Source of the DNA: Prostheceraeus crozeri
Lineage: Eukaryota > Platyhelminthes > Polycladida > Euryleptidae
Assembly: GCA_907163375.1 (NCBI GenBank)
Contig: CAJQUW010005364.1
Span: 146,902 to 210,901, forward strand
Direction of reading: 5' to 3'
DNA length: 64,000 bases
Made by a program: the position numbers and the translations under genes. The notes under the pieces were generated by a model. It saw only the letters and a list, made by a program, of their open reading frames with translations, was not told the DNA's origin and made no database searches. Below are positions 1 through 64,000 of the stretch, piece after piece (position 1 is the stretch's first letter; each line of letters opens with the position of its first letter).

Positions 1-319
1 TTTCGCCGTGCTGTGATCTGTAATTCAGCGGTGGATTTTATCTATCGGCAGTGCTTCTATGATTCAAAATTTGGAATCTTTATCTTTTCTGCAGCCTCGT
101 CGTGAATGCTTCTCATTTGGCGTGTTCTCTTGTTGGCTTCAGCCAATTTAATGTGATGGGGCACGTGATCGGTGGTTTTCTGACTTTTTTTATTAAGACT
201 GACTGGCGTGGTGCTGTGGTTCTGTGGCTTGTGTTCTGGATTGACACACCTGGTTTCCTTGGTTCGAATCCGTCATCGAACAATTTTGCTTTTTTATATT
301 AGCATCCTATTTCAACATT
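1..319 (+). other. Leader upstream of non-LTR ORF1, with a pol III B-box-like site
   Basis: No convincing coding sequence. Bases 261-271 read GGTTCGAATCC, a perfect match to the RNA polymerase III B box, and a weak A-box-like stretch (TGGCTTGTGTTCTGG) lies about 25 bases upstream. The flanks do not fold into a tRNA: the bases around the B box do not pair as a T stem. It may be a tRNA-derived SINE head or simply the 5' untranslated region of the retroelement whose ORF1 begins at 320. Confidence 0.3.
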
Positions 320-1062
320 ATGTCTTCGGCTCAAGATGAACGTCCAACCCGGAAGGGTAGTCATGCTAATCGTGCAAATGCTAGTTGTACCGGTAATGCT
401 GATACTTTTAAAGATATGCTCAACGACATGAAGCTTGAGATCATCGCAAGCTTTACGACTCGGATTGACGATTTGAACTCGAAAGTTTCTCGGTTGTTGA
501 CGTCGTCTGAAGATTTGAGGAAGAGAATAAGCTTTATTGGAAATCAACAAGAGCTGCAGCATAAGGAAATTGACGAAATCAAAGAGGCCCTACTATCAGG
601 AGTATGCACTGATAAATTCTATGAAGAAATGGATGATCGTATGATGCGAATGAATAATTTAATAGTTTGAGGTATCCCTGAAAAATCAGATGGGTCAATA
701 GAGGATCGCGTTGAACATGATGAAACTAATGTAGAGAAGGTTTTGGAACATTTGAAAGTTTGTGGTGCTGGCCTGTCGGGGTTCAGAAGAATAGAAAAAT
801 CATTCACGGCAATCCTCGAATGCTCAAACTCTCCGTGTCAAATGTGGTCAAGAAAAGCGAGATTCTCAAAAATTCAAGATCTCTTCTCAATTCCGCGGAC
901 TTTAATGAGGTGCATGTTCATCAGGACCTTACTCGGCTACAACAGGAGAAATCCAAGCAGCTAATCAGTGAGTTGAGGACCAGGCGGACTCAAGGGGATG
1001 ATGTCTTGATTCATAGGGGCAGGGTTGTGAAACGTGATGAGTTGCGGCAAAATTTTCATTGA
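320..1062 (+). pseudogene. Non-LTR retrotransposon ORF1 protein, broken (copy 1)
   Basis: ORF1 of a CR1/Jockey-like non-LTR element, expected to be an RNA-binding chaperone. The first 116 codons (320-670) give a Thr/Asn-rich start then a coiled-coil-like stretch with leucines and DLNSKVSRLL. A TGA at 668-670 sits where the family normally continues (RMNNLIV then GIPEK), so it looks like a nonsense mutation. Reading resumes in the same frame, then shifts near 760 into a frame ending at 1062 with the typical C-terminal block LNSADFNEVHVHQDLTRLQ and DDVLIHRGRVVKRDEL. A related block recurs at 2,282-2,599. The next frame, the endonuclease, starts at 1059 and overlaps the ORF1 stop. Family recognition is from memory of ORF1 proteins; the breaks are seen directly. 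Confidence 0.75.
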
Positions 1063-2205
1063 AAGCTTTCAAACATGAATACTTGTGTTCTATGTCCGTG
1101 CTTCTTTGCAATATGCGTTCCCTGTTGCCAAAATTTGATGAGATTTGTCTTACTGTTTCGAACTTTCAACCTCGCATCATCATGATGACTGAAACATGGC
1201 TCTCTGATAGTGTTGATGATGATCTATTGAAAAATCCACGATGCATGCTTTTTTGTATGGATCGTCGAGTTCGGAAAGGCGGCGGTGTATGTCTGTGGGT
1301 GAATGAAGGTATTGTGTCCTCACCCTATCTGCCTTCTAACATGTTCCCGTCCTCTTGTGAGATTCTTTTCACTATTTTGAATTATCAATCTCGCAATATC
1401 CTGTGTTGTGTTATTTATGTCCTTCCAAATTTGAACAAAGATGATCACAGTGACATTGGCAGTTATTTGTTGAATGAAATAGACTCTGTTCTATCTGTCC
1501 ACCCTGACTGGAATATCATGATTGGTGGAGACTTCAATGACTTTTCAGATTGCATTTTCGAGGAGGATTTGGCTTTATCTAATATTTAAATTAATTTAAT
1601 ATCTAATATCTAATATAAAAATTGCGTTCCATACGATTGATGCATGCAGTGAGTGATTATGACAAAATGTAATTTGTGTTAGTATATACAATTCCTCTCC
1701 TTCCAGTGTCCCATGTGTAATTTCATCTCATCACCTCATTTGTTATGATACTTGTATATTTTTCATGTCCCACTATCATCGTGTTCTCTGTTGAGAAATA
1801 TACGTTTTGATACTTTGATACTTTATCTAATAAAGTAATCGACCCAACTCATAACCGTTCAATCCTAGACAAGATTTGGATTGATGATCTTCTTGCTTCT
1901 GTGTTCAACGATTCTGCCTCAGTTGGGCCGCCTATAAAGAATTCCGATCATAATTCGATAATTCTACATTCAAATCTATCTCATGATTTTGAATCATTCT
2001 GTTGTGTCCCAGTTTACGACTTGAGGGATAGTAATATGAAGGAGCTTTTGTATCGTTTATCGATGGTTGACTTCTCACGGCTTCATCAGCTCACAGATGC
2101 AGGTGCAATTTGTGATTTGCTACATAGTGCATTGTACTATTGTATGGCTTTCATGCCATTTGAAATTGTGACTCCTGTACTCAAATAATTGATTGGCAAG
2201 AGATG
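1059..2205 (+). pseudogene. Non-LTR ORF2 apurinic endonuclease domain, split by an insertion (copy 1)
   Basis: N-terminal part of ORF2: an APE-type endonuclease that nicks target DNA for target-primed reverse transcription. Visible motifs in order: NMRSLLPKFDEI, TETWLS, GGGVCLWVNE, GGDFND, then after the insertion SDHNSIIL. The two halves (1059-1584 and 1833-2188) are in different frames and separated by a SINE-like insert. Downstream are the linker residues that lead to the RT (MPFEIVT, then GKRWDAFRKQE to about 2,205), after which sequence jumps to ORF1 of a second copy, so the RT of this copy is missing. Confidence 0.8.
1585..1820 (+). mobile_element. SINE-like insertion with 12-bp target-site duplication
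   Basis: A 236-bp non-coding block interrupts the endonuclease gene. It is bracketed by the direct repeat CTTTATCTAATA at 1573-1584 and 1821-1832, and the endonuclease reading resumes directly after the second copy. Its 3' end has a short simple repeat (TTTGATACTTTGATAC). Size, duplication length and repetitive 3' tail fit a SINE or a severely 5'-truncated LINE mobilised by target-primed reverse transcription. No clear A/B boxes are seen, so the family is unknown. Confidence 0.7.
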
Positions 2206-2211
2206 GGATGC

Positions 2212-2599
2212 TTTCAGGAAACAAGAATCCTGGCTCTGTGGTTGAAAGAGAGAGGAATGATAAAAAACTGTTGATGAGATTTTGGAAGCATTAAACGTTC
2301 AAGACGCCAATGTGTGCGGTTTAAGACGCTTGGGGAAGCCTGGTAGATCTAGTTCTCGTCTGCTTCGAATAACTTTGAACACAGTCTCTAAGAGGCAGGA
2401 AATTATCCGAAAATCAGGGCTGAAAAACTCTGCTTTCAACAGTGTCTTTATTCACTCAGATCTCACACCTAGCCAGCGGAGACTTGACCGACGCTTGCGA
2501 ACTGAGCTAAAGGAAGAACGCCGTGAGGCTGACCAGGACGTTGTCATTTATCGTGGCGAGGTGAAACTTCGGTCAGACGTAACAAATTTTCGTCGGTGA
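2212..2599 (+). pseudogene. Non-LTR ORF1 C-terminal fragment (copy 2)
   Basis: The open stretch to the stop at 2,599 matches the ORF1 C-terminal block of copy 1: RRLGKPGRSSSRLLRI, LKNSAFNSVFIHSDLTP, DVVIYRGEVKLR. The N-terminal half is absent, so this copy begins mid-gene directly after copy 1 breaks off at about 2,205. This suggests recombination or a deletion between two related elements. Confidence 0.65.
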
Positions 2600-2612
2600 T
2601 TTTACCTTATCA

Positions 2613-3168
2613 ATGTCTATATCCGGCAATATTTGTGACGAAATTTGTGATTATCTTCTCCAAGTAAATGGCCACAAATTTTTCCGATTTGATCGTGAGT
2701 CCCGGAGAGGCGGAGGTGTGTGTATTTGGGCACGTGACTTTTTCGTTCCAGAAGAAATTAAAATTTATAACATTCCTTCATCTATTGAAATCAAATTTGT
2801 CTGCTTAAATCGCGACACTTCAATAATTCTTTGTGCCATCTATGTCCCTCGATCCTGACATGAGAAAAAGTGATCACGACAGTATTGCTGACTTTCTAAT
2901 TTCTGAATTTGACAACTTACTCATTTTGCATCCCAAAAGCAGTATTATAGTAGCCGGTGATTTCAATGATTTGCAGACATCTTTTTTAAGAGAACAATTA
3001 TGCTGTATTAATCGCGTTGAAAATCCCACCAGAGATGAGTCTTATTTCGATCAGATATGGGTTGATGAAGAAATGAGCAACGTATGCAATGTTAAGGCTG
3101 AAATCGGACCGCCACTTCACAACTGTGACCACAAGCGTGTTTTGCTTCGTCCAGCAAACCACAGATAG
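2613..3168 (+). pseudogene. Non-LTR endonuclease domain, internally deleted (copy 2)
   Basis: Second endonuclease copy. The first third of the domain is missing. What remains includes RRGGGVCIWARDF, ILCAIYVP, then in a shifted frame HPKSSIIVAGDFNDL, YFDQIWVDE and the terminal NCDHKRVLL. A stop or shift separates the two parts near 2,856. It is followed at 3,169-3,382 by unrecognisable linker and then by the RT N-terminal region. Confidence 0.7.
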
Positions 3169-3382
3169 TGGTTTGATAGTCCAACAAACCACCTGCAATG
3201 CTCCGTGGAGCTGCGATCAGTTGTAGTTTGGGATTATCGTGCTTCTCATTTGCAGGAATACCCTCGTCGTCTCTCGGTTGTGGATTTCAATAATTTCGAA
3301 GATCCTTCGTCAGTTGATAATATGTTTTTTTCGTTACCATCCCATTTGAAAGTGTTACATTTTCCCCGATGACAAGCCATGG

Positions 3383-4105
3383 ATGATCACCATTCTGAAG
3401 ACACTTATTAACAAGCGATGGGCTGATTACAGGGGAAGAAATTGGCCAACTTTTCTCCATTACAAGCAGAAGGTCACTGAAGAGATAAGAAAGGCTAAGC
3501 GTATTTGGGGTAATAAGCAGTCTCATACTTCAAAAAGATTATGGAATGTCGTTAAAGCAATCAAAGGGTCAGAAGCTGTAGATCGATGGCGACCTCTTGT
3601 TGAGACGTACAATTTTTGTTATGACTCTCTGCTTGATGACATCACGCATGAGTTCTGCAATAACTTTAATTTGAATGACGATGCTGAACTTTGTCGACTT
3701 AATGATATCAGATGGAATTTCTATATTCCACCTTCCTCCGTCAATACTCACGTGAGAAGACTGAAAGCGAGAAAATCATGCGGTCCTGACAATCTCCCTC
3801 CTTATTTGATAAGTATTGGTGCTGAATACCTTTCTCCACCTTTGTCACATATTTTCAATAGTTCAATTTCGACATGCTCCTTCCCGAAATGTCTGAAGTA
3901 CGCCTACGTTTGTCCGATACCAAAATCATCTAATCCGAAGATTTCTGATTTTCGTCCAATATCCTTGCTCTCGCCTCTGTCCAAAGTTTTTGAGAGAATA
4001 TTCCCGGAGCAAATAAAATTCAACCTCATCGCCTGCTACGGTCCAAATCAGCACGCATATCGACCTGTTGCTTTTACAACCTCTGCTTTGCGAAGGAGTG
4101 GATAG
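3383..4105 (+). pseudogene. Non-LTR reverse transcriptase N-terminal part, truncated (copy 2)
   Basis: 240 open codons of a CR1/Jockey-like RT. Seen in order: the pre-RT linker (LINKRWADYR, KVTEEIRKAKRIWGNK), RT motif 0/1 (KSCGPDNLPPYLI) and motif 2 (PIPKSSNPKISDFRPISLLSPLSKVFERI). It ends at NQHAYRP..TTSAL, before the catalytic Asp motifs A and C. The break coincides with the start of the Penelope-like element at about 4,106-4,135, so insertion of that element or a deletion ended the gene. No downstream RT half is seen on the far side. Confidence 0.8.
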
Positions 4106-4109
4106 CGCC

Positions 4110-6830
4110 CTCCATATGCGTCAGTAGCGTTGATGTCTGTGGCAGCAAAAGATGCCTACGTTGTAAATCTCTTGACACTAATACTACTTTTAAGAGTTTT
4201 AGTACCGGCAGACGGTTCGTTTTAAATTATCCTAGTAGTTTCTCGTGTAAGAGTAGACATATAATATATTTGATCTATTGTCAATCATGTGGGGCCCAGT
4301 ATGTTGGACAGACAAAACAGCCACTACATTGCAGACTTAATGGGCATCGGCAGTCTGTTCAAAAGAATCATCTCAATACGTATTTAAGTAATCATTTTAA
4401 TAGTTCTAATCACAGTTGGGATGATGTAAGTATACAAATTATCGACTTTGTCGATGTTCGTAATAAATCTGATACAGAAATTGCCTAAGGAAGATTTTCA
4501 TATAAGAACGCTGGACACCTTGCATCCTTTAGGTTTTAATGACAGAGTGTTAGGCGGAAGTTGCGCCTCTCAGAACACTGCAAATTCATTTTCATTTTTT
4601 AGTTCTCCTATTAGCAGACGCAAGAGAAGCCATGGCCTTAGGAAGTCGGGTAGAAAGAAATATCCTCCAGCTAATTGTTGTGAGGATATTCTCAAGGAGC
4701 TTCAAGAGTTGATGAAGAGCAACAAAATAAGAAATTTCTATAATTGCTTGAAATCGATTAGTGATAGCATGCTTAAAATTATGTATTCTAGGCTTCTTGA
4801 TCAGTCGAATGACCTATCTTTCGTTTTGACAACATATGTTCATAGTAAATTACATAGAAACAAGAAGGATAGCTTTACCGAAGACAAAACGCATATAGTG
4901 ATTCCTTTCAAGTCTCATTTAGTTGACAAACTTCATTTACCTTCTGCATTTAATGACAAAAGTGTCTGTGCTTTAGTTCCAGAAAAAGCGAAACATCTAT
5001 ATCCTCCCAAAAGTGTACCATAAACTAAATTACCCTATTTGTTTGAAATTCTTCAATTATAATAAGTTTCTTAATAGCCTGACAATTCAGGAAGTTGTTG
5101 GCATTTTACAGAGCGATTGCAGCTGTGACTCGATGACCAGTTTTGTTTAGAGCCTTATGGTCATGTTTTTACCGGTAATTTAGATATAATAAATGATCCA
5201 GGTCTAAGAGCTATATTTGCGTATGACACTAAACACAGATTGTCTAGGTCAATATCATGGAAATCCATTCAAAAAGAGATCAGCGATTCCATAGATAATC
5301 ATATATCTCGTGTGTCCAGTCGCCTTCACTTAAAGTTGATGACTTCTCTATTTGGAAAAACAGGGTCATCATGTTAGTAAAGCACCGCATCTTTCGTTGT
5401 AAGAAGTTGGGTAGGAAAGATAATGGCAGCAACGTTTGTGTTGATAAGGAGTTGCAAGATCTCCATAAAAACTTGATAGTCGTTCCTGTCGATAAAGCAT
5501 CCAACAACTTTAGTTTCATATGTAAAAAGTTCTATCTCAAAATCCTGATGGACGAGCTTGGTTTTGACATAGATTCTTCCACTGCAGTAGGCAATGGAAC
5601 TTATAAACCTGAGCTTATTTCTGAAAAGGAAGTCCTTACTAAACACGTTAAAGATATGAAATCAAACTTTAATATTAATGTTAGTGACAATGACCTTAAA
5701 CTACCAAAACTTTTCTGGATTCCAAAATTGCATAAAAATCCTTATAAGTTTAGATTCATTGCCGGAGCCAGAAATTGTACAACTAAAAAGTTATCGGTGA
5801 ATATCAACAAAGGTCTGAAAGTGATAAGAGAAAATTTCCATAGATACTGTGAGTCAATCAGGAGTAATACTGGCTATTCTTACTTTTGGAGTGAAGCCTC
5901 GACTCAAGATTATTTGAGGAATATTTTTAGCGTGAACGTCCACTCTATGCAAGTTTTGACTTCTCTACTCTTTATACAAACTTAGATCAAGGTGCTATCA
6001 AGAATAACATTTTTTCCATCCTTGATCTCACATTCAATTCCACTAATCGTAGATACTTGTGTGTAGGATATGAGAAGTCGTTTTTCTCCAAAATCAAATA
6101 TAAGGGGTATTTTTGTTATGACGTGAACTCTTTTGAGAAGGCTATTGATTTTATAGTGTCTGAAGTCTACATTTCTTTTTCCGGTTATGTGTTAAGACAA
6201 ATTCGAGGGGTACCAATGGGAGGGAATTGGAGTCCTTTACTTGCCGACTTGTTTCTGTTAAATTGCGAATTTGCTTTTATGAAACAATTGGTTAAAAATA
6301 AAAAGTTTGGACCAGCTAAATTATTGTCAAACACTTCGAGATATATAGACGATATATGCGAAATAAATTACAAGCATTTCAATACCTTAATTCCAAAAAT
6401 TTATCCAGTGGAGCTTCTTGCAGATAGAAACGGAGTCAATGACAAAGCCGTTGTTTACCTCGATGTGAGACTCCAATCTAGTAGTGACGGCCTTCGAACC
6501 TCAATATATCATAAAGTGGAAGATTTTGATTTCCCTGTTGTTCTGTTGACATTTCCAGACAGTGCAATACCTTATAACATGGGAATTAATGTATTTGCCG
6601 GCCAGGTTTTACGTTATTGTCGCATCTGCTCGCATCTTGAAGATCTAATTAAACGAATTAATATGACACTTTTTGTGATGAGCAGCAGATGATATTGTAA
6701 GTCTAAAATGAAGGCATGTACTGAGAAAATCCTAACCGGTCATAACAATTTTCTAGTCAAGTTTGGATATTTCTCAGCCAGGCAGCTGACATCGCAGTGC
6801 GCATTTTAAACAATAAAATCAACACTGTTT
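4110..6830 (+). pseudogene. Penelope-like element with N-terminal GIY-YIG endonuclease, multiply frameshifted
   Basis: Penelope-like retroelement, about 2.7 kb. Domain order is unusual: a Cys-rich finger (CGSKRCLRC, about 4,138) and a GIY-YIG nuclease (IYCQSCGAQYVGQTKQ, 4,273) come first. The telomerase-type RT follows: VPVDKASNNFSF, FWIPKLHKNPYKFRFI, GVPMGGNWSPLLADLFL, and the catalytic RYIDDI at about 6,340. Most described Penelope elements carry GIY-YIG at the C-terminus; N-terminal placement is the hallmark of the Naiad/Chlamys clade. The frame is broken near 4,488, 5,023, 5,130, 5,948 and 6,660, so the copy is dead or badly assembled. The 3' tail up to about 6,980 holds no gene. Family call is knowledge; motif order is read directly. 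Confidence 0.8.
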
Positions 6831-6987
6831 GTTTGTTTTCTTAGCATTTTCTTTCATTGGTTATACCATTTCAGTATTTCACACATATATTTTAGTTTGT
6901 TTTGGTTGTATTCGTCTGTTGTGGTTGTTTTGTTTTTGTTTTTACTATTACTATCAATATTACTTATTATTACACATATCATTACTG

Positions 6988-8086
6988 CAGGTTTTTTTTA
7001 AGGTTTCGTTTACCCGCCCACTCCCATATTCTACCCGCCAATCTAAAACAAAGCAAAACAAGGCTTGTAGATCTTTCTTTGAATTTCCTTTCCAGTTGTA
7101 AAAAGAAAACTGAAACAAAGTTGCATCTTTTGAATATTCAGAAAATTAGAGGGGGTCGTACAATATATGCCTACATGACGTACATGCACTAAAATGTGCA
7201 CAGCAACAATTGCTGGATAAGATGGAGAGGACCAGTGGAAAATTGTCTCTTGAACTTGCAGTAAAAACATATATGATAAATGCATAATACACTACATGAT
7301 TTCACAGTGAATATGGCAAACTGCAATTTATATAAAGACAAATTGCATTCTGCAACGTCATTCCTCATCGACAAGAGCCTATTGATGATCAACGAAACAG
7401 TGCCGCATATCAATGAGAAGTGAAGTTAAAGAATGTAAATAACCGTTGATAAGCGATGAATGTGTTATTTGCACTGCAAAAGTCTGCAAATTGCTTAGTT
7501 AAGTCATGGATGATGAAAAGCTGTGTTACAATTATTACTTAAAAATTGAATATGCCTAGTTTCTCTTTAACGATCGAAATTTATTGTCAACTACGTATAG
7601 GGGAATACATACAAGTACTGTACAGTTGTACACCTCCATAACTTTCAGTGATGCAAATTCTATAAATGAAGTAAGCTATGTGAGACAAGAAAGCACCACT
7701 GAGAATGCATTTCTTCATTCGCAACCAGTAAAATTTATTTTGGCATGGTCCACTACATGACTACATAGTATATCCGTTTTGATAACTTCCTACTTTTAAA
7801 TGCGTGTGAGTGAAGGAAAGTTTTTGTACTTGTTAACTTGACGATGGTTGCGAATCGCATAATCGAACATAAGCAGGTTTCGTATAGATTATCCACACCT
7901 GAAATAAGGTTGGGTTTAATAATTCTTAAATTTGAATTATGCGAATAATTCGAATTATTCGCCTTATGTGAAAAACAACAGTGACTGACATGGACAGTGG
8001 TCCGAGTTGACATCCGAAATTTACCCGCCCATTTGAAATTTTTACCCGCCCAAATCGGGCTCGTATATCGCCTTAAAAAAACCCTG
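6988..8086. mobile_element. Possible hAT-like non-autonomous element
   Basis: The ends are inverted: CAGGTTTTTTTTAAGG at 6,988 and CCTTAAAAAAACCCTG ending at 8,086. Terminal CAGGG plus a T run is usual for hAT elements. Just inside both ends are copies of TTTACCCGCCCA (two per end, same orientation), which could be subterminal transposase sites. No transposase is encoded; the interior (7,200-7,980) shows only short open frames. The 8-bp flanks (CATTACTG and CATTGTAT) match only in the first four bases, so the target duplication is weak and the call is tentative. Confidence 0.4.
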
Positions 8087-8404
8087 CATTGTATTGATTT
8101 TAGAATGCCAGCCGCATATAAGTTTATGCGGAGCCCCGCCCGCCTGGGCTTGAGCGTTCAGGTAGAGGGGCCGAAACGCGACCAGGCGGGTACCTGCTGA
8201 CGACTAGCTGTTGCTTTATTTGTTTTAACTTTGTTTTTTTTATCGCTAACTGCCCTAGTGTGATGAATGGACTGTGTCGGTTCCTGGTCTCCATGGGGTT
8301 GAAAGGGTGATTACTAGGTGTCTATTTATATATAAGTTCCTAATCAATCGAGCCTGAAACTTTGACCAAGGAGATCACTTGTTAAGCGGCCTTGTACGAT
8401 CTCG

Positions 8405-8670
8405 TACACTTAAGGGTGAAGTCCATCCCGTATAGCGCTATGTTATGGACCCCCGGGAAGGTCCGTCCGCCACGCAATCAGATCCGTCAAGTCTTTGTGC
8501 TTAAAGATCTTCATGCATTAATGCATTTGTCGAGGATCACAAGTCAAAAGACCATTAGGGGTAAGGTCCAGCCCCGCTTTAGAAGCGCTGATTGAAAAAT
8601 GGACTAGTGGGAAGGTCCTCCACACCGATCTCGTCAAGTTTGGCTCTAAAATGTAGTCCTAGGATATTCA
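8405..8670. repeat. Diverged tandem duplication, unit about 150 bp
   Basis: Two degenerate copies follow one another: AGGGTGAAGTCCATCCCG.. GGGAAGGTCCGTCC.. AGATCCGTCAAG from about 8,413, and AGGGGTAAGGTCCAGCCCCG.. GGGAAGGTCCTCC.. CGATCTCGTCAAG from about 8,557. No gene is recognised in 8,090-8,778. Confidence 0.5.
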
Positions 8671-8778
8671 AAAGTTTGACGCGCCTTGAACGTTTAATGT
8701 CTGCCGGTGGGAACGCACCGCCTGTCCTCTTAGGGGCAATATATGTATTAAAGTTTATTATATAAGTTTATTGAAATT

Positions 8779-9758
8779 ATGAAACATTTAGACGTCGTTA
8801 TGGGAATGTCCCAGCTTCAATTGGTTGAGATGTGCGACCATATATCAAAATGCCTCGATGATCGTGATACTTCGTCCGTCAACGTTTATTGTTTGGACTC
8901 ATCAAGAGCCTTCGACAAACTCCAACATTGTCGTCAGATCAATTTTTTTAAATATTATGGATTTGATCACGGTTTCTTGAGGTGGCTCTTCTCCTTTCTG
9001 AACGCTACATGAGCGTCAAGATCAAAAGCCACATTGGCAAAAAGTACTTATACCGTCTGGTGTCCCACAGGGATCAGTACTTGGGCCTAATCTTTTTGCT
9101 GACTTTATCGGCTCTCTCAGGTTCGAAGACAATTCTCGGAATGTGATAGGAATTAAGTATGCTGATGACATCACCATTATTGAGCCTCTATGTTACAACC
9201 AGATCCCTGTCATTCATACTGATGCATGTAAGGCTGCATTTAACAATGTTGGTCTTGTTCTAAATAGACAAAAATGCATGTACATTGTAAATGTGTGTCA
9301 AGTGCTATCATAATTCTTTTTGTCACATGAACAATGGGTTTAAGGTTGTTCAGTCATGCAAAATTCTTGGTTTTTTTATTGACTGCAACATGAAATGGGA
9401 CTTTCAAGTGTCTTCTATGTTAAAGGTCGCTTCTCAAAGACTCCACATTATCAGATGTCTTAAATATATTCTGTCATCAAATGATTTAATCATTATTTAT
9501 CACTCCATCATAACTTCACTTTTCTTGTATGCGTCACCCGTTTATGGAGCTCTACCTGTGACTCTCCTACATAAGTTTGAGCGATTTCAAAAGCGCAGTC
9601 ATCGTTTGATTTGTGACTCGTCATACAGTTGTAATGCTTTCCCTGATTTGTCAAGTCGTTTTCATAGAGCTGCAGTCAAGTTATTGATATGTTCTGAGAC
9701 TCATCAGTTCCATCTTTTGCATCATTTGGTTCATAAACGACTACCTCACGCACAATAA
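8779..9758 (+). pseudogene. Non-LTR reverse transcriptase, C-terminal half, 5'-truncated
   Basis: A 5'-truncated LINE fragment, as usual for target-primed reverse transcription. In three frames: RT motif A (LDSSRAFDKLQH, about 8,896), motif B (SGVPQGSVLGPNLF, about 9,056), motif C (KYADDITI, about 9,160), and the long C-terminal thumb region (9,291-9,758) with SCKILGFFID, YHSIITSLFLYASPVYG and RFQKRSHRLIC. Frameshifts near 9,010 and 9,280 disable it. Bases 9,760-9,925 are probably its 3' untranslated tail. Confidence 0.8.
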
Positions 9759-9929
9759 TTATTTGTTCCTTTCTCTCAACGATCTTGTGTAACTTGTAAT
9801 ATCTTCCTATCATAAATTCGCATGTTTTTTCACTTGATTATCTTATTTGGTTAATTTTCTATTTTGTATGTGACAGTTTTATATATAATGTGATTGCTTG
9901 TGATTAACAATCTCTGAAAATATATGCTA

Positions 9930-10453
9930 CTACTAATAAGATTGGCCGCGCTACAATCACTTCGAAAGTGAAGTTCAAGTTGAGATTGCGTCTGCGAAGC
10001 GAATTTGGGCAAATCGTCATGAGACCACTACTAATTGCTTATGGAAAGTTGTGAATGAGGTCAGAGGTAACAGGGCAAAGTTGGCATCTTCCGATCATTG
10101 AATAGCAGTTTCTCTGAAGTTAGTGATCTGTTGGCGGCATCTAGCAATGAATTTCATGACGTTGAATTGCTTCCAACACAGAATGACGACTGGCGAATTA
10201 AAATCCAGCCTGATTTTGTCCTCCAAGAGTTGGTTCGTTTGAAAACACGAAAGGCTAGAGGACCTGATGCGATCCCTATGCGTCTTATTGTTGCAGGGGC
10301 GCATTTGTTGGCTGAGCCTTTAAGTGTCATCTACAACGAATCTTTACGAACTCGCAGTGTTCCTAACTGTTTCAAGTATTCATTTGTTCACCCAATTCCA
10401 AAGACAAGTAAACCGATCCTCTTCGAATTCCGTCCTATTTCGATCATAGAGTA
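9930..10453 (+). pseudogene. Non-LTR reverse transcriptase, 5' part of a gene interrupted at 10,445
   Basis: A different LINE fragment. An out-of-frame linker (EIASAKRIWANRHET, LWKVVNEVRG) precedes an open frame 10,098-10,454 containing the RT entry motif TRKARGPDAIPMRLI and PIPKTSKPILFEFRPISII. The frame stops abruptly where a 6.7-kb insertion begins. RT sequence resumes on the far side at about 17,160 with KDKLVECFGEGQHAHRP and motif A, i.e. the same gene with roughly a dozen codons lost at the junction. Confidence 0.75.
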
Positions 10454-13400
10454 GGTATATTAGGTAGAGTGGCAACTCTGCATTTATTGAATCCCAAATG
10501 TGTACACACTTTCGATTTAATTAAATGAACTCAAGGGGAAATAGTTCGTAATTGTTACCAAATGTGAGATATTCAAATTTTTCCAGTTTTGAAGAAATTA
10601 TAACGGAATTGAGTGTTCATGATTGTAATGCAGAAGGAATGATGGTATTTTACAGATTCTCAGTGTCATGACAGCCTTGGAGATTTAATGTTTGTTAAAT
10701 TACCAATTCGATGAGTTCCTACTACTTTCATGCTGAACCTCAAGAGTATTTTCTTAGGCGTGATCATGTCACAGGCAACCTGCCACTGGCAGAGCAAAAT
10801 CACATAATCAAAGACATTGATTTCAATTAACTTTGAAAGATGTAAATGGGTCCACATCATTATTCAGATTCAAGAAATAAAGCATGAATTTAGTGAATCA
10901 TAAAAATATGCCGGTGAAAATTGATGTAAAAACTTGAAATTTCAGCCAAGAAAGCACGAATAATATCGCGATCTTTTCATGAAGACTTTCATTATTATAC
11001 AATTCATGAGATTTCCTTGATAATCAGCTTCATTTCCGATTAGTTAACCCTTATCCTCGCATCCCCTACATTTTGTATTAAAGCAAAATTTAAGATCAAA
11101 TAAAATTTTACTAATCAATGCTAGAACACTGGGATTATAGAATGATGAGCATAGGTTAGTATAGTTCATCTACCTACAAAATTTTGGTTCTAGTTGGTAT
11201 ATCCTAGAAAATATTCATAGATACTACCTCAACCTCGCATCCCCTACATTCTGTAGTGAGCCAAAAAGAAGATGAAATCATAAGAGTTTGACTATACTCT
11301 CAATCATAGACCACACACAATGTCTATGAACGCATTTAAAACTTAAAACGTTCAACTTATTCAAACTTGCTTGACTGCTATATATTCTGTCATAACGTCT
11401 ACTGCCACATTGTAATTCACAAATGATGAAGTTTTTGCAACTCTATGAGCCATCGAAAGTATTGAAATCATTTTCAGATCTAGCTTACTAGTACCGAAAA
11501 TAGTTTTACTCCCAGTAATTTACATTCTAAATATTGATACGAAAAACAACTCCCAGTAACCCTTCATGAAGATCTCACAGCAATCAATAGAATGCATGTA
11601 TAAATTCTAAGCTACCATAGATATTTCATTCAATTATGACAGTCAATTATCGCTTTTGCACCACCAGAAAGATCAACGTGATCGCCAATGAATTGAAGTG
11701 ACGACAGTGGAGACAAATTTAACGCATGGCATAGATATCTGCATTCAATAATTCATATTCTAGAAGTCATAAATGCAAGTCAAATTGCCAGTAACAATAT
11801 TCATCAATGAGACTGTCAATGACATGGAGTGATTACAATAGCGACACATTCAGCACATGGCCTAGAGATCTGACAAGCAATAGACTGTTGCTATAGAAGC
11901 TTGTGAGCCGGGGGGAACGCTGAACACTCAATGGCGTAATGCACTATTATAGACATGTAATGTTCTATGTTTGAGAGTTGAATCTCAATCAAATCGAATC
12001 GCAATATCACTTCCGCGTTTTCTGATTGGTTCGCTGACTGCTGCTGTTGAATACAGGTCATCGAACTACCAAGCCACATCACTTTGTAAACATGCCTCGA
12101 ACCACCCGTTACTCTGCTGCGCAAGCATTGAAGCTTATTTGGAATACAGATGAAGATTCAACTATCTCTAACGAGGAGGAGGAAGAAAATATTGCTCATG
12201 GCGCTGTAAATGAAGAAGACCAGGAAAATCTATTCGATGATGATCAAGATGGTGACGCAGCAACTGGCGACTCAGAAGTGGATGATTGTGATGAGGGGGA
12301 CATTCCTGTATTTGTAGATGACGGATCGGACTCTGACTCTGAAACGTTGGATGACGATACTGTTGATCAAGTTGTTGTAAATAACATCGCATATTCTCGC
12401 AACCCATTCCAATCACGTCGATGGAACCGAAATATCGTTGAACGACGCAATCAAATAGCTCATCCGCAGTCAGCTTTGGAAGCATTCAATCTGTTCTTAT
12501 CAGAAGGAATAATTCGTGAAGTTTTGCGTTTCACTAATAGGAAAGTAACAGATATTCGCCGCAGTGTTACCAGAATCACTGGTTATATGAATCACTTCAC
12601 TTATGAGATATGTGCGTGCCTGGGAATCCTTTTGCGCGCCGGGCTTGATCGAGACAATTTTACGAGCTTGCCTGAACTCTGGAATCCAAAGGAAGGTCGG
12701 CCTTTCTACAGGGCCGTGACGTCTTTGAACAGAATGCAGTTTTTTTTGAGGTGCATCCGATTCGACAACTTCAGAAATCGAGCTGAAAGACAGGTGGTGA
12801 ATCGGTTGGCGGCTATCAGTGACGTATGGGATCAATTTGTCAGTAATCTACGTCGACCCTACTCTCCTGGCGACACACTTGCTGTTGATGAGCTGCTCCT
12901 CGGCTATAGGGGTTGCATTCCCGGCCGGACCTACTTACCGTCTAAACCCGCCAAATACGGGCTAAAGATCTTTTGGTTAGCTGAATCCGTTACTTGCTAC
13001 GCTCTCAATGCGCAGATCTATTCAGGAAGACGCCCAGGTGAGCCTCCACACACGAACATTGGTCGAGATGTTGTTCTGGATCTCACCGAACCTTTCTATC
13101 GATCTGGTCAGGATATCGTTACCGACAACTATTTCACCTCCCAGCAACTGGGGCCTATTTCATAAAACACTGATAACTGATAAAATCAACTGATAAATCA
13201 GTAACCTATTTCATAAAACAACGGAGGCAGTTCAATATCTATGAACTGACAAAATCGTTGATATCATTCTGATAAAACCGAACTGATAGATCTCTCTTTC
13301 ATAAACAATCACTGACAGAACGCTAAAATAGAATTCCCTGCGAAAGTAGGTCAGATCAAGAAACGGTACTGATAAATCACATGACTGTTGTGTTAATCTT

Positions 13401-13509
13401 CTATCAATTGATGAAAATGTCAATTTCATAAACATTGAATCGACTGACAACTGTTAAATTTCACTGATAAAAGCGAGTAGAATTTTGTCAGTCACAGAGG
13501 CATGATAAA

Positions 13510-14547
13510 ATGAATTTGCTTGATATTATTGGGGAGTTTGAAAACCGCAGGCCGAGAATATTTTTGAACAGAGAGCATTTTGACACTGACTTCGACTTTC
13601 ATCAGCGTTTCAGAATGCAAGAGAGTACTTACGAAGCATTAGAGGAAGTTATCGGTCCTCTCCTCAAGCATGAGACAGAAAGGAACCATGCTCTTTCCCC
13701 AATGGAACAAATCTTAAGCTGCATTCGATTTTTTGCGACCAACAGCTTTTATCATGTGTTAAGGGATGCACACGGACCGTCAGAGTCGACAATTTGTCGC
13801 TGCGTTCAGAGAGTCACGTCCGCTGTAAACGACAATATGTTCAAAGAATATGTTCGATTCCCGTCGGACTGTAATAAGGTCAGACAGGACTTCTATGAAG
13901 TTGCAGGCATGCCTTCAGTCTGTGGAGTTGTTGATGGAACTCTGATCGACATTGAAAGACCGACGTTTCATGAGGAGCAGTTTGTGGATCGCCAAGGAAA
14001 TCACTCTCTCGATGTGATGCTAATCTGCGGCCCTAACAACGAATTTTTTTATTGCAATTCTTCTTGGCCGGGAAGCGTGAATGATGCCAGAGTTTTGCGC
14101 AATAGCAATATTTTCCGTGCATCAAATGAAAATTTTCGTTTTTTCCCTGGTGGTGTCATACTTGGAGACTATATATATCCCTGTCTTGACTGGCTAATTC
14201 CTCCCTTGCTGTGCAATCCCTCTGCAGATGTTGCCATTGAAAGCTTCAATCGCTCACATAGAAAGACCCGATGCATTATTGAGCGCAGCATCGGGATACT
14301 GAAGAATCGCTTCCCATGTTTGCGACAGAAGCTAAGTGTGAAGTCTGCTACGCTCGCTGCTGAGATTGTCAAGGCATGTGTAACATTGCACAATTTCTGT
14401 ATCGCAAAAGGCGATTCAATGGATCCTACGGATGCCATCTCAGAGCAGACATCAACATCGGCTGAAACATGGCTTTCGAGTGGACTCGAGTTTCAAGAGA
14501 GAACTGAGAGGAGAAGACAACTTGTTGATAATTTCAGACAACCATGA
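13510..14547 (+). CDS. Harbinger (HARBI1-like) DDE transposase
   Basis: 345-residue nuclease, the usual length for this family. The HARBI1 relative fold: an N-terminal helix-turn-helix region (MEQILSCIRFFATNSFYHVL, SESTICRCVQRV), then the RNase-H-like DDE core with Asp142 (GVVDGTLIDI), the characteristic WPGSVNDARV block, Asp220 (ILGDYIYP) and Glu258 (RCIIERSIGILKNRF), and finally the LHNFCI motif near residue 288. All three acidic residues are present and no stop interrupts. The ATG at 13,510 follows GATAAA and is the first in frame. It acts with the divergent Myb-like protein encoded at 15,181-15,753, which in this family delivers the transposase to the nucleus and the transposon ends. Confidence 0.93.
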   Translation: MNLLDIIGEFENRRPRIFLNREHFDTDFDFHQRFRMQESTYEALEEVIGPLLKHETERNHALSPMEQILSCIRFFATNSFYHVLRDAHGPSESTICRCVQRVTSAVNDNMFKEYVRFPSDCNKVRQDFYEVAGMPSVCGVVDGTLIDIERPTFHEEQFVDRQGNHSLDVMLICGPNNEFFYCNSSWPGSVNDARVLRNSNIFRASNENFRFFPGGVILGDYIYPCLDWLIPPLLCNPSADVAIESFNRSHRKTRCIIERSIGILKNRFPCLRQKLSVKSATLAAEIVKACVTLHNFCIAKGDSMDPTDAISEQTSTSAETWLSSGLEFQERTERRRQLVDNFRQP

Positions 14548-15180
14548 CTTGAGTGTTTGACCTTAAAACAATATAATATACTGTATATTACTGGAATTCA
14601 AGTTGCTTTGTTCATCGATTAAGAGATGGTTTTTAGAGTTATGTTTAGCACTGTGCAATTTACGGAAAACACAAAAAGATGTCCATGTATTTGAGCAAAA
14701 TTTTAATACAAATAAAATACAAAAAAATTCTCCTGAAATTCTCCTGAAATAATTACGAATTATGACAAAGTATTCATCAACAATTGAACCAATTGGATTT
14801 TCAATTCATTAAGTATTTATTCAAGAACTCAGATATAGCACGGGGTTTCACGGATATAACAATCAGCATTTCGTACCAGATAACTTTCATTCTGAAATTC
14901 ATTTGTATTATTCTTATGAGGTTTCAGAGATATAACAAACGATTAAAACTGCCTTCATAAATGATAACTGGAATGGGTTGTGCGGATGGAGGTTGGAGAA
15001 TTCATGCTTGCGAGTAGGTAGGTCTACTCTTGTTTCCTAATTTTGTTATGAAGCATTATAATGCACAATTTCTCAAATTATATTTCCTAAGACAATTTCG
15101 ATGAGGCATGTCAAAAACACTCTATTTGATAACAAATTATTTATTATAACAATGAAAATGAAAATGAAAATTCCAAATGA

Positions 15181-15753
15181 TCAGTCACTATCGGAGTCCG
15201 ACACTTGTCTCTTTAAGATCTTTATTTCGAGCCGTAATTTCTTGTTCTTTAGCCTCAAGTGCTCCAATAACAATTCATCTTTCTCCACTTCAACTGCTCT
15301 CTTTCCGGTTTTCCTCTTTGCTACACACTTCGTGATCTGTCCAGCTGAGACAACGTTGTCACTGGTGGTCGCTTGAAGTTGCACAACCTCAGTCTCTGTG
15401 ACTCGGAGACCTCGCATGATTGGGCTCTCCCTACCAATAATGGCAAGCACCATTTCGTCTGCTTCAGACAACTTCTTGTCGACACCCCCATCGCTGCCGG
15501 TTTGTCGACGGTTATCAACTTTTTTCATGGTTGATCCACGAATATTCCTCCACACCACGTCTCTCCAAACTTCACTTTCTTTCTTGATGCCATTCGATTC
15601 CATAACAGATTTTATTTCCTCCCAAGCCAATTTCTTCTTCCTTTTTCCTTCAGCGAAGTCATTGAAGCTGCCGAATAATATGTTGTTGCGACTCAGAATT
15701 TCTTTAAGAAGCAATAGTTTCTGTTCTGCGGATAACATGACGTTCAATATCAT
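15181..15753 (-). CDS. Harbinger accessory Myb/SANT-like DNA-binding protein
   Basis: 190 codons on the minus strand, converging on the transposase. The N-terminal about 80 residues resemble the Myb/SANT-like (NAIF1/MADF-like) domain seen in second ORFs of Harbinger elements: LLLLKEILSRNNILFGSF, LAWEEIKSVMESNGI, SEVWRDVVWRNIR. The C-terminal part is a charged coiled coil (LLLEHLRLKNKKLRLEIKIL) ending in acidic SDSDSD. Known role in the family: transposase partner that binds the transposon ends and promotes nuclear import. The start could be 15,753 or Met at 15,738; the second fits better with other family members. Frame is intact. Confidence 0.8.
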   Translation of the reverse strand: MILNVMLSAEQKLLLLKEILSRNNILFGSFNDFAEGKRKKKLAWEEIKSVMESNGIKKESEVWRDVVWRNIRGSTMKKVDNRRQTGSDGGVDKKLSEADEMVLAIIGRESPIMRGLRVTETEVVQLQATTSDNVVSAGQITKCVAKRKTGKRAVEVEKDELLLEHLRLKNKKLRLEIKILKRQVSDSDSD

Positions 15754-17160
15754 TCATCAACAATAATTTTCTTGACCAAGCACTTCTTATAAAAGTCTGT
15801 TGTATCGCCAATCAGACAAAGGTTGCATAGCGACGATGCTGCATAATCAGACACAAATATAGGTCAAATGACGTGCAACAGACAAGCATTTTATCAGCTA
15901 TCTGTTACTTCTATCACTCGTTTATGAAATTGACATTCTATCAGTTGATAACTTACAACTGATAACTGTCAACTGATAACTGATAGCTGATAAAAGTTTT
16001 ATGAAATAGGCCCCTGGCTATGGACTCACTCTTTTGGGTACAATTCGATCGCATCGACGGGAAATACCGGCACACATGAAAACAGCTCAGCAGCGAGCTG
16101 TCCACTCAAGTATTTTTATTCATGATCATGAAAATAAGATCTTTTTAGTGTCATACATACGTAAAAAAGGCAAAAATGTTTTGATGTTGAGTTCCTCGCA
16201 CAGCGGAAACGGAATTGTACCGGAAATGAACAACAAGCCGCAATTGATTATGGATTACAACGTGGGAAAAGGAGCAGTAGACCAACTGGATGAAAACGTA
16301 GCCGAGTTCACATGCAAGAGAAAGACTGTCCGATGGCCGCTCTTGGTTTGGTATAACATGCTCGATGTTGCCGCATATAATGGATACTTACTCTGCAAGT
16401 TTGACAATAATGCAGTTGAAAGACGAAAATATTTGAAGGATCTAACCTACCAATTAGTGTACAATTTTGCGTGCCAACGGAATGCTAACAAAAATCTTCC
16501 ATCTGAAAGCAAACAAGCCGCTGAAATTCTTGGATTCAAAATCCTTAATCCTGCAGTCACTCCACTTAATGACCAAAGTGCTAAGGGTTGCTTTGTGTGC
16601 AAAAAAATACACGAAATAAATGCGATGCCTGTATGAGAGCAATTTGCCCAAATCATCGTGTGATAATAAAGTCTTCGAAGTGTCAGTACTGTTAGTCGTC
16701 CTCTACTATAATTCAATATTCACTCACAACTTCATTTCTAAATTGTCAATATGACCCTATGAGTTGTATATTAGTTCAATGATATGTAATTATGGCTTAT
16801 GACCTTTCGTTCTGTAACATTAAAAACATTTTAAAAGGATCAAATATGACTTTTACAGGTAACTACAAAATGTAGTGGATGCTAGGTTAAGGTATATTCA
16901 TTTCCGTGCGAGGATAAGGGTTAAGATGCTTATTAGCAACTATTCATTCCTTTTGATATCCGACTTGTTTCATACTACTTATTTAGGAGTCATCTCGGTA
17001 GTATGTAAATTGGCAAATTTTGACTTTTTTAAAACTGCTCAAATATTTTTGGACCACGGGAACGTAATCTACACAGGAAACTGAATCTTTTCATGTAAAA
17101 ATTCTCTCTGTATACACATACCTTTTAGGGTCGACACTCTACCTATATATCCCTACTCTA

Positions 17161-18370
17161 AGGACAAGTTAGTTGAGTGCTTTGGTGAAGGTCAGCATGC
17201 GCATCGTCCACATGGCTCGACGACAAGCGCCGTAGTTCCCATTCAGGATCATATTTCCACATCCCTTGACTCAAGAAGCACATTGACTATGCGTATGATA
17301 TGTCTGGATACTTCAAAGGCATTTGATCGATTGCGACATAATCGTTTATTGAATTTTCTATCATCGATGGGACTTAATTCTGGTTTTCTGAATTGGTTGT
17401 TGTCGTATCTCATCTCCCGATCTTTTCAGGTGAAAATTAATGGTAAATGTGGCTCCGTGGTTGATATACTCTCAGGAGCTCCGCAAGGCTCAGTTTTGGG
17501 ACACTACCTCTTCATTGCGTTTATGGGTTCATTTGATTTTAGTGCAGACCACATCAAATGTGTGAAATATGCCGATGAAGTGACAATAATGGGACTACTG
17601 AATCTCATGAACAGATTTTGTTGTCCTTATCAGACATTGTATTGAAGGTTCAAAATATGCTTTGAATATTTCTTGCTCCGCGTACATCATTGAAATATCC
17701 TGTTTAGGTTCCTTCTAATTTTGTCAGCGTTGATTTTGTTCGAATTCTTGATGTCACGTTTACAAATAGGCTAACGTGGAATTTGTATGTAAGTGACATT
17801 TTGAAGAAGGGGTTCGCCGTCTTTACCGGTACATCATCCGTTGTCTGCGTCAGACTTTGGGGAACCATGAACTAATTGTAATTTTCCATGCAATCATCAC
17901 TTCCTTATTTACTTTTGTATCACCGGTTTTTGGTCATCCTTCTAAAACCTTGACTGAAAAGACTGATCGTTTTTTTTCAGAAGATCACACCGTTTAATTT
18001 GTGGACGTGAGTGTGAATGTGGCAAGTCTGACCTGTTTTCGGACATGTTACTTCGAATTTGGTTGAATTTTTTGCATAACACTGTGAAGCTAACTCTTGT
18101 CATCTGCTACATAACTTTGTGCCAAGTCGCTTGAGAATCAGTGATCACTTTTCGATTCCTTTATCGCGTACTGCCAGACGATCAAACTCTTTTTACCCTT
18201 GGATTTGTGTGGAAGCAAATGAGTCTTTGTACAAAATTTAGCCAGCATTATTATTCTCTTACTGAATACTTTGTCACATTATCATCTACACGTACTTGAT
18301 TATTGCATTGAATGCTGTATTGATGATTTCCATTATTCTAAATATAAACACATCTCTCTCTCTCTCTCAG
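17161..18370 (+). pseudogene. Non-LTR reverse transcriptase, 3' part of the interrupted gene
   Basis: Continuation of the RT broken at 10,453. Visible: GEGQHAHRP, motif A (MICLDTSKAFDRLRHNRLL, 17,303), motif B (SGAPQGSVLGHYLF, 17,476), motif C region altered (KYADEV in place of YADD, about 17,566, so the second catalytic Asp is replaced by Glu), then a frame-broken thumb (YIIRCLRQTLGNHELIVIFHAIITSLF, 17,825-17,930). The 3' untranslated tail ends in (CT)n at 18,354-18,369. The modified active site and several stops make it inactive. Confidence 0.8.
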
Positions 18371-20040
18371 TGCAATCACGAAATCCAACGCATCTGTTTC
18401 AACTTAAAACGGGACGGATTCATCCATGGCAGTAACCACTGAGCTCTCAATTTCTTCTTTCAATTCTGAGAATGCCCTTTCTGCGTCCGAAGAAATGCGA
18501 ATTGTCGTTGTGATGCGCAGAGGATCAATTTTGCTCGAAAAACTTTTGATCCACTTTGATTAATATGTCAAAAGACCAAGAGCATAGAGTAGGGATATGT
18601 AGAGTGTCGACTCAAAAAATATCTGTATACAGTGAAAATTTTTATATCAGAAGATTCAGTTTTCTGTGGAGATTACGTTCCCGTGGTCCAAAAAATTATT
18701 TATGCAGTTTTAAAAGAGTCAAAATTTGCCAATTTATATACTGCCGCAATGACTCTCCTATATAAGTAGTATGAAGCAAGTTAGATATCAAAATGAATGA
18801 ATATTTGTTAATAAGCATCCTAGCTAAGCGTAAATTAAACTGATTATCAAGGGAATATTATGATCCGTATCATAATGGAAGTCTTCATGAAAGAGTCTCA
18901 ATGTTATTCGTGCTTTCTTGGCTGAAATTTCAAGTTTTTACATCAATTTTCACCGGCATATTTTTATGATTCACTAAATTCATGCTTTATTTCTTGAATC
19001 TGAATAATGATGTGGACCCATTTACATCTTTCAAAGTTAATTGAAATCAATGTCTTTGATTATGTGATTTTGCTCTGCCAGTGGCAGGTTGCCTGTGACA
19101 TGATCACGCCTAAGAAAATACTCTTGAGGTTCAGCATGAAAGTAGTAGGAACTCATCGAATTGGTAATTTAACAAACATTAAATCTCCAAGGCTGTCATG
19201 ACACTGAGAATCTGTAAAATACCATCATTCCTTCTGCATTACAATCATGAACACTCAATTCCGTTATAGTTTCTTCAAAACTGCAAAAATTTGAATATCT
19301 CACATTTGGCAACAATGACCAACTGTATCGCCCACGAGTTCATTTGATAAAATCGAAAGTGTATACGCATTTGGGATTCAATAAATGCGGAGTTACCACT
19401 CTACCTAATATACCTACTGATGACCAAGAGAGTTCTCCGAAGGCTCTTCATTTTTCATGGAATCGGCGATTCATGCAGCGGTCGTAATTTCTGGTTCTCT
19501 ATCACATACCCGAGAATGCGTCGAAAAATTGCATTTCTTGTCATTGTAGGTTAAATTCCTTTGTTTGGCAATTTCCGGCTTGACCTTGCGGCAATTGGCT
19601 TTCAGTCGGAGGATAGATGTACAAAGAGTTCTGGAGGGTCGATCATCATTGGAGTTAGACCACAGATTAGGATAGGAGGCAAAGAACCATTTTACCTAAA
19701 AGTCAAGCTTTAATGTTGTTTTTGGAAGTCTTCCAGGTACCACGTCTGCGCAAAGACCGGGAAGAATTGAAAGCTTGAATGCTGGATGAGTCCTGTCACA
19801 ATCCATGACAGGGATTCCGACGCCATCAACACAGATTTTATTGCTGCAATTCGACGCAAGGATAATCGATCCGCAATTTTAGGATGAATGAAGCTTCTAC
19901 GAGTTTTGCTACCGCTATCGAAGATTCCTTCAATTTCGTTTCCATCAACTGACATTTTCTTTATTTTCATTTTTTTCATTATTGCATGTGATAAAGACAG
20001 GAACACCGGCAAGGGTGATGCTGATGTTGCAGATGTATAA
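18371..20040 (-). pseudogene. Ty3/gypsy-like LTR retrotransposon pol remnant, split by a MITE
   Basis: Minus-strand pol fragments. Protease region at 19,710-20,012: VDGNEIEGIFDSGSK with the Asp-Ser-Gly active triad and SFIHPKIADRLSL. Towards lower coordinates come pre-RT residues (DFQKQH, LTPMMIDPPELFVHLSSD) with in-frame stops. After an internal deletion come LRRTL, then the MITE, then the RNase H entry region SSDAERAFSELKEEIESSVV and VETDALDFVIA (18,371-18,545). Most of the RT is missing. The protein context shows directly that the MITE duplicated 8 bases on entry. No LTRs are recognised. Confidence 0.7.
18583..19422 (-). mobile_element. MITE-like element (copy 2), 840 bp, with 8-bp target duplications
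   Basis: Inverted relative to copy 1. Termini CATAGAGTAGGG and CCTACTGATG; direct duplication ACCAAGAG at 18,575-18,582 and 19,423-19,430, inside a gypsy pol gene whose frame reads through once the insert and one duplication are removed. The left 250 bp match the right arm of copy 1 and the right 570 bp match its left arm. At about 18,820-18,840, where copy 1 has TTAA-piggyBac-TTAA, this copy has uninterrupted sequence. No coding capacity: the identical short open frames at 10,666-10,860 and 19,007-19,201 are just repeat sequence. Confidence 0.85.
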
Positions 20041-20395
20041 AAATATCATTTAATCAACCTTCCGTTACAGCGCGTCGTGGTCACAAATTACCGTCCCGGA
20101 GCTACATATATAGTTATTATGGTGTACATATATTTTACGTGCATTAGTAAATTATAAAGATAGTTTGATCGTACAAATCCGAAAGACTTTCCTAATAATA
20201 CACATCCTACATCGAACATTCTCCTTCTGTATCCTACTTCATATCTAAATTGCTCATAGTCTGTATAGTTCTGATGCGCAAAAGTTGAAGCTATCTAAGG
20301 TTTCAAGTGCGAGAGAATGAAAAGTGGAATGAGGCTTTAGATTTTGATCAATTCCTTGATATTGATGTCAACTAAGAATGAATATTTTATTTTCA

Positions 20396-20758
20396 GATAG
20401 ATTTGAAGTACACACTCTTGAGTTCCTCGAGCCACAAACATTGCGGCAGGGCTTTGTGCACGCTCGTATCCGTAGCAATTGCTATTTTCCGAAACGTGGA
20501 TTTAAAGGATTTTCCGAAGTTTATAAAATAAATCCCTTAAGGTGGAACACCAATCAGCATCGCGGGTGGAAGACTGAATTTACTATGAAGAAAATTATAA
20601 ACTACATATTTTTTGAGAAAGGCACAAACCTTCTTCCATTCAAGTTTTCCTATTGGTACCCAGGTACCAGAAAAGAAATTTATGTGAATCTCACGAAACC
20701 TGTGTCATTACGTAAGTTGAAGCAAATTCCATGTTTTGTACACACCATCATTGCCTGA
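20396..20758 (+). CDS. Possible terminal exon of an unknown host gene
   Basis: A 120-codon open stretch ending in TGA at 20,756-20,758. It is preceded by a good 3' splice site (TATTTTATTTTCAG ending at about 20,395), which is why I take it as an exon rather than starting at the upstream ATG. The residue composition is protein-like and basic/aromatic (GFKGFSEVYKINPLRWN, FSYWYPGTRKEIYVNL). I do not recognise the family, and no partner exon is identified upstream, where transposon remnants occupy the sequence. It may equally be a fragment of an unrecognised element. Confidence 0.3.
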   Translation, partial: DRFEVHTLEFLEPQTLRQGFVHARIRSNCYFPKRGFKGFSEVYKINPLRWNTNQHRGWKTEFTMKKIINYIFFEKGTNLLPFKFSYWYPGTRKEIYVNLTKPVSLRKLKQIPCFVHTIIA

Positions 20759-21066
20759 CAAGTGATTAAAAAAAAACGCTTATCAAATGCGCTACAAATC
20801 CTTATCTATGAGACCACAAAATATCCTTGAAACACAAATAGCTTTTAAAAGCTTCCTGATAAAATCTTAATTAGAATCCTGATCAATACTTAACAAAAAT
20901 GTTTGAAAAGTCTGGTAGGAACAAAACGAAGGCCGAGGAAAATTAAATCAGTTATCTAGCTTATTTCTTGCAATAGTTCACACTATAAGTCACAAAGTCC
21001 TATTAAAAGGTACAGCATACTCCGTCCAATTTTTAAGTTATATATTCGTATGAAAAGGTACATAAA

Positions 21067-21327
21067 TAGCAGGCGTCCAACGCCTTCAAAAATTAGCAAA
21101 GCAACACAACTTTATAAGTAAGCCGACTTACTGCTGCTGTCCATGACTGTCGGCTCTAAACTGCCTCCATGGCCAAACACTTGACCCGCTGCTAAAATAG
21201 CAGGCGTCGAACGCCTTCAAAAATTAGCAAAGCAACACAACTTTATAAGTAAGCCGACTTATTGCTGCTGTCCATGACTGTCGGCTCTAAACTGCCTCCA
21301 TGGCCAAACACTTGACCCGCTGCTGCT
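21067..21327. repeat. Tandem duplication, two 131-bp units
   Basis: Two nearly identical copies starting TAGCAGGCGTC at 21,067 and 21,198 and ending TTGACCCGCTGCT. Only a few bases differ. The second copy abuts the TA at the left end of the Tc1-like element. The near identity suggests a recent duplication. Bases 20,760-21,066 contain no recognisable feature. Confidence 0.85.
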
Positions 21328-21328
21328 A

Positions 21329-22984
21329 CAGTCCGTTTCATAAAAAGTGGATCATCCTAAAATTTGACTAAATAAAACATAAGTATGATACAGAAAGCAT
21401 TTTTCATGTTATTGCATGTCCTTAATATATTTAGATGTCCTTATATAATCTGATAAGCTATGATACAGTAACGGTTCTTAAGAAGCTAATATTTTGTGGC
21501 CCTACCCTTATTGTCAATGACATTACCAATTCGTCTAGGCATTGATTCGATAATATCGTTGATTTTTGACTGATCTAACTTTCTCCACTCTCTTTTTAAC
21601 AGTGACGTAAGTTGTGATGCGCCATCTGTAGGTAGCAGTGAACGACGAACGTTACGTTTTAGAATACTCCATACATTTTCTATGGGATTCAGATCAGGAG
21701 AACGAGCTGGCCAAGATAATGTCCTAAGCCCTAATTGAGACTTGCACAAGTTGACTCTACTACTCCTGTGACACGTAGCATTATCATCCATAAATAACCA
21801 AGTCGATGGATCACCAGGTTGATCTGTCATTTGGCCAATGTTCATTCGTAAAACATTCACATAGCGTTCAGAATTCATGGTTCCTTGCTGTATGTGAAGT
21901 TCAGAGCAGCCATTGGTCCAAATGCCAGCCCAAATTAGTAGAGTCGCACCACCTTGTACCCGGGGACGATGTAAATGTCTCGGAATTTCCTGATCAGATT
22001 TTATCCATAATTTCAATCGACCCTCACTATCCTTCAGACGGACTGATGCCTCATAAGACCAGACAACCCGATCCCATTGATTTCGCCAGTGACAATGACT
22101 CATTGCCCATCTGAAACGTCTTTTTGTATGCTGATCTGATAATTCGATCTGAGAGGGTCTCTTACAGCTCTTGAAATTCGACTCAATAAGTCTTCTACGA
22201 ATAGTGGACTTAGAAATAGACGAGTATAGTGCAGCCATCTCAGTTAACGAGAGACTTGGATCAACTTTAACAAATCTCAAAATTAGGCGGTCTCTACGTT
22301 TGGATGTTTTGCGTGGACGGCCAGAGCCCTCTTTACGACAGAGTCGAAAATCATCATTATGCCATCGATGCACATTTGTGTAAGGGACATTTAGTCGCTT
22401 GCTTGCAGCTCGCAAAGAAAACCCTTGTTCTAGCAAGGCTGACACTTTGCCTTTTGTGAATGCGATCTCGTTATTGTTCATTTGTGCTTTGTATTGTTTT
22501 CAACCGGTAAGAGATAGATTTCTAGCTGAAAGCAATCAGGAGTGCTGCCAACACCACCGCAACGAAGTCAGGAAGCTATGGAACATGAAGTCCAGTTAAT
22601 CACATGTAGCAGTTACATTATTGTTGATGAATAATGGTGCTATACTGGCTCTGATTGACCGATATTCTTTAGTTTTGTTTTGCTTGATAGCTTTTGGCTT
22701 GTAGAACAACATATTACATAACAAAGGAAACAAATGTAATTTTATAAGAGTGAGGTATGATTTTGTGTAACATTGCTAAATGAAGATCAAATTATCTACT
22801 ACTTCTTTATCTATAACAGGAAAACAACTCAATATTCATGCTTGAAATTTCCAACAATGATATTAGTAAGCACAACTGACATATCTTCCAAATTTCAGAG
22901 AAATTCGTTCAAGTTTGGCGGAGTTAGACAAAGTTGAAGTTAAGGCGATGTTTAAGGGTGATCCATTTTTTATGAAACAATCTG
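21329..22984 (-). mobile_element. Tc1/mariner-like transposon, 1.66 kb
   Basis: Inverted termini CAGTCCGTTTCATAAAAAG (21,329) and, inverted, CAGATTGTTTCATAAAAAA (ending 22,984), with the canonical TA duplication at 21,327-21,328 and 22,985-22,986. It carries a single minus-strand transposase gene. Bases 22,482-22,984 are the 5' arm and hold nothing else recognisable. Divergence between the two termini and a damaged catalytic residue indicate an old copy. Confidence 0.9.
21486..22481 (-). CDS. Tc1-like DD34E transposase with first catalytic Asp replaced
   Basis: 331 residues, full length for the family. N-terminal paired helix-turn-helix DNA-binding region (KVSALLEQGFSLRAASKRLNVP; SGRPRKTSKRRDRLILRFV, with the GRPR hook between), then the DDE core: WDRVVWSYEASVRL, where the family normally has Ser-Asp-Glu (here Tyr, codon TAT for GAT, near 22,052); GGATLLIWAGI; the second Asp in FMDDNATCHRS; and Glu in SPDLNPIENVWSILK. 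The ORF is otherwise uninterrupted. Loss of the first metal-binding Asp should abolish catalysis although DNA binding may persist. ATG at 22,481 matches the typical start. Confidence 0.9.
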   Translation of the reverse strand: MNNNEIAFTKGKVSALLEQGFSLRAASKRLNVPYTNVHRWHNDDFRLCRKEGSGRPRKTSKRRDRLILRFVKVDPSLSLTEMAALYSSISKSTIRRRLIESNFKSCKRPSQIELSDQHTKRRFRWAMSHCHWRNQWDRVVWSYEASVRLKDSEGRLKLWIKSDQEIPRHLHRPRVQGGATLLIWAGIWTNGCSELHIQQGTMNSERYVNVLRMNIGQMTDQPGDPSTWLFMDDNATCHRSSRVNLCKSQLGLRTLSWPARSPDLNPIENVWSILKRNVRRSLLPTDGASQLTSLLKREWRKLDQSKINDIIESMPRRIGNVIDNKGRATKY

Positions 22985-22986
22985 TA

Positions 22987-24140
22987 TTATCAGCTGATCA
23001 CCACCTCCCTCATTTCGTGCACGCGCATCTCCGATCATTGTCTTCTCCCCAACCATGTTGCTCGCACGCTTACCCTGCTTCCCTCGCACACTTTTTCCTC
23101 TCAGCGATGGAATCCTAAGTGAGTCCATGTCTCAGCGTTCTGTAGACTGAACCGATGCGCACGCGTGGGAACTGCAATACGTCCACCTCGGAAAACGGCT
23201 TTCGCCACTAGCGAAAGCAAAATTGCAGTGCAAAGAAAGGTACACAACCAGTACCGTCTATCAAGATTTTTTAATTTGGTCTGTATCGATACTAGAGCAT
23301 CATTTAAGTTGATTCAGCGCCGTCTATTTGCAACTCGAGGCGCAATTCTCTCGCTGCGCGTCGAAGAATTCTCGGTGATGACGTCAGCTGTGATACGGTG
23401 ACAATAAAGGACGGCAGCAGTACGCAGCGCTGACTGCAGCACTGAGGTGTCAGCCGTCTCAGTTAAAGGCGTGCGTGTACTAGGCGGCCAGTAAGAATGT
23501 TTAGTCATCGCTGCGGAGATGGGAAGTCATCTCTCTGTGCGCGCACTCTCCCGACGCCAACAATTGGTCGTGGCGGCCATCAAGATTTGCAGCGACGCAC
23601 AGGCGACCAAGATGTCGCAGCGACCAATAAAATGCATTACAGCCTATCACAGAGCGCGCACTTTCATGGTCGTTCATTTTTGAGGCCGCAGCGGCCTTAG
23701 TGCGCGTACGTCGCAAGTCCCGTTTGCTCTGAACATTTTCCGATGGAGACAGGACATTAAACTTGAAGTACGATTTGTTCAAAACGGTTAAAAGCAACCA
23801 CAGGAAATCTTAAAGGATCGGGCTTTTCTGATGTTGAACTAGGATCGAAAAGGGACCGGCTGTAAAGCTTCCACTGAGAAGTCTGGATTAGAAATATTGA
23901 ATGCCATGAATAATTGAGCATGTAGTAATCGTGGGTGTTAGCATGAGAGCTGATAGTTGTGTTCCGTCATTTGTTAAACATAATTGCGTTTCGAACAGCC
24001 TTAAATGCGTTAAAGAACGAACGGTGTTCTAGCGATGCCAATATGCAAACCTGTATGAATAATCTACAAAAAAGACTGCGATAATGGTTTCAAATACTAT
24101 CCTTGTGCAAATATTTGCTTGAAAAGTCCCTGCATTATAA
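22987..24140. other. Flanking DNA without a recognised gene
   Basis: About 1.1 kb, locally less AT-rich at 23,400-23,700, with CpG dinucleotides and short palindromic words (for example GCAGCGGCC). Short open frames on both strands have no protein-like features that I recognise. It could be a promoter-proximal or regulatory host region. Confidence 0.3.
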
Positions 24141-24149
24141 TGAGAAATT

Positions 24150-24615
24150 GGCTGGAGTCAGGGAAAAAGCCAAGGTGTTCGGTTCACGTTTTCTTAAAAA
24201 AGACACGATGCATTTCGTGAACCTCCGGCGCACATGTTCACGCGAATAATGAAGACATTGCACAGTTGGTGACAGACGCTCAGTCGATGACATCATAGCG
24301 CGGATGATGTGTAACTACAGTGCTGAAATAAATAATGTACTCAGACGAATACTACTAAAATTAAAAAACAAAAGTAGAAAGGCAAAGTCAAAAAAAAGGA
24401 AAAAGACAATTGAAAGTCGAGGATCATAGTATCTCACTCCACACAGATCCAACGTTGCATTCCACCTTGTTGACACTGTTGAACTTATTGGACCACAACG
24501 ATTCTTTAATGACACGTCTTCGGTACATGGGATCGCTGTCAACTGTACCACAATTGTCCGCGTAAGCATGTGCGCCGGAGGTGAACCGAACACCTTGGCT
24601 TTTTCCCTGACTCCA
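24150..24615. repeat. Imperfect inverted repeat with about 300-bp loop
   Basis: Left arm at about 24,149-24,247 and right arm at about 24,554-24,620 are reverse complements over GGAGTCAGGGAAAAAGCC, AAGGTGTTCGGTTCAC and CTCCGGCGCACATG. The left arm holds about 33 extra bases between the second and third blocks. The loop contains an A-rich stretch (24,358-24,415). A 114-codon minus-strand frame (24,315-24,659) crosses the right arm; I do not recognise it. It could be the hairpin of a MITE or a fold-back. Confidence 0.6.
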
Positions 24616-25178
24616 ACCGATTTCTCTTCAAATATTTCTTCTAACCATATCTTTAACATTTTTTACTCGCAATGATAATGGCAATTAAGTCAAATTTAAT
24701 TATATCACCGATAGTTGTAGGCGCAAAATATGATAATTTCGCAAAATGTGCAGTCAGTATCACGGTATTTAAATGATACCGTGATAAATGTTCTAGAAGC
24801 CGAACTAGTTGTACTTGCGACTGTGACATTTTCGCACCATTGCAAATGAAGAGCGGATTTTTAACCTTATCAGGAAAAAACAGACAAAGAACAGATCATC
24901 ATTATCATCCTACACTCTAAACAGCTCCCGAATTTTTCAGAAAAATATCTTTGATGATCTGCCTTTTCAGGATCGAGATTTTGACGATTACAGCACAAAG
25001 AATCATTACGAAACGAGTGAATAGCCTTACTTATCATTTATCATTTAATTCGACAGTTGTGTTGTGTCTCGTGCTCCGTCGCTGCTGCTTCGTGTCTGTC
25101 ACACCTGGCTTCCACCAGTCTATTCCTCTTGGTACTCGCAACGATTGGAGTTCCTAGTTTATTCTCCAATTTGCTTTG

Positions 25179-28100
25179 AGTAGTAAGAAAACGGCGAACA
25201 CCAGATAGCGCAAGATGGCCGCCATCGCTGACTCCCCCCCCCTCCCCCTCCCCCTCCCCCTCCCCTCCCCCTCCCCCTCCCCTCCCCCCCCTCTGGAACG
25301 GCAGAGTGTCGTGGTCGGCCGCCGTGGTGCTTTGGGTCTGAGTGTCGTGGTGGACTTGGGCGACCGCCAGGATTAGTCTTGAGGCTATAGTGTGTGATGT
25401 TTTTCGTGCTGAATGTTGGGTTGTAAAATGGGTTGTTTCGAGTGGAAGGAGTGGTTGGATGAGAAAACGGAGGTCGGATTCGTGTTCAGCGTGAAATTCT
25501 GCATCGGTAGGGTGAGTTTCAAGGCAATCGGTGAGAAAAAATTTTCAACATTTTTCGAAAAACGACAGAGTTAGAATTTGGGACGTTTTGGTGTGTAGCG
25601 TCCAAACGAAGCATCGGATGAGAAAACGGAGGCCAGATTCGGAATCTACGTGAAATTTTGGGTTAGGAAGGATGTTTCCAGCGAAATCGGAGAGAAAAAA
25701 TTTTCACTGACCTCCCCCCCCCCTCTGGACAGCTTGCTTCGATTTTGGCTTCTAGTGGACGGATTTTGTCGTGCGATAGCTCGTTTGAAAGCTAAGAGTG
25801 AGACAAATTCAGTGAAAGAATCGGCTTGTTCCTATCTGTCTTCGTTTAGATGTGAGACGCCATTTAAGATTTTGGGACATTGGCGAAAAACGACAGAGTT
25901 AGAATTTGGGACGTTTTGGGCTGTAGCTTCAAAACGAAGGCTCGGATGGGAAAACGGATTTCAGATTTGGAATCAGCGTGAAATTCTTTATCTGTATGGT
26001 GAGTTTCAAGTCAATCGGAGAGAAAAAATTTTCAACATTTTTCGAAAAAACGACAGAGTTAGAATTTGGGACGTTTTGGTGTGTAGCGCCCAAACGAAGC
26101 ATCGGATGAGAAAACGGAGGCCAGATTCGGAATCTACGTGAAATTTTGGGTTAGGAAGGATGTTTCCAGCGAAATCGGAGAGAAAAAATTTTCTGCTGAC
26201 GTCCCCCCCCCTCTGGACAGCTTGCTTCGATTTCGGCTTCTAGTGGACGGATTTTGTCGTGCGATAGCTCGTTTGAAAGCTAAGAGTGAGACAAATTCAG
26301 TGAAAGAATCGGCTTGTTCCTATCTGTCTTCGTTCAAAAGTTAGAGCGGTTACAAGATTTTAGGTCGGAGCTCGCTTACCTGAAAAAATCCTAAGTGTCA
26401 GAGTGACTTTGTATGGGTAAAATTTTGAAAATTTTCCAAAGTGTGGAATTTCGACCTGGGACCGTCACCAAAACATTTTTCATCAAATTCTGAAATTTCG
26501 CTGACCTCCCCCCCCCTCTGGACAGCTTGCTTCGATTTTGGCTTCCAGTGGATGGATTTTGTCGTGCGATAGCTCGTTTGAAAGCTAAGAGTGAGACAAG
26601 TTCAGTGAAAGAATCGGCTTGTTCCTATCTGTCTTCGTTCAAAAGTTAGAGCGGTTACAAGATTTTAGGTCGGAGCTCGCTTACCTGAAAAAATCCTAAG
26701 TGTCAGAGTGACTTTGTATGGGTAAAATTTTGAAAATTTTCCAAAGTGTGGAATTTCGACCTGGGACCGTCACCAAAACATTTTTCATCAAATTCTGAAA
26801 TTTCGCTGACCTCCCCCCCCCTCTGGACAGCTTGCTTCGATTTTGGCTTCCAGTGGATGGATTTTGTCGTGCGATAGCTCGTTTGAAAGCTAAGAGTGAG
26901 ACAAATTCACTGAAAGAATCGGCTTGTTCCTATCTGTCTTCGTTTAGATGTGAGACGCCATTTAAGATTTTGGGACATTGGCGAAAATCGACAGAGTTAG
27001 AATTTGGGACGTTTTGGGCTGTAGCTTCAAAACGAAGCATCGGATGGGAAAACGGATTTCAGATTTGGAATCAGCGTGAAATTCTTTATCTGTATGGTGA
27101 GTTTCAAGTCAATCGGAGAGAAAAAATTTTCAACATTTTTCGAAAAAACGACAGAGTTAGAATTTGGGACGTTTTGGTGTGTAGCGCCCAAACGAAGCAT
27201 CGGATGAGAAAACGGAGGCCAGATTCGGAATCTACGTGAAATTTTGGGTTAGGAAGGATGTTTCCAGCGAAATCGGAGAGAAAAAATTTTCTGCTGACGT
27301 CCCCCCCCCTTCTGGACAGCTTGCTTCGATTTCGGCTTCTAGTGGACGGATTTTGTCGTGCGATAGCTCGTTTGAAAGCTAAGAGTGAGACAAATTCAGT
27401 GAAAGAATCGGCTTGTTCCTATCTGTCTTCGTTCAAAAGTTAGAGCGGTTACAAGATTTTAGGTCGGAGCTCGCTTACCTGAGAAAATCCTAAGTGTCAG
27501 AGTGACTTTGTATGGGTAAAATTTTGAAAATTTTCCAAAGTGTGGAATTTCGACCTGGGACCGTCACCAAAACATTTTTCATCAAATTCTGAAATTTCGC
27601 TGACCTCCCCCCCCCCTCTGGACAGCTTGCTTCGATTTTGGCTTCCAGTGGATGGATTTTGTCGTGCGATAGCTCGTTTGAAAGCTAAGAGTGAGACAAG
27701 TTCAGTGAAAGAATCGGCTTGTTCCTATCTGTCTTCGTTCAAAAGTTAGAGCGGTTACAAGATTTTAGGTCGGAGCTCGCTTACCTGAAAAAATCCTAAG
27801 TGTCAGAGTGACTTTGTATGGGTAAAATTTTGAAAATTTTCCAAAGTGTGGAATTTCGACCTGGGACCGTCACCAAAACATTTTTCATCAAATTCTGAAA
27901 TTTCGCTGACCTCCCCCCCCTCTGGACAGCTTGCTTCGATTTTGGCTTCCAGTGGATGGATTTTGTCGTGCGATAGCTCGTTTGAAAGCTAAGAGTGAGA
28001 CAAATTCACTGAAAGAATCGGCTTGTTCCTATCTGTCTTCGTTTAGATGTGAGACGCCATTTAAGATTTTGGGACATTGGCGAAAAACGACAGAGTTAGA

Positions 28101-28240
28101 ATTTGGGACGTTTTGGGCTGTAGCTTCAAAACGAAGGCTCGGATGGGAAAACGGAGGCCAGATTCGGATTCAGCGTCAAATTCTACATGGAAATGGTGTA
28201 TTTCTAGCTCAATCGGAGCACTAGAACCGGAGATAGACGG
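25179..28240 (+). repeat. Left terminal inverted repeat of the Polinton, with seven tandem units
   Basis: Starts with about 50 bp of unique terminus, a C-rich tract, then tandem units. A marker word (CTGGACAGCTTGCTTCGA) occurs at 25,725, 26,213, 26,518, 26,823, 27,312, 27,618 and 27,922. The spacings are therefore about 488, 305, 305, 489, 306 and 304: two unit lengths arranged as a repeated higher-order block of long-short-short. Each unit also has a C run preceded by CTGAC and followed by CTCTGGA. Open frames inside (for example VDGFCRAIARLKAKSET) are periodic repeat sequence, not genes. Confidence 0.93.
25228..25292 (+). repeat. (CCCCCT)n tract near the left Polinton end
   Basis: An imperfect CCCCCT/CCCCT array starting about 50 bp from the terminus, between GCTGACTC and CTCTGGAACGG. 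The complementary strand is (AGGGGG)n, able to form G-quadruplexes. The same context, with a shorter C run, occurs in every internal tandem unit. Confidence 0.9.
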
Positions 28241-29381
28241 GATTTTTAGTGTTTGGATGATGGGTATTACGTCATCAGCTGATCGCCACACACTATATAA
28301 GCTGGGAACCGACGGAGACTTGTCATTTAGAGGAGAACGATTGTCAGAGGTAGGTCGTCTCTCTGAGCTCCGATGATAGCTTCGGACATTCCAAATTCCA
28401 AGTTTCTGTAAGAAACCGACTTAGAAAATTTCATTGCTGATATCAGCTAAGCCGTCAGACTTAGAGGTTCGCCAGGAGATGGCCTTCGTCTCCAGGCCAT
28501 AAAAGACTCCAAAACTTTAAAGGCTTGTAACTTTGCTTCTACAAGTCCGTTTGACTTGATTCAAAAAAGGTTCGGTCGCTATTGACCTGCCCTAAGTGAT
28601 GGACTACTTATAAAATTTTATAAGTAGTGCTAAAAAGTTGAAAATTTTAAATTCACTAGTTTTGGAGGTTTTCTGGGGTTTTCGACCCTGCTGAAGTCAA
28701 TGAAAGCATTTTTAATGATGTCTGAGCCAGTCTTCTCATGGTATAAGCGGCTTTTCACTGAAAGCGAGCAAGACATGGAGAGTTTTGCTGTAATATTCCA
28801 CTGACAGGGTGTTCCTTCGGGACGGCGGACGATGCCGTAGTGATAAGTGTGGCAAGGGAATGTGTCATATTTAAGACCGTAACCGCTGGGGCAACTCATG
28901 TTGGGCATTTGACACAGCTCTCAACGTAGCACTTTGAACGCCAATCGGTTGAGTCTTAGCTATCTTGTCATGGGTGGCCTCTAAACATCTCCATTGCAAA
29001 ACGCTGGTGAATCAAGCACTCTACGGCTTGCTATCAAGCAGATCAAAGCAATAACTTGGGATGTTTCCTCAAGGTTTTCAAGTATGCTGAGTTCAAATCT
29101 GCTATCAGATTTCAAATTTAACTAAGTCTAAGGCAGCTTTGAGGGGTTAGATCCCAGCTACTGTTCACTACCTTTGACTCGGCGTTGCTGTTACCACTTC
29201 GGGGCAGTGACAATGATGTCTTAAGCTGTAAATAGCGGGTATCGGGGAAGATCTCTCACTTCCCTAGTGATCAGTACAAGGCCTTCGGGCTGTCGACGGG
29301 ATCGAGTGCCACTCACTACACTCAAATCTATCATTCCTCACTAAGTGTAAAAATCATTGTTTTCCGTTTTTCGCTTCAGAA
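28241..29381 (+). promoter_or_regulatory. TATA-box promoter and probable 5' leader of the coiled-coil gene
   Basis: CTATATAAG (28,293-28,301) follows GCTGATCGCCACACA. About 50 bases later comes CAGAGGTAGGT, a possible 5' splice site, and TTTTTCGCTTCAG ends at 29,379 immediately before AAATGCCG, a good 3' splice site. So a leader intron of about 1 kb is plausible (inference). Bases 28,400-29,340 have no convincing gene; a minus-strand open frame at 28,630-28,908 is discussed under the diverged duplicate. Confidence 0.45.
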
Positions 29382-30554
29382 ATGCCGAAATACAATAATA
29401 TGAAGACCAGTTTCAAACTGTGTCAATGCCGGAAGGTATTCCGAGCTGACGCCTTCAAAAAGCACGCTTGTACTAACAAGAAACAGATAGGGGTCGCTCG
29501 CTACTATTGCGGAGTCCACAAAGTCAGTCGCTTAAGTGAGCGGCTGGAGGATTGGCACTCACAACACAGCGAGTGTCAAACAGGCGAAGTAGGCGAAGAA
29601 GAACGGAGTTCACTCTTCGCCACTGAGCTCCGTTCTTTAGAGCTACAATCTGCCAACGAGCAAGAACGGAGTTCACTCTTCACCACTGAGGCCACTGAGC
29701 TACAATCCGCCATTGAAGCGATTGCCGCTGTATCCTCGCTTAGTAGCGAGAGTTCGCTGACCAGCAGCGATAGTGAGGAGGAGGAGGGAGAGCTACAGTC
29801 GCAACTTATCAAGGACGTCGACCTCGATCGCGAGACCCCTACAGCCGTAACTGTGAGTGGAATTGCAACACAATGTCGCAATTTTGTCAAGCGCCCGCCG
29901 GTGATCGCCGAACGGGATAGATTAAAGAAAGAGGCGGAGAAGTTGAAGGAGGAGGCCTTCTCATACAAGGCAAAGTATGAGGACCTAAAGAACGTGGCCG
30001 GAGAGATGAAGAAGGTGAAGGAGAGATTAAGCGAGCGGGATGGCGAGTTGGAGCAGGAGAGGCTCAAGACTCTCGAGGGGAAAGCCAGAGAAGAGGCTTT
30101 GCTAGCAGAGAGGGAAAGTAGGGAGAAGGAGATACGAAGGTTGAAGGAGGAAGTGGAGAGACTCCGTGTGCAGATGGCTAAGGTTGTCGAGACGAACCAC
30201 GAGCTGCACCGTTCGGCGCAGCTGGTGGATCGCGATCGAAGGGTGCGTTCCAGTCGTCTGCACATCCCTATTAGAAAGGGGAGAGTAGCAGAAACTCCTC
30301 TCTTGTACGAGCGTGGAAGAGGGGAGAAATGCTACTCTCGGGTGAAGAAAGGGGTGGAGTGTCTACACTTCACCTTCGATCATCGTGATCCGATCTCGAA
30401 TTTCCTTTATGAGGAAGCGTCCGAGAAGATCTGTAAGTAAAAATGACTAAATTGATATGTAAGATGATAACTCACTACTTCTTTCTTTACAGACATCCAA
30501 GAGAAGCGACCACCCGCCCCGTTGCCGGAGCCGCAGTCGAAACAACAAGCCTGA
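29382..30554 (+). CDS. Polinton protein of unknown function, Cys-rich head and long coiled coil (two exons)
   Basis: Exon 1 runs from ATG 29,382 to 30,432 and exon 2 from 30,493 to the TGA at 30,552-30,554. A 60-bp intron (GTAAGT...TTTCTTTACAG) joins them in phase, replacing the apparent early stop and adding about 20 residues (ending in PLPEPQSKQQA). N-terminal residues 14-32 have a CxC..C zinc-like cluster (CQCRKVFRADAFKKHAC). Then come Glu/Ser-rich repeats with a duplicated ERSSLF.TE segment, an acidic patch, and about 120 residues of strongly charged coiled coil (RDRLKKEAEKLKEEAF... EKEIRRLKEEVERLRVQM). The C-terminus is basic. No enzyme motif is seen and I do not recognise the family. 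It may be a scaffold or transcription-related factor; that is only a guess from composition. Confidence 0.65.
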
Positions 30555-30639
30555 GTCCCTACCACACACCCCGAGAACGAACCATCGGCTCTCTTAAGGG
30601 CCACCATGGGGCAAGACATGATAGAACCTCCTCGCGGTT

Positions 30640-30937
30640 TGCCCTGGGCAGTCTTCGGACTGGCGAATACTATCATTAAGTTGAATCTGCTATCAGTCAA
30701 CTTGAACGTCGCAAATGAAGTTCGGTGTAATACTTCCTTTCGACGGGCGTTCCTGTAAAGGGCGGCGGTGAAACCCGTAGCTATGTATACCGCAAGGGAC
30801 ATTCGGCAATGGTCAATCTTGTTAAACCTCTCTGCGTCATGTTTGCAAGTGATTGCCTCTGTCTCAACGTAGTATGCATTCGCGTCAGGGCGACATTTAG
30901 CCAACTGTCGAAGGTTGCCTAAAACTTTCCATTGCAT
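30640..30937 (-). pseudogene. Minus-strand fragment resembling 28,660-29,010
   Basis: A minus-strand open frame beginning at 30,937 (MQWKVLGNL.. YYVETEAITCKHDAERF) resembles, in spacing and words, the minus-strand reading of 28,660-29,010 (LQWRCLEATH.. RAVSNAQHELPQR). At DNA level the shared words include TCAACGTAG, CATTGCA.AACG, GGCGG and GCAAGGGA. Stops break the second copy. These may be two diverged copies of a small element-encoded gene or exon; function unknown. Confidence 0.3.
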
Positions 30938-31303
30938 ACGTTATGAGAACCATGAGTTCTACCTGTCTCTATCAATGAGACGAATTGATGAATGGAATGA
31001 AATGGGAGGACACTCACGCGCCACACGCAACATAACACACTTCTCTCTTCCATAGTCTAACAAGCTCTTTACACATGGATCGCAGTCGATTGTTATCCCT
31101 GTATCAGAAGTGTAAGCTATCTTAATTTTATCTAACACTATTTCATCTACCATCATCGCCCATATGAAATGTTATAAGATTTACAAGTTAGACTAAGCGT
31201 GCTACTATTTCCAAATGAAAAAGTATACATGGTTAAATCATCCACTGAAGCCCCATTCAAGTAAGTCAGTATGAAAGCAAAGATAATACGAAATAAACAT
31301 TTA

Positions 31304-31759
31304 TTATGGCATGTATTTCAAAAGGTCTTCATCGTCAATATCGTCCCAGAGTCTGGCTTCACATAGATAACAAAAACAGTTCAGTTGCTTTAATCGTTCT
31401 TCCACTGCAAGCCTCACTTTATCAATATACTCCCACTCTGCCATAGTTCGTGGCTGGGAGTTAGGGGTGTACCACTCCCATAATTGGTGGAGGAATTTCG
31501 TGCTGGTGATCTCCATCACATCGTCAGTATCGTACTGGAGATACTTCCACCTCACGCCTGTTAAGTCGGGACACTCCTTCTCACATACACTCTCCTCTTC
31601 CTCGTCCGCTGGTAATGATAACTTTCGTATATTGTCCAGTCGGTACACCTTCTCCACCTTCGCCTTTCTTGGTGCATTTGGTGTAACGAGCACCTTTGCT
31701 GATGTGCATGGAGAGGAGAACTCCAATGCGGTATTTGGTGTTGTTGGAGGACTTGTCAT
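31304..31759 (-). CDS. Polinton hypothetical acidic protein, 151 aa
   Basis: Pro/Thr/Ser-rich N-terminus (TSPPTTPNTALEF), a central acidic patch (DEEEESVCEKE), then a more ordered region with Trp-rich words (GVRWKYLQYD, LHQLWEWYTP, MAEWEYIDKVRLAVEERLKQL) and a terminal Cys cluster (CFCYLCEARLWDDIDDED). I do not recognise a domain. It is read away from the polymerase gene and probably shares the 225-bp divergent promoter at 31,760-31,984. The acidic C-terminus could mediate protein contacts; no function is assigned. Confidence 0.6.
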   Translation of the reverse strand: MTSPPTTPNTALEFSSPCTSAKVLVTPNAPRKAKVEKVYRLDNIRKLSLPADEEEESVCEKECPDLTGVRWKYLQYDTDDVMEITSTKFLHQLWEWYTPNSQPRTMAEWEYIDKVRLAVEERLKQLNCFCYLCEARLWDDIDDEDLLKYMP

Positions 31760-31984
31760 GTTGTCTTTGAAATGCTGACTTTGAATAATGATAACTTTAA
31801 CATTTTTCTAATTCTAAAGTATACACAAGCAGCCAATCAGAATGAACATCCAATGAATGAAGAGAATGAAAGTATATAAGCAAAGTGACATTCATATCAT
31901 TTCATTTAATCTGTGAATCATACAAGTGACGAACGCACGATCTCTCTCTTTGACTATTATTCTGTCTGATCATATTTCATTAAA
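31760..31984 (+). promoter_or_regulatory. Polymerase-gene promoter cassette (CCAAT, TATA, conserved leader)
   Basis: ATCCAATGA at 31,848-31,856; TATATAAG at 31,873-31,880; leader words TGAATCATAC, AGTGACG and ACGCAC within 31,914-31,938; then TCTCTCTC and the start codon at 31,985. The same elements in the same order and with the same 16-bp and 41-bp spacings precede the 235-aa gene at the other end of the Polinton. A further CCAATCAG lies at 31,833. The divergent acidic gene starts 225 bp away and may share the upstream part. Confidence 0.75.
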
Positions 31985-34900
31985 ATGGTAAGTTAAAGAT
32001 TTCCTCTCTCATCTCCCTCAAACGTGTGACTAATAGCATCTTCCTCAATTTCAGGCATCAACTTCATCACCAACGCCCTCTCTTCTCGAGGAAAGTTTAG
32101 AGTTATTGAGTCAAGGTAGGTTGTAACACTACACTGAGGCTTGAACAGAGATGATAGAATGATTTCTCTTTCAGGTGATGCGAGTTCCAGCTCAGAACTG
32201 TCGCGATATGGCAACGAGTGGGAATGTGCTGACTGTGGGCACATCTTCACGAGGAAATGGGATCTCACCCGACACATCAAGCGAGGTGTTTGTCGACCTA
32301 AGTCGGCATCAATCTCCGAAGGTAGGGATGATTCTGTTAACGATGTCTCCTTTTCTTGCGATTTATGCATTCAGTCTTTCGAGACACGTTTTGAACTATC
32401 TTCGCACAGACTTCAACATACACACACGAACGATACCTACACCAACGGTACCTCCTCTATCCGACTTACTGAGGTGTCCATAAATAATTTAGTGAGGAAC
32501 TACCAGATGGACTCCTCAGAAACCATTGCTAACTTTGAGGAATGGTTTCATCAAAATTCATCATTGATAGAAGCGCTCTTCAACAATTTAGACAATTTTA
32601 GGATGAAGGCGCTCATCTATCTTAAAATAAAATATGTAAAAATCGACCACCATACTGGACAAATAATAGAGAGGTTAGAGTTTCACATACCCTCCTCTCC
32701 TGCAACCGAGGTTGTAGACTATGAGTCTTGGCTAAATTTTCACATCCAAGGATTAAAATTAAATATTGATAAGTTTAACGAGCGCGATAGCGGTCTCATT
32801 TTTGACGGCATTGAGTCCGCCTTATTTAAAATCAGTTTATTAGGAAATCATAGTGGTCGAGGCTCCTTTAAACTTCCAAAAAATTTAAAAAACAAAACAG
32901 CAGTCATCAATGTCGATTGCGAATCGCAATGTTTTAAATATGCTGTCCTCTCCATTCTCCACTATAATGACATCAATGCGAATCGAAATCGTACATATAG
33001 CTATAGGCAGTGGGAGAATGAATTAAACTTCGATGACTGTAATAGTGACGATATGAAAATTAAAGATATAGAAAAATTTGAAAAATTGAACAACATTAAA
33101 ATAGTTCTCCATGTTTGGGAAAAGGGATTGAAGGGTGTGCGCTACAACTCGCGTTCGAGTTGTTATGACCATGTTGTCAACCTTTTATTAGTAAGACAGG
33201 ATGATAGTGAGGAATGGCACTACTGCGGCATTCCCAAAATTTCTCGCTTATACCACCACTTAAGAAATTCTACCTCATCAGAGATTTATTACTGTGACAG
33301 ATGCATTCGGAACTTTAGGAGTAAAAACAAATTTGAAACTCATTATGAGTGGTGTAAGCGAGGTAAACTGCAAATGGAACGCATGCCCAAAGATAAGGAG
33401 TTTTCATATAGAGAGAATGGCGATGAACTAAGTCCTCTTCGTGTCATCTATGCTGACATCGAATGTTATATCGATGATAACATCCATCGACCAGCAGCCA
33501 TTTCCTGCTATGAAGTATGGCATGATCACTTTAGGAGTAGGCAAAATAAAATGCGCGTCTGGCAAGGTGAGGATTGTATTTACCAATTCCTACAATTCCT
33601 CGAACAGGCTGTAAAATTTCAGCAAAAGTATGATGGTGAACTCTATCGCAGATCATTGCATATGACAGCAGATGATCAAGCAAAATTTGATAGTTGCAAC
33701 GTTTGCCCCAAATGTAGGAAAACATTTGACGATGATAAGATTAAGAAAGTGCGCGACCATGATCACATCACTGGTAAATTTAGAAACGCACTCTGTTCAA
33801 AATGTAATTTTTCGCTGAGGATGAAGCGGCGTACATTACCCGTCATTTTCCATAATTTCAAGGGCTACGACAGCCATATGATAATAAAAGGAGGTTTAGG
33901 TCAAATGAAAGAGTGGAAGCTTGATGTAATAGCACAAACGAGAGAGAAGTTTATGGCCATGACAGCAAAAGTGCCTGTCGATAAAACTAAAGAAAATAAG
34001 ACGGTCTATTTTGATATAAAATTTTTAGATTCCTACCAATTTATGACTGCATCACTGGCCTCTCTCGTGCAAAATCTAAAGTCTCTTCCACTAACACAAA
34101 ATCTTAAGAAACAATACCCAAATCTAACCGATGAAGTCATCACACGGAAAGGAGTCTTTCCATATGCATATTTTGATGCAATTAGTAAACTCGGCGAGAC
34201 TTCTCTTCCGCCCATACATAAATTTAAAAATGATTTGACCGGCGCAGAATGTAAGACCGAAGATTATGATCATGCACAAGATGCATGGATAAAATTTGAC
34301 TGCCATACATTTGGTGAATATATGATTGCCTACCTTAAGTTAGATGTATTTTTGCTGGCTGATGTATTTCAGGAGTTTCGACGAGTGGCATTAGAAGAAG
34401 ATAAGTTAGATCCCGTCCACTTTGTCAGTCTGCCAGCCATGTCATTTAAGTCTGCTTTTAAAATGACTGGTGAGACCATTCATCTCTTACAAGATCCAGA
34501 GATGTATAATTTATTTGAGCGAGGAATTCGCGGTGGTCTCACATTTGTAAATAAACATAGGTTAAAATCAAAAATAGTAGGCAATGACCAGACTCATCTG
34601 AAGTATTATGACCAAAATAATTTGTATGGTAGTTCATTATCCAAACCGCTACCTCACTCTGAGTTTAGCTGGTTAGATGATAGTGATATTCAACATTTCT
34701 CCAACCCTTCTAACATACTAGCAATTCCAGATGAAGGTGATTGGGGATATTATTTTGAGATAGATCTAATCTATCCAAATAATATTAAACATAAAACCGT
34801 AGATTTTCCACTCGCACCCGAATCAGGTGAAGTGAGTAAAGATATGTTTTCCGACTTTATGAAACAATTTCATAAAGATTTAGAATCATGTGGACAACCC

Positions 34901-35959
34901 GACTATAAGCCTTGTCGCAAACTTTTACTCACCCAGTATGATAAAGAAAACTATCTAGTCCACTTTAGCATCTTAAAATTTTATTTAGAAATGGGCATGA
35001 TTTTAAAAAGAGTTCACCGCATTATTAAATTTAGACAGAAAGCCTTCCTCAAGCCATATATTGATAGCAACAGCCAGAAACGTGCACTAGCCCAAAATAA
35101 CTTTGAAAAAGATTTTTATAAATATAAGAACAACAGTCTATTTGGTAAGACGATGGAGGATGTTAGAAAGCGCGTAAACTACAAACTAGTTAATGATGAT
35201 CAAAAGTATCACAAATTGGTCTCATCACCTCTATTCATCGATAGAGACATTATCGATGAGGACCTTATAGGTGTTAAAATGATAAAATCTGAAGTTGAGT
35301 TGTGCAAGCCCATCTATATTGGTCAAGCTGTTCTAGATTACTCCAAGCTTGAAATGTATCAACTCTTCTATAAAATACTAAAACCCTGTCCTCTCGTAAA
35401 AGAGGTTCGTTTGTTGGGTGGTGATACAGATAGTTTCTTCTTAGGTATTACCACTCAAAAAGATTTAAATTTTAATGAAGTAGGAAAATCTTTAGAAAGA
35501 TATTTTGATACATCAAATTATCCTGCTGATCATCCACTCTACTCCATCAAAAATAAGGCAAAACTTGGCTGCTTTAAGGATGAGACAGCAGGGAAGGAGA
35601 TAGCTGAAATGATTCTCCTCCGTCCAAAAATGTACAGTATGAAATTAAAGGATAGCGACGATAGCATTAAGCGCGCTAAAGGCATATCAAAATCCATTGT
35701 GCAAAATATGAAACATAAGAATTTCAGGAAAGCCTATAGAAATAAAAATATAACGTTTGTCAATATGACAATCTTAAAATCTAAGTCGCATGAGATCAAA
35801 ACTCATACTTTTAGCAAACGGGCGCTTTCAGCATGGGAGGATAAGAGGTGCTGGTTAGAACACAACATATCTCTTCCACATGGACATCCTGACACAAACA
35901 TACCACCACCCAAAAGAATTAAACTCACACTACCACATTCAGGAGACGTCTTAGCATAA
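31985..35959 (+). CDS. POLB: Polinton family B (protein-primed type) DNA polymerase, three exons
   Basis: Replicates the element. Exon 1 is only the ATG (31,985-31,987); exon 2 is 32,055-32,115; exon 3 is 32,175-35,959. Introns of 67 and 59 bp have GTAAGT/GTAGGT donors and TTTCAG acceptors and keep frame, giving 1,282 residues starting MASTSSPTPS. Order: two C2H2-like fingers (about 38-60, CADCGHIFTRKWDLTRH; about 82-103); a Polinton-specific N-terminal region with FKYAVLSILHYND; 3'-5' exonuclease ExoI YADIEC (about 447), ExoII FHNFKGYDSH (about 580), ExoIII YLKLDVFLLADVF (about 740); a CxxC..HDHITG finger at about 532; polymerase motif A YYDQNNLYGSSL (about 832), motif B KNNSLFGKTMED (about 1006), motif C GGDTDSFF (about 1103). 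All catalytic residues are present and no frameshift is seen, in contrast to several neighbours. C-terminus basic. Confidence 0.95.
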
Positions 35960-36264
35960 TCATCCTTAACTTAGTATTTTGATGTTGATTTCTGTAGATA
36001 AACATTGTTGTTTTATGTATCGCATGAGATTGTTTTTTCCTTGTGAATATGTGTCCACATCTGTACATTCCCCATGTGATGACTTTTCCACTGAAAGACA
36101 TTTTTCCTATCCCTGTATATTTCCACCCTTCACGAAGTAAAAAGACTTTTTGTATATAACAATGTTTATTGAAGTGCGCTCATGTATATATTTTCAGTGG
36201 ATGTTGTATAAAGTCTATTGCTTCACATTCATGTACATATTTCAATAAATGTTGTATAAAGACT
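35960..36264. other. Convergent intergenic region
   Basis: About 300 bp between the 3' ends of the polymerase gene and the 506-aa gene. T-rich, with two AATAAA-like words on each strand near 36,243 and 36,160 and a short near-duplicate (TTCA.TGTA.ATATTTTCA.TGGATGTTGTATAAAG around 36,183 and 36,229). Probable transcript ends for both genes. Confidence 0.45.
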
Positions 36265-37785
36265 TCACTTTGTTTTCCGAAACACTAACGTTATGAGGGA
36301 TTTAGTATCTTTCACATGGATGCACTCTTGTAAACCATTGGTAATTTTGATAGCAATAGAGGGTATAGTTTGTTTGACGACGGGATGATAGAAAATAGAT
36401 TCAAACATCTTCTCGACTATTCCATATGAAGCGTCTTTATCATGAATGAAATCACGTAAAATGTATTCTTTTTTCTCACCAACAGAAATAGGTAGAATCA
36501 AATCACTTTGAATGTAAAGGTGCTGTTCATGTTTATCAAGTGTCATTGGTGTTTCTATACCAATCGTATGCGCAGCAGCAAACACAGTTTGTAGCATTGA
36601 AAAACCAAAGAGTTTTTTCAAATTTTTACTCAATTGACATTGAATGTCATCACCCAGTTTCAGAACAACGCGTTGATTTTCAATTGAAAACGAAATGTGG
36701 TGTGTCTTTGCATCATATTTACTTTTCATCACATGCTTCAACTTCTGTTGTATATAAGGATTTACTACATGAATGAAGCTTTCAACTGTATGATATAGAC
36801 GCGGCATTATATTGATAGCAACTTTAGATTCTTCATAAGACTGGTAAATTTTCTTGATGCGATCGCCATAGATGTCCACCCACCATTCATCATTAACTGA
36901 ATCAGCTTTAGTGTGATATTCATGAGAACCATACACCACACCGCTTCCAATAATAGGCGTATAATGTCTTACAAAATGACGCAAGGTTGGAGAGAAATAA
37001 ACTGTAAGTTTGTCATTATATTTCTGAATAACCAACTTATTTTTGTCCGCCATAATTTTCTCTCCATACTTCTTACCCACAGTCTCATTCCATCGTTTTA
37101 CTAACTCAATAAGTGATAAAGGTTGAACACCACGCTTTTTCAAAATGATGCGTTCTTCGCATTCTACAACATCTTCATCAAATATTTTAAATCTATAATG
37201 AAATTTGTTGATTCGAGTTGAATAAACTTTTTTAACATTTGCAGTAGCAATTGACGTTAGATGTAGTCCATGACCAAAACCAAGATGTGGATAGAATTCA
37301 CTATCCAACCTCAGCGTAAGACCTTTAGTAAAAGAATGAAAGCGGAGGAACTGTCTCCCACTCCAATGATAGATAGTAAACTCATAAGCTTTCTGATTTT
37401 TATTCTTCATGATGGAAGTATTACCACTGTTGAATGCCTTAATAATTTTCTCATTCCCAAATGGCTCATAAGAATCTGATTTTATCTGAATCCATTCATA
37501 GTTCCACTTTCCATCTGATGTTAAATTGTATGGGAACTGAAATGCATTATTCATCGTTATTCCATCATGGGTGCGAGGAGTCAATATCATTTCTTCCAAA
37601 TCATTCACATTCTGAATATTGCTATCATAGCAAATACTAGAAACGCCAACTTCCCATTCACCTTCTAAATGCAGTGGCCGATTTAATTCTACTCGATAGT
37701 CTGATGGTTTATTTTTGGGAAATTTATTCATAGAAGCATTACTGGGCAAGTAGATTAGAAACGAGTCCTTATTTTCACTTTCCAT
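36265..37785 (-). CDS. Large Polinton protein with WEVG motif, paralogue A
   Basis: About 506 residues from the Met of MESENKDSF (37,785); an earlier in-frame ATG at 37,815 abuts the octamer-like motif and is less likely. The N-terminal block FLIYLPSNASMNKFPKN, then LEGEWEVGVSSICY, aligns with the next gene's FYHILLSNAATKRF and LNGNWEVGVTQLVY, so the two are ancient tandem paralogues. I know this N-terminal pattern from unannotated proteins tied to invertebrate Polintons; function is undetermined. Long beta-rich sequence without enzyme motifs or membrane segments suggests a virion or capsid-associated structural protein (inference). It lies 9 bp downstream of paralogue B and may be co-transcribed, though it has its own motif at 37,816-37,825. 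Confidence 0.7.
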   Translation of the reverse strand: MESENKDSFLIYLPSNASMNKFPKNKPSDYRVELNRPLHLEGEWEVGVSSICYDSNIQNVNDLEEMILTPRTHDGITMNNAFQFPYNLTSDGKWNYEWIQIKSDSYEPFGNEKIIKAFNSGNTSIMKNKNQKAYEFTIYHWSGRQFLRFHSFTKGLTLRLDSEFYPHLGFGHGLHLTSIATANVKKVYSTRINKFHYRFKIFDEDVVECEERIILKKRGVQPLSLIELVKRWNETVGKKYGEKIMADKNKLVIQKYNDKLTVYFSPTLRHFVRHYTPIIGSGVVYGSHEYHTKADSVNDEWWVDIYGDRIKKIYQSYEESKVAINIMPRLYHTVESFIHVVNPYIQQKLKHVMKSKYDAKTHHISFSIENQRVVLKLGDDIQCQLSKNLKKLFGFSMLQTVFAAAHTIGIETPMTLDKHEQHLYIQSDLILPISVGEKKEYILRDFIHDKDASYGIVEKMFESIFYHPVVKQTIPSIAIKITNGLQECIHVKDTKSLITLVFRKTK

Positions 37786-37815
37786 ATTATTCACATTGGA
37801 AAAATATATTAGCAT

Positions 37816-37825
37816 ACTTTTGCAT
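37816..37825 (-). promoter_or_regulatory. Octamer-like motif before paralogue A
   Basis: ATGCAAAAGT on the minus strand, 30 nt before the preferred start at 37,785 and overlapping the stop codon of the upstream gene. Confidence 0.4.
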
Positions 37826-39222
37826 TAACTCTTCATTCGGAAATGGAGTGTAATACTTGTCACAGCATCTTTATGAAAAGGAATCAACGCACCAGCATCA
37901 TCATAAATGGCAATATCAATTTGTGGGATGTAGTTTGATTTCAGCTTTGTATAATGCACTTTCTTGAAAGTATGCTCAGATAAAATACTGCAGCTTTTTG
38001 GCTGGTATGGTATCATTGCTAGCAATGGAGCTTCAACATCTCCCACACGTACATCTTCACCAATATTGGAATATATCTGAAAATAGTTAATACGACGCGA
38101 TAGCGACATGTCTGCGCTAGCTTTGGTTACAGTACCACTTTTAAAGATATTTTGATCAAAACCCAAAATGTCCATTAGAGTTTTATCCATAATTAGTTCA
38201 ATACCTTTTCCATTTATAGTGAGAGACAAAGTACCTTCTTTTTCAGAAAATGAAATATGTTGCTCATTAATCACTTCATTTAAATAATCTACAACCAATT
38301 TAACCGAAGTAATAATGCGAGGCATCAACACTCTTGTTTCATGTAAGAAACCACCAAAAGGCTCTACACACTTTCTGTATAAAGATACGGCCCATTCTGT
38401 ATCAAATTGATTTGACCTTTCACATGGTAAATGTTGCATATCAGATTTTCCATGAACAGCTGCAGAACGATGTCGTAAGAACTGATGAAAATCTTTTGAA
38501 CAAACTAATACTAGATCATCATCATTTAATTTGCTTATTGCAATATGATTAGATGATTTGATATAAGTCAATGTTGCCACTTGTTTACCATCAACTCGAA
38601 GGAGATAATTAAATTTCTTCAATAATGTTTCAGGAGTCATGTTTGTCTTTCTTGGTTTAATCACAATCTTCTTCACCAACGTCTTCTCATTTCTTGGAAT
38701 AAGATCTACATAATAAGCTTCCTCTCGATATATTAACTGTTTATGACCACTTATGTGGTAATTAACGTTAAAATTATCATAGCTTGTTAAGGCGCTAGCG
38801 AGGTAGCCTAAATCATTTCTTAAACTTGGACTTAAACCAACAATCCAATCTTTCTCAACTACATGATGTACATAATTATAATCATCATTGTGCGGAGTAA
38901 ATTGGACAATATGTTTACACGCTTTATTCAAGAAATCATATATAAACTTTTTACATGATAAGAGATCTTTCTTTGGCCACTGTGGAATGTATACTCGGCA
39001 CCCCTTTTCACATTGATAAGCAGCTGTACGCCTCATATTAATAGTCATCACCTCATGATCAAAAGTATAGACACAGTTGCTATAAACAAGTTGAGTGACA
39101 CCCACTTCCCAATTTCCATTTAGCTGTTGTGCATGATCAATGGGAGTAGAAAAGAGTGCGGCTCGATTGCTAGTAAATCTCTTTGTAGCCGCATTGCTAA
39201 GCAAAATATGATAAAACGACAT
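37825..39222 (-). CDS. Large Polinton protein with WEVG motif, paralogue B
   Basis: 465 residues from the ATG at 39,222 (MSFYHILLSNA); a non-ATG extension to 39,243 is unlikely because the paralogue starts at the same place. Contains LNGNWEVGVTQLVY near residue 38 and matched spacing of aromatic and charged words with paralogue A, including LMDILGFDQNIF against KLFGFSMLQTVF. Cys pairs (CEKGCRVYIP) are not arranged as a zinc finger. The start is 36 bp from the start of the oppositely oriented PC4-like gene, a very short divergent intergenic space that contains the motif CAACTTTGCAT. Function unknown; a structural role is inferred. Confidence 0.7.
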   Translation of the reverse strand: MSFYHILLSNAATKRFTSNRAALFSTPIDHAQQLNGNWEVGVTQLVYSNCVYTFDHEVMTINMRRTAAYQCEKGCRVYIPQWPKKDLLSCKKFIYDFLNKACKHIVQFTPHNDDYNYVHHVVEKDWIVGLSPSLRNDLGYLASALTSYDNFNVNYHISGHKQLIYREEAYYVDLIPRNEKTLVKKIVIKPRKTNMTPETLLKKFNYLLRVDGKQVATLTYIKSSNHIAISKLNDDDLVLVCSKDFHQFLRHRSAAVHGKSDMQHLPCERSNQFDTEWAVSLYRKCVEPFGGFLHETRVLMPRIITSVKLVVDYLNEVINEQHISFSEKEGTLSLTINGKGIELIMDKTLMDILGFDQNIFKSGTVTKASADMSLSRRINYFQIYSNIGEDVRVGDVEAPLLAMIPYQPKSCSILSEHTFKKVHYTKLKSNYIPQIDIAIYDDAGALIPFHKDAVTSITLHFRMKS

Positions 39223-39257
39223 TTTTATATTGCTAATCTGCAACTTTGCATAACATC
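39223..39257. promoter_or_regulatory. 35-bp divergent start region with octamer-like motif
   Basis: Minus-strand ATGCAAAGTTG at 39,251-39,241, 19 nt before the ATG of paralogue B and, read the other way, 6 nt before the ATG of the plus-strand gene at 39,258. The space is too short for two independent TATA promoters. Confidence 0.5.
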
Positions 39258-39614
39258 ATGAAGACTTGGATTTTGGACTCTCTACAATATATCAGAGTTG
39301 ATCGTGATGGAAACGTACATTTCAAAAATTCTCATGGTCATACATCAAGAGGAATTACATTAACATGGCGACAATTTGTCAACCTCAATGATATCATGAG
39401 GGATTTGGAATATTTTGAAACATTAAGATTCATCTCCTTGGGTGATCAAGTTTGGCTTCAACATTACAGAAATGAAATTCAAATCTACCATTCTCATTCC
39501 GCAAACTGTTTCTCATTTCGCAAATACAATTGGGAGAAGTATAGAAGATACATACATCGCTCCATCATGACATTTATTCGTCGTGAGTTCATCGCCCTAC
39601 TATGCAAATCTTAA
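39258..39614 (+). CDS. Small Polinton protein, possible PC4-like coactivator fold (paralogue 1)
   Basis: 118 residues from ATG 39,258. Pattern: VHFKNSHGHTSRGITLTWRQFVNL, then LGDQVWLQHYRNEIQIYH, then a basic helix WEKYRRYIHRSI. The GxTSRGITLTxxQFxxL stretch is reminiscent of PC4/p15 single-stranded-DNA-binding transcription coactivators (KKGISLTxxQWxxL), but the order of strands is not a clean match. The following gene is a paralogue. It lies in a plus-strand cluster with the TBP-like gene, which would suit a transcription role. PC4 assignment is inference and weak. Confidence 0.6.
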   Translation: MKTWILDSLQYIRVDRDGNVHFKNSHGHTSRGITLTWRQFVNLNDIMRDLEYFETLRFISLGDQVWLQHYRNEIQIYHSHSANCFSFRKYNWEKYRRYIHRSIMTFIRREFIALLCKS

Positions 39615-39636
39615 TCAGACATGACTACCACACATC

Positions 39637-40287
39637 ATGAGTTGGAAATTGGATTCCCTACAACGTATTGAAACGGATCATGATCGAAACGTCTATTTCA
39701 AAGATTCAACTGGAAATGTGAGAAGAGAGTTTGCTTTATCTTATCGTCATTTTCAATCTCTACATCATATCATGAAGGACTTGAAATACTTCTATATGAA
39801 AAGACATTCACGTATTGGAAATCGCATCTGGCTGCGCGTCAACAATCGGCGAATTCAACTCTATCATTCCCAACTGCATACTAACTTCACATTTCATCAA
39901 GGTAGTTGGGAAAAGTATAAAAGGAAGGTACATCGCTCAATTTACTCATTCTTTCATCATGAAGCGCCATCGCTACACCATCGTCAACATTCTCCGTCGC
40001 TTCAGACTCTACACCAAAATCGATCTCACAACATTACACCAACAGCTTCCAAACAGCAAGTATTACCCGGGCCGTCCTCAAATGTTAGTGGTGAAGATGA
40101 ACAATTCACGGAATCTTCAACTCTTCCCAAATGGGACTGTACAGATTCTCGGCGCCCTTTCTCATTCATCGGCGCAGTCAATGCGCTTAGAGCTACAAAG
40201 ACTACTACGTCGGATATGGAAGAGGGAGAGGTGTGTGATGTCGAATCTGACTGTGGACAATATGGTGATCTCTACTCAATTGAGTGA
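39637..40287 (+). CDS. Small Polinton protein, PC4-like paralogue 2, with long overlapping tail
   Basis: Residues 1-108 match the preceding gene (LDSLQRIETDHDRNVYFKDS, FALSYRHFQSLHHIMKDLKYF, WEKYKRKVHRSIYSFF). The paralogue ends about ten residues after this point, but here the frame stays open for another 108 codons, overlapping the TBP-like gene by 329 nt in a different frame. The tail is Ser/His/Gln-rich then acidic (MEEGEVCDVESD) and has no paralogue counterpart. It may be a real overlapping extension or an accident of a lost stop codon. Confidence 0.6.
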   Translation: MSWKLDSLQRIETDHDRNVYFKDSTGNVRREFALSYRHFQSLHHIMKDLKYFYMKRHSRIGNRIWLRVNNRRIQLYHSQLHTNFTFHQGSWEKYKRKVHRSIYSFFHHEAPSLHHRQHSPSLQTLHQNRSHNITPTASKQQVLPGPSSNVSGEDEQFTESSTLPKWDCTDSRRPFSFIGAVNALRATKTTTSDMEEGEVCDVESDCGQYGDLYSIE

Positions 40288-40504
40288 CAGTCTATCATTT
40301 TTGAAGATTCGTACCAGCAGTTACAGTTTGTGTTATGAACCCGAACTTTTTCCTGCAGCTCTCATTAGTTGTTGGTTACCTGTGCATGTGGCAATCTTTC
40401 ATAATAGTAAAGTGATCATTACTGGACTAAAATCTCATGAACAAGCAAATATGATCCTAGACTATCTCATTGAGTATGTACGTACCCAGCGGATTGTAAA
40501 ATAA
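39959..40504 (+). CDS. Polinton-encoded TATA-binding protein (TBP) homologue
   Basis: 181 residues from ATG 39,959, the size of the conserved TBP core, with its two-fold repeat. Repeat 1: VNILRRFRLYTKIDLTTL (9-26), YYPGRPQMLVV (35-45), LFPNGTVQILG (55-65). Repeat 2: LTVDNMVISTQL (97-108), YEPELFPAALISCW (126-139), IFHNSKVIITGLKS (146-159). Both SGK-type hairpins and the diagnostic YEPELFP are present. Of the four intercalating phenylalanines in cellular TBP, three are kept (F56, F131, F147) and the fourth position is Pro (P41). Expected role: bend promoter DNA and nucleate pol II initiation, here probably at element promoters. The start lies inside the preceding gene. No interruption. I know of no routine Polinton gene of this type, but cannot check. 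Identity is secure; role is inferred. Confidence 0.85.
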   Translation: MKRHRYTIVNILRRFRLYTKIDLTTLHQQLPNSKYYPGRPQMLVVKMNNSRNLQLFPNGTVQILGALSHSSAQSMRLELQRLLRRIWKRERCVMSNLTVDNMVISTQLSDSLSFLKIRTSSYSLCYEPELFPAALISCWLPVHVAIFHNSKVIITGLKSHEQANMILDYLIEYVRTQRIVK

Positions 40505-40530
40505 AAAACAATTTTTCCAACATGATGTTT

Positions 40531-40992
40531 TTATTTCAAATCATGATAGAACTTACAAATCATTTTTTCATTAGAGGATGGATTACATGAAAAGTTTTGA
40601 ATAACAGATGCAAATCGAGATACATGTAAACGTTTTAAGATGAAGTACAGTACAAAAGCACCACACGTTGATGAAAGTGGATGTTGTAGTATGCGTTCAT
40701 TTCGCTGATATTGACGCGTATGTTTTCTCAACCACTGCTGTGTTGGTATATTTGGAGGTTGAGCAAGAGAGTCAAATAGTTCACCACGTCGGTCTTCTCC
40801 AATAAAGATCGCTTTCCAATGCTCACCGCCTAAATTCTGTGAATGAGTGTTTAGCACAATAAAGATGGGATAGTGATTTACTGCAGGTGGTAAGGTATCG
40901 AGTGAATAGACATTATCGAAAGCTTTCAACGTCGCTTCGTCTGCATTACGCTGCACTTTAGTCTTAATATCGTCAGCAGTCAACCAACTCAT
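40531..40992 (-). CDS. PRO: Adenain-like maturation cysteine protease
   Basis: 153 residues. The Polinton/adenovirus-type C48-like protease that cleaves capsid and core precursors during virion assembly. Catalytic residues are visible at positions typical of adenain: His58 (GEHWKAIFI), Asp74 (GELFDSL), the oxyanion Gln103 (ILQHPLSS) and nucleophile Cys110 (SSTCGAFVLYFI). Frame is intact. Its ATG shares one base with the capsid gene stop codon (TAATG at 40,990-40,994), so it is likely translated from a shared transcript. The 3' end converges on the TBP-like gene with a 26-bp gap. Confidence 0.93.
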   Translation of the reverse strand: MSWLTADDIKTKVQRNADEATLKAFDNVYSLDTLPPAVNHYPIFIVLNTHSQNLGGEHWKAIFIGEDRRGELFDSLAQPPNIPTQQWLRKHTRQYQRNERILQHPLSSTCGAFVLYFILKRLHVSRFASVIQNFSCNPSSNEKMICKFYHDLK

Positions 40993-42270
40993 TAACGATT
41001 ATACTGAAGAATCACGTCACGATACTTTGTAATTTCAATATTTGAATCGAAGACTGCATAAATTAATACATTGATCGTCTCAGGTAGTGTTCTTTTGAAC
41101 GTCAAATCCAAACGAATATTATGAGGCACGTTCGCTTGACGATAGGGTGCACTAATATCGCTGTCAGCAGTCAAATCAAATGCATAAATAGTATATCCAC
41201 TCTTAAACTCTTTCATAGTCAGTCCGTTGGTATCATCCGTATTGTAAAAGCCAAAAACATCCATAAAATCAACATAACTGCGCATAAATTGATCCGAAGC
41301 AAAATCTGGTTTGTAGGGTGGACCAGGATGGCTCACACCATTAACACGTAAAGCAATTTCACTTAACTGATTGTGTTTAAAATTGAAAGGATTCTTCTTT
41401 ATATTACCATTAAATGCATCATTTTCAACCATTGCCACCATGAGGAGCTTCGGCGCTTCCGATGGAAAGAGGCCATCTTTCATGAAACTCTTTTGATCTT
41501 TCGGAATTGTAAAGGTGAGAAGCTTTGTATGCTGAACGGGGTAAATGGCATTTTGGCGGTTAAGACCTTCAGCATGCCCTCTAATGACACTTGGATTCGG
41601 TACTACTCGACGAATGTAAAGTGCAATATCTTCCACATGAATTCTAAAATTGTCAACTTTAGCAAATGCATTCAGCGCAAATTCAGGCTTATTCAATGTC
41701 AGCTTGAGTCGCATGCTGGTATTACACAGTAAAAACTTTGACTGTCTAAAGAAGTCTAAATTCAGCGGACCATATAGCTGACATACTCTACTATCTTTAA
41801 TCATAGCAGATCGCTTTACAAAGCCACTGTTTGTTTCAACATCAAATTTTCCTGCTTCATCTCTGTACCATCCCATGGCTTCCATATGACTTTTTTTGTG
41901 CTGCTGGATGAAACTGTGATACATGATTGAAATATGATTTATAGGGATAATCGCTTTGACCACCTTCCACCTGCTGCTCTCCAATCGTTAGAGAAACATC
42001 ACGAAGTAATGTAGTCAATGGTAAATTGTTCAGTCCAACTTTATGTGCATCGTCAATAGCAGTTCCATCTGCTTGCTGAATTCTAAACCTCAAATCAAGC
42101 ATCGCATAACTCAAATCTATGTAGTCATCACTACCACCAGGAATAACAAATTCAATGGGGCCAGCATTCTCAGCTGTTCGAGGATGATAATCTACAATAC
42201 TTGAACTAAGAATATCTGTCTGTATGGCTTGTTGATCGAACAAACAAAAACCGGAAGTTTTACACTCCAT
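40992..42270 (-). pseudogene. MCP: Capsid protein of the F54H12.2-like family, single frameshift
   Basis: Reads from ATG 42,270 in one frame to about 41,890, then in another frame from there to the stop at 40,992-40,994; together near 425 residues. N-terminal words DYHPRTAENAGPIEFVIPG, DYIDLSYAMLDLRF, LTTLLRDVSLTIG and later ENDAFNGNIKKNPFNFKH, YTIYAFDLTAD belong to the family annotated as 'F54H12.2-like' in invertebrates, associated with Polintons. By size and position next to the protease I infer it is the double-jelly-roll major capsid protein. The break lies at a run of seven T (plus strand 41,891-41,897); a change of one base there would restore the frame, so it is either a fresh mutation or a base-calling error. 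The start is 2 bp after the stop of the upstream basic gene. Confidence 0.85.
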
Positions 42271-42272
42271 GA

Positions 42273-42728
42273 TTAGAAGTTATAGCAGCGTCGTCGTTTA
42301 GCGCCTGATGAATGATTAGAGCCTCTGCGACGTTTGCGTGAATGCCTTTTGACTGAAGATCGCACCTTACTAGCTCCGCGATGTTTCCTCCTTCCTTTAT
42401 TCATTCGTTTAGGTGATTTCTTTCCTTGAGTAACACCAGCAATGGTCTGCTTCAATGTTTTTAAACCGCGTTCCTTCCCACGATTCAACAAACTGCTCTT
42501 AAAACTTCTACCTCTGGAAAGATCACTAGCAACATCACCAGCAAAGCCAACGGCATTACTTAAAACATTTCGTTTTAAAGATCTACCGACATTGGATATG
42601 AGAGGTGCTACAACAGATTTCAGTGCACCAAGTATGCTACCTCCACGTTGGCGGCGAGCACCGATGTAAATTTGTCCTCCGCCACTTACATAGGAGGGTC
42701 GTGAATAAAATGAGGCAGTTGGATTCAT
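42273..42728 (-). CDS. Basic Gly-rich virion-type protein (pVI/core-like)
   Basis: 151 residues. An N-terminal GGGQIYIGARRQRGGSILG segment with Gly-Gly sites that could be protease substrates, an amphipathic stretch (ALKSVVAPLISNVGRSL), and a very basic C-terminus (KSPKRMNKGRRKHRG, RKRRRGSNHSSGAKRRR). This layout is that of adenovirus-like minor capsid/core proteins such as pVI or pX and of proteins beside capsid genes in Polintons. Expected role: cement the capsid or package DNA (inference). First gene of the minus-strand basic protein-capsid-protease run. An octamer-like motif lies 27 nt upstream of the ATG. Confidence 0.75.
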   Translation of the reverse strand: MNPTASFYSRPSYVSGGGQIYIGARRQRGGSILGALKSVVAPLISNVGRSLKRNVLSNAVGFAGDVASDLSRGRSFKSSLLNRGKERGLKTLKQTIAGVTQGKKSPKRMNKGRRKHRGASKVRSSVKRHSRKRRRGSNHSSGAKRRRCYNF

Positions 42729-42755
42729 AGCTCAAACCCTAAACATTGTTAGTTA

Positions 42756-42766
42756 CAACTTTGCAT
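42756..42766 (-). promoter_or_regulatory. Octamer-like motif before the basic-protein/capsid/protease cluster
   Basis: ATGCAAAGTTG on the minus strand, 27 nt before ATG 42,728. Identical to the 11-mer before paralogue B at 39,241-39,251. Confidence 0.5.
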
Positions 42767-42989
42767 GAATCACTGTCGATCACTTAGATGAAAGATGTCG
42801 GCACGACGCATCCAAGAGTTCATACTTGAAGGATAACCAGTCCATTTAACAAGACACCATTCTTCACCTTGCCGTTTTTTTTTTACATCGAATGATTTTT
42901 CTCTACCAAATATGTTTCACTTTCAGTGACTACCTCAATCTCATCGCGGTAAAAGCTACCACTAACGATACAGAGGGAATTCGTTAATA

Positions 42990-45900
42990 ATATAATAAAA
43001 AAATACAAAAAACGGACAAAAAACAAATGCAACAAATACCAGCAAACGATAAACTACCTAAAAAAAAAATAACGTTTAATCACAAAAACTAACTACAATA
43101 ACAAAAAAAAGTAAAATCAAAACAAAAACTGCAAATAAAACAGTAGCGCAAGACAACTCCAAAACAAAAAAAAATACAAAAGACCTACGACCAACCAAAC
43201 CGCTAACAAAATAAAATACAACGCCCTATAAAAATAATAAAAAAAAAATAAATACCATATAACTACCCAGACAGAAAGCTAACGAAAACAATACACGCGA
43301 ACGAAAAATACAACAAAAACAGAACCAATAACTAAAAATAAAAAACTCGTACAGCTAAAAAAAACATACACTACCTCCTCAGTCACAAGAAGCCTAACTC
43401 GCAAAAAACTAAACAAAAAAAAAAAACAAAAACTACAAAACAACCAAAAATAAAAAAAACTCAATCAAAAAATAAAAAACAACTAAAAAAAGCTACTCAA
43501 AATAACAAACACTGCGTTCAAAAGCAAAAAAAAACTAATTACTAAAATAAAAACAGACTACAAAAATTAAAAAAAACGGTAATAAAGGTAAATAGAAAAG
43601 CTAACTAAAAACAACAAAAACAAAATAAATAACTACCGAGAATAACAAAACTAACCTAATATTAAAAAAACACACCGACAAAAAAAGAAAAAAAAAACTA
43701 AATACACGAAAAAAAAACACACAAATACACCAAAAACTAATAAACCCTAAACAACCACGCAAGCGAGGAAACAACTTTAAAACAATATTAAAATCACAAA
43801 AACGCTAACAAGGCTAAAACCAGCAAACAAACCCGCACCAAAAACCAACCCCTTTAGCTAAAACAAGCACCAATACCATAACAAAACCAAAACAAAAATC
43901 AAATAAAACGTACAGCACCTAAAAACCACACAAAAGACCCACTCCCTCAATAACGTATACAACTACGGGGTTAAAATCAACTTTAAATTAAAAATCCATA
44001 AACCCCGCACGCTCCCCGAGAACCAAAACAACCACTATCATACAACACAACTACCCACTTCCTCACTCCATCCGACCCAACCCCCTCCTCCTCGCGTCCC
44101 CTTTACATCAACCCCCCCAGCCCCACAAACCACCTCCACCAGAATCTCACCAACACCATGCCACCCCCCCCGACACAGCCCCGACAACCGCTCCTCACCG
44201 CTCCCCCACCACCGAGCTTGCAATACCACTCTATGGATACCTAAACACGGGTTAATTACGAAATAAAACTCCCCTAAAACACTGCAAGGCTCGATAAAAA
44301 ACCACTTACCAACTAAACCCAACCCTAACAAACTAAAAACATGAACAGTCTACCACGTCTAAACAAACCTAAGCTAAAACCTAACCTAACAAGCTAATAA
44401 CCAAGCCAAAATACAACACAAAATAAACTACCACCCTTAAATTTAAAGATAAAAAACAAACACAAAAGCTACGGACAAAAAACGCTAAGAGCTAGACTAG
44501 AAAAGCTACCAAACAGAAACGCAAAAAAACTAACATAAATAAGAACACACAGTAAAGCTAAAAAACACAGCAAACGCTAAAACGAGCTACCTACCGCCAG
44601 ACAAAAATAAAACGCTACTAAAAAAAACAAAACTTGCGAGAACAAATACAGCAACAGCTATAACCCGTGAAAAAACTACACAATAGAAAACTAAATATAA
44701 AAACAAAATTACATTACCGTAAACAGGAGCTACCTACTCAACTTAAACGACACCCCGATAGATACAAACAATAAAAACCAGACGATAATAATAACCAACT
44801 CTAAACAAGATACATCAAACACTTAGAACAACTGAAATCAAAAACCGTACGAAACTACTCAACTACAGAAGCAAAACAATAACCTCAAAAAAACTACCGC
44901 TACCCGCAAACTACAACTACTATCAAAACGACATATAATACACCAGCATAAAACCACAACCTAACGCTAAAAAAAAAACCCCAAAGCTAAATAAAAAACT
45001 AAACCACTCATACACGGGGAAGCACCAAAAAAAAAATCACCGAAGCTCAAACCAAACTCTAAACGAATTACCTACGAAAAAAAAAAACTAATACAAAAAA
45101 CATAAAACATAACAAGAAAAAAACTTAGCTAAACCACTAAAACAAATAAACCAAAAAACACGTCTAAAAAAATTATAAAATAATAATAGAACCTAACACT
45201 AAAAACCAGGAAAAAAACAACACAAGATAAACTCACCGCTAAATACCACATACATCACCCACTGACAAAAAAAACTAACAAAACTAATAAAACCAAACCA
45301 AAACCAAAGAGTCAAAGAAAAACCAAAGAAACACGTTACAACCCCCCGTTTTTAAACAGAAATAAACAAAAAAAACCCAAAAAACATACCAAACCTACCG
45401 CCCAAACAACAAACAAAACCCTGCTAAAAACCCACGCCGCTAAAAAAACGCTTAAACTTCACCACCGAACAACCAAAAAACAACGAGGCACGCCACGCTA
45501 TAAAAACTCAAATTTAAAACAAAACACCACATCTAGCTCGTAAAAAAATAAAAGTAAAACTAACCCAATATCAAAAAACGCTCCAACTACTGCTACGAAA
45601 TAAAACCAAAAAATACACAAGCCAACAAAACATCACAGAACACAGCAACACATAAATACACAGCATGCGTCTACACCGAGCGCTGCCAAAAAACAACCAA
45701 CATAAACACTGTCAAAAAAAACACAACACAGCTATAATACAATACAAGCCTACAACAGCCAAAAACAACCATAAATAACGACTAATAAAGACATAAAAAA
45801 ACAGCAACCCTTCAACTAACACAAAAATACACAAAAAAAACTCAAACAAACATACCAAGCACAAAAAACCTGAACTAATAAAAAAACAACAACTACACCA

Positions 45901-46550
45901 AAAAGGGGGGGGGGGAAATAAAAAAAAAGAAATATAATAACACGTACAAACGTAACACAGTACCACAACCTAAACTAAAAAAATACTACCAAAAAACCTA
46001 AAAAAAAAAATAAACTGAAACTTCAACACAAAAAACTTACAACAACACCAACCAAAACTAAAAAAACAACACAAAAACTAACTCCGACGTAATGAGTAAA
46101 CCTCAGTGGCGTTCGAGTCGGCCCAATGAATAGAGGACCACACAACACCACAGCCCCAGCCCGCTTGTAGATATCTCCACCCCAACAACAGGCCCCTATC
46201 CACCCCACCACACAGCACGCCTAATACCCAACCAACAAAACACCATAACCAAAGCTCACTTACCAAACGCACCACCAATTGAGAACCTCAACCCCAACCT
46301 CCGCTCGAACTCCATAACAACCCTAACTAACCAAGCTAAACAGAAAACTAAAAACACAATAAAGACCAAAAAAACAAAAAAAACAAAAAAACTAAACCTG
46401 CGACAAACACACACGACTAAAAACAGCTACAAAAACAATAGATAAAAACTCAAAACATAGAAAAAAGGCTAACAGGGCAATCCCGCATAAATACTAAAAA
46501 ACCAACACAAAACGAAAAAAAATAACCTACAATAAAACCAAACAAAAACC
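42990..46550. repeat. A-rich, G- and T-poor tract
   Basis: About 3.5 kb in which A dominates (40 of 60 bases in 43,561-43,620) with C next; G and T are scarce on this strand and appear mostly in CTA, GCT and CG contexts. Transitions from normal Polinton sequence are abrupt, near 42,990. No protein-like frame is seen. An island of ordinary composition (46,080-46,190) and a short C-rich patch (44,040-44,215) interrupt it. It is not a simple tandem repeat. It could be genuine biased DNA or a consensus artefact. Confidence 0.8.
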
Positions 46551-49500
46551 TAAACATGAACCATAAAACTCCCTCTTCACAAACACCACACTCCCAGGCC
46601 CCACACCAACAACAAACAATAACAAGAGCTCAACCCGACACAAAACCCACATTCCACACACCCCCCAACCCTGCCCCGCACCAACCCCGCGTAAACCCGC
46701 CCGCACCCCGAGCGAAGCCCCCCCCCCCACCTACCCACCCGGCAGTACACCTGAAGCTCAATCCACTCCCTACCTCCCGAGCACCACCCAAAAAAACACT
46801 TCAAAACACAACCCACCCCTCACAAAACAACCACCGAACCACGGCACCCAATCGTTCGAGACAACCCCATGTGTCCCCGCAACCCCCCCACCCTATTATC
46901 ACCCCTCTCGACCCCGACTCCACCCGGTACGACGACGCACCCCGAATCCACCACCAAATAAACCCACCACCCCCCACCCCCCAACCACCACCCCCGCACC
47001 CCCCCGAGCACCGCTTCCCCCGCGTCCCTCTATTCCCTGCCCGGGTACTACCGACCCCCCCACCCCCGTTGGTGGCTCCGCCCCCCCCCCTCCCCCCCAC
47101 ACCCCAAATGCAACCCCCCCCACCGCCCCCTAGCCTCCCCCCACCCCCCCCCCGCCCCAATTAGCGACAACACCCCGGACAGCAGAGCTCCAGTACACCC
47201 AGACTGCCCACACCGCGCACCCCCCCTCCCACCCCACCGACCACCCACCCCCCACCCATGCGACATACTCCTCCCGTACACCGCTACCCCCTCACCTACC
47301 TCCCCATCCGCCACCCCACACCCCCCCCCCCTGGCCCCCCCTCCACCACCCAGCGTGCCCTCCCCCCCCACCCTCCCCGCCCCGCTAAACCCCGCACACA
47401 CCAAACCCACCCCCGCCGCTCCCAACCCGTCGTCCCGCCTCCGCCACCCACCCGGCTCCCCGACCACGGAGCCCCCAAACCACCCATCTGTGCCCGACGC
47501 TAGTCCCACCCGTCCGACCCCCAAGCGACAACCCGCCCCCCACTGTCCCCCCATTATTCCAAGGCCAACCCCCCCCCCGGGGCACCAACCATCCAACTTC
47601 CCCCACCCCCCATCAATCCCGTCCTCCCTGCTGCACCTCCCCCCCACTCCCCCCCGTCACCAGTCTCCCCCCACTTCCCCCGTCCCCGCCCCCACCCCCC
47701 GGTTACGATCAACACCCACACCCCGCCAGCGCCCACCCACCACAGCTCCTCCCCGACCCACGTTAGGAGCCCCCCCGGCTCGCTACCCCCAATACCACCG
47801 CCCCTACACCCCCCCGACCCACAACGACACCCCACCCCCATCCCTCACACCCACCCCCCCACCATTCAGGTCCCCTATCACCCCCCCGCCTACGACCCCC
47901 CCCCCCCCCCTCCCCCCACCCCCCCCCCTCCGCCCCCCCCCCACCCTGCCCACCCCACCTACCCCTACCACCCACCGCCCCCCCCACCACCCCGTCGTAT
48001 CCCTCCCCCCCCCCCCCACCCACTCACTCCCCCCCATCCGGCCCCTACACCCCCCCCGACCCCCGCCCCCACACCCGGTCTCCCCCCCATACCACTGACA
48101 GAACTCCCCCCCCACCCGCTCCCCCACCCCCCCCTGCTCCACCCCCCTCCGGGTGCGAAACGATAAATGCCGACCCCCGCCCCCGAGCACCCCCCCCCGA
48201 CCCCCCCCCCCCCCACCCTTCCCCCTCACCGCTCGAGCCGCCCCCCCCCCACCCCCCCCCCACCGGCGATCCAGGGAGCCGCGCCAATCCGCCCCACTCC
48301 CACATATCCACCCCGTGCCCCACAAGCACCACCCCACATCCCCCCCTCACCCCCACGTGCCCCCCCCCCCCCCCCCACTCCCGAGTAGACCGAGGTCCCC
48401 ACCCTCCTCCGAACCCCACCCTCTCCCCCTCCCCCCCCACACCAAGCCCCCCAAAAGGCCCGCCTTCTATCCGCTCCCCCACCACGCCCACCCCTCCCCG
48501 ACCATAGCCTTGCCAAATGCCTACCACCCCCCCCGGGCTCCACCCCCCCCCCCCGCACCCCCACCCCTCATAAAACCCCCCTAACCCCCCCCCAAACCCA
48601 TCACCCTCGTGCATACCCTCACCCCCTCCTCACCTCACACGCACCCCCCCCCCCCGCGCGCCGCGCAGCACCCTCCGGCCCCCCCCCGCATCCCCAAGAA
48701 CCCCGCTACGCCTCCCCACACCCCGCGAAATCCCCCCCGTCGAAACGGGATCCCCCCCCCTCACCCCCCCACCCTCCCCCCCCACCGTCCACGACGCACG
48801 CCCCGCCGCGCCCAATCCACCTCACCCCCACCGCCCCCCTGGTTGGCGCACGCTCCCATACCCCCCCCTCCACCCCCCCCCCCCCCACCCATTCTTTCCG
48901 CCTGAGCACGCCCGCCCTCCCCTCCCCCCCGCGCACCCCATGGACACCCACCAGAGCCCCAAGCAGGCGAGCCCCGGCCCGCCCCACCCCCACAACCCGA
49001 CGACCCACCACCGATCCAAGCCGCACACCACCTCCACGCCCCCGCCCCACCAGACGCTAGCCACCCGCACCCCGCCCCCGACACACCGGACCAACTGCAC
49101 CAGGCCGGATTCCAATCGCCACACGCACCTCCCCACGGAGCTCCCTCAATCCCTAAAACGTACCTGAACACCTACGACCCACACTGCCCCCGCACCCCGC
49201 TCACCACCCCCCCCCACCCGACCCCAGCACCAACCCCCTGTCTACCCGACGCATCCCCCCCCAAAACCGCTCCACCAGAGCGCCTCCCCCGCCCCCCCCA
49301 CCTTAAACCCCCACCCCCCCTAGGGCTCATCCCACCGCCCCCCCCCGCCCCCCCCCCCGCTCACCCACACACCACAACCCCCCACCGCGTGAGCACCAGG
49401 GAGGATCAGCAACCTCCACCCCCCCACCGCCCCCCCCCCCCCCACCCCCCCGCAGACCCCCCGCTAGAACCCCCCCCCCCCAGGACCGCACTCGCGCCTC

Positions 49501-49735
49501 TTGCCCTCCCTCCCAGCCCACATCCAGCCCAGAGCCTACACCCTTCGCGACCCTACCCCACCCCCCCCCACCTCTGTCACCCCCCGACACCCCAAAACCC
49601 AACCACGCAACCCCAGCTCCCCCCACATGCCCCCCCAACGGCCACCCCCCCCCTACCTCCACCACCAGCCCCCCAAGCACCACCCCACCCCCGCCACCCC
49701 CCACCCCCCCACACCCACCGGAAGTCCTCCATTTT
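46551..49735. repeat. Extremely C-rich tract
   Basis: About 3.2 kb dominated by C (over 80 percent in lines such as 47,881-47,940), with scattered A, T and G and many C runs of 8-16. Long open frames on both strands (Pro/His/Thr-rich on plus, Gly/Trp-rich on minus) result purely from composition and are not genes. The tract ends sharply at about 49,735 where integrase-derived sequence starts. Confidence 0.85.
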
Positions 49736-50605
49736 CTATCATACACGTCAATCTATCCCCTTGTCGTAGGTCGCAGACAACTTTTTGGTTTAATCCCTTG
49801 ATACTGTCCAAATACTCCTCTGTCAAATTCGGAAGGACCCCTTTAGCAAAAAACACCTATTTTCACTTTTGAGATACGAACTTTACACGCCAATTTTCAA
49901 ATCACTTTTTCACTATGTGTGCGTTTTCGTTGAAATGATTGCGCACTATTTATATACATTGTCCAGCTTTTACATCTATCTGGTCTGAGTCCCAATTGAA
50001 CGATGGATAGAGAAGATTGTAGTCATGGAGTGTATCTTGTAGAACCTTTGTCTATTTTGTGTCAAGTTGGGCAGTAAAATGGTCGCCTCCACAATCCGAT
50101 TTTTTAATGTGCTGATTAAAATCGTTCAAAAACGAGATGCTGCAAATATAAGCGCTCTTTACACTAAAACAACTTCATTGTCAATGCCTCTCAAATAATC
50201 TTGTCCATCATGCTGATTTCCAAAACTCTTGTCCTTGATCACTCAGAATTCTTTTTGGAATGCGACATTCTTCGAAAAATTGTTTGGAATGCATTTTGCT
50301 ACTCCTTTCACTTCTTTAGTTTTTTAAAAGGTTGAGCCCACGGCATAACGCGAGAAAATATCAAGGACGGTTAAAAATAAAATTATTGCCCGAAGTTATG
50401 TTGTGAAATGGAGGCAACATCGCACCAAAAATCTGCTTGCCCAATGTTCATCCCGATGTCTATGGAACAATATAATGGCGGGGGTGCTGGTACTTTTTTA
50501 CGCTTGTTTGGTGGAGTGTATAGTAGCCTTGACCCTTTAACCATCGTTTCACTTGTGATTGTGGTGAAGACCAACTCGCTTTTTGATAATTTCTTGATTA
50601 GTAGA
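49700..50605 (-). pseudogene. INT: Remnant of the Polinton retroviral-type integrase
   Basis: Minus-strand fragments in at least four frames. In order: IGQADFWCDVASISQHNFG (first catalytic Asp, about 50,410), LDIFSRYAVG (about 50,360), RIPKRILSDQGQEF (second Asp, about 50,200), FSVKSAYIC then VFERF (catalytic Glu, about 50,080), and a C-terminal chromodomain-like tail FFAKGVLPNLTEEYL (about 49,830). These are the DDE signatures of c-integrases that insert Polintons and generate 6-bp duplications. The N-terminal zinc region would lie in the T-rich tract and is unrecognisable; the C-terminus runs into the C-rich tract. Multiple stops and shifts make it non-functional as written. Recognition is by motif order, without database support. 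Confidence 0.8.
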
Positions 50606-50609
50606 TGAT

Positions 50610-51120
50610 TTAGTTAGTTTAGTTTAGGAGGGATCTTAGGATAGGTCTAGAAGTGAGTTAAGATTAGATTGTGATTTTAGTTAGATAGTTTTTTTTTAGT
50701 AGGATTTTTTTTTGATTTTTTTTTGAGGTTAGATTTTTATGGTTTTTTTTTTTTTTTTTTTGTTTTAGTTAGTTTTGTATTGTTTTTAGTTTAAATTTGT
50801 TATGTTAAGTAGTTTCGATTTTTAGTTTTTAGATTTTAGATTTTTTAGTTAGATATATAGATATTTAGATAGATATAGTTTTTGAATTTTTTAGATAGAT
50901 TTAGAGTTTTGTAGGATTTTTTTTTTTCTTTTTTAGTTTTTAGTATAGTTTAGTAGATTTTTAGTTTTGAGATTTTTAGATTTTTTTAGTAGTAGTTTTT
51001 TGAATTTTTCTTTTTGATGCAATTTTTTTTAGACAGTTGTTTTTTTTAGTTTTTTAGTGTTTATTTTTTTTTTTGTTTAGATTTAGGTTTTATAGATAGA
51101 ATGTTTAGTTAGATTAGATG
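50610..51120. repeat. T-rich, C-poor tract
   Basis: About 500 bp, mostly T with A and G (TTTTTAGT-like words, T runs up to 19) and very little C. Its reverse complement resembles the A-rich tract at 43-46.5 kb, so the bias flips strand across the integrase island. It abuts normal sequence at about 51,120. No gene. Confidence 0.85.
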
Positions 51121-51202
51121 CAAATCCTGCCGGATGTTTTACATCATAATAGATTGACTTCAAACGTTCAGTCGATGACGGCTGACTCTTTTTCCTCCTT
51201 AC

Positions 51203-51391
51203 TCATCTTTTTGTTTTCTTGCCGTTTTTTTTTCTACATTTACAACAACTGCAGCATTTAGCTTTAGCGGTTTTGCGATCGTGTTCACATTGCTTAGGGG
51301 TTTCATTATGAGAGCTGGCGCAGCAAGTGCAAGTGACAACGACATTCACCTCTGGCGGCTCATTACATGGCAAGCAACACATCTGCTTCAT
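51203..51391 (-). CDS. Small Cys-rich protein
   Basis: 62 residues with 15 cysteines (MCCLPC, CTCCASS, CCSCCKCRKK) and a Lys-rich tail (KKNGKKTKR). The ATG follows the preceding stop by one base (TAATATG), as in other translationally linked pairs of this element. No signal peptide. It could bind zinc; I do not recognise it, and being next to the T-rich tract it may be truncated or fortuitous. Confidence 0.45.
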   Translation of the reverse strand: MKQMCCLPCNEPPEVNVVVTCTCCASSHNETPKQCEHDRKTAKAKCCSCCKCRKKNGKKTKR

Positions 51392-51392
51392 A

Positions 51393-52084
51393 TTAATGGT
51401 CTGAGAACATGTATTTCCTAGGAGGAGCTGTTTTACGTTTTCCTTTTACCAGTTTTAGTGATGATGTAGATCTACGTCGAGTTCTTCCTCTTGTTTGCTT
51501 AGTGAGTGTGGGAGGGGATGTAGCAGGTGACGTCTTAAACCAATTTGTTGGCATTTTCATCGCCTGAAGCATTGGAGTAGTAGCCACTGTTGAATCAAGT
51601 TCTTTCAATGTCTCATTATTTAAAGCAAATTTTGGCACATTATGCTTTTTCAATAGTTTAAGAAAGTATGACCAACCAGGTGGAACATAGCCCTGACGGC
51701 GCTTTCTACGTGTTGCATACTGAATCAAGTCTTCATAACGTGAAGCATCAATCACTTTATTTTCATCTGTAATGATTTCTCCTCTATCATTTACATTGAG
51801 ATGGGGTTCAATACTGTTGAAAAGAGAAATGGCATGTGCGCGAGATGCTAAAGGTGTAGCAGTCGATACAGAGTCACGCATCTTATTCTTCAAGTTTTTC
51901 AATTGCTCAACAGTTTCCGATTGTAATAATACAGCACGATGTGGATCTTTGATGTGAACATTTTGCTGATAATCTATTTCTTTCCTATACATTTGATTTG
52001 CAAGAGGTTCTTTACTTGCTGCATGGCAGTCAATTGTACATATTCATCCTGAGGAATAACAATCATGCGAGAATAAGAACTCAT
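51393..52084 (-). pseudogene. Conserved Polinton protein downstream of the ATPase, one frameshift
   Basis: Start ATG at 52,084 overlaps the ATPase stop (ATGA). The first about 24 codons (MSSYSRMIVIPQDEYVQL) are in one frame; a missing base in the short A run at about 52,010 (minus strand GTAAAG) shifts to the main frame, which runs 199 codons to 51,393. Features: a Gln/Lys-rich helix (QSETVEQLKNLKNKM), RYEDLIQYATRRKRRQGYVPPGW, FLKLLKKHNVPKFAL and a basic Ser/Thr-rich end (TRGRTRRRSTSS). I know similar proteins beside ATPases in invertebrate Polintons; function unknown, possibly virion-associated. Confidence 0.7.
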
Positions 52085-52698
52085 AGTTTGTAGATAATCA
52101 TGGGAGTTTTCAAAATATCACTTCGAAATCTAAATTCTTCCGGACACTCTTGCGTAAAGTCAATGAATAAGTAACCGTATGGTTTTTCAGTAGCTGCTTG
52201 AAAAATTTCAATTAAGGCTTTTGATCCTCTGGGTGCAACTTGTCGCGCTAAAATTTCAAATTGACTTTTATCTCGCGGATTCTTGAAAATAGCATAATAG
52301 TGTGTATTCAGGTTTCGTGTACGAGCTTCTTTTCCATCAGGAAACAAATTTTGTGTAATATAGATGATAAAACACCTTTTATGGTGTGCTGCGCGAGTGA
52401 ACATATCTGTAACATCTTTTGAATTCTTACTTTCTTTAATAAAAAATCCAATAAAACAACATCATTAGACTGAAGTTTATCCCACTGGAATAATTCCTTC
52501 ATGTCGAATAAAGTTGCGACTTTGCAATTCCTGAAACAGCGACGGTTGATAAATACCATAACACCAAATCACTCGATTGATAGGTTCCTTAAACAACTCC
52601 CTTCTTTTATCCAATAAATTCAGCGTGAAAACAGTTTTACCTGCATGAGATGGACCTGATACAGTCAGAACTTTATCACATTGAAGTCTGAAATCCAT
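52081..52698 (-). pseudogene. ATP: Genome-packaging ATPase (FtsK/HerA type), two frameshifts
   Basis: From ATG 52,698 (MDFRLQCDKV). Walker A SGPSHAGKTVF is clear. Walker B is NDVVLLDFLL, where the family normally has a second acidic residue after Asp (here Phe). Then MFTRAAHHKRCFIIYITQNLF, KNPRDKSQFEIL and a C-terminal YLFIDFTQ. The frame changes near 52,490 and again near 52,440 (A/T-rich run). A32-like ATPases pump DNA into Polinton and NCLDV capsids. With two shifts and a substituted Walker B residue this copy looks inactive, though homopolymer errors may account for part. Its stop overlaps the next start (ATGA). Confidence 0.88.
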
Positions 52699-52715
52699 TT
52701 TATTACTTTGAGACT

Positions 52716-52727
52716 CAACATTTGCAT
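52716..52727 (-). promoter_or_regulatory. Octamer motif before the ATPase gene
   Basis: Minus-strand ATGCAAATGTTG, ending 17 nt before ATG 52,698. It includes an exact ATGCAAAT octamer. Confidence 0.5.
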
Positions 52728-52729
52728 AA

Positions 52730-53086
52730 TTAACGCTTAGAGCCAAAGATATTTCCCAATAGGTTGCCCACGGCAGGAGCTATCATTGGAAGTATTGCTG
52801 AAAGGAAACCGCCCTTTTGTGTTAGAGTTTTCCTCTTTCTTTGAAGGGCGACTTTAGGATTGGAGATGAAACGCAATTTCGTAGCATATCGCTTAAGTAA
52901 CTTTCGTTGTTTTGGCGCTAATTTCTTCGTCCTCAACTTCCTCACATGAGAAATAATTTCACAAATGAATTTATCGTTAGCATGTCGTATAGCATTGTAT
53001 CGCTGATTTGCTTTCATTCGTCGGAGAGCTTGAATGGCTGAAGAAAACTTTTGACTTTTACGGTTCGTCATTTTACGTTTCGCCAT
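52730..53086 (-). CDS. Small basic Polinton protein with hydrophobic Gly-rich tail
   Basis: 118 residues, very basic (MAKRKMTNRKSQK; KLAPKQRKLLKRYATKLRF; ALQRKRKTLTQKGGF) ending in a hydrophobic segment FLSAILPMIAPAVGNLLGNIFG. A basic body, a QKGGF cleavage-like site and a hydrophobic Gly-rich tail is a familiar small protein next to ATPases in invertebrate Polintons, comparable to adenovirus core/minor proteins. Likely a virion DNA-binding or membrane-active peptide precursor (inference). An octamer motif lies 36 nt upstream. Confidence 0.7.
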   Translation of the reverse strand: MAKRKMTNRKSQKFSSAIQALRRMKANQRYNAIRHANDKFICEIISHVRKLRTKKLAPKQRKLLKRYATKLRFISNPKVALQRKRKTLTQKGGFLSAILPMIAPAVGNLLGNIFGSKR

Positions 53087-53121
53087 TTTCCGTGTTAGTC
53101 TTTGCTAAAACCTATCTTTAC

Positions 53122-53132
53122 CACATTTGCAT
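53122..53132 (-). promoter_or_regulatory. Octamer motif before the small basic gene
   Basis: Minus-strand ATGCAAATGTG, 36 nt before ATG 53,086, containing the exact octamer ATGCAAAT. It lies just downstream of the RING-like gene stop. Confidence 0.5.
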
Positions 53133-53137
53133 AGGCA

Positions 53138-53461
53138 CTAACTATTGCGACATAAGTGACACTCGAAATGAGCAATGTCACAGTGGTTACATTGGCAAAG
53201 TTGAATGCAATTACGTATGAAACAGCGTTGACAAAAAGCATGCTTACATCTCTTGAAGATGCGCTTTTCATTTCCATCCTTTCGCTTACATACATCGCAA
53301 CACATAGTTTCACCGTTACTGATGTCTATAGCAAGTCTTTTTGAAGATATGAATTTGCTAGCCTTTTCTAAATAATAGACGCATGTACAGAAGGAATATA
53401 CTTCGAGAGTGAGCAGACATAGCTCGAAAACCAGTTGTGCTACAATCAAGTACCACTGCAT
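53138..53461 (-). CDS. Membrane-anchored RING-like zinc protein
   Basis: About 107 residues from MQWYLIVAQ (ATG 53,461). The N-terminal 33 residues are hydrophobic (LIVAQLVFELCLLTLEVYSFCTCVYYL), a probable signal anchor. The C-terminal half has a RING-type ligand set: CCDVC, then CKHAFCQRC, CIQLCQC.HC and CHLC. A RING of this kind often recruits ubiquitin E2 enzymes; a virus-coded membrane RING could degrade host proteins (inference). The upstream gene's stop lies 2 bp before this ATG. No frame break. Confidence 0.65.
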   Translation of the reverse strand: MQWYLIVAQLVFELCLLTLEVYSFCTCVYYLEKASKFISSKRLAIDISNGETMCCDVCKRKDGNEKRIFKRCKHAFCQRCFIRNCIQLCQCNHCDIAHFECHLCRNS

Positions 53462-53463
53462 TT

Positions 53464-53875
53464 TCAATTTTTCTTTATGGAAAGTTGAATGTGAATATCT
53501 GAAATCGCTTCAATCACTAGACTGCTACCATGATGGTTAAATGCGTTAAGACGTTCAGCAATTTTTATCATATGTCTTTTAAAAAAATTCTTCGGGGTGA
53601 TCTACCACTTCCATTGAATAAGAAGCAAAATGGAAAGAGCGACTTTCCACCTCTTCCTTTCCAAAATGACTAAACTTAATTTTCGCAACTAATCGCGCCA
53701 TGACAATGCTATCAGAGAATGTATTCATTAACTCTAGAAATAGAGTGCTAGCATCATCGACCACTGCTTCGATGTCGGTCTCATCTTTATGAAAATTTAT
53801 CACATAATCTTGAACAGCTCCTTTTAAACTTTGCCTATGAAAACGTAATGTTCCGCAGTCGTTTGAGAAAGACAT
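53464..53875 (-). pseudogene. Stand-alone homologue of the POLB N-terminal region, one frameshift
   Basis: ATG 53,875 (MSFSNDCGTLRF). Main frame 98 codons to 53,579; the continuation in another frame runs to a stop at 53,464-53,466, shifted at a run of seven A (53,581-53,587). The central and C-terminal words (AKIKFSHFGKEEVE, FHFASYSMEVVDHPE, then AFNHHGSSLVIEAISDIHI) match the polymerase region just before its exonuclease (LKIKYVKIDHHTG, LEFHIPSS..VVDYE, KFNERDSGLIFDGIESALF). This domain is usually seen fused to Polinton polymerase, so a free copy suggests gene duplication. Function unknown; perhaps a regulator or partner of the polymerase. Confidence 0.6.
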
Positions 53876-53958
53876 GATCGCCCTTTAACTAACCCATTGC
53901 ATGAAAACAACAACTCTTCTCATAGTAACATTTATTGAATAACGGTAACAAGCATGCA

Positions 53959-54489
53959 TTATAAATCAATGGTTTGAAAGAGATAAAATAGATACAGCTG
54001 ATAACTATCATATAGCGAGCAATGATAACCATACAGGACTTTGGCAGTGTTGAGGTAAGGAGGAAAGAAGCATTGGTTATGAACGTAGCTACTACAACGA
54101 ACAGACAAAATAGGAACACACAAATCCTTAAAACGTTTCGTAACTTCATGATAATGTTGATTCACTCTACTATCCCAAGGCGGGAGCAAAATATCATCAA
54201 TGATTAGATTGGGAAATACTTTCCTCTCCTTACCAGGATTATTACAAAAGATGCGTATAACATTGAAAGCAGCTAACCATCGTTTAAAGTCAATAAGAAG
54301 AGCACTTTCACAAGAAAAGCCATAGTCTTGCAAATATTTCAGATTAAGTCCATGAATGTGTTTTCTCGCCCATTGATCAACATTGGGATCGCAGTTGGCA
54401 TGATGATGATAGACACTAACAATCTGATATGTCCAATTGTTCATAGCAATAGCACTGAGCTCCTGTACAGGTTCACCCTCACAATCCAT
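53959..54489 (-). CDS. Probable DEDD (DnaQ-like) exonuclease-fold protein
   Basis: 176 residues. Begins MDCEGEPVQELSAIAM, compatible with the Asp-x-Glu first motif of DnaQ-type 3'-5' exonucleases, followed by HHHANCD, WARKHIHGLNLKYL, ALLIDFKRWLAAF, PPWDSRVNQHYHEVTKRFKDLC and a Cys/Tyr-rich tail (YGYHCSLYDSYQLYLF). I recall unannotated animal proteins with this same arrangement, possibly element-derived. The later acidic metal ligands are not certain, so activity is unproven. The start at the first Met leaves almost no residues before the first motif, so a short upstream exon may be missing. Confidence 0.55.
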   Translation of the reverse strand: MDCEGEPVQELSAIAMNNWTYQIVSVYHHHANCDPNVDQWARKHIHGLNLKYLQDYGFSCESALLIDFKRWLAAFNVIRIFCNNPGKERKVFPNLIIDDILLPPWDSRVNQHYHEVTKRFKDLCVPILSVRCSSYVHNQCFFPPYLNTAKVLYGYHCSLYDSYQLYLFYLFQTIDL

Positions 54490-54544
54490 AAAAATGATGA
54501 TAGAAGCCTAAAACGGAAAATTACACATCTAAGGAAACGTTCTA

Positions 54545-54790
54545 TAACATATTACAAAATGAAGAATTACATCGATGCTTTTCACGACAAAATACACAAA
54601 TGATATGATGGCAACGAAGAAGTAAAATGTATCTAATAAGACCACGTCTACGACACTCAAAGCACATAAGCGAATTGTCATAGGGTAGAGTTAGGAAAGG
54701 ACTAGCAATTCTCCTTCTTTGATTTGCGTTTTGATGTAGCATTCTTCTCCGACTTGCGCTTCGTACCACTGCTGTTAAGGATTTGATCAA
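54545..54790 (-). CDS. Small RING-like Cys/His protein
   Basis: 82 codons overlapping the 3' end of the 235-aa gene in another frame; the ordered part is downstream of that gene (about 54,545-54,690): MCFECRRRG, LLLRCHHIICVFCREKHRC, SFCNML. The CxxC..CxHxxCxxC spacing resembles half of a RING finger like the gene at 53,138-53,461. The real start may be the internal Met at about 54,667. Short and overlapping, so confidence is limited. Confidence 0.4.
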
Positions 54791-55478
54791 TTATGTCGTC
54801 CACGTTGGGTGGTTTTGGAATATATAGGATGGATTCCATATGCATGGAGAGAGAGGCTATTTTATTATCTTTGTGTCGACCATAATATAGCCCATTCACT
54901 TTGAAAAGGATATCCCAAGTACCTTCTCCGAGCTCATCGCATCTGATGGGTATTGACTGATCTCCATCCTTCTTATAGTAAGTACACCAATGTGATACCG
55001 GTAGGCAAATGTGATTACCATCCCAAATCTTTCTATAGGGAGTATCCTTGTCATCTCTCGCCTTCCACTCTTGAGCAAGAGGAGTAGGAATGTCCATATT
55101 TAATGTCACGTACTCCTCAATAATATCAAGTTGGTGGCGAATGTACGGACTCACGGGGATCAGTATGTAGTCCCCATACTGATTGTGCATTATCTTGACA
55201 TCCGTGGAAGGGAGCATTCCCGTTTGGAGTACTACGCTATGATCATCATAACGCAAGGCTTGTTTAAATTTACGCTGAAGCGGTGTAGGATTATGTACCT
55301 TGGATGTTTCTTCCACTGGTCTCAGTTGTAGATGATCTGACCGTAGCGAACCTTGTATCGTTTGACCGCCATTTTGTCCTACTAGTGCAGCAGATGGAGT
55401 AGATGCCTGAAAATGAAAAAAGATTGTATTAAGTTTACGTTCAAGGGAGGAGAGGGAGGGAAGTAGCGACTTACCATT
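54702..55478 (-). CDS. Polinton protein of unknown function, 235 aa, with ATG-only first exon
   Basis: Exon 1 is only the ATG (55,476-55,478). A 69-bp intron (GTAAGT...TTTTCAG, 55,407-55,475) follows and exon 2 is 55,406-54,702, giving 235 residues starting MASTPSAALVGQ. The polymerase gene has the same layout and also begins MAST. The middle contains YGDYILIPVSPYIRHQLDII and HICLPVSHWCTYYKKDG; the C-terminus is a basic tail (KRKSEKNATSKRKSKKENC) that may be a nuclear signal. No known domain recognised. The shared promoter, leader and intron suggest it is expressed together with the polymerase, so a replication or early regulatory role is plausible (inference). Confidence 0.7.
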   Translation of the reverse strand, partial: NGKSLLPSLSSLERKLNTIFFHFQASTPSAALVGQNGGQTIQGSLRSDHLQLRPVEETSKVHNPTPLQRKFKQALRYDDHSVVLQTGMLPSTDVKIMHNQYGDYILIPVSPYIRHQLDIIEEYVTLNMDIPTPLAQEWKARDDKDTPYRKIWDGNHICLPVSHWCTYYKKDGDQSIPIRCDELGEGTWDILFKVNGLYYGRHKDNKIASLSMHMESILYIPKPPNVDDIIDQILNSSGTKRKSEKNATSKRKSKKENC

Positions 55479-55632
55479 TTAGTTGGATAATAGAACAGGG
55501 AACTAGAGAGAGAAAATGTGCGTCCGTCACTCGTATGATTCAACGATGGAATGATTCTCACTGTGGAAGGCTCGCTATTTATACAGAAATGCTTGATTCT
55601 CATTGGATGATGATCCTCATTGGACAATAACA
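55479..55632 (-). promoter_or_regulatory. Promoter cassette of the 235-aa gene
   Basis: Minus strand: ATCCAATGA at 55,608-55,600, TATAAATA at 55,583-55,576, leader words TGAATCATAC, GAGTGACG and ACGCAC within 55,542-55,518, then CTCTCTCT and ATG at 55,478. Spacing from CCAAT to TATA (16 bp) and from TATA to leader (41 bp) equals that of the polymerase promoter. It sits directly inside the right terminal repeat. Confidence 0.75.
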
Positions 55633-57244
55633 TCAAGCTGATTCCAAATCTGAAATCCGTTTACCCATCCGAGCCTTCGTTTTGAAGCTACAGCCCAAAA
55701 CGTCCCAAATTCTAACTCTGTCGTTTTTCGCCAATGTCCCAAAATCTTAAATGGCGTCTCACATCTAAACGAAGACAGATAGGAACAAGCCGATTCTTTC
55801 ACTGAATTTGTCTCACTCTTAGCTTTCAAACGAGCTATCGCACGACAAAATCCATCCACTGGAAGCCAAAATCGAAGCAAGCTGTCCAGAGGGGGGGGGA
55901 GGTCAGTGAAATTTCAGAATTTGATGAAAAATGTTTTGGTGACGGTCCCAGGTCGAAATTCCACACTTTGGAAAATTTTCAAAATTTTACCCATACAAAG
56001 TCACTCTGACACTTAGGATTTTTTCAGGTAAGCGAGCTCCGACCTAAAATCTTGTAACCGCTCTAACTTTTGAACGAAGACAGATAGGAACAAGCCGATT
56101 CTTTCACTGAACTTGTCTCACTCTTAGCTTTCAAACGAGCTATCGCACGACAAAATCCATCCACTGGAAGCCAAAATCGAAGCAAGCTGTCCAGAGGGGG
56201 GGGGGAGGTCAGTGAAAATTTTTTCTCTCCGATTTCGCTGGAAACATCCTTCCTAACCCAAAATTTCACGTAGATTCCGAATCTGGCCTCCGTTTTCTCA
56301 TCCGATGCTTCGTTTGGGCGCTACACACCAAAACGTCCCAAATTCTAACTCTGTCGTTTTTTCGAAAAATGTTGAAAATTTTTTCTCTCCGATTGACTTG
56401 AAACTCACCATACAGATAAAGAATTTCACGCTGATTCCAAATCTGAAATCCGTTTTCCCATCCGAGCCTTCGTTTTGAAGCTACAGCCCAAAACGTCCAA
56501 ATTCTAACTCTGTCGTTTTTCGCCAATGTCCCAAAATCTTAAATGGCGTCTCACATCTAAACGAAGACAGATAGGAACAAGCCGATTCTTTCACTGAATT
56601 TGTCTCACTCTTAGCTTTCAAACGAGCTATCGCACGACAAAATCCGTCCACTAGAAGCCAAAATCGAAGCAAGCTGTCCAGAGGGGGGGGGGAGGTCAGT
56701 GAAAATTTTTTCTCTCCGATTTCGCTGGAAACATCCTTCCTAACCCAAAATTTCACGTAGATTCCGAATCTGGCCTCCGTTTTCTCATCCGATGCTTCGT
56801 TTGGACGCTACACACCAAAACGTCCCAAATTCTAACTCTGTCGTTTTTTCGAAAAATGTTGAAAATTTTTTCTCTCCGATTGACTTGAAACTCACCCTAA
56901 CGATGCAGAATTTCACGCTGAACACGAATCCGACCTCCGTTTTCTCATCCAACCACTCCTTCCACTCGAAACAACCCATTTTACAACCCAACATTCAGCA
57001 CGAAAAACATCACACACTATAGCCTCAAGACTAATCCTGGCGGTCGCCCAAGTCCACCACGACACTCAGACCCAAAGCACCACGGCGGCCGACCACGACA
57101 CTCTGCCGTTCCAGAGGGGGGGGGAGGGGAGGGGGAGGGGGAGGGGAGGGGAGGGGGAGGGGAGGGGGAGGGGGAGGGGGAGGGGGGGGAGTCAGCGATG
57201 GCGGCCATCTTGCGCTATCTGGTGTTCGCCGTTTTCTTACTACT
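55633..57244 (-). repeat. Right terminal inverted repeat of the Polinton, with three tandem units
   Basis: Reverse complement of the left terminus from 57,244 inward. The marker word occurs three times (about 56,663, 56,176, 55,874), with spacing of about 487 then 302, i.e. one long and one short step. The repeat stops at about 55,633 next to the promoter of the 235-residue gene. It is 1.6 kb against about 3.06 kb on the left, so one arm expanded or the other contracted by whole units. Confidence 0.93.
57113..57190 (-). repeat. (GGGGGA)n tract near the right Polinton end
   Basis: Mirror image of the left tract, in the plus strand as GGGGGA/GGGGA repeats, about 54 bp from the right terminus. 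Outside it lies GATGGCGGCCATCTTG, a near-palindrome containing a YY1-like core. Confidence 0.9.
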
Positions 57245-57250
57245 GCTTTG

Positions 57251-58364
57251 TTATCCTGATTGCCCGATGTCAGGTTTGTATGTGCCCATACGTCGGGTCT
57301 GTTCTCCTAAATTCCTGGTCTATCATTGGTCGCCGCCTCAGCGCACGCTTTTCTACATTGTCAAAACTACTCGGGTACTTCATTTTCTCTGATCGGTATC
57401 GCTCTTCCCGTTTGTTCCGTTAGCAAACAGCTGCGATATCAGCATCGATTGCATTGTTCCACAACTACGTCAGTTCTACGTTCCCCTTTTTATTTTCTGT
57501 CCTTAGCGTCGTCATCGGAGGAGGTCGCACGCGCAGTGAGTGTGATGTGCTTGGCGTGTGTTGATCAGCAGATCGCATGCTCGCAGACATATCCCTTCCC
57601 CAACATGTCATCAATTCCCACGGCAACAGGATTAGCGCACGATTTCCAATGATTCCGTGAGTCTGTGGCTTAGCCGGTAATTGCTTTGTCCTTCGCTCCA
57701 ATGTTGAATGTTCTAACATGCATTTCCACGACATGTCCTGCAAATGAGTCAACATTTTTACAAGTTCACCGAAAAGCAGGAAACAAAAATGACTTCACAT
57801 AGTGAAAACTGTAATGATCTGATGCCAAATTAAAATTCTATAATCAATTGAGTGATTGAAGATGCAAAGCATTACAACTTTCCAACAGTCCTAATTCGCC
57901 ATTTTTTTCTAATGAGACTGTATCGAAGAAAAATAAAACACTAATGAAACAATTTACCGAAAACAAGTCAACGAAAATGACACGCGAATGTCTGATTTGG
58001 GTTCATCAAAGAGTGGAACTCCTTCAGGCGCAATTGACTTGAAGATTACAAACAGTCGCCCTTTTGAAACAAGTATGAATAGGGCTAGAAGCGATTAGAC
58101 CGGCTTTGGGACTTGGGTAGTTGGCAAAACAAGAGAAAAACAAGAGCAAAAACACAAGACGATAAAACAAAATAAAGCAACGCAAGACAGTCGACTTCGC
58201 CTATTTATTTGCATCCAAAGTGGACGAATTTGACATCACTGGCGCTGTACGAGTCATGTGCTCAGACGATTCCATTGCCCCCTTTAATGACGAAACTTTG
58301 AAAAAATTGCAATTAACAACAATGAAATTAAATAAACGATGGATCAAATTTCCATGGAAAAAAT
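57251..58364. other. Flanking DNA without a recognised gene
   Basis: Immediately outside the Polinton. No coding region is convincing. A tRNA A-box-like word (TGGCTTAGCCGGTAATTG at 57,667) has no B box partner nearby. The rest is AT-rich. Confidence 0.3.
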
Positions 58365-58432
58365 ATGCTGCTCGAACCTACAACCAAGGTTAACTAGACC
58401 TGTTCTCTATCCTACCAACTGAGCTACGAGCC
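58365..58432 (-). repeat. tRNA-like SINE head or tRNA pseudogene
   Basis: Minus strand: GGCTCGTAGCTCAGTTGG carries a perfect A box (TAGCTCAGTTGG), an anticodon-like stem (AGGT..ACCT) follows, and GGTTCGAGCAG resembles a B box. Acceptor and T stems do not pair, so it is not a functional tRNA gene; tRNA-derived SINEs retain just such a head. The downstream body is not delimited. Confidence 0.5.
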
Positions 58433-58602
58433 ACTTATACGACTGTGTCAATTGGCAGGATCAAACCCTCAACACCAACCACACATCAGTTGTCATGGCA
58501 ATTGTGATCAATGAATAAATAACTCGTCACAATTGTGATCGCCGAAATTAAGGCAATCAGCGGGGATCGATTGTCCACCAAAGCATCTTAAACCATGTCG
58601 TC

Positions 58603-58971
58603 CCAGTGAATCGAAACTTGTAAATCACTTCCAAGAAACGTATAAGATCTTAGAAGATTTTGAAGATTTGTAAGATAGGTATGTTGTCTTGGAAGATTAG
58701 CCTGAAAGATCTTAGAAGACATGTCTGGGAACTGAAACTTGGAAAGTTGGCAATTATACCACTGAGCCGAAGGAAGGATCGTCGCAGCACCCCGCAGTTG
58801 CGGGGGGCGCAAATTAATTCCATTATATTAACAGATAACAGACATATCTTCCAAGATAATAGGAACTAATCTTCCAAGGTTTCTTGTAAGATTCTTATTA
58901 AGTCTTGCAAAGACTTGCCTAGTAAATCTTACAAGAAATTTGAAAGATTTTGGTAAGTTTCGATTCACTGG
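58603..58971. mobile_element. Small inverted-repeat (MITE-like) element, 369 bp
   Basis: Perfect 17-bp termini CCAGTGAATCGAAACTT and its inverse. The interior contains many degenerate AGATCTTAGAAGA/GGAAGAT words on both strands and a GC-rich hairpin (CCCCGCAGTTGCGGGG, 58,789-58,804). No coding capacity; no clear target duplication. Superfamily unassigned. Confidence 0.6.
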
Positions 58972-59093
58972 AGTGAATGCAATTGAACAACAACGAAATT
59001 AAGTAAACGCAAGAAAGACATGCAAATACGCATTACCGTCTACTTCCTTTGATTAATACCAACCATTAGAAAACTTATAGATCAGCTCTGATT

Positions 59094-60430
59094 GTGTTGT
59101 CAAGGCAATTCAAATTTTTGAATCTGCTTCCTCTGCCGGTCCTGAATGGTCTCCGATTACAGCATCTCAAAGACATGCTGAAAGATCAAACAAACCATTC
59201 CATTGTTCAGCTTTTGAATACCCTGTCCGAGCCTTTTAACAATTTACTGAAACGCTCCATTCCAAGCGAAATGCAACCATCTTTTGTGTGAAAGTACGGA
59301 CTCGTCGCTTTGAAGGAGAAAGTGTGGTGGAATCATACATGATGGAAATACTTTGAGGAAAGAAATAGCTTTCAAACATTTGTTGTTATTCGTGTTGGAT
59401 CTGATCACGTACGGGACAGACTTTGTACCCAATCTCAAGTGGGCTTCTTTGGAGTCCAAATGGGAATGCGAGGATGCAGTTTCATGCATGCAAAAATTAT
59501 ATTCACCAATTTCGAAACTCGGATGTTGGTCCTGTTAAAAGTTGATTTGAAAAAGCCTATCAACCTCAATCTTGCATTGATGTTTTGCACAGATCCACAA
59601 AGATTTATATTTGCATTGATCTTTGTGACCGATGTGCCAATCAAATTATATTTCTCATCATTAGAAGCGGTGCAATAAGGAGATTAATTGGATTCTCTTT
59701 TATTTAGTCTCATCATAATTCCGTTATAAATGGATCTTTCAATCTGAGATTAATGTGATGGCGTGCCTTTGATGACGGTGCTTTAGTTGGCAACTCAATA
59801 ACTGTCTTAAACGACTTCAAAGTCATCGTCAACGAGATGGCGCAGCTTGGTCCGCAAATAAATGAGTCCAAATGCGAATTGTTAGTTCTCGAAACTGACT
59901 CGACTAAACACAGGTCGGTAATGAAAGAATTGTCCGATGCCCTCCCAAATTTGAAATACATCGACTTTGAAGACGCTGAATTGCTTGGTGGATCTCTCTG
60001 CGAAGAATCGATTGACATGCTTAAACTTCTTTTAAGTTGACAGGCTAGACAAGCACGTGGCATTCTTCTTAAAAAAGCGATCGCTATACCAAAGTTACTT
60101 TGCTGCTTGAGAACAAGTTTATTGCTATGGAAGTGAAATACCCTCAAAAATTGCCTGTTTAATCAGAAGCAATTCTCTCTTCTCTATTGGAATACATCCA
60201 TTGATGAGCAGGCTTAGCAATCATATTTCCCCATTAATTACGGTGGACTTGGTATTCGCGTCACCAAACAGCTATCAATTCCTGCCTATTTAGGCCTCAG
60301 CTTTTGGTTCTATCGATGCTGTAGTGCCATACTCAACAAAGCGAGTATTCAGATTCCTGATGTGAACGTAGACAAAGCTATCTCTGTATGGAAGCACACT
60401 TCGTTTGCAAGGGAATTGCCTTAAGTTATG
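59094..60430 (+). pseudogene. Non-LTR reverse transcriptase of a different family, decayed
   Basis: Fragments in several frames along the plus strand. LNGLRLQHLKDMLKDQTNHS and LKRSIPSEMQPSF (RT entry region, 59,150-59,290), VQMG.. and RNSDVG-type residues (about 59,455-59,540), INESKCELLVLETDS (59,858) followed by DALPNLKYIDFEDAELLGG, then a C-terminal part with LLCCLRTSLL, YGGLGIRVTKQLSIPAYL and VWKHTSFARELP (to about 60,425). This is the arrangement of RT proteins very common in marine invertebrate genomes. Many stops; several segments are missing, including the YADD motif. Ends 20 bp from a putative host splice donor on the other strand, so it lies in a host intron. Confidence 0.65.
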
Positions 60431-60444
60431 TCCTGTCAAAATAC

Positions 60445-61230
60445 CTGGGATCAACCCATGAGTGAAATTTTTTCCTTGCAAAATTAATTGCAAAGGAGAA
60501 TTATCAAGGAAAACTATATTGCCATCAGCATCGACGAAAGAAGCAGGCCAATGGCTGAATGCATATCCTACACGATCTTTGGGGTTCAAATCAGGGACGA
60601 TCAGTTCACTATTGCATGTGCATTGCGGATTGGTACCCCTGTTTGTACAGCATAGCGGTGCATTTGTGGAGAGGAGTTGAACATATTCGGTCAGGACGCA
60701 CTGTAACAAGTCTTCAGGTCGCTGTTTTCGACATGTATCAGTGTATAACCTGAATTCAAGAGCCTTAGTTTCTGCAGGTGTGTTAATTCCACTTAACCAA
60801 TGGTCATATTCCGCAGTGACAACAAGACACGTGACGGAATAACACTTTTGATTTGGGAAAGAGGTCTTTGTGTGGGACTTTACATGTAGCCACACACTTG
60901 CATAATCCACGTAGGTGTCAGCTGCCTAAAAGACCCCATGTGCCGTTTGAAATATCGCAGAAACCCACAAATTTAGCAAATACTACGAAATTGGAGACCG
61001 ATAGATATTTACTACTCCAATTTCCATCGAAACTATTGGGCATATGAATGAATAGTGCTGCCAATGTTTATAAAAACGGTTGCCAAGCGCCTGATAACAT
61101 CATACTGTGTGCGAGAAAAGGCAGCTAGTATACTTACCTCCAGCCAAAATCCTTGAGCGGACTGCCGTTCAAATTGTAACGCAAACAGTAAATTGGGTGC
61201 ATTGTTGAAGACATCTGTAGCCTTTGTAAT
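60445..61230 (-). CDS. Two exons of an unknown host gene
   Basis: Minus strand. Upstream exon: ends at 61,138 with ..SAQGFWLE before GTAAGT; its acceptor is not certain (about 61,230). Intron 60,926-61,137. Downstream exon 60,925-60,445, entered after TTTTAG and left at CAG before GTATTT; it keeps the phase across the intron. The exon encodes about 160 residues with paired cysteines (PLCCTNRGTNPQCTCNSE), TyrAspHisTrp (AEYDHWLSG) and FSHWPASFVDADGNIVFLD, suggestive of an extracellular or lumenal protein. I do not recognise the family. Correct splice signals at both borders and phase conservation are the main support. Confidence 0.5.
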
Positions 61231-61281
61231 AAATGTAGTGTAGAATGCAAGCGTGTATCGTAAACCGAAAGTGTATTTCAC

Positions 61282-64000
61282 CAGAAGTCACGTACAGAAA
61301 ACAGGAATGAATTGTGCGCGTGGTTTCCGACAACTGTAGGACATCAATGAATAGAAATCAAGTGTGGTAACGCAAATGGCATGAATCACCCTAAACAATA
61401 GCACATTATGTAACTCCATGAAATAAGTATGAATGAGGTAAATAAACGAACCCATCACCGAAAGTAAATATACTAATAAAGAGTATCAGCTATTACTATG
61501 CAAGGAAAAATATAGTACAAAATATTACAATGTCGTAAATGATAACAGAAAAGAAAACAAAGGATATATCAGATCAGATCATCAGTCAACATGCATCCTA
61601 AAAGGGTGAAACTTTGAACACTATCTTTGACCTCTCCCGACTTCAAACGTCATCTCTTTCTCTTAACTTCATGCACATTTGGCACGAACTCTATTAAACA
61701 CCTTTATTTTCGAAAATTTTTCGGATTTTTATATTTTTTAACAATACTTACTGAAAATCTGAGATTCAATTTTTATCATTTAAAAAAAACCGGATGTCAA
61801 AATTCGATCTAGAACCGAAGATATACGCGATTGAAAATGAGAAATATTAGACTCACTTTTTTCCAAAGTTTTTCGGGAGAGCGAATTTAAAAAGTGAAAG
61901 ACGAATTTTTACTTTGAAAAGTTATTTTAAACATATTACATTATAATTTTCACCTTAATTTTCAAAATTTTTTAGTGTTAAACAGAAAAACTTCTCAAAT
62001 GATTACTGGAAATCACTTTTTATTGAATTACAATGCACATAAACGCTGTGATAAAAAAAAAGAGTCTCAAATTACCATTTTGTCTACACTTACAATGCAC
62101 TGGTATTTCCGCAACCTGCTGCATAGAAATTCTCTGAAATACGGCTTATCATTCTCTTGATAAATGAGGAAAAGCTTTTGCCATCAAATAATTAAATCTT
62201 TGCAATGAGAGACCAGGTGAAGATGCAGTTTAACGGGGGACACCAAACGTTCAGGTAATCGAAGGTTTACTTTTTTTACCATGGTCATCAGGTTTCTCGT
62301 GACATTTCATAGTGATCCCGTTGTTCTCTTTCTTCAACACCAAGTGTTGAAGCTTGGAAATATTCGGAATGTTGCCCAATTTGTTGTCTGGTGCAGAATG
62401 TTTCCGCCAATCAGTCCATGGTTCCTGACTCCATAGATGTCCATTCATATTGCAGAGGCACTACGTGAGATGCACAACTCTAGCTCATCTATTGACGCCA
62501 CAATCAGTTTCGCTCTAAGTCTCCTTTTAATGTTTCCCAAGTATGAGGTCGACCTCTGCATCTGGTATCCAAAAAAATCTGGTATTCAAAAAATCTATTA
62601 AACACCACCCATCGTATTAAAATTTTAAAAAACCCCCTGTTGTCAAGAATTCTAGGAAACCGCGAAGTCCCTACATCCTCTAATCGTTTCTGCGATGGCA
62701 TTTTGTTTCAATTTTTATGATTAAGGCTGGGTTTAAATTTGTAATTGTTAAAGAAAATAAGAAAAAATCTGTTAAACACCACTCTTGTTTCATTTTCAAC
62801 TAATCACTGGCATGATCGGCATTATATAAGAACAAATCTCGTGTTTAACTTACGATTTACTTCTTGTAAGATCTTGGTCCAACTCGGGCAGATTCCTCTT
62901 CTTGAGAAATTGGAGCGCTGCATCGACCGTAAGATTCCAATGAATTCTTCAAAAACTTCAGCCGAACCAAAAAATACTTCTTCCACTTTCAGAGAGAATC
63001 CAAACTGGAATAGATTGGAATTCAAAACACATCGCCAAATATTAGGTTCACGAATAAAGTTACAATATTTGTAATAAATCGGCAATTATCATATCACAAA
63101 AAGAATATAGAGACACTGGTGAAAGTATGATTAAACACGACCATACTTACACACAAACCCAAAAAAATATAATATGCACAAAATAGTTAAATAGCAAAAA
63201 TGTGGATTTTTTAAACTTAGTTTTTTTTGCCTTTTTGTAGATTGCGCACACGCTGAATATTTCGAGTTAGAGTAGGAGAATGATACCAACAATCATAAAA
63301 TGAAATATAAGAAAATTGTCAAAATTTGACCAAATTTACCTTAGATCGGCTCTATCTCAGAACAGCAAAAATCCGTCAAGGGTGGTGTTTACTAGATTGC
63401 GACCCATTTAAATTTTTGAGTATGAATCGATGATTCTGCGAAATATACATATAATTCCTTGAAAAATGTCATTTCACAAATAATGGTGTAATCGAAGTCA
63501 GCATAAGAGCACAACAATCCTCAAACATACTGAAACTGCATAAGAGATGAGAATCATATCACTGAAAAAATGAATAGGAATGACATGTCTAGATGATGAG
63601 ACGTTGAGAACATTGTTTGCTTGAAGTCATGGTCAACTTAAAGCAGGCACGCTTCGGCCCCTCAGCATTATTTCGGTTCAGATATCTGAACTGAATTATT
63701 AAATTGCCACTTGATAGATTATCCCAGAGGACAGACGGCAGCGCCGAGATGATCCAATCTAGCACAAACACCAGCGGGAGGGCTATATTGGAAAAAAAAA
63801 AGTAGGGGTTCTTAGATGGATGTGTGTGTGTGTGTGCGAGCCATAGCGGGATAGATAAGCCATATGGCATTTTTCGATATAAATCGGAGGTGCTATTCCT
63901 ATGTAACTCATTAAATCACTAATATACTGAGGACGTATTAAGCACTTGACTTTCGAACCCCAATATATTCTAAAATAGAGTACTGATATTTTCACACTCA
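61282..64000. other. AT-rich flanking DNA, no gene recognised
   Basis: Only short open frames. A small (TG)n microsatellite lies at about 63,821-63,835. No terminal repeats or coding motifs are seen. It may be intron or intergenic sequence of the gene at 60.4-61.2 kb. Confidence 0.35.

Follow-up and report, generated by a model that had tools for sequence, protein, structure and literature searches.

A TATA-binding protein homologue encoded within a Polinton/adintovirus-like element in Prostheceraeus crozeri

Results and discussion

Gene content and state of the element

The window analysed here is a stretch of 64,000 nucleotides of contig CAJQUW010005364.1 of Prostheceraeus crozeri. It holds an element in which PolB-like, adenain-like, capsid-like and integrase-like genes lie within about 18-19 kb, together with a gene for a homologue of the TATA-binding protein (TBP). 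The features of the locus are listed in Table 1.

Table 1. Features of the element and of the TBP locus (positions in the window)
Feature	Position	Strand	Basis and remarks
PolB-like protein, 1266 aa	32159..35959	+	GDTDS motif; endonuclease VII-like part
516-aa protein, paralogue of the 465-aa protein	36265..37815	-	
465-aa protein, paralogue of the 516-aa protein	37825..39222	-	BLASTP E=2e-17 between the two
Gene A, 118 aa, PUR/PC4/Whirly-type fold model	39258..39614	+	
Gene B, with ~113 N-terminal residues paralogous to gene A	39637..40287	+	44% identity over 112 aa
TATAAAAG, candidate TATA box	39916..39923	+	Sequence; Inr-like TCATTC at 39946-39951
TBP homologue	39959..40504	+	181 aa plus stop, two lobes; PF00352 match
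Adenain-like cysteine protease	40531..40992	-	PF02902 E=0.0012, PF00770 E=0.043, both below curated cut-offs
Putative major capsid protein	40992..42279	-	Frame broken: overlapping ORFs 40992-41987 and 41857-42279
Small basic protein, minor capsid (pVI-like) candidate	42273..42728	-	Composition and position
Integrase-like pieces, retroviral-type, frame-broken	49760..50600	-	Motifs by eye

The PolB-like protein has an endonuclease VII-like match above cut-off (PF02945, E=6.3e-07) and weak zinc-finger matches in its N-terminal part, and is 35% identical over 136 aa to a DTDS-bearing piece in the distant locus L001 described below; no PolB match was found among the profiles of Pfam and PHROGs or in the PDB. 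The 465-aa and 516-aa paralogues gave no significant Pfam match and are possibly structural proteins of the element. The adenain-like ORF matched 6lj9_B, protease S273R, with E=0.015, and we take this protease to be that of ASFV. The capsid identity of the adjoining broken frame is putative, drawn from length, gene order and background knowledge, and neither a convincing profile match nor a PDB match was found for it. It has 189 capsid-like homologues, many of them of 424-427 aa among the 120 listed, with weak and odd profile matches to an EF-hand (P0069, E=0.035) and to a PHROG late-promoter regulator (P0068, E=0.0047, no stretch passing alone). P0069, which is 87% identical to the capsid-like protein of the window, is recorded under a Pseudomonadota MAG (AAGK05_12265), which probably reflects contamination. 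The small basic protein had no significant match in Pfam or PHROGs, and the integrase-like pieces had no Pfam match in any of three frames.

In the model of gene A a four-strand sheet plus helix is repeated in tandem. The gene matched no sequence family in profile searches; from the model, its product is possibly a single-stranded nucleic-acid binder. A Nudix hint in gene B (E=0.06; E=0.042) was set aside, being below cut-off in a gene whose paralogue has a PUR/PC4-like fold model.

The original prediction called the element a Polinton. We regard this label as likely, but in this copy each hallmark gene is either weak in profile searches, broken or not seen. No A32-like packaging ATPase was seen among the window ORFs scanned, with 43.0-49.7 kb unreadable. 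Of terminal inverted repeats, low-complexity pairs alone were found, and the sequence around the right end is degraded. From 43001 to 49740 (~6.7 kb) G and T each make up at most 0.16 per 250 bp, the sequence being first A-rich and then C-rich, and a C-poor stretch lies beyond the integrase-like pieces, at about 50580-51120. These stretches of skewed composition inside the element look like a sequencing or assembly artefact. The element is damaged in this copy and may be silent. In the flank, three DDE families of transposase are represented by genes or fragments (PF13843, PF13359 and PF13358; also PF01498) at 12092-22481, presumably of piggyBac, Harbinger and Tc1 type (the last PF13358/PF01498).

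The TBP gene and its neighbours

The TBP ORF has exactly the bounds and size first predicted, and the stretches LFPNGTVQILG, YEPELFPAALISCW and IFHNSKVIITG reported for it are all present. Pfam search gave a PF00352 match of E=4.6e-21 (74.9 bits against a cut-off of 22.9), consisting of two stretches that cover both lobes, and the predicted fold is the saddle. Among the structure matches of the model are proteins of Heterosigma akashiwo virus 01 and Terrestrivirus that are named as TBPs, as well as iridovirus and ascovirus proteins that do not bear this name. Phenylalanine occupies three of the four intercalating sites, F214, F288 and F305 in human numbering, as had been claimed, and the F197 site is Pro. 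The ORF encodes a bona fide TBP-fold protein.

The gene had been placed between protease and structural genes. This holds on the right, where the adenain-like ORF is convergent with it; its immediate left neighbours are instead the two small plus-strand genes A and B, the first with its PUR/PC4-like model. The 5′ part of the TBP ORF overlaps the tail of gene B in a different frame. Its claimed membership of the gene set of the element is supported within the window by the element-type genes packed around it, and indirectly by the matching longest-contig sizes of its relatives (see below). TBP is a gene of this Polinton/adintovirus-like element and lies within it.

A family of TBP homologues

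One search, which picks up sequences through exact 5-residue words that they have in common with the query, returned 61 homologues of the window TBP, every one with PF00352 and none named by its source. Their identity to the window TBP is 34-82% in local alignment and 32-78% in the multiple alignment, and the family of 62, including the window member P0001, has 16 invariant columns. Identity to human TBP is 21% for the window TBP and 16-24% across the family.

A tree was built from the 62 family members and three cellular TBPs (human, E. cuniculi and M. jannaschii) with a midpoint root. All 62 members fall on one side of a long 100/100 branch and the three cellular TBPs on the other; a second sub-family of 14 members (100/100) is nested among the others in the drawn tree. 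As the root is a midpoint, the cellular sequences are three and some rows were flagged as long (mj and P0062, mj being flagged for make-up too), the tree shows separation and not origin. A recent host TBP retrocopy is excluded by this branch from the three cellular TBPs and by the low identity to human TBP. With a strong profile match, a saddle fold and a recent retrocopy excluded, nothing that the original prediction had named as counting against it was found.

Searches for TBP loci with DNA context confirmed none in viral contigs (queries P0001, A1, A3 and A5) or genome contigs (query A1), and there was no TBP match in phages (query P0001). A plasmid search with P0021 gave five haloarchaeal records, in which the matched genes are annotated as TBP (29-30%).

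Conserved and lost contact residues

Residues were counted after alignment of the family to human TBP, in human numbering and with gaps left out of the denominators. The functional labels of single TBP residues are those that we take to apply, E284 and E286 being presumably C.L3.2 and C.L3.4 of the scheme of PMC7221094. The intercalating phenylalanines are kept at F214 (62/62), F288 (61/62) and F305 (62/62), and the fourth, F197, is replaced, being Phe in 0/59 and Pro in 58/59 members (3 gaps). On the DNA face of the N-lobe, N167 is kept in 50/50 (12 gaps), V169 in 1/55 and L212 in 3/62; V220 is kept in none and is Gln in all 62, and T222, likewise 0/62, is mostly Leu. On that of the C-lobe, N257 and V259 are both kept in 62/62 and T313 in 61/62, with L303 in 0/62 and V311 in 4/62. 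Divergent DNA-contact residues had been claimed for the window TBP; the changes are family-wide, which makes an altered DNA specificity plausible.

The TFIIB stirrup (E-x-E-L-F-P) is nearly invariant, with E284 in 61/62, E286 in 62/62 and P289 in 62/62, a conservation that is inflated because the EPELFP stretch of the query supplies recruiting words. We take A184, N189, E191 and R205 to be the TFIIA-contact positions. A184 and E191 are each kept in 0/58 (E191 being Lys in 46 and Arg in 4), R205 in 2/62, and N189 in 12/58, P0001 among them. At five basic positions of helix 2, for which the mapping is approximate, the human residue was found in 0 to 9 members (n 57-62); this basic face is presumably used by host regulators. 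P0001 has Arg at two of the five, so that with its Asn at N189 the loss of N-lobe contacts is incomplete. Neither this pairing of kept TFIIB contacts with lost TFIIA contacts nor the PUR/PC4-like neighbour figured in the original prediction.

Candidate promoter motifs

The candidate TATA box TATAAAAG lies 32 nt before the A of the Inr-like TCATTC and 43 nt before the ATG of TBP. It is not enriched, with 2 found against 3.41 expected in the window, of which one lies in the element. In the frame of gene B these bases are read as YK, so that any constraint on them is ambiguous; the paralogous gene A has TATAGA there. Conservation was judged by reading 21 homologues with an extension of at least 14 residues before the core, of which 10, all of family A, reach the position. 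In these protein extensions 'IK', which fits nnT-ATA-AA, stands at the TATA position in 9 of the 10 and in the window; its distance to the start Met is 13 residues in P0018 and 14 in the other 8 and the window. P0025 is without IK at this position, and P0006, with too short an extension, has it at another spacing. Gene B codons can explain such conservation of TATAAA before the TBP genes of the homologues.

No element-wide promoter motif was established by motif counts within the window. ATGCAAA was rejected as a shared promoter motif because it is not enriched (20 found against 19.85 expected). Two exact copies of the 10-mer TGCAAAGTTG stand in the window, at 39241-39250 and 42756-42765, both on the minus strand; the first lies in the bidirectional spacer that separates gene A from the 465-aa gene, the second just upstream of the pVI-like gene. 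It is a possible promoter motif, and was rejected as a shared one, since with one mismatch allowed 12 were found against 7.3 expected and 9 of 100 shuffles were as high.

Indirect evidence for co-occurrence of TBP with element genes

TBP P0021 and capsid-like P0187 have the same longest contig size of 20,463 bp (4 contigs each), as have TBP P0016 and capsid-like P0153 (7,106 bp, 1 contig each) and TBP P0002 and gene-A-like P0064 (1,771 bp). The gene-A-like P0063, which is that of the window, and P0066 agree in longest contig size, at 12,876 and 11,119 bp, with capsid-like P0068 and P0069. The chance of such matches was estimated by jittering longest-contig sizes by 15%, the capsid-like set being the 120 listed of 189. 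For at least two TBP-capsid matches it was 0.11 over all 61 TBP contigs and 0.0006 for contigs of at least 7 kb, a cut chosen post hoc; it was 0.0008 for at least two gene A-capsid matches and 0.055 for at least one TBP-gene A match. The matching sizes are indirect evidence that TBP is co-located with element genes in other contigs.

Among 66 candidate stretches from genome contigs, the capsid-like and PolB queries gave one confirmed distant locus of 30% identity, L001; they found no relative in viral contigs, and capsid-like P0068 found none in plasmids. L001 (3,584 bp) carries capsid-, protease-, ATPase- and PolB-like genes, the ATPase-like one with PF04665 (E=5e-4) and PF13173 (E=1.5e-5) matches, both below cut-off. 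Its 3,584 bp, including six further ORFs of at least 60 aa, gave no TBP match, so that some elements of this kind may have no TBP. The record of L001 (WPAE01000167.1, 1-3584), with an adenain-like gene aboard, is filed under an Ignavibacteria MAG; given the distant Polinton-like element genes that it carries, the contig is probably of eukaryotic or viral origin and was misbinned.

Proposed function of the element TBP

From its sequence, the element TBP seems built to work with the host transcription machinery while avoiding some of its controls. We favour, with moderate confidence, the reading that it is an element-specific promoter factor which recruits host TFIIB and RNA polymerase II outside TFIID/TFIIA/Mot1 control. 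It would bind a TATA-like site with its altered N-terminal DNA face, its conserved C-terminal stirrup would dock host TFIIB, and the docked TFIIB would bring host RNA polymerase II to the element genes. The loss of TFIIA-contact positions and of much of the basic helix-2 face would let it work outside TFIID/TFIIA/Mot1 control, and the PUR/PC4-like proteins encoded just upstream may help by binding the opened promoter or the single-stranded DNA of replication. For this protein, the binding of DNA, the recruitment of TFIIB, the choice and timing of promoters and the PUR/PC4-like partnership are properties that we infer.

The use of host TFIIB and host Pol II is suggested by the kept TFIIB glutamates, the loss of most N-lobe contacts and the scanned ORFs: ten element-core ORFs gave no TFIIB match in Pfam, with a TFIIB gene possible in the unreadable 43.0-49.7 kb. 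The PF00352 match over both lobes, the saddle model, the PUR/PC4-like neighbour, the TATA sequence at Inr spacing and the matching contig sizes also speak for the favoured reading; the inflated stirrup count, the basic residues and the Asn kept in P0001, the single TATAAAAG of the element, the lack of a TBP match in L001 and the damaged state of this copy speak against it. Alternatively, the protein might be a TBP-like decoy that damps host transcription by unproductive binding of TFIIB (or Brf) or by occupancy of host TATA sites. A protein that keeps the TFIIB contact but has lost an intercalating Phe, a number of DNA-contact residues and the majority of TFIIA contacts would suit a decoy, but we consider it rather unlikely, as the DNA-facing asparagines (50/50; 62/62) and three phenylalanines are kept, as expected of a DNA-binding protein, and TBP adjoins a gene modelled as a nucleic-acid-binding fold. 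Wholly viral initiation of the kind of herpesvirus ORF24, with the polymerase bound through other element proteins and not through TFIIB, is compatible with the invariant polar Gln in place of V220 on the N-lobe DNA face (62/62), since the ORF24 DNA interface is polar-rich in the extracts of PMC12529657; by the same extracts ORF24 is without the TFIIB glutamates, which the element TBP family keeps, and we judge this reading unlikely.

TBP might also guide integration, recruiting Brf/TFIIIB or bending DNA so that insertion occurs near promoters. Some yeast retrotransposons target Pol III genes, and integrase-like pieces lie inside the element, but ARAGORN (bacterial code) found no tRNA gene in the window, and such a role seems improbable to us even though, in extracts of PMC7221094, the residue facing the first stirrup glutamate is conserved in Brf1 and Brf2. 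TBP being a host gene family, a captured host gene or retrocopy without function in the element might be supposed, a reading largely refuted and hardly credible given 21% identity to human TBP (family 16-24%), the 100/100 branch from three cellular TBPs and the open frame packed among element genes.

Returning to the promoter factor, we tentatively suggest, at rather less than even chance, that a Polinton-like lineage has a minimal initiation kit of a TBP with a TFIIB handle and paired PUR/PC4-like binders of single strands, which would form, on host Pol II, a hybrid preinitiation complex that ignores TFIIA/TFIID and host TBP regulators. The element TBP also suggests that a viral polymerase or a viral TFIIB need not accompany a virus-encoded initiation factor. 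An element TBP with kept TFIIB contacts would also be a small testable system for promoter choice and for Pol II start without TFIIA contacts.

Comparison with known systems

In much of the discussion on many eukaryotic DNA viruses, Polintons figure as related or ancestral to them, and we are aware of no description of how Polinton transcription is controlled by the elements themselves. The element resembles Polintons/Mavericks and adintoviruses in its PolB-like, adenain-like, capsid-like and integrase-like genes, and no report of a TBP gene in any of these groups was found in the open-access literature among the matches listed. Gene A is like PURA, PC4 and Whirly proteins in its modelled fold and unlike them in sequence family, having no match. 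The element TBP shares with cellular TBP the two-lobe saddle, three of four intercalating phenylalanines, both DNA-contact asparagines and the TFIIB stirrup. It differs in its identity of about 20%, in the change of the first Phe to Pro, of V220 to Gln and of T222 mostly to Leu, and in the loss of most TFIIA contacts.

In the alga Cymbomonas, integrated virus-derived elements of mirusvirus-like type sporadically include a gene for TATA-binding protein, according to extracts of PMC10675990. They differ from the present element in having an HK97 capsid, with neither a DNA polymerase gene nor one for a double jelly-roll capsid detected, and the extracts describe Polinton-like viruses separately from them (PMC10675990). 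A TBP gene, wsv303 and its orthologues, is listed among nimavirus genes in an extract of PMC10871703, a likeness by listing alone and to a virus of large genome.

With the TBPs of giant viruses and related large DNA viruses the element TBP shares a virus-encoded TBP fold. As the extracts of PMC7221094 have it, two C-lobe TBP glutamates contact TFIIB, viral TBPs vary at them (C.L3.2 being about 40% conserved) and their N-lobes lose the regulator-binding signature; almost all viruses with TBP also encode a TFIIB-like protein, none having been found in poxviruses. Unlike those TBPs, the element TBP keeps the glutamates, and the scanned element ORFs are without a TFIIB match. KSHV ORF24 is, in the extracts of PMC12529657, likewise the TBP-like protein of a DNA virus that uses host RNA polymerase II, a TBP mimic without the TFIIB glutamates; ORF24 has extra domains, whereas the element TBP is minimal at 181 aa. 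If the suggested minimal kit is real, the element would represent a third way of viral TBP use, beside the TBP-TFIIB pairs of giant viruses and the TFIIB-independent late complex of herpesviruses.
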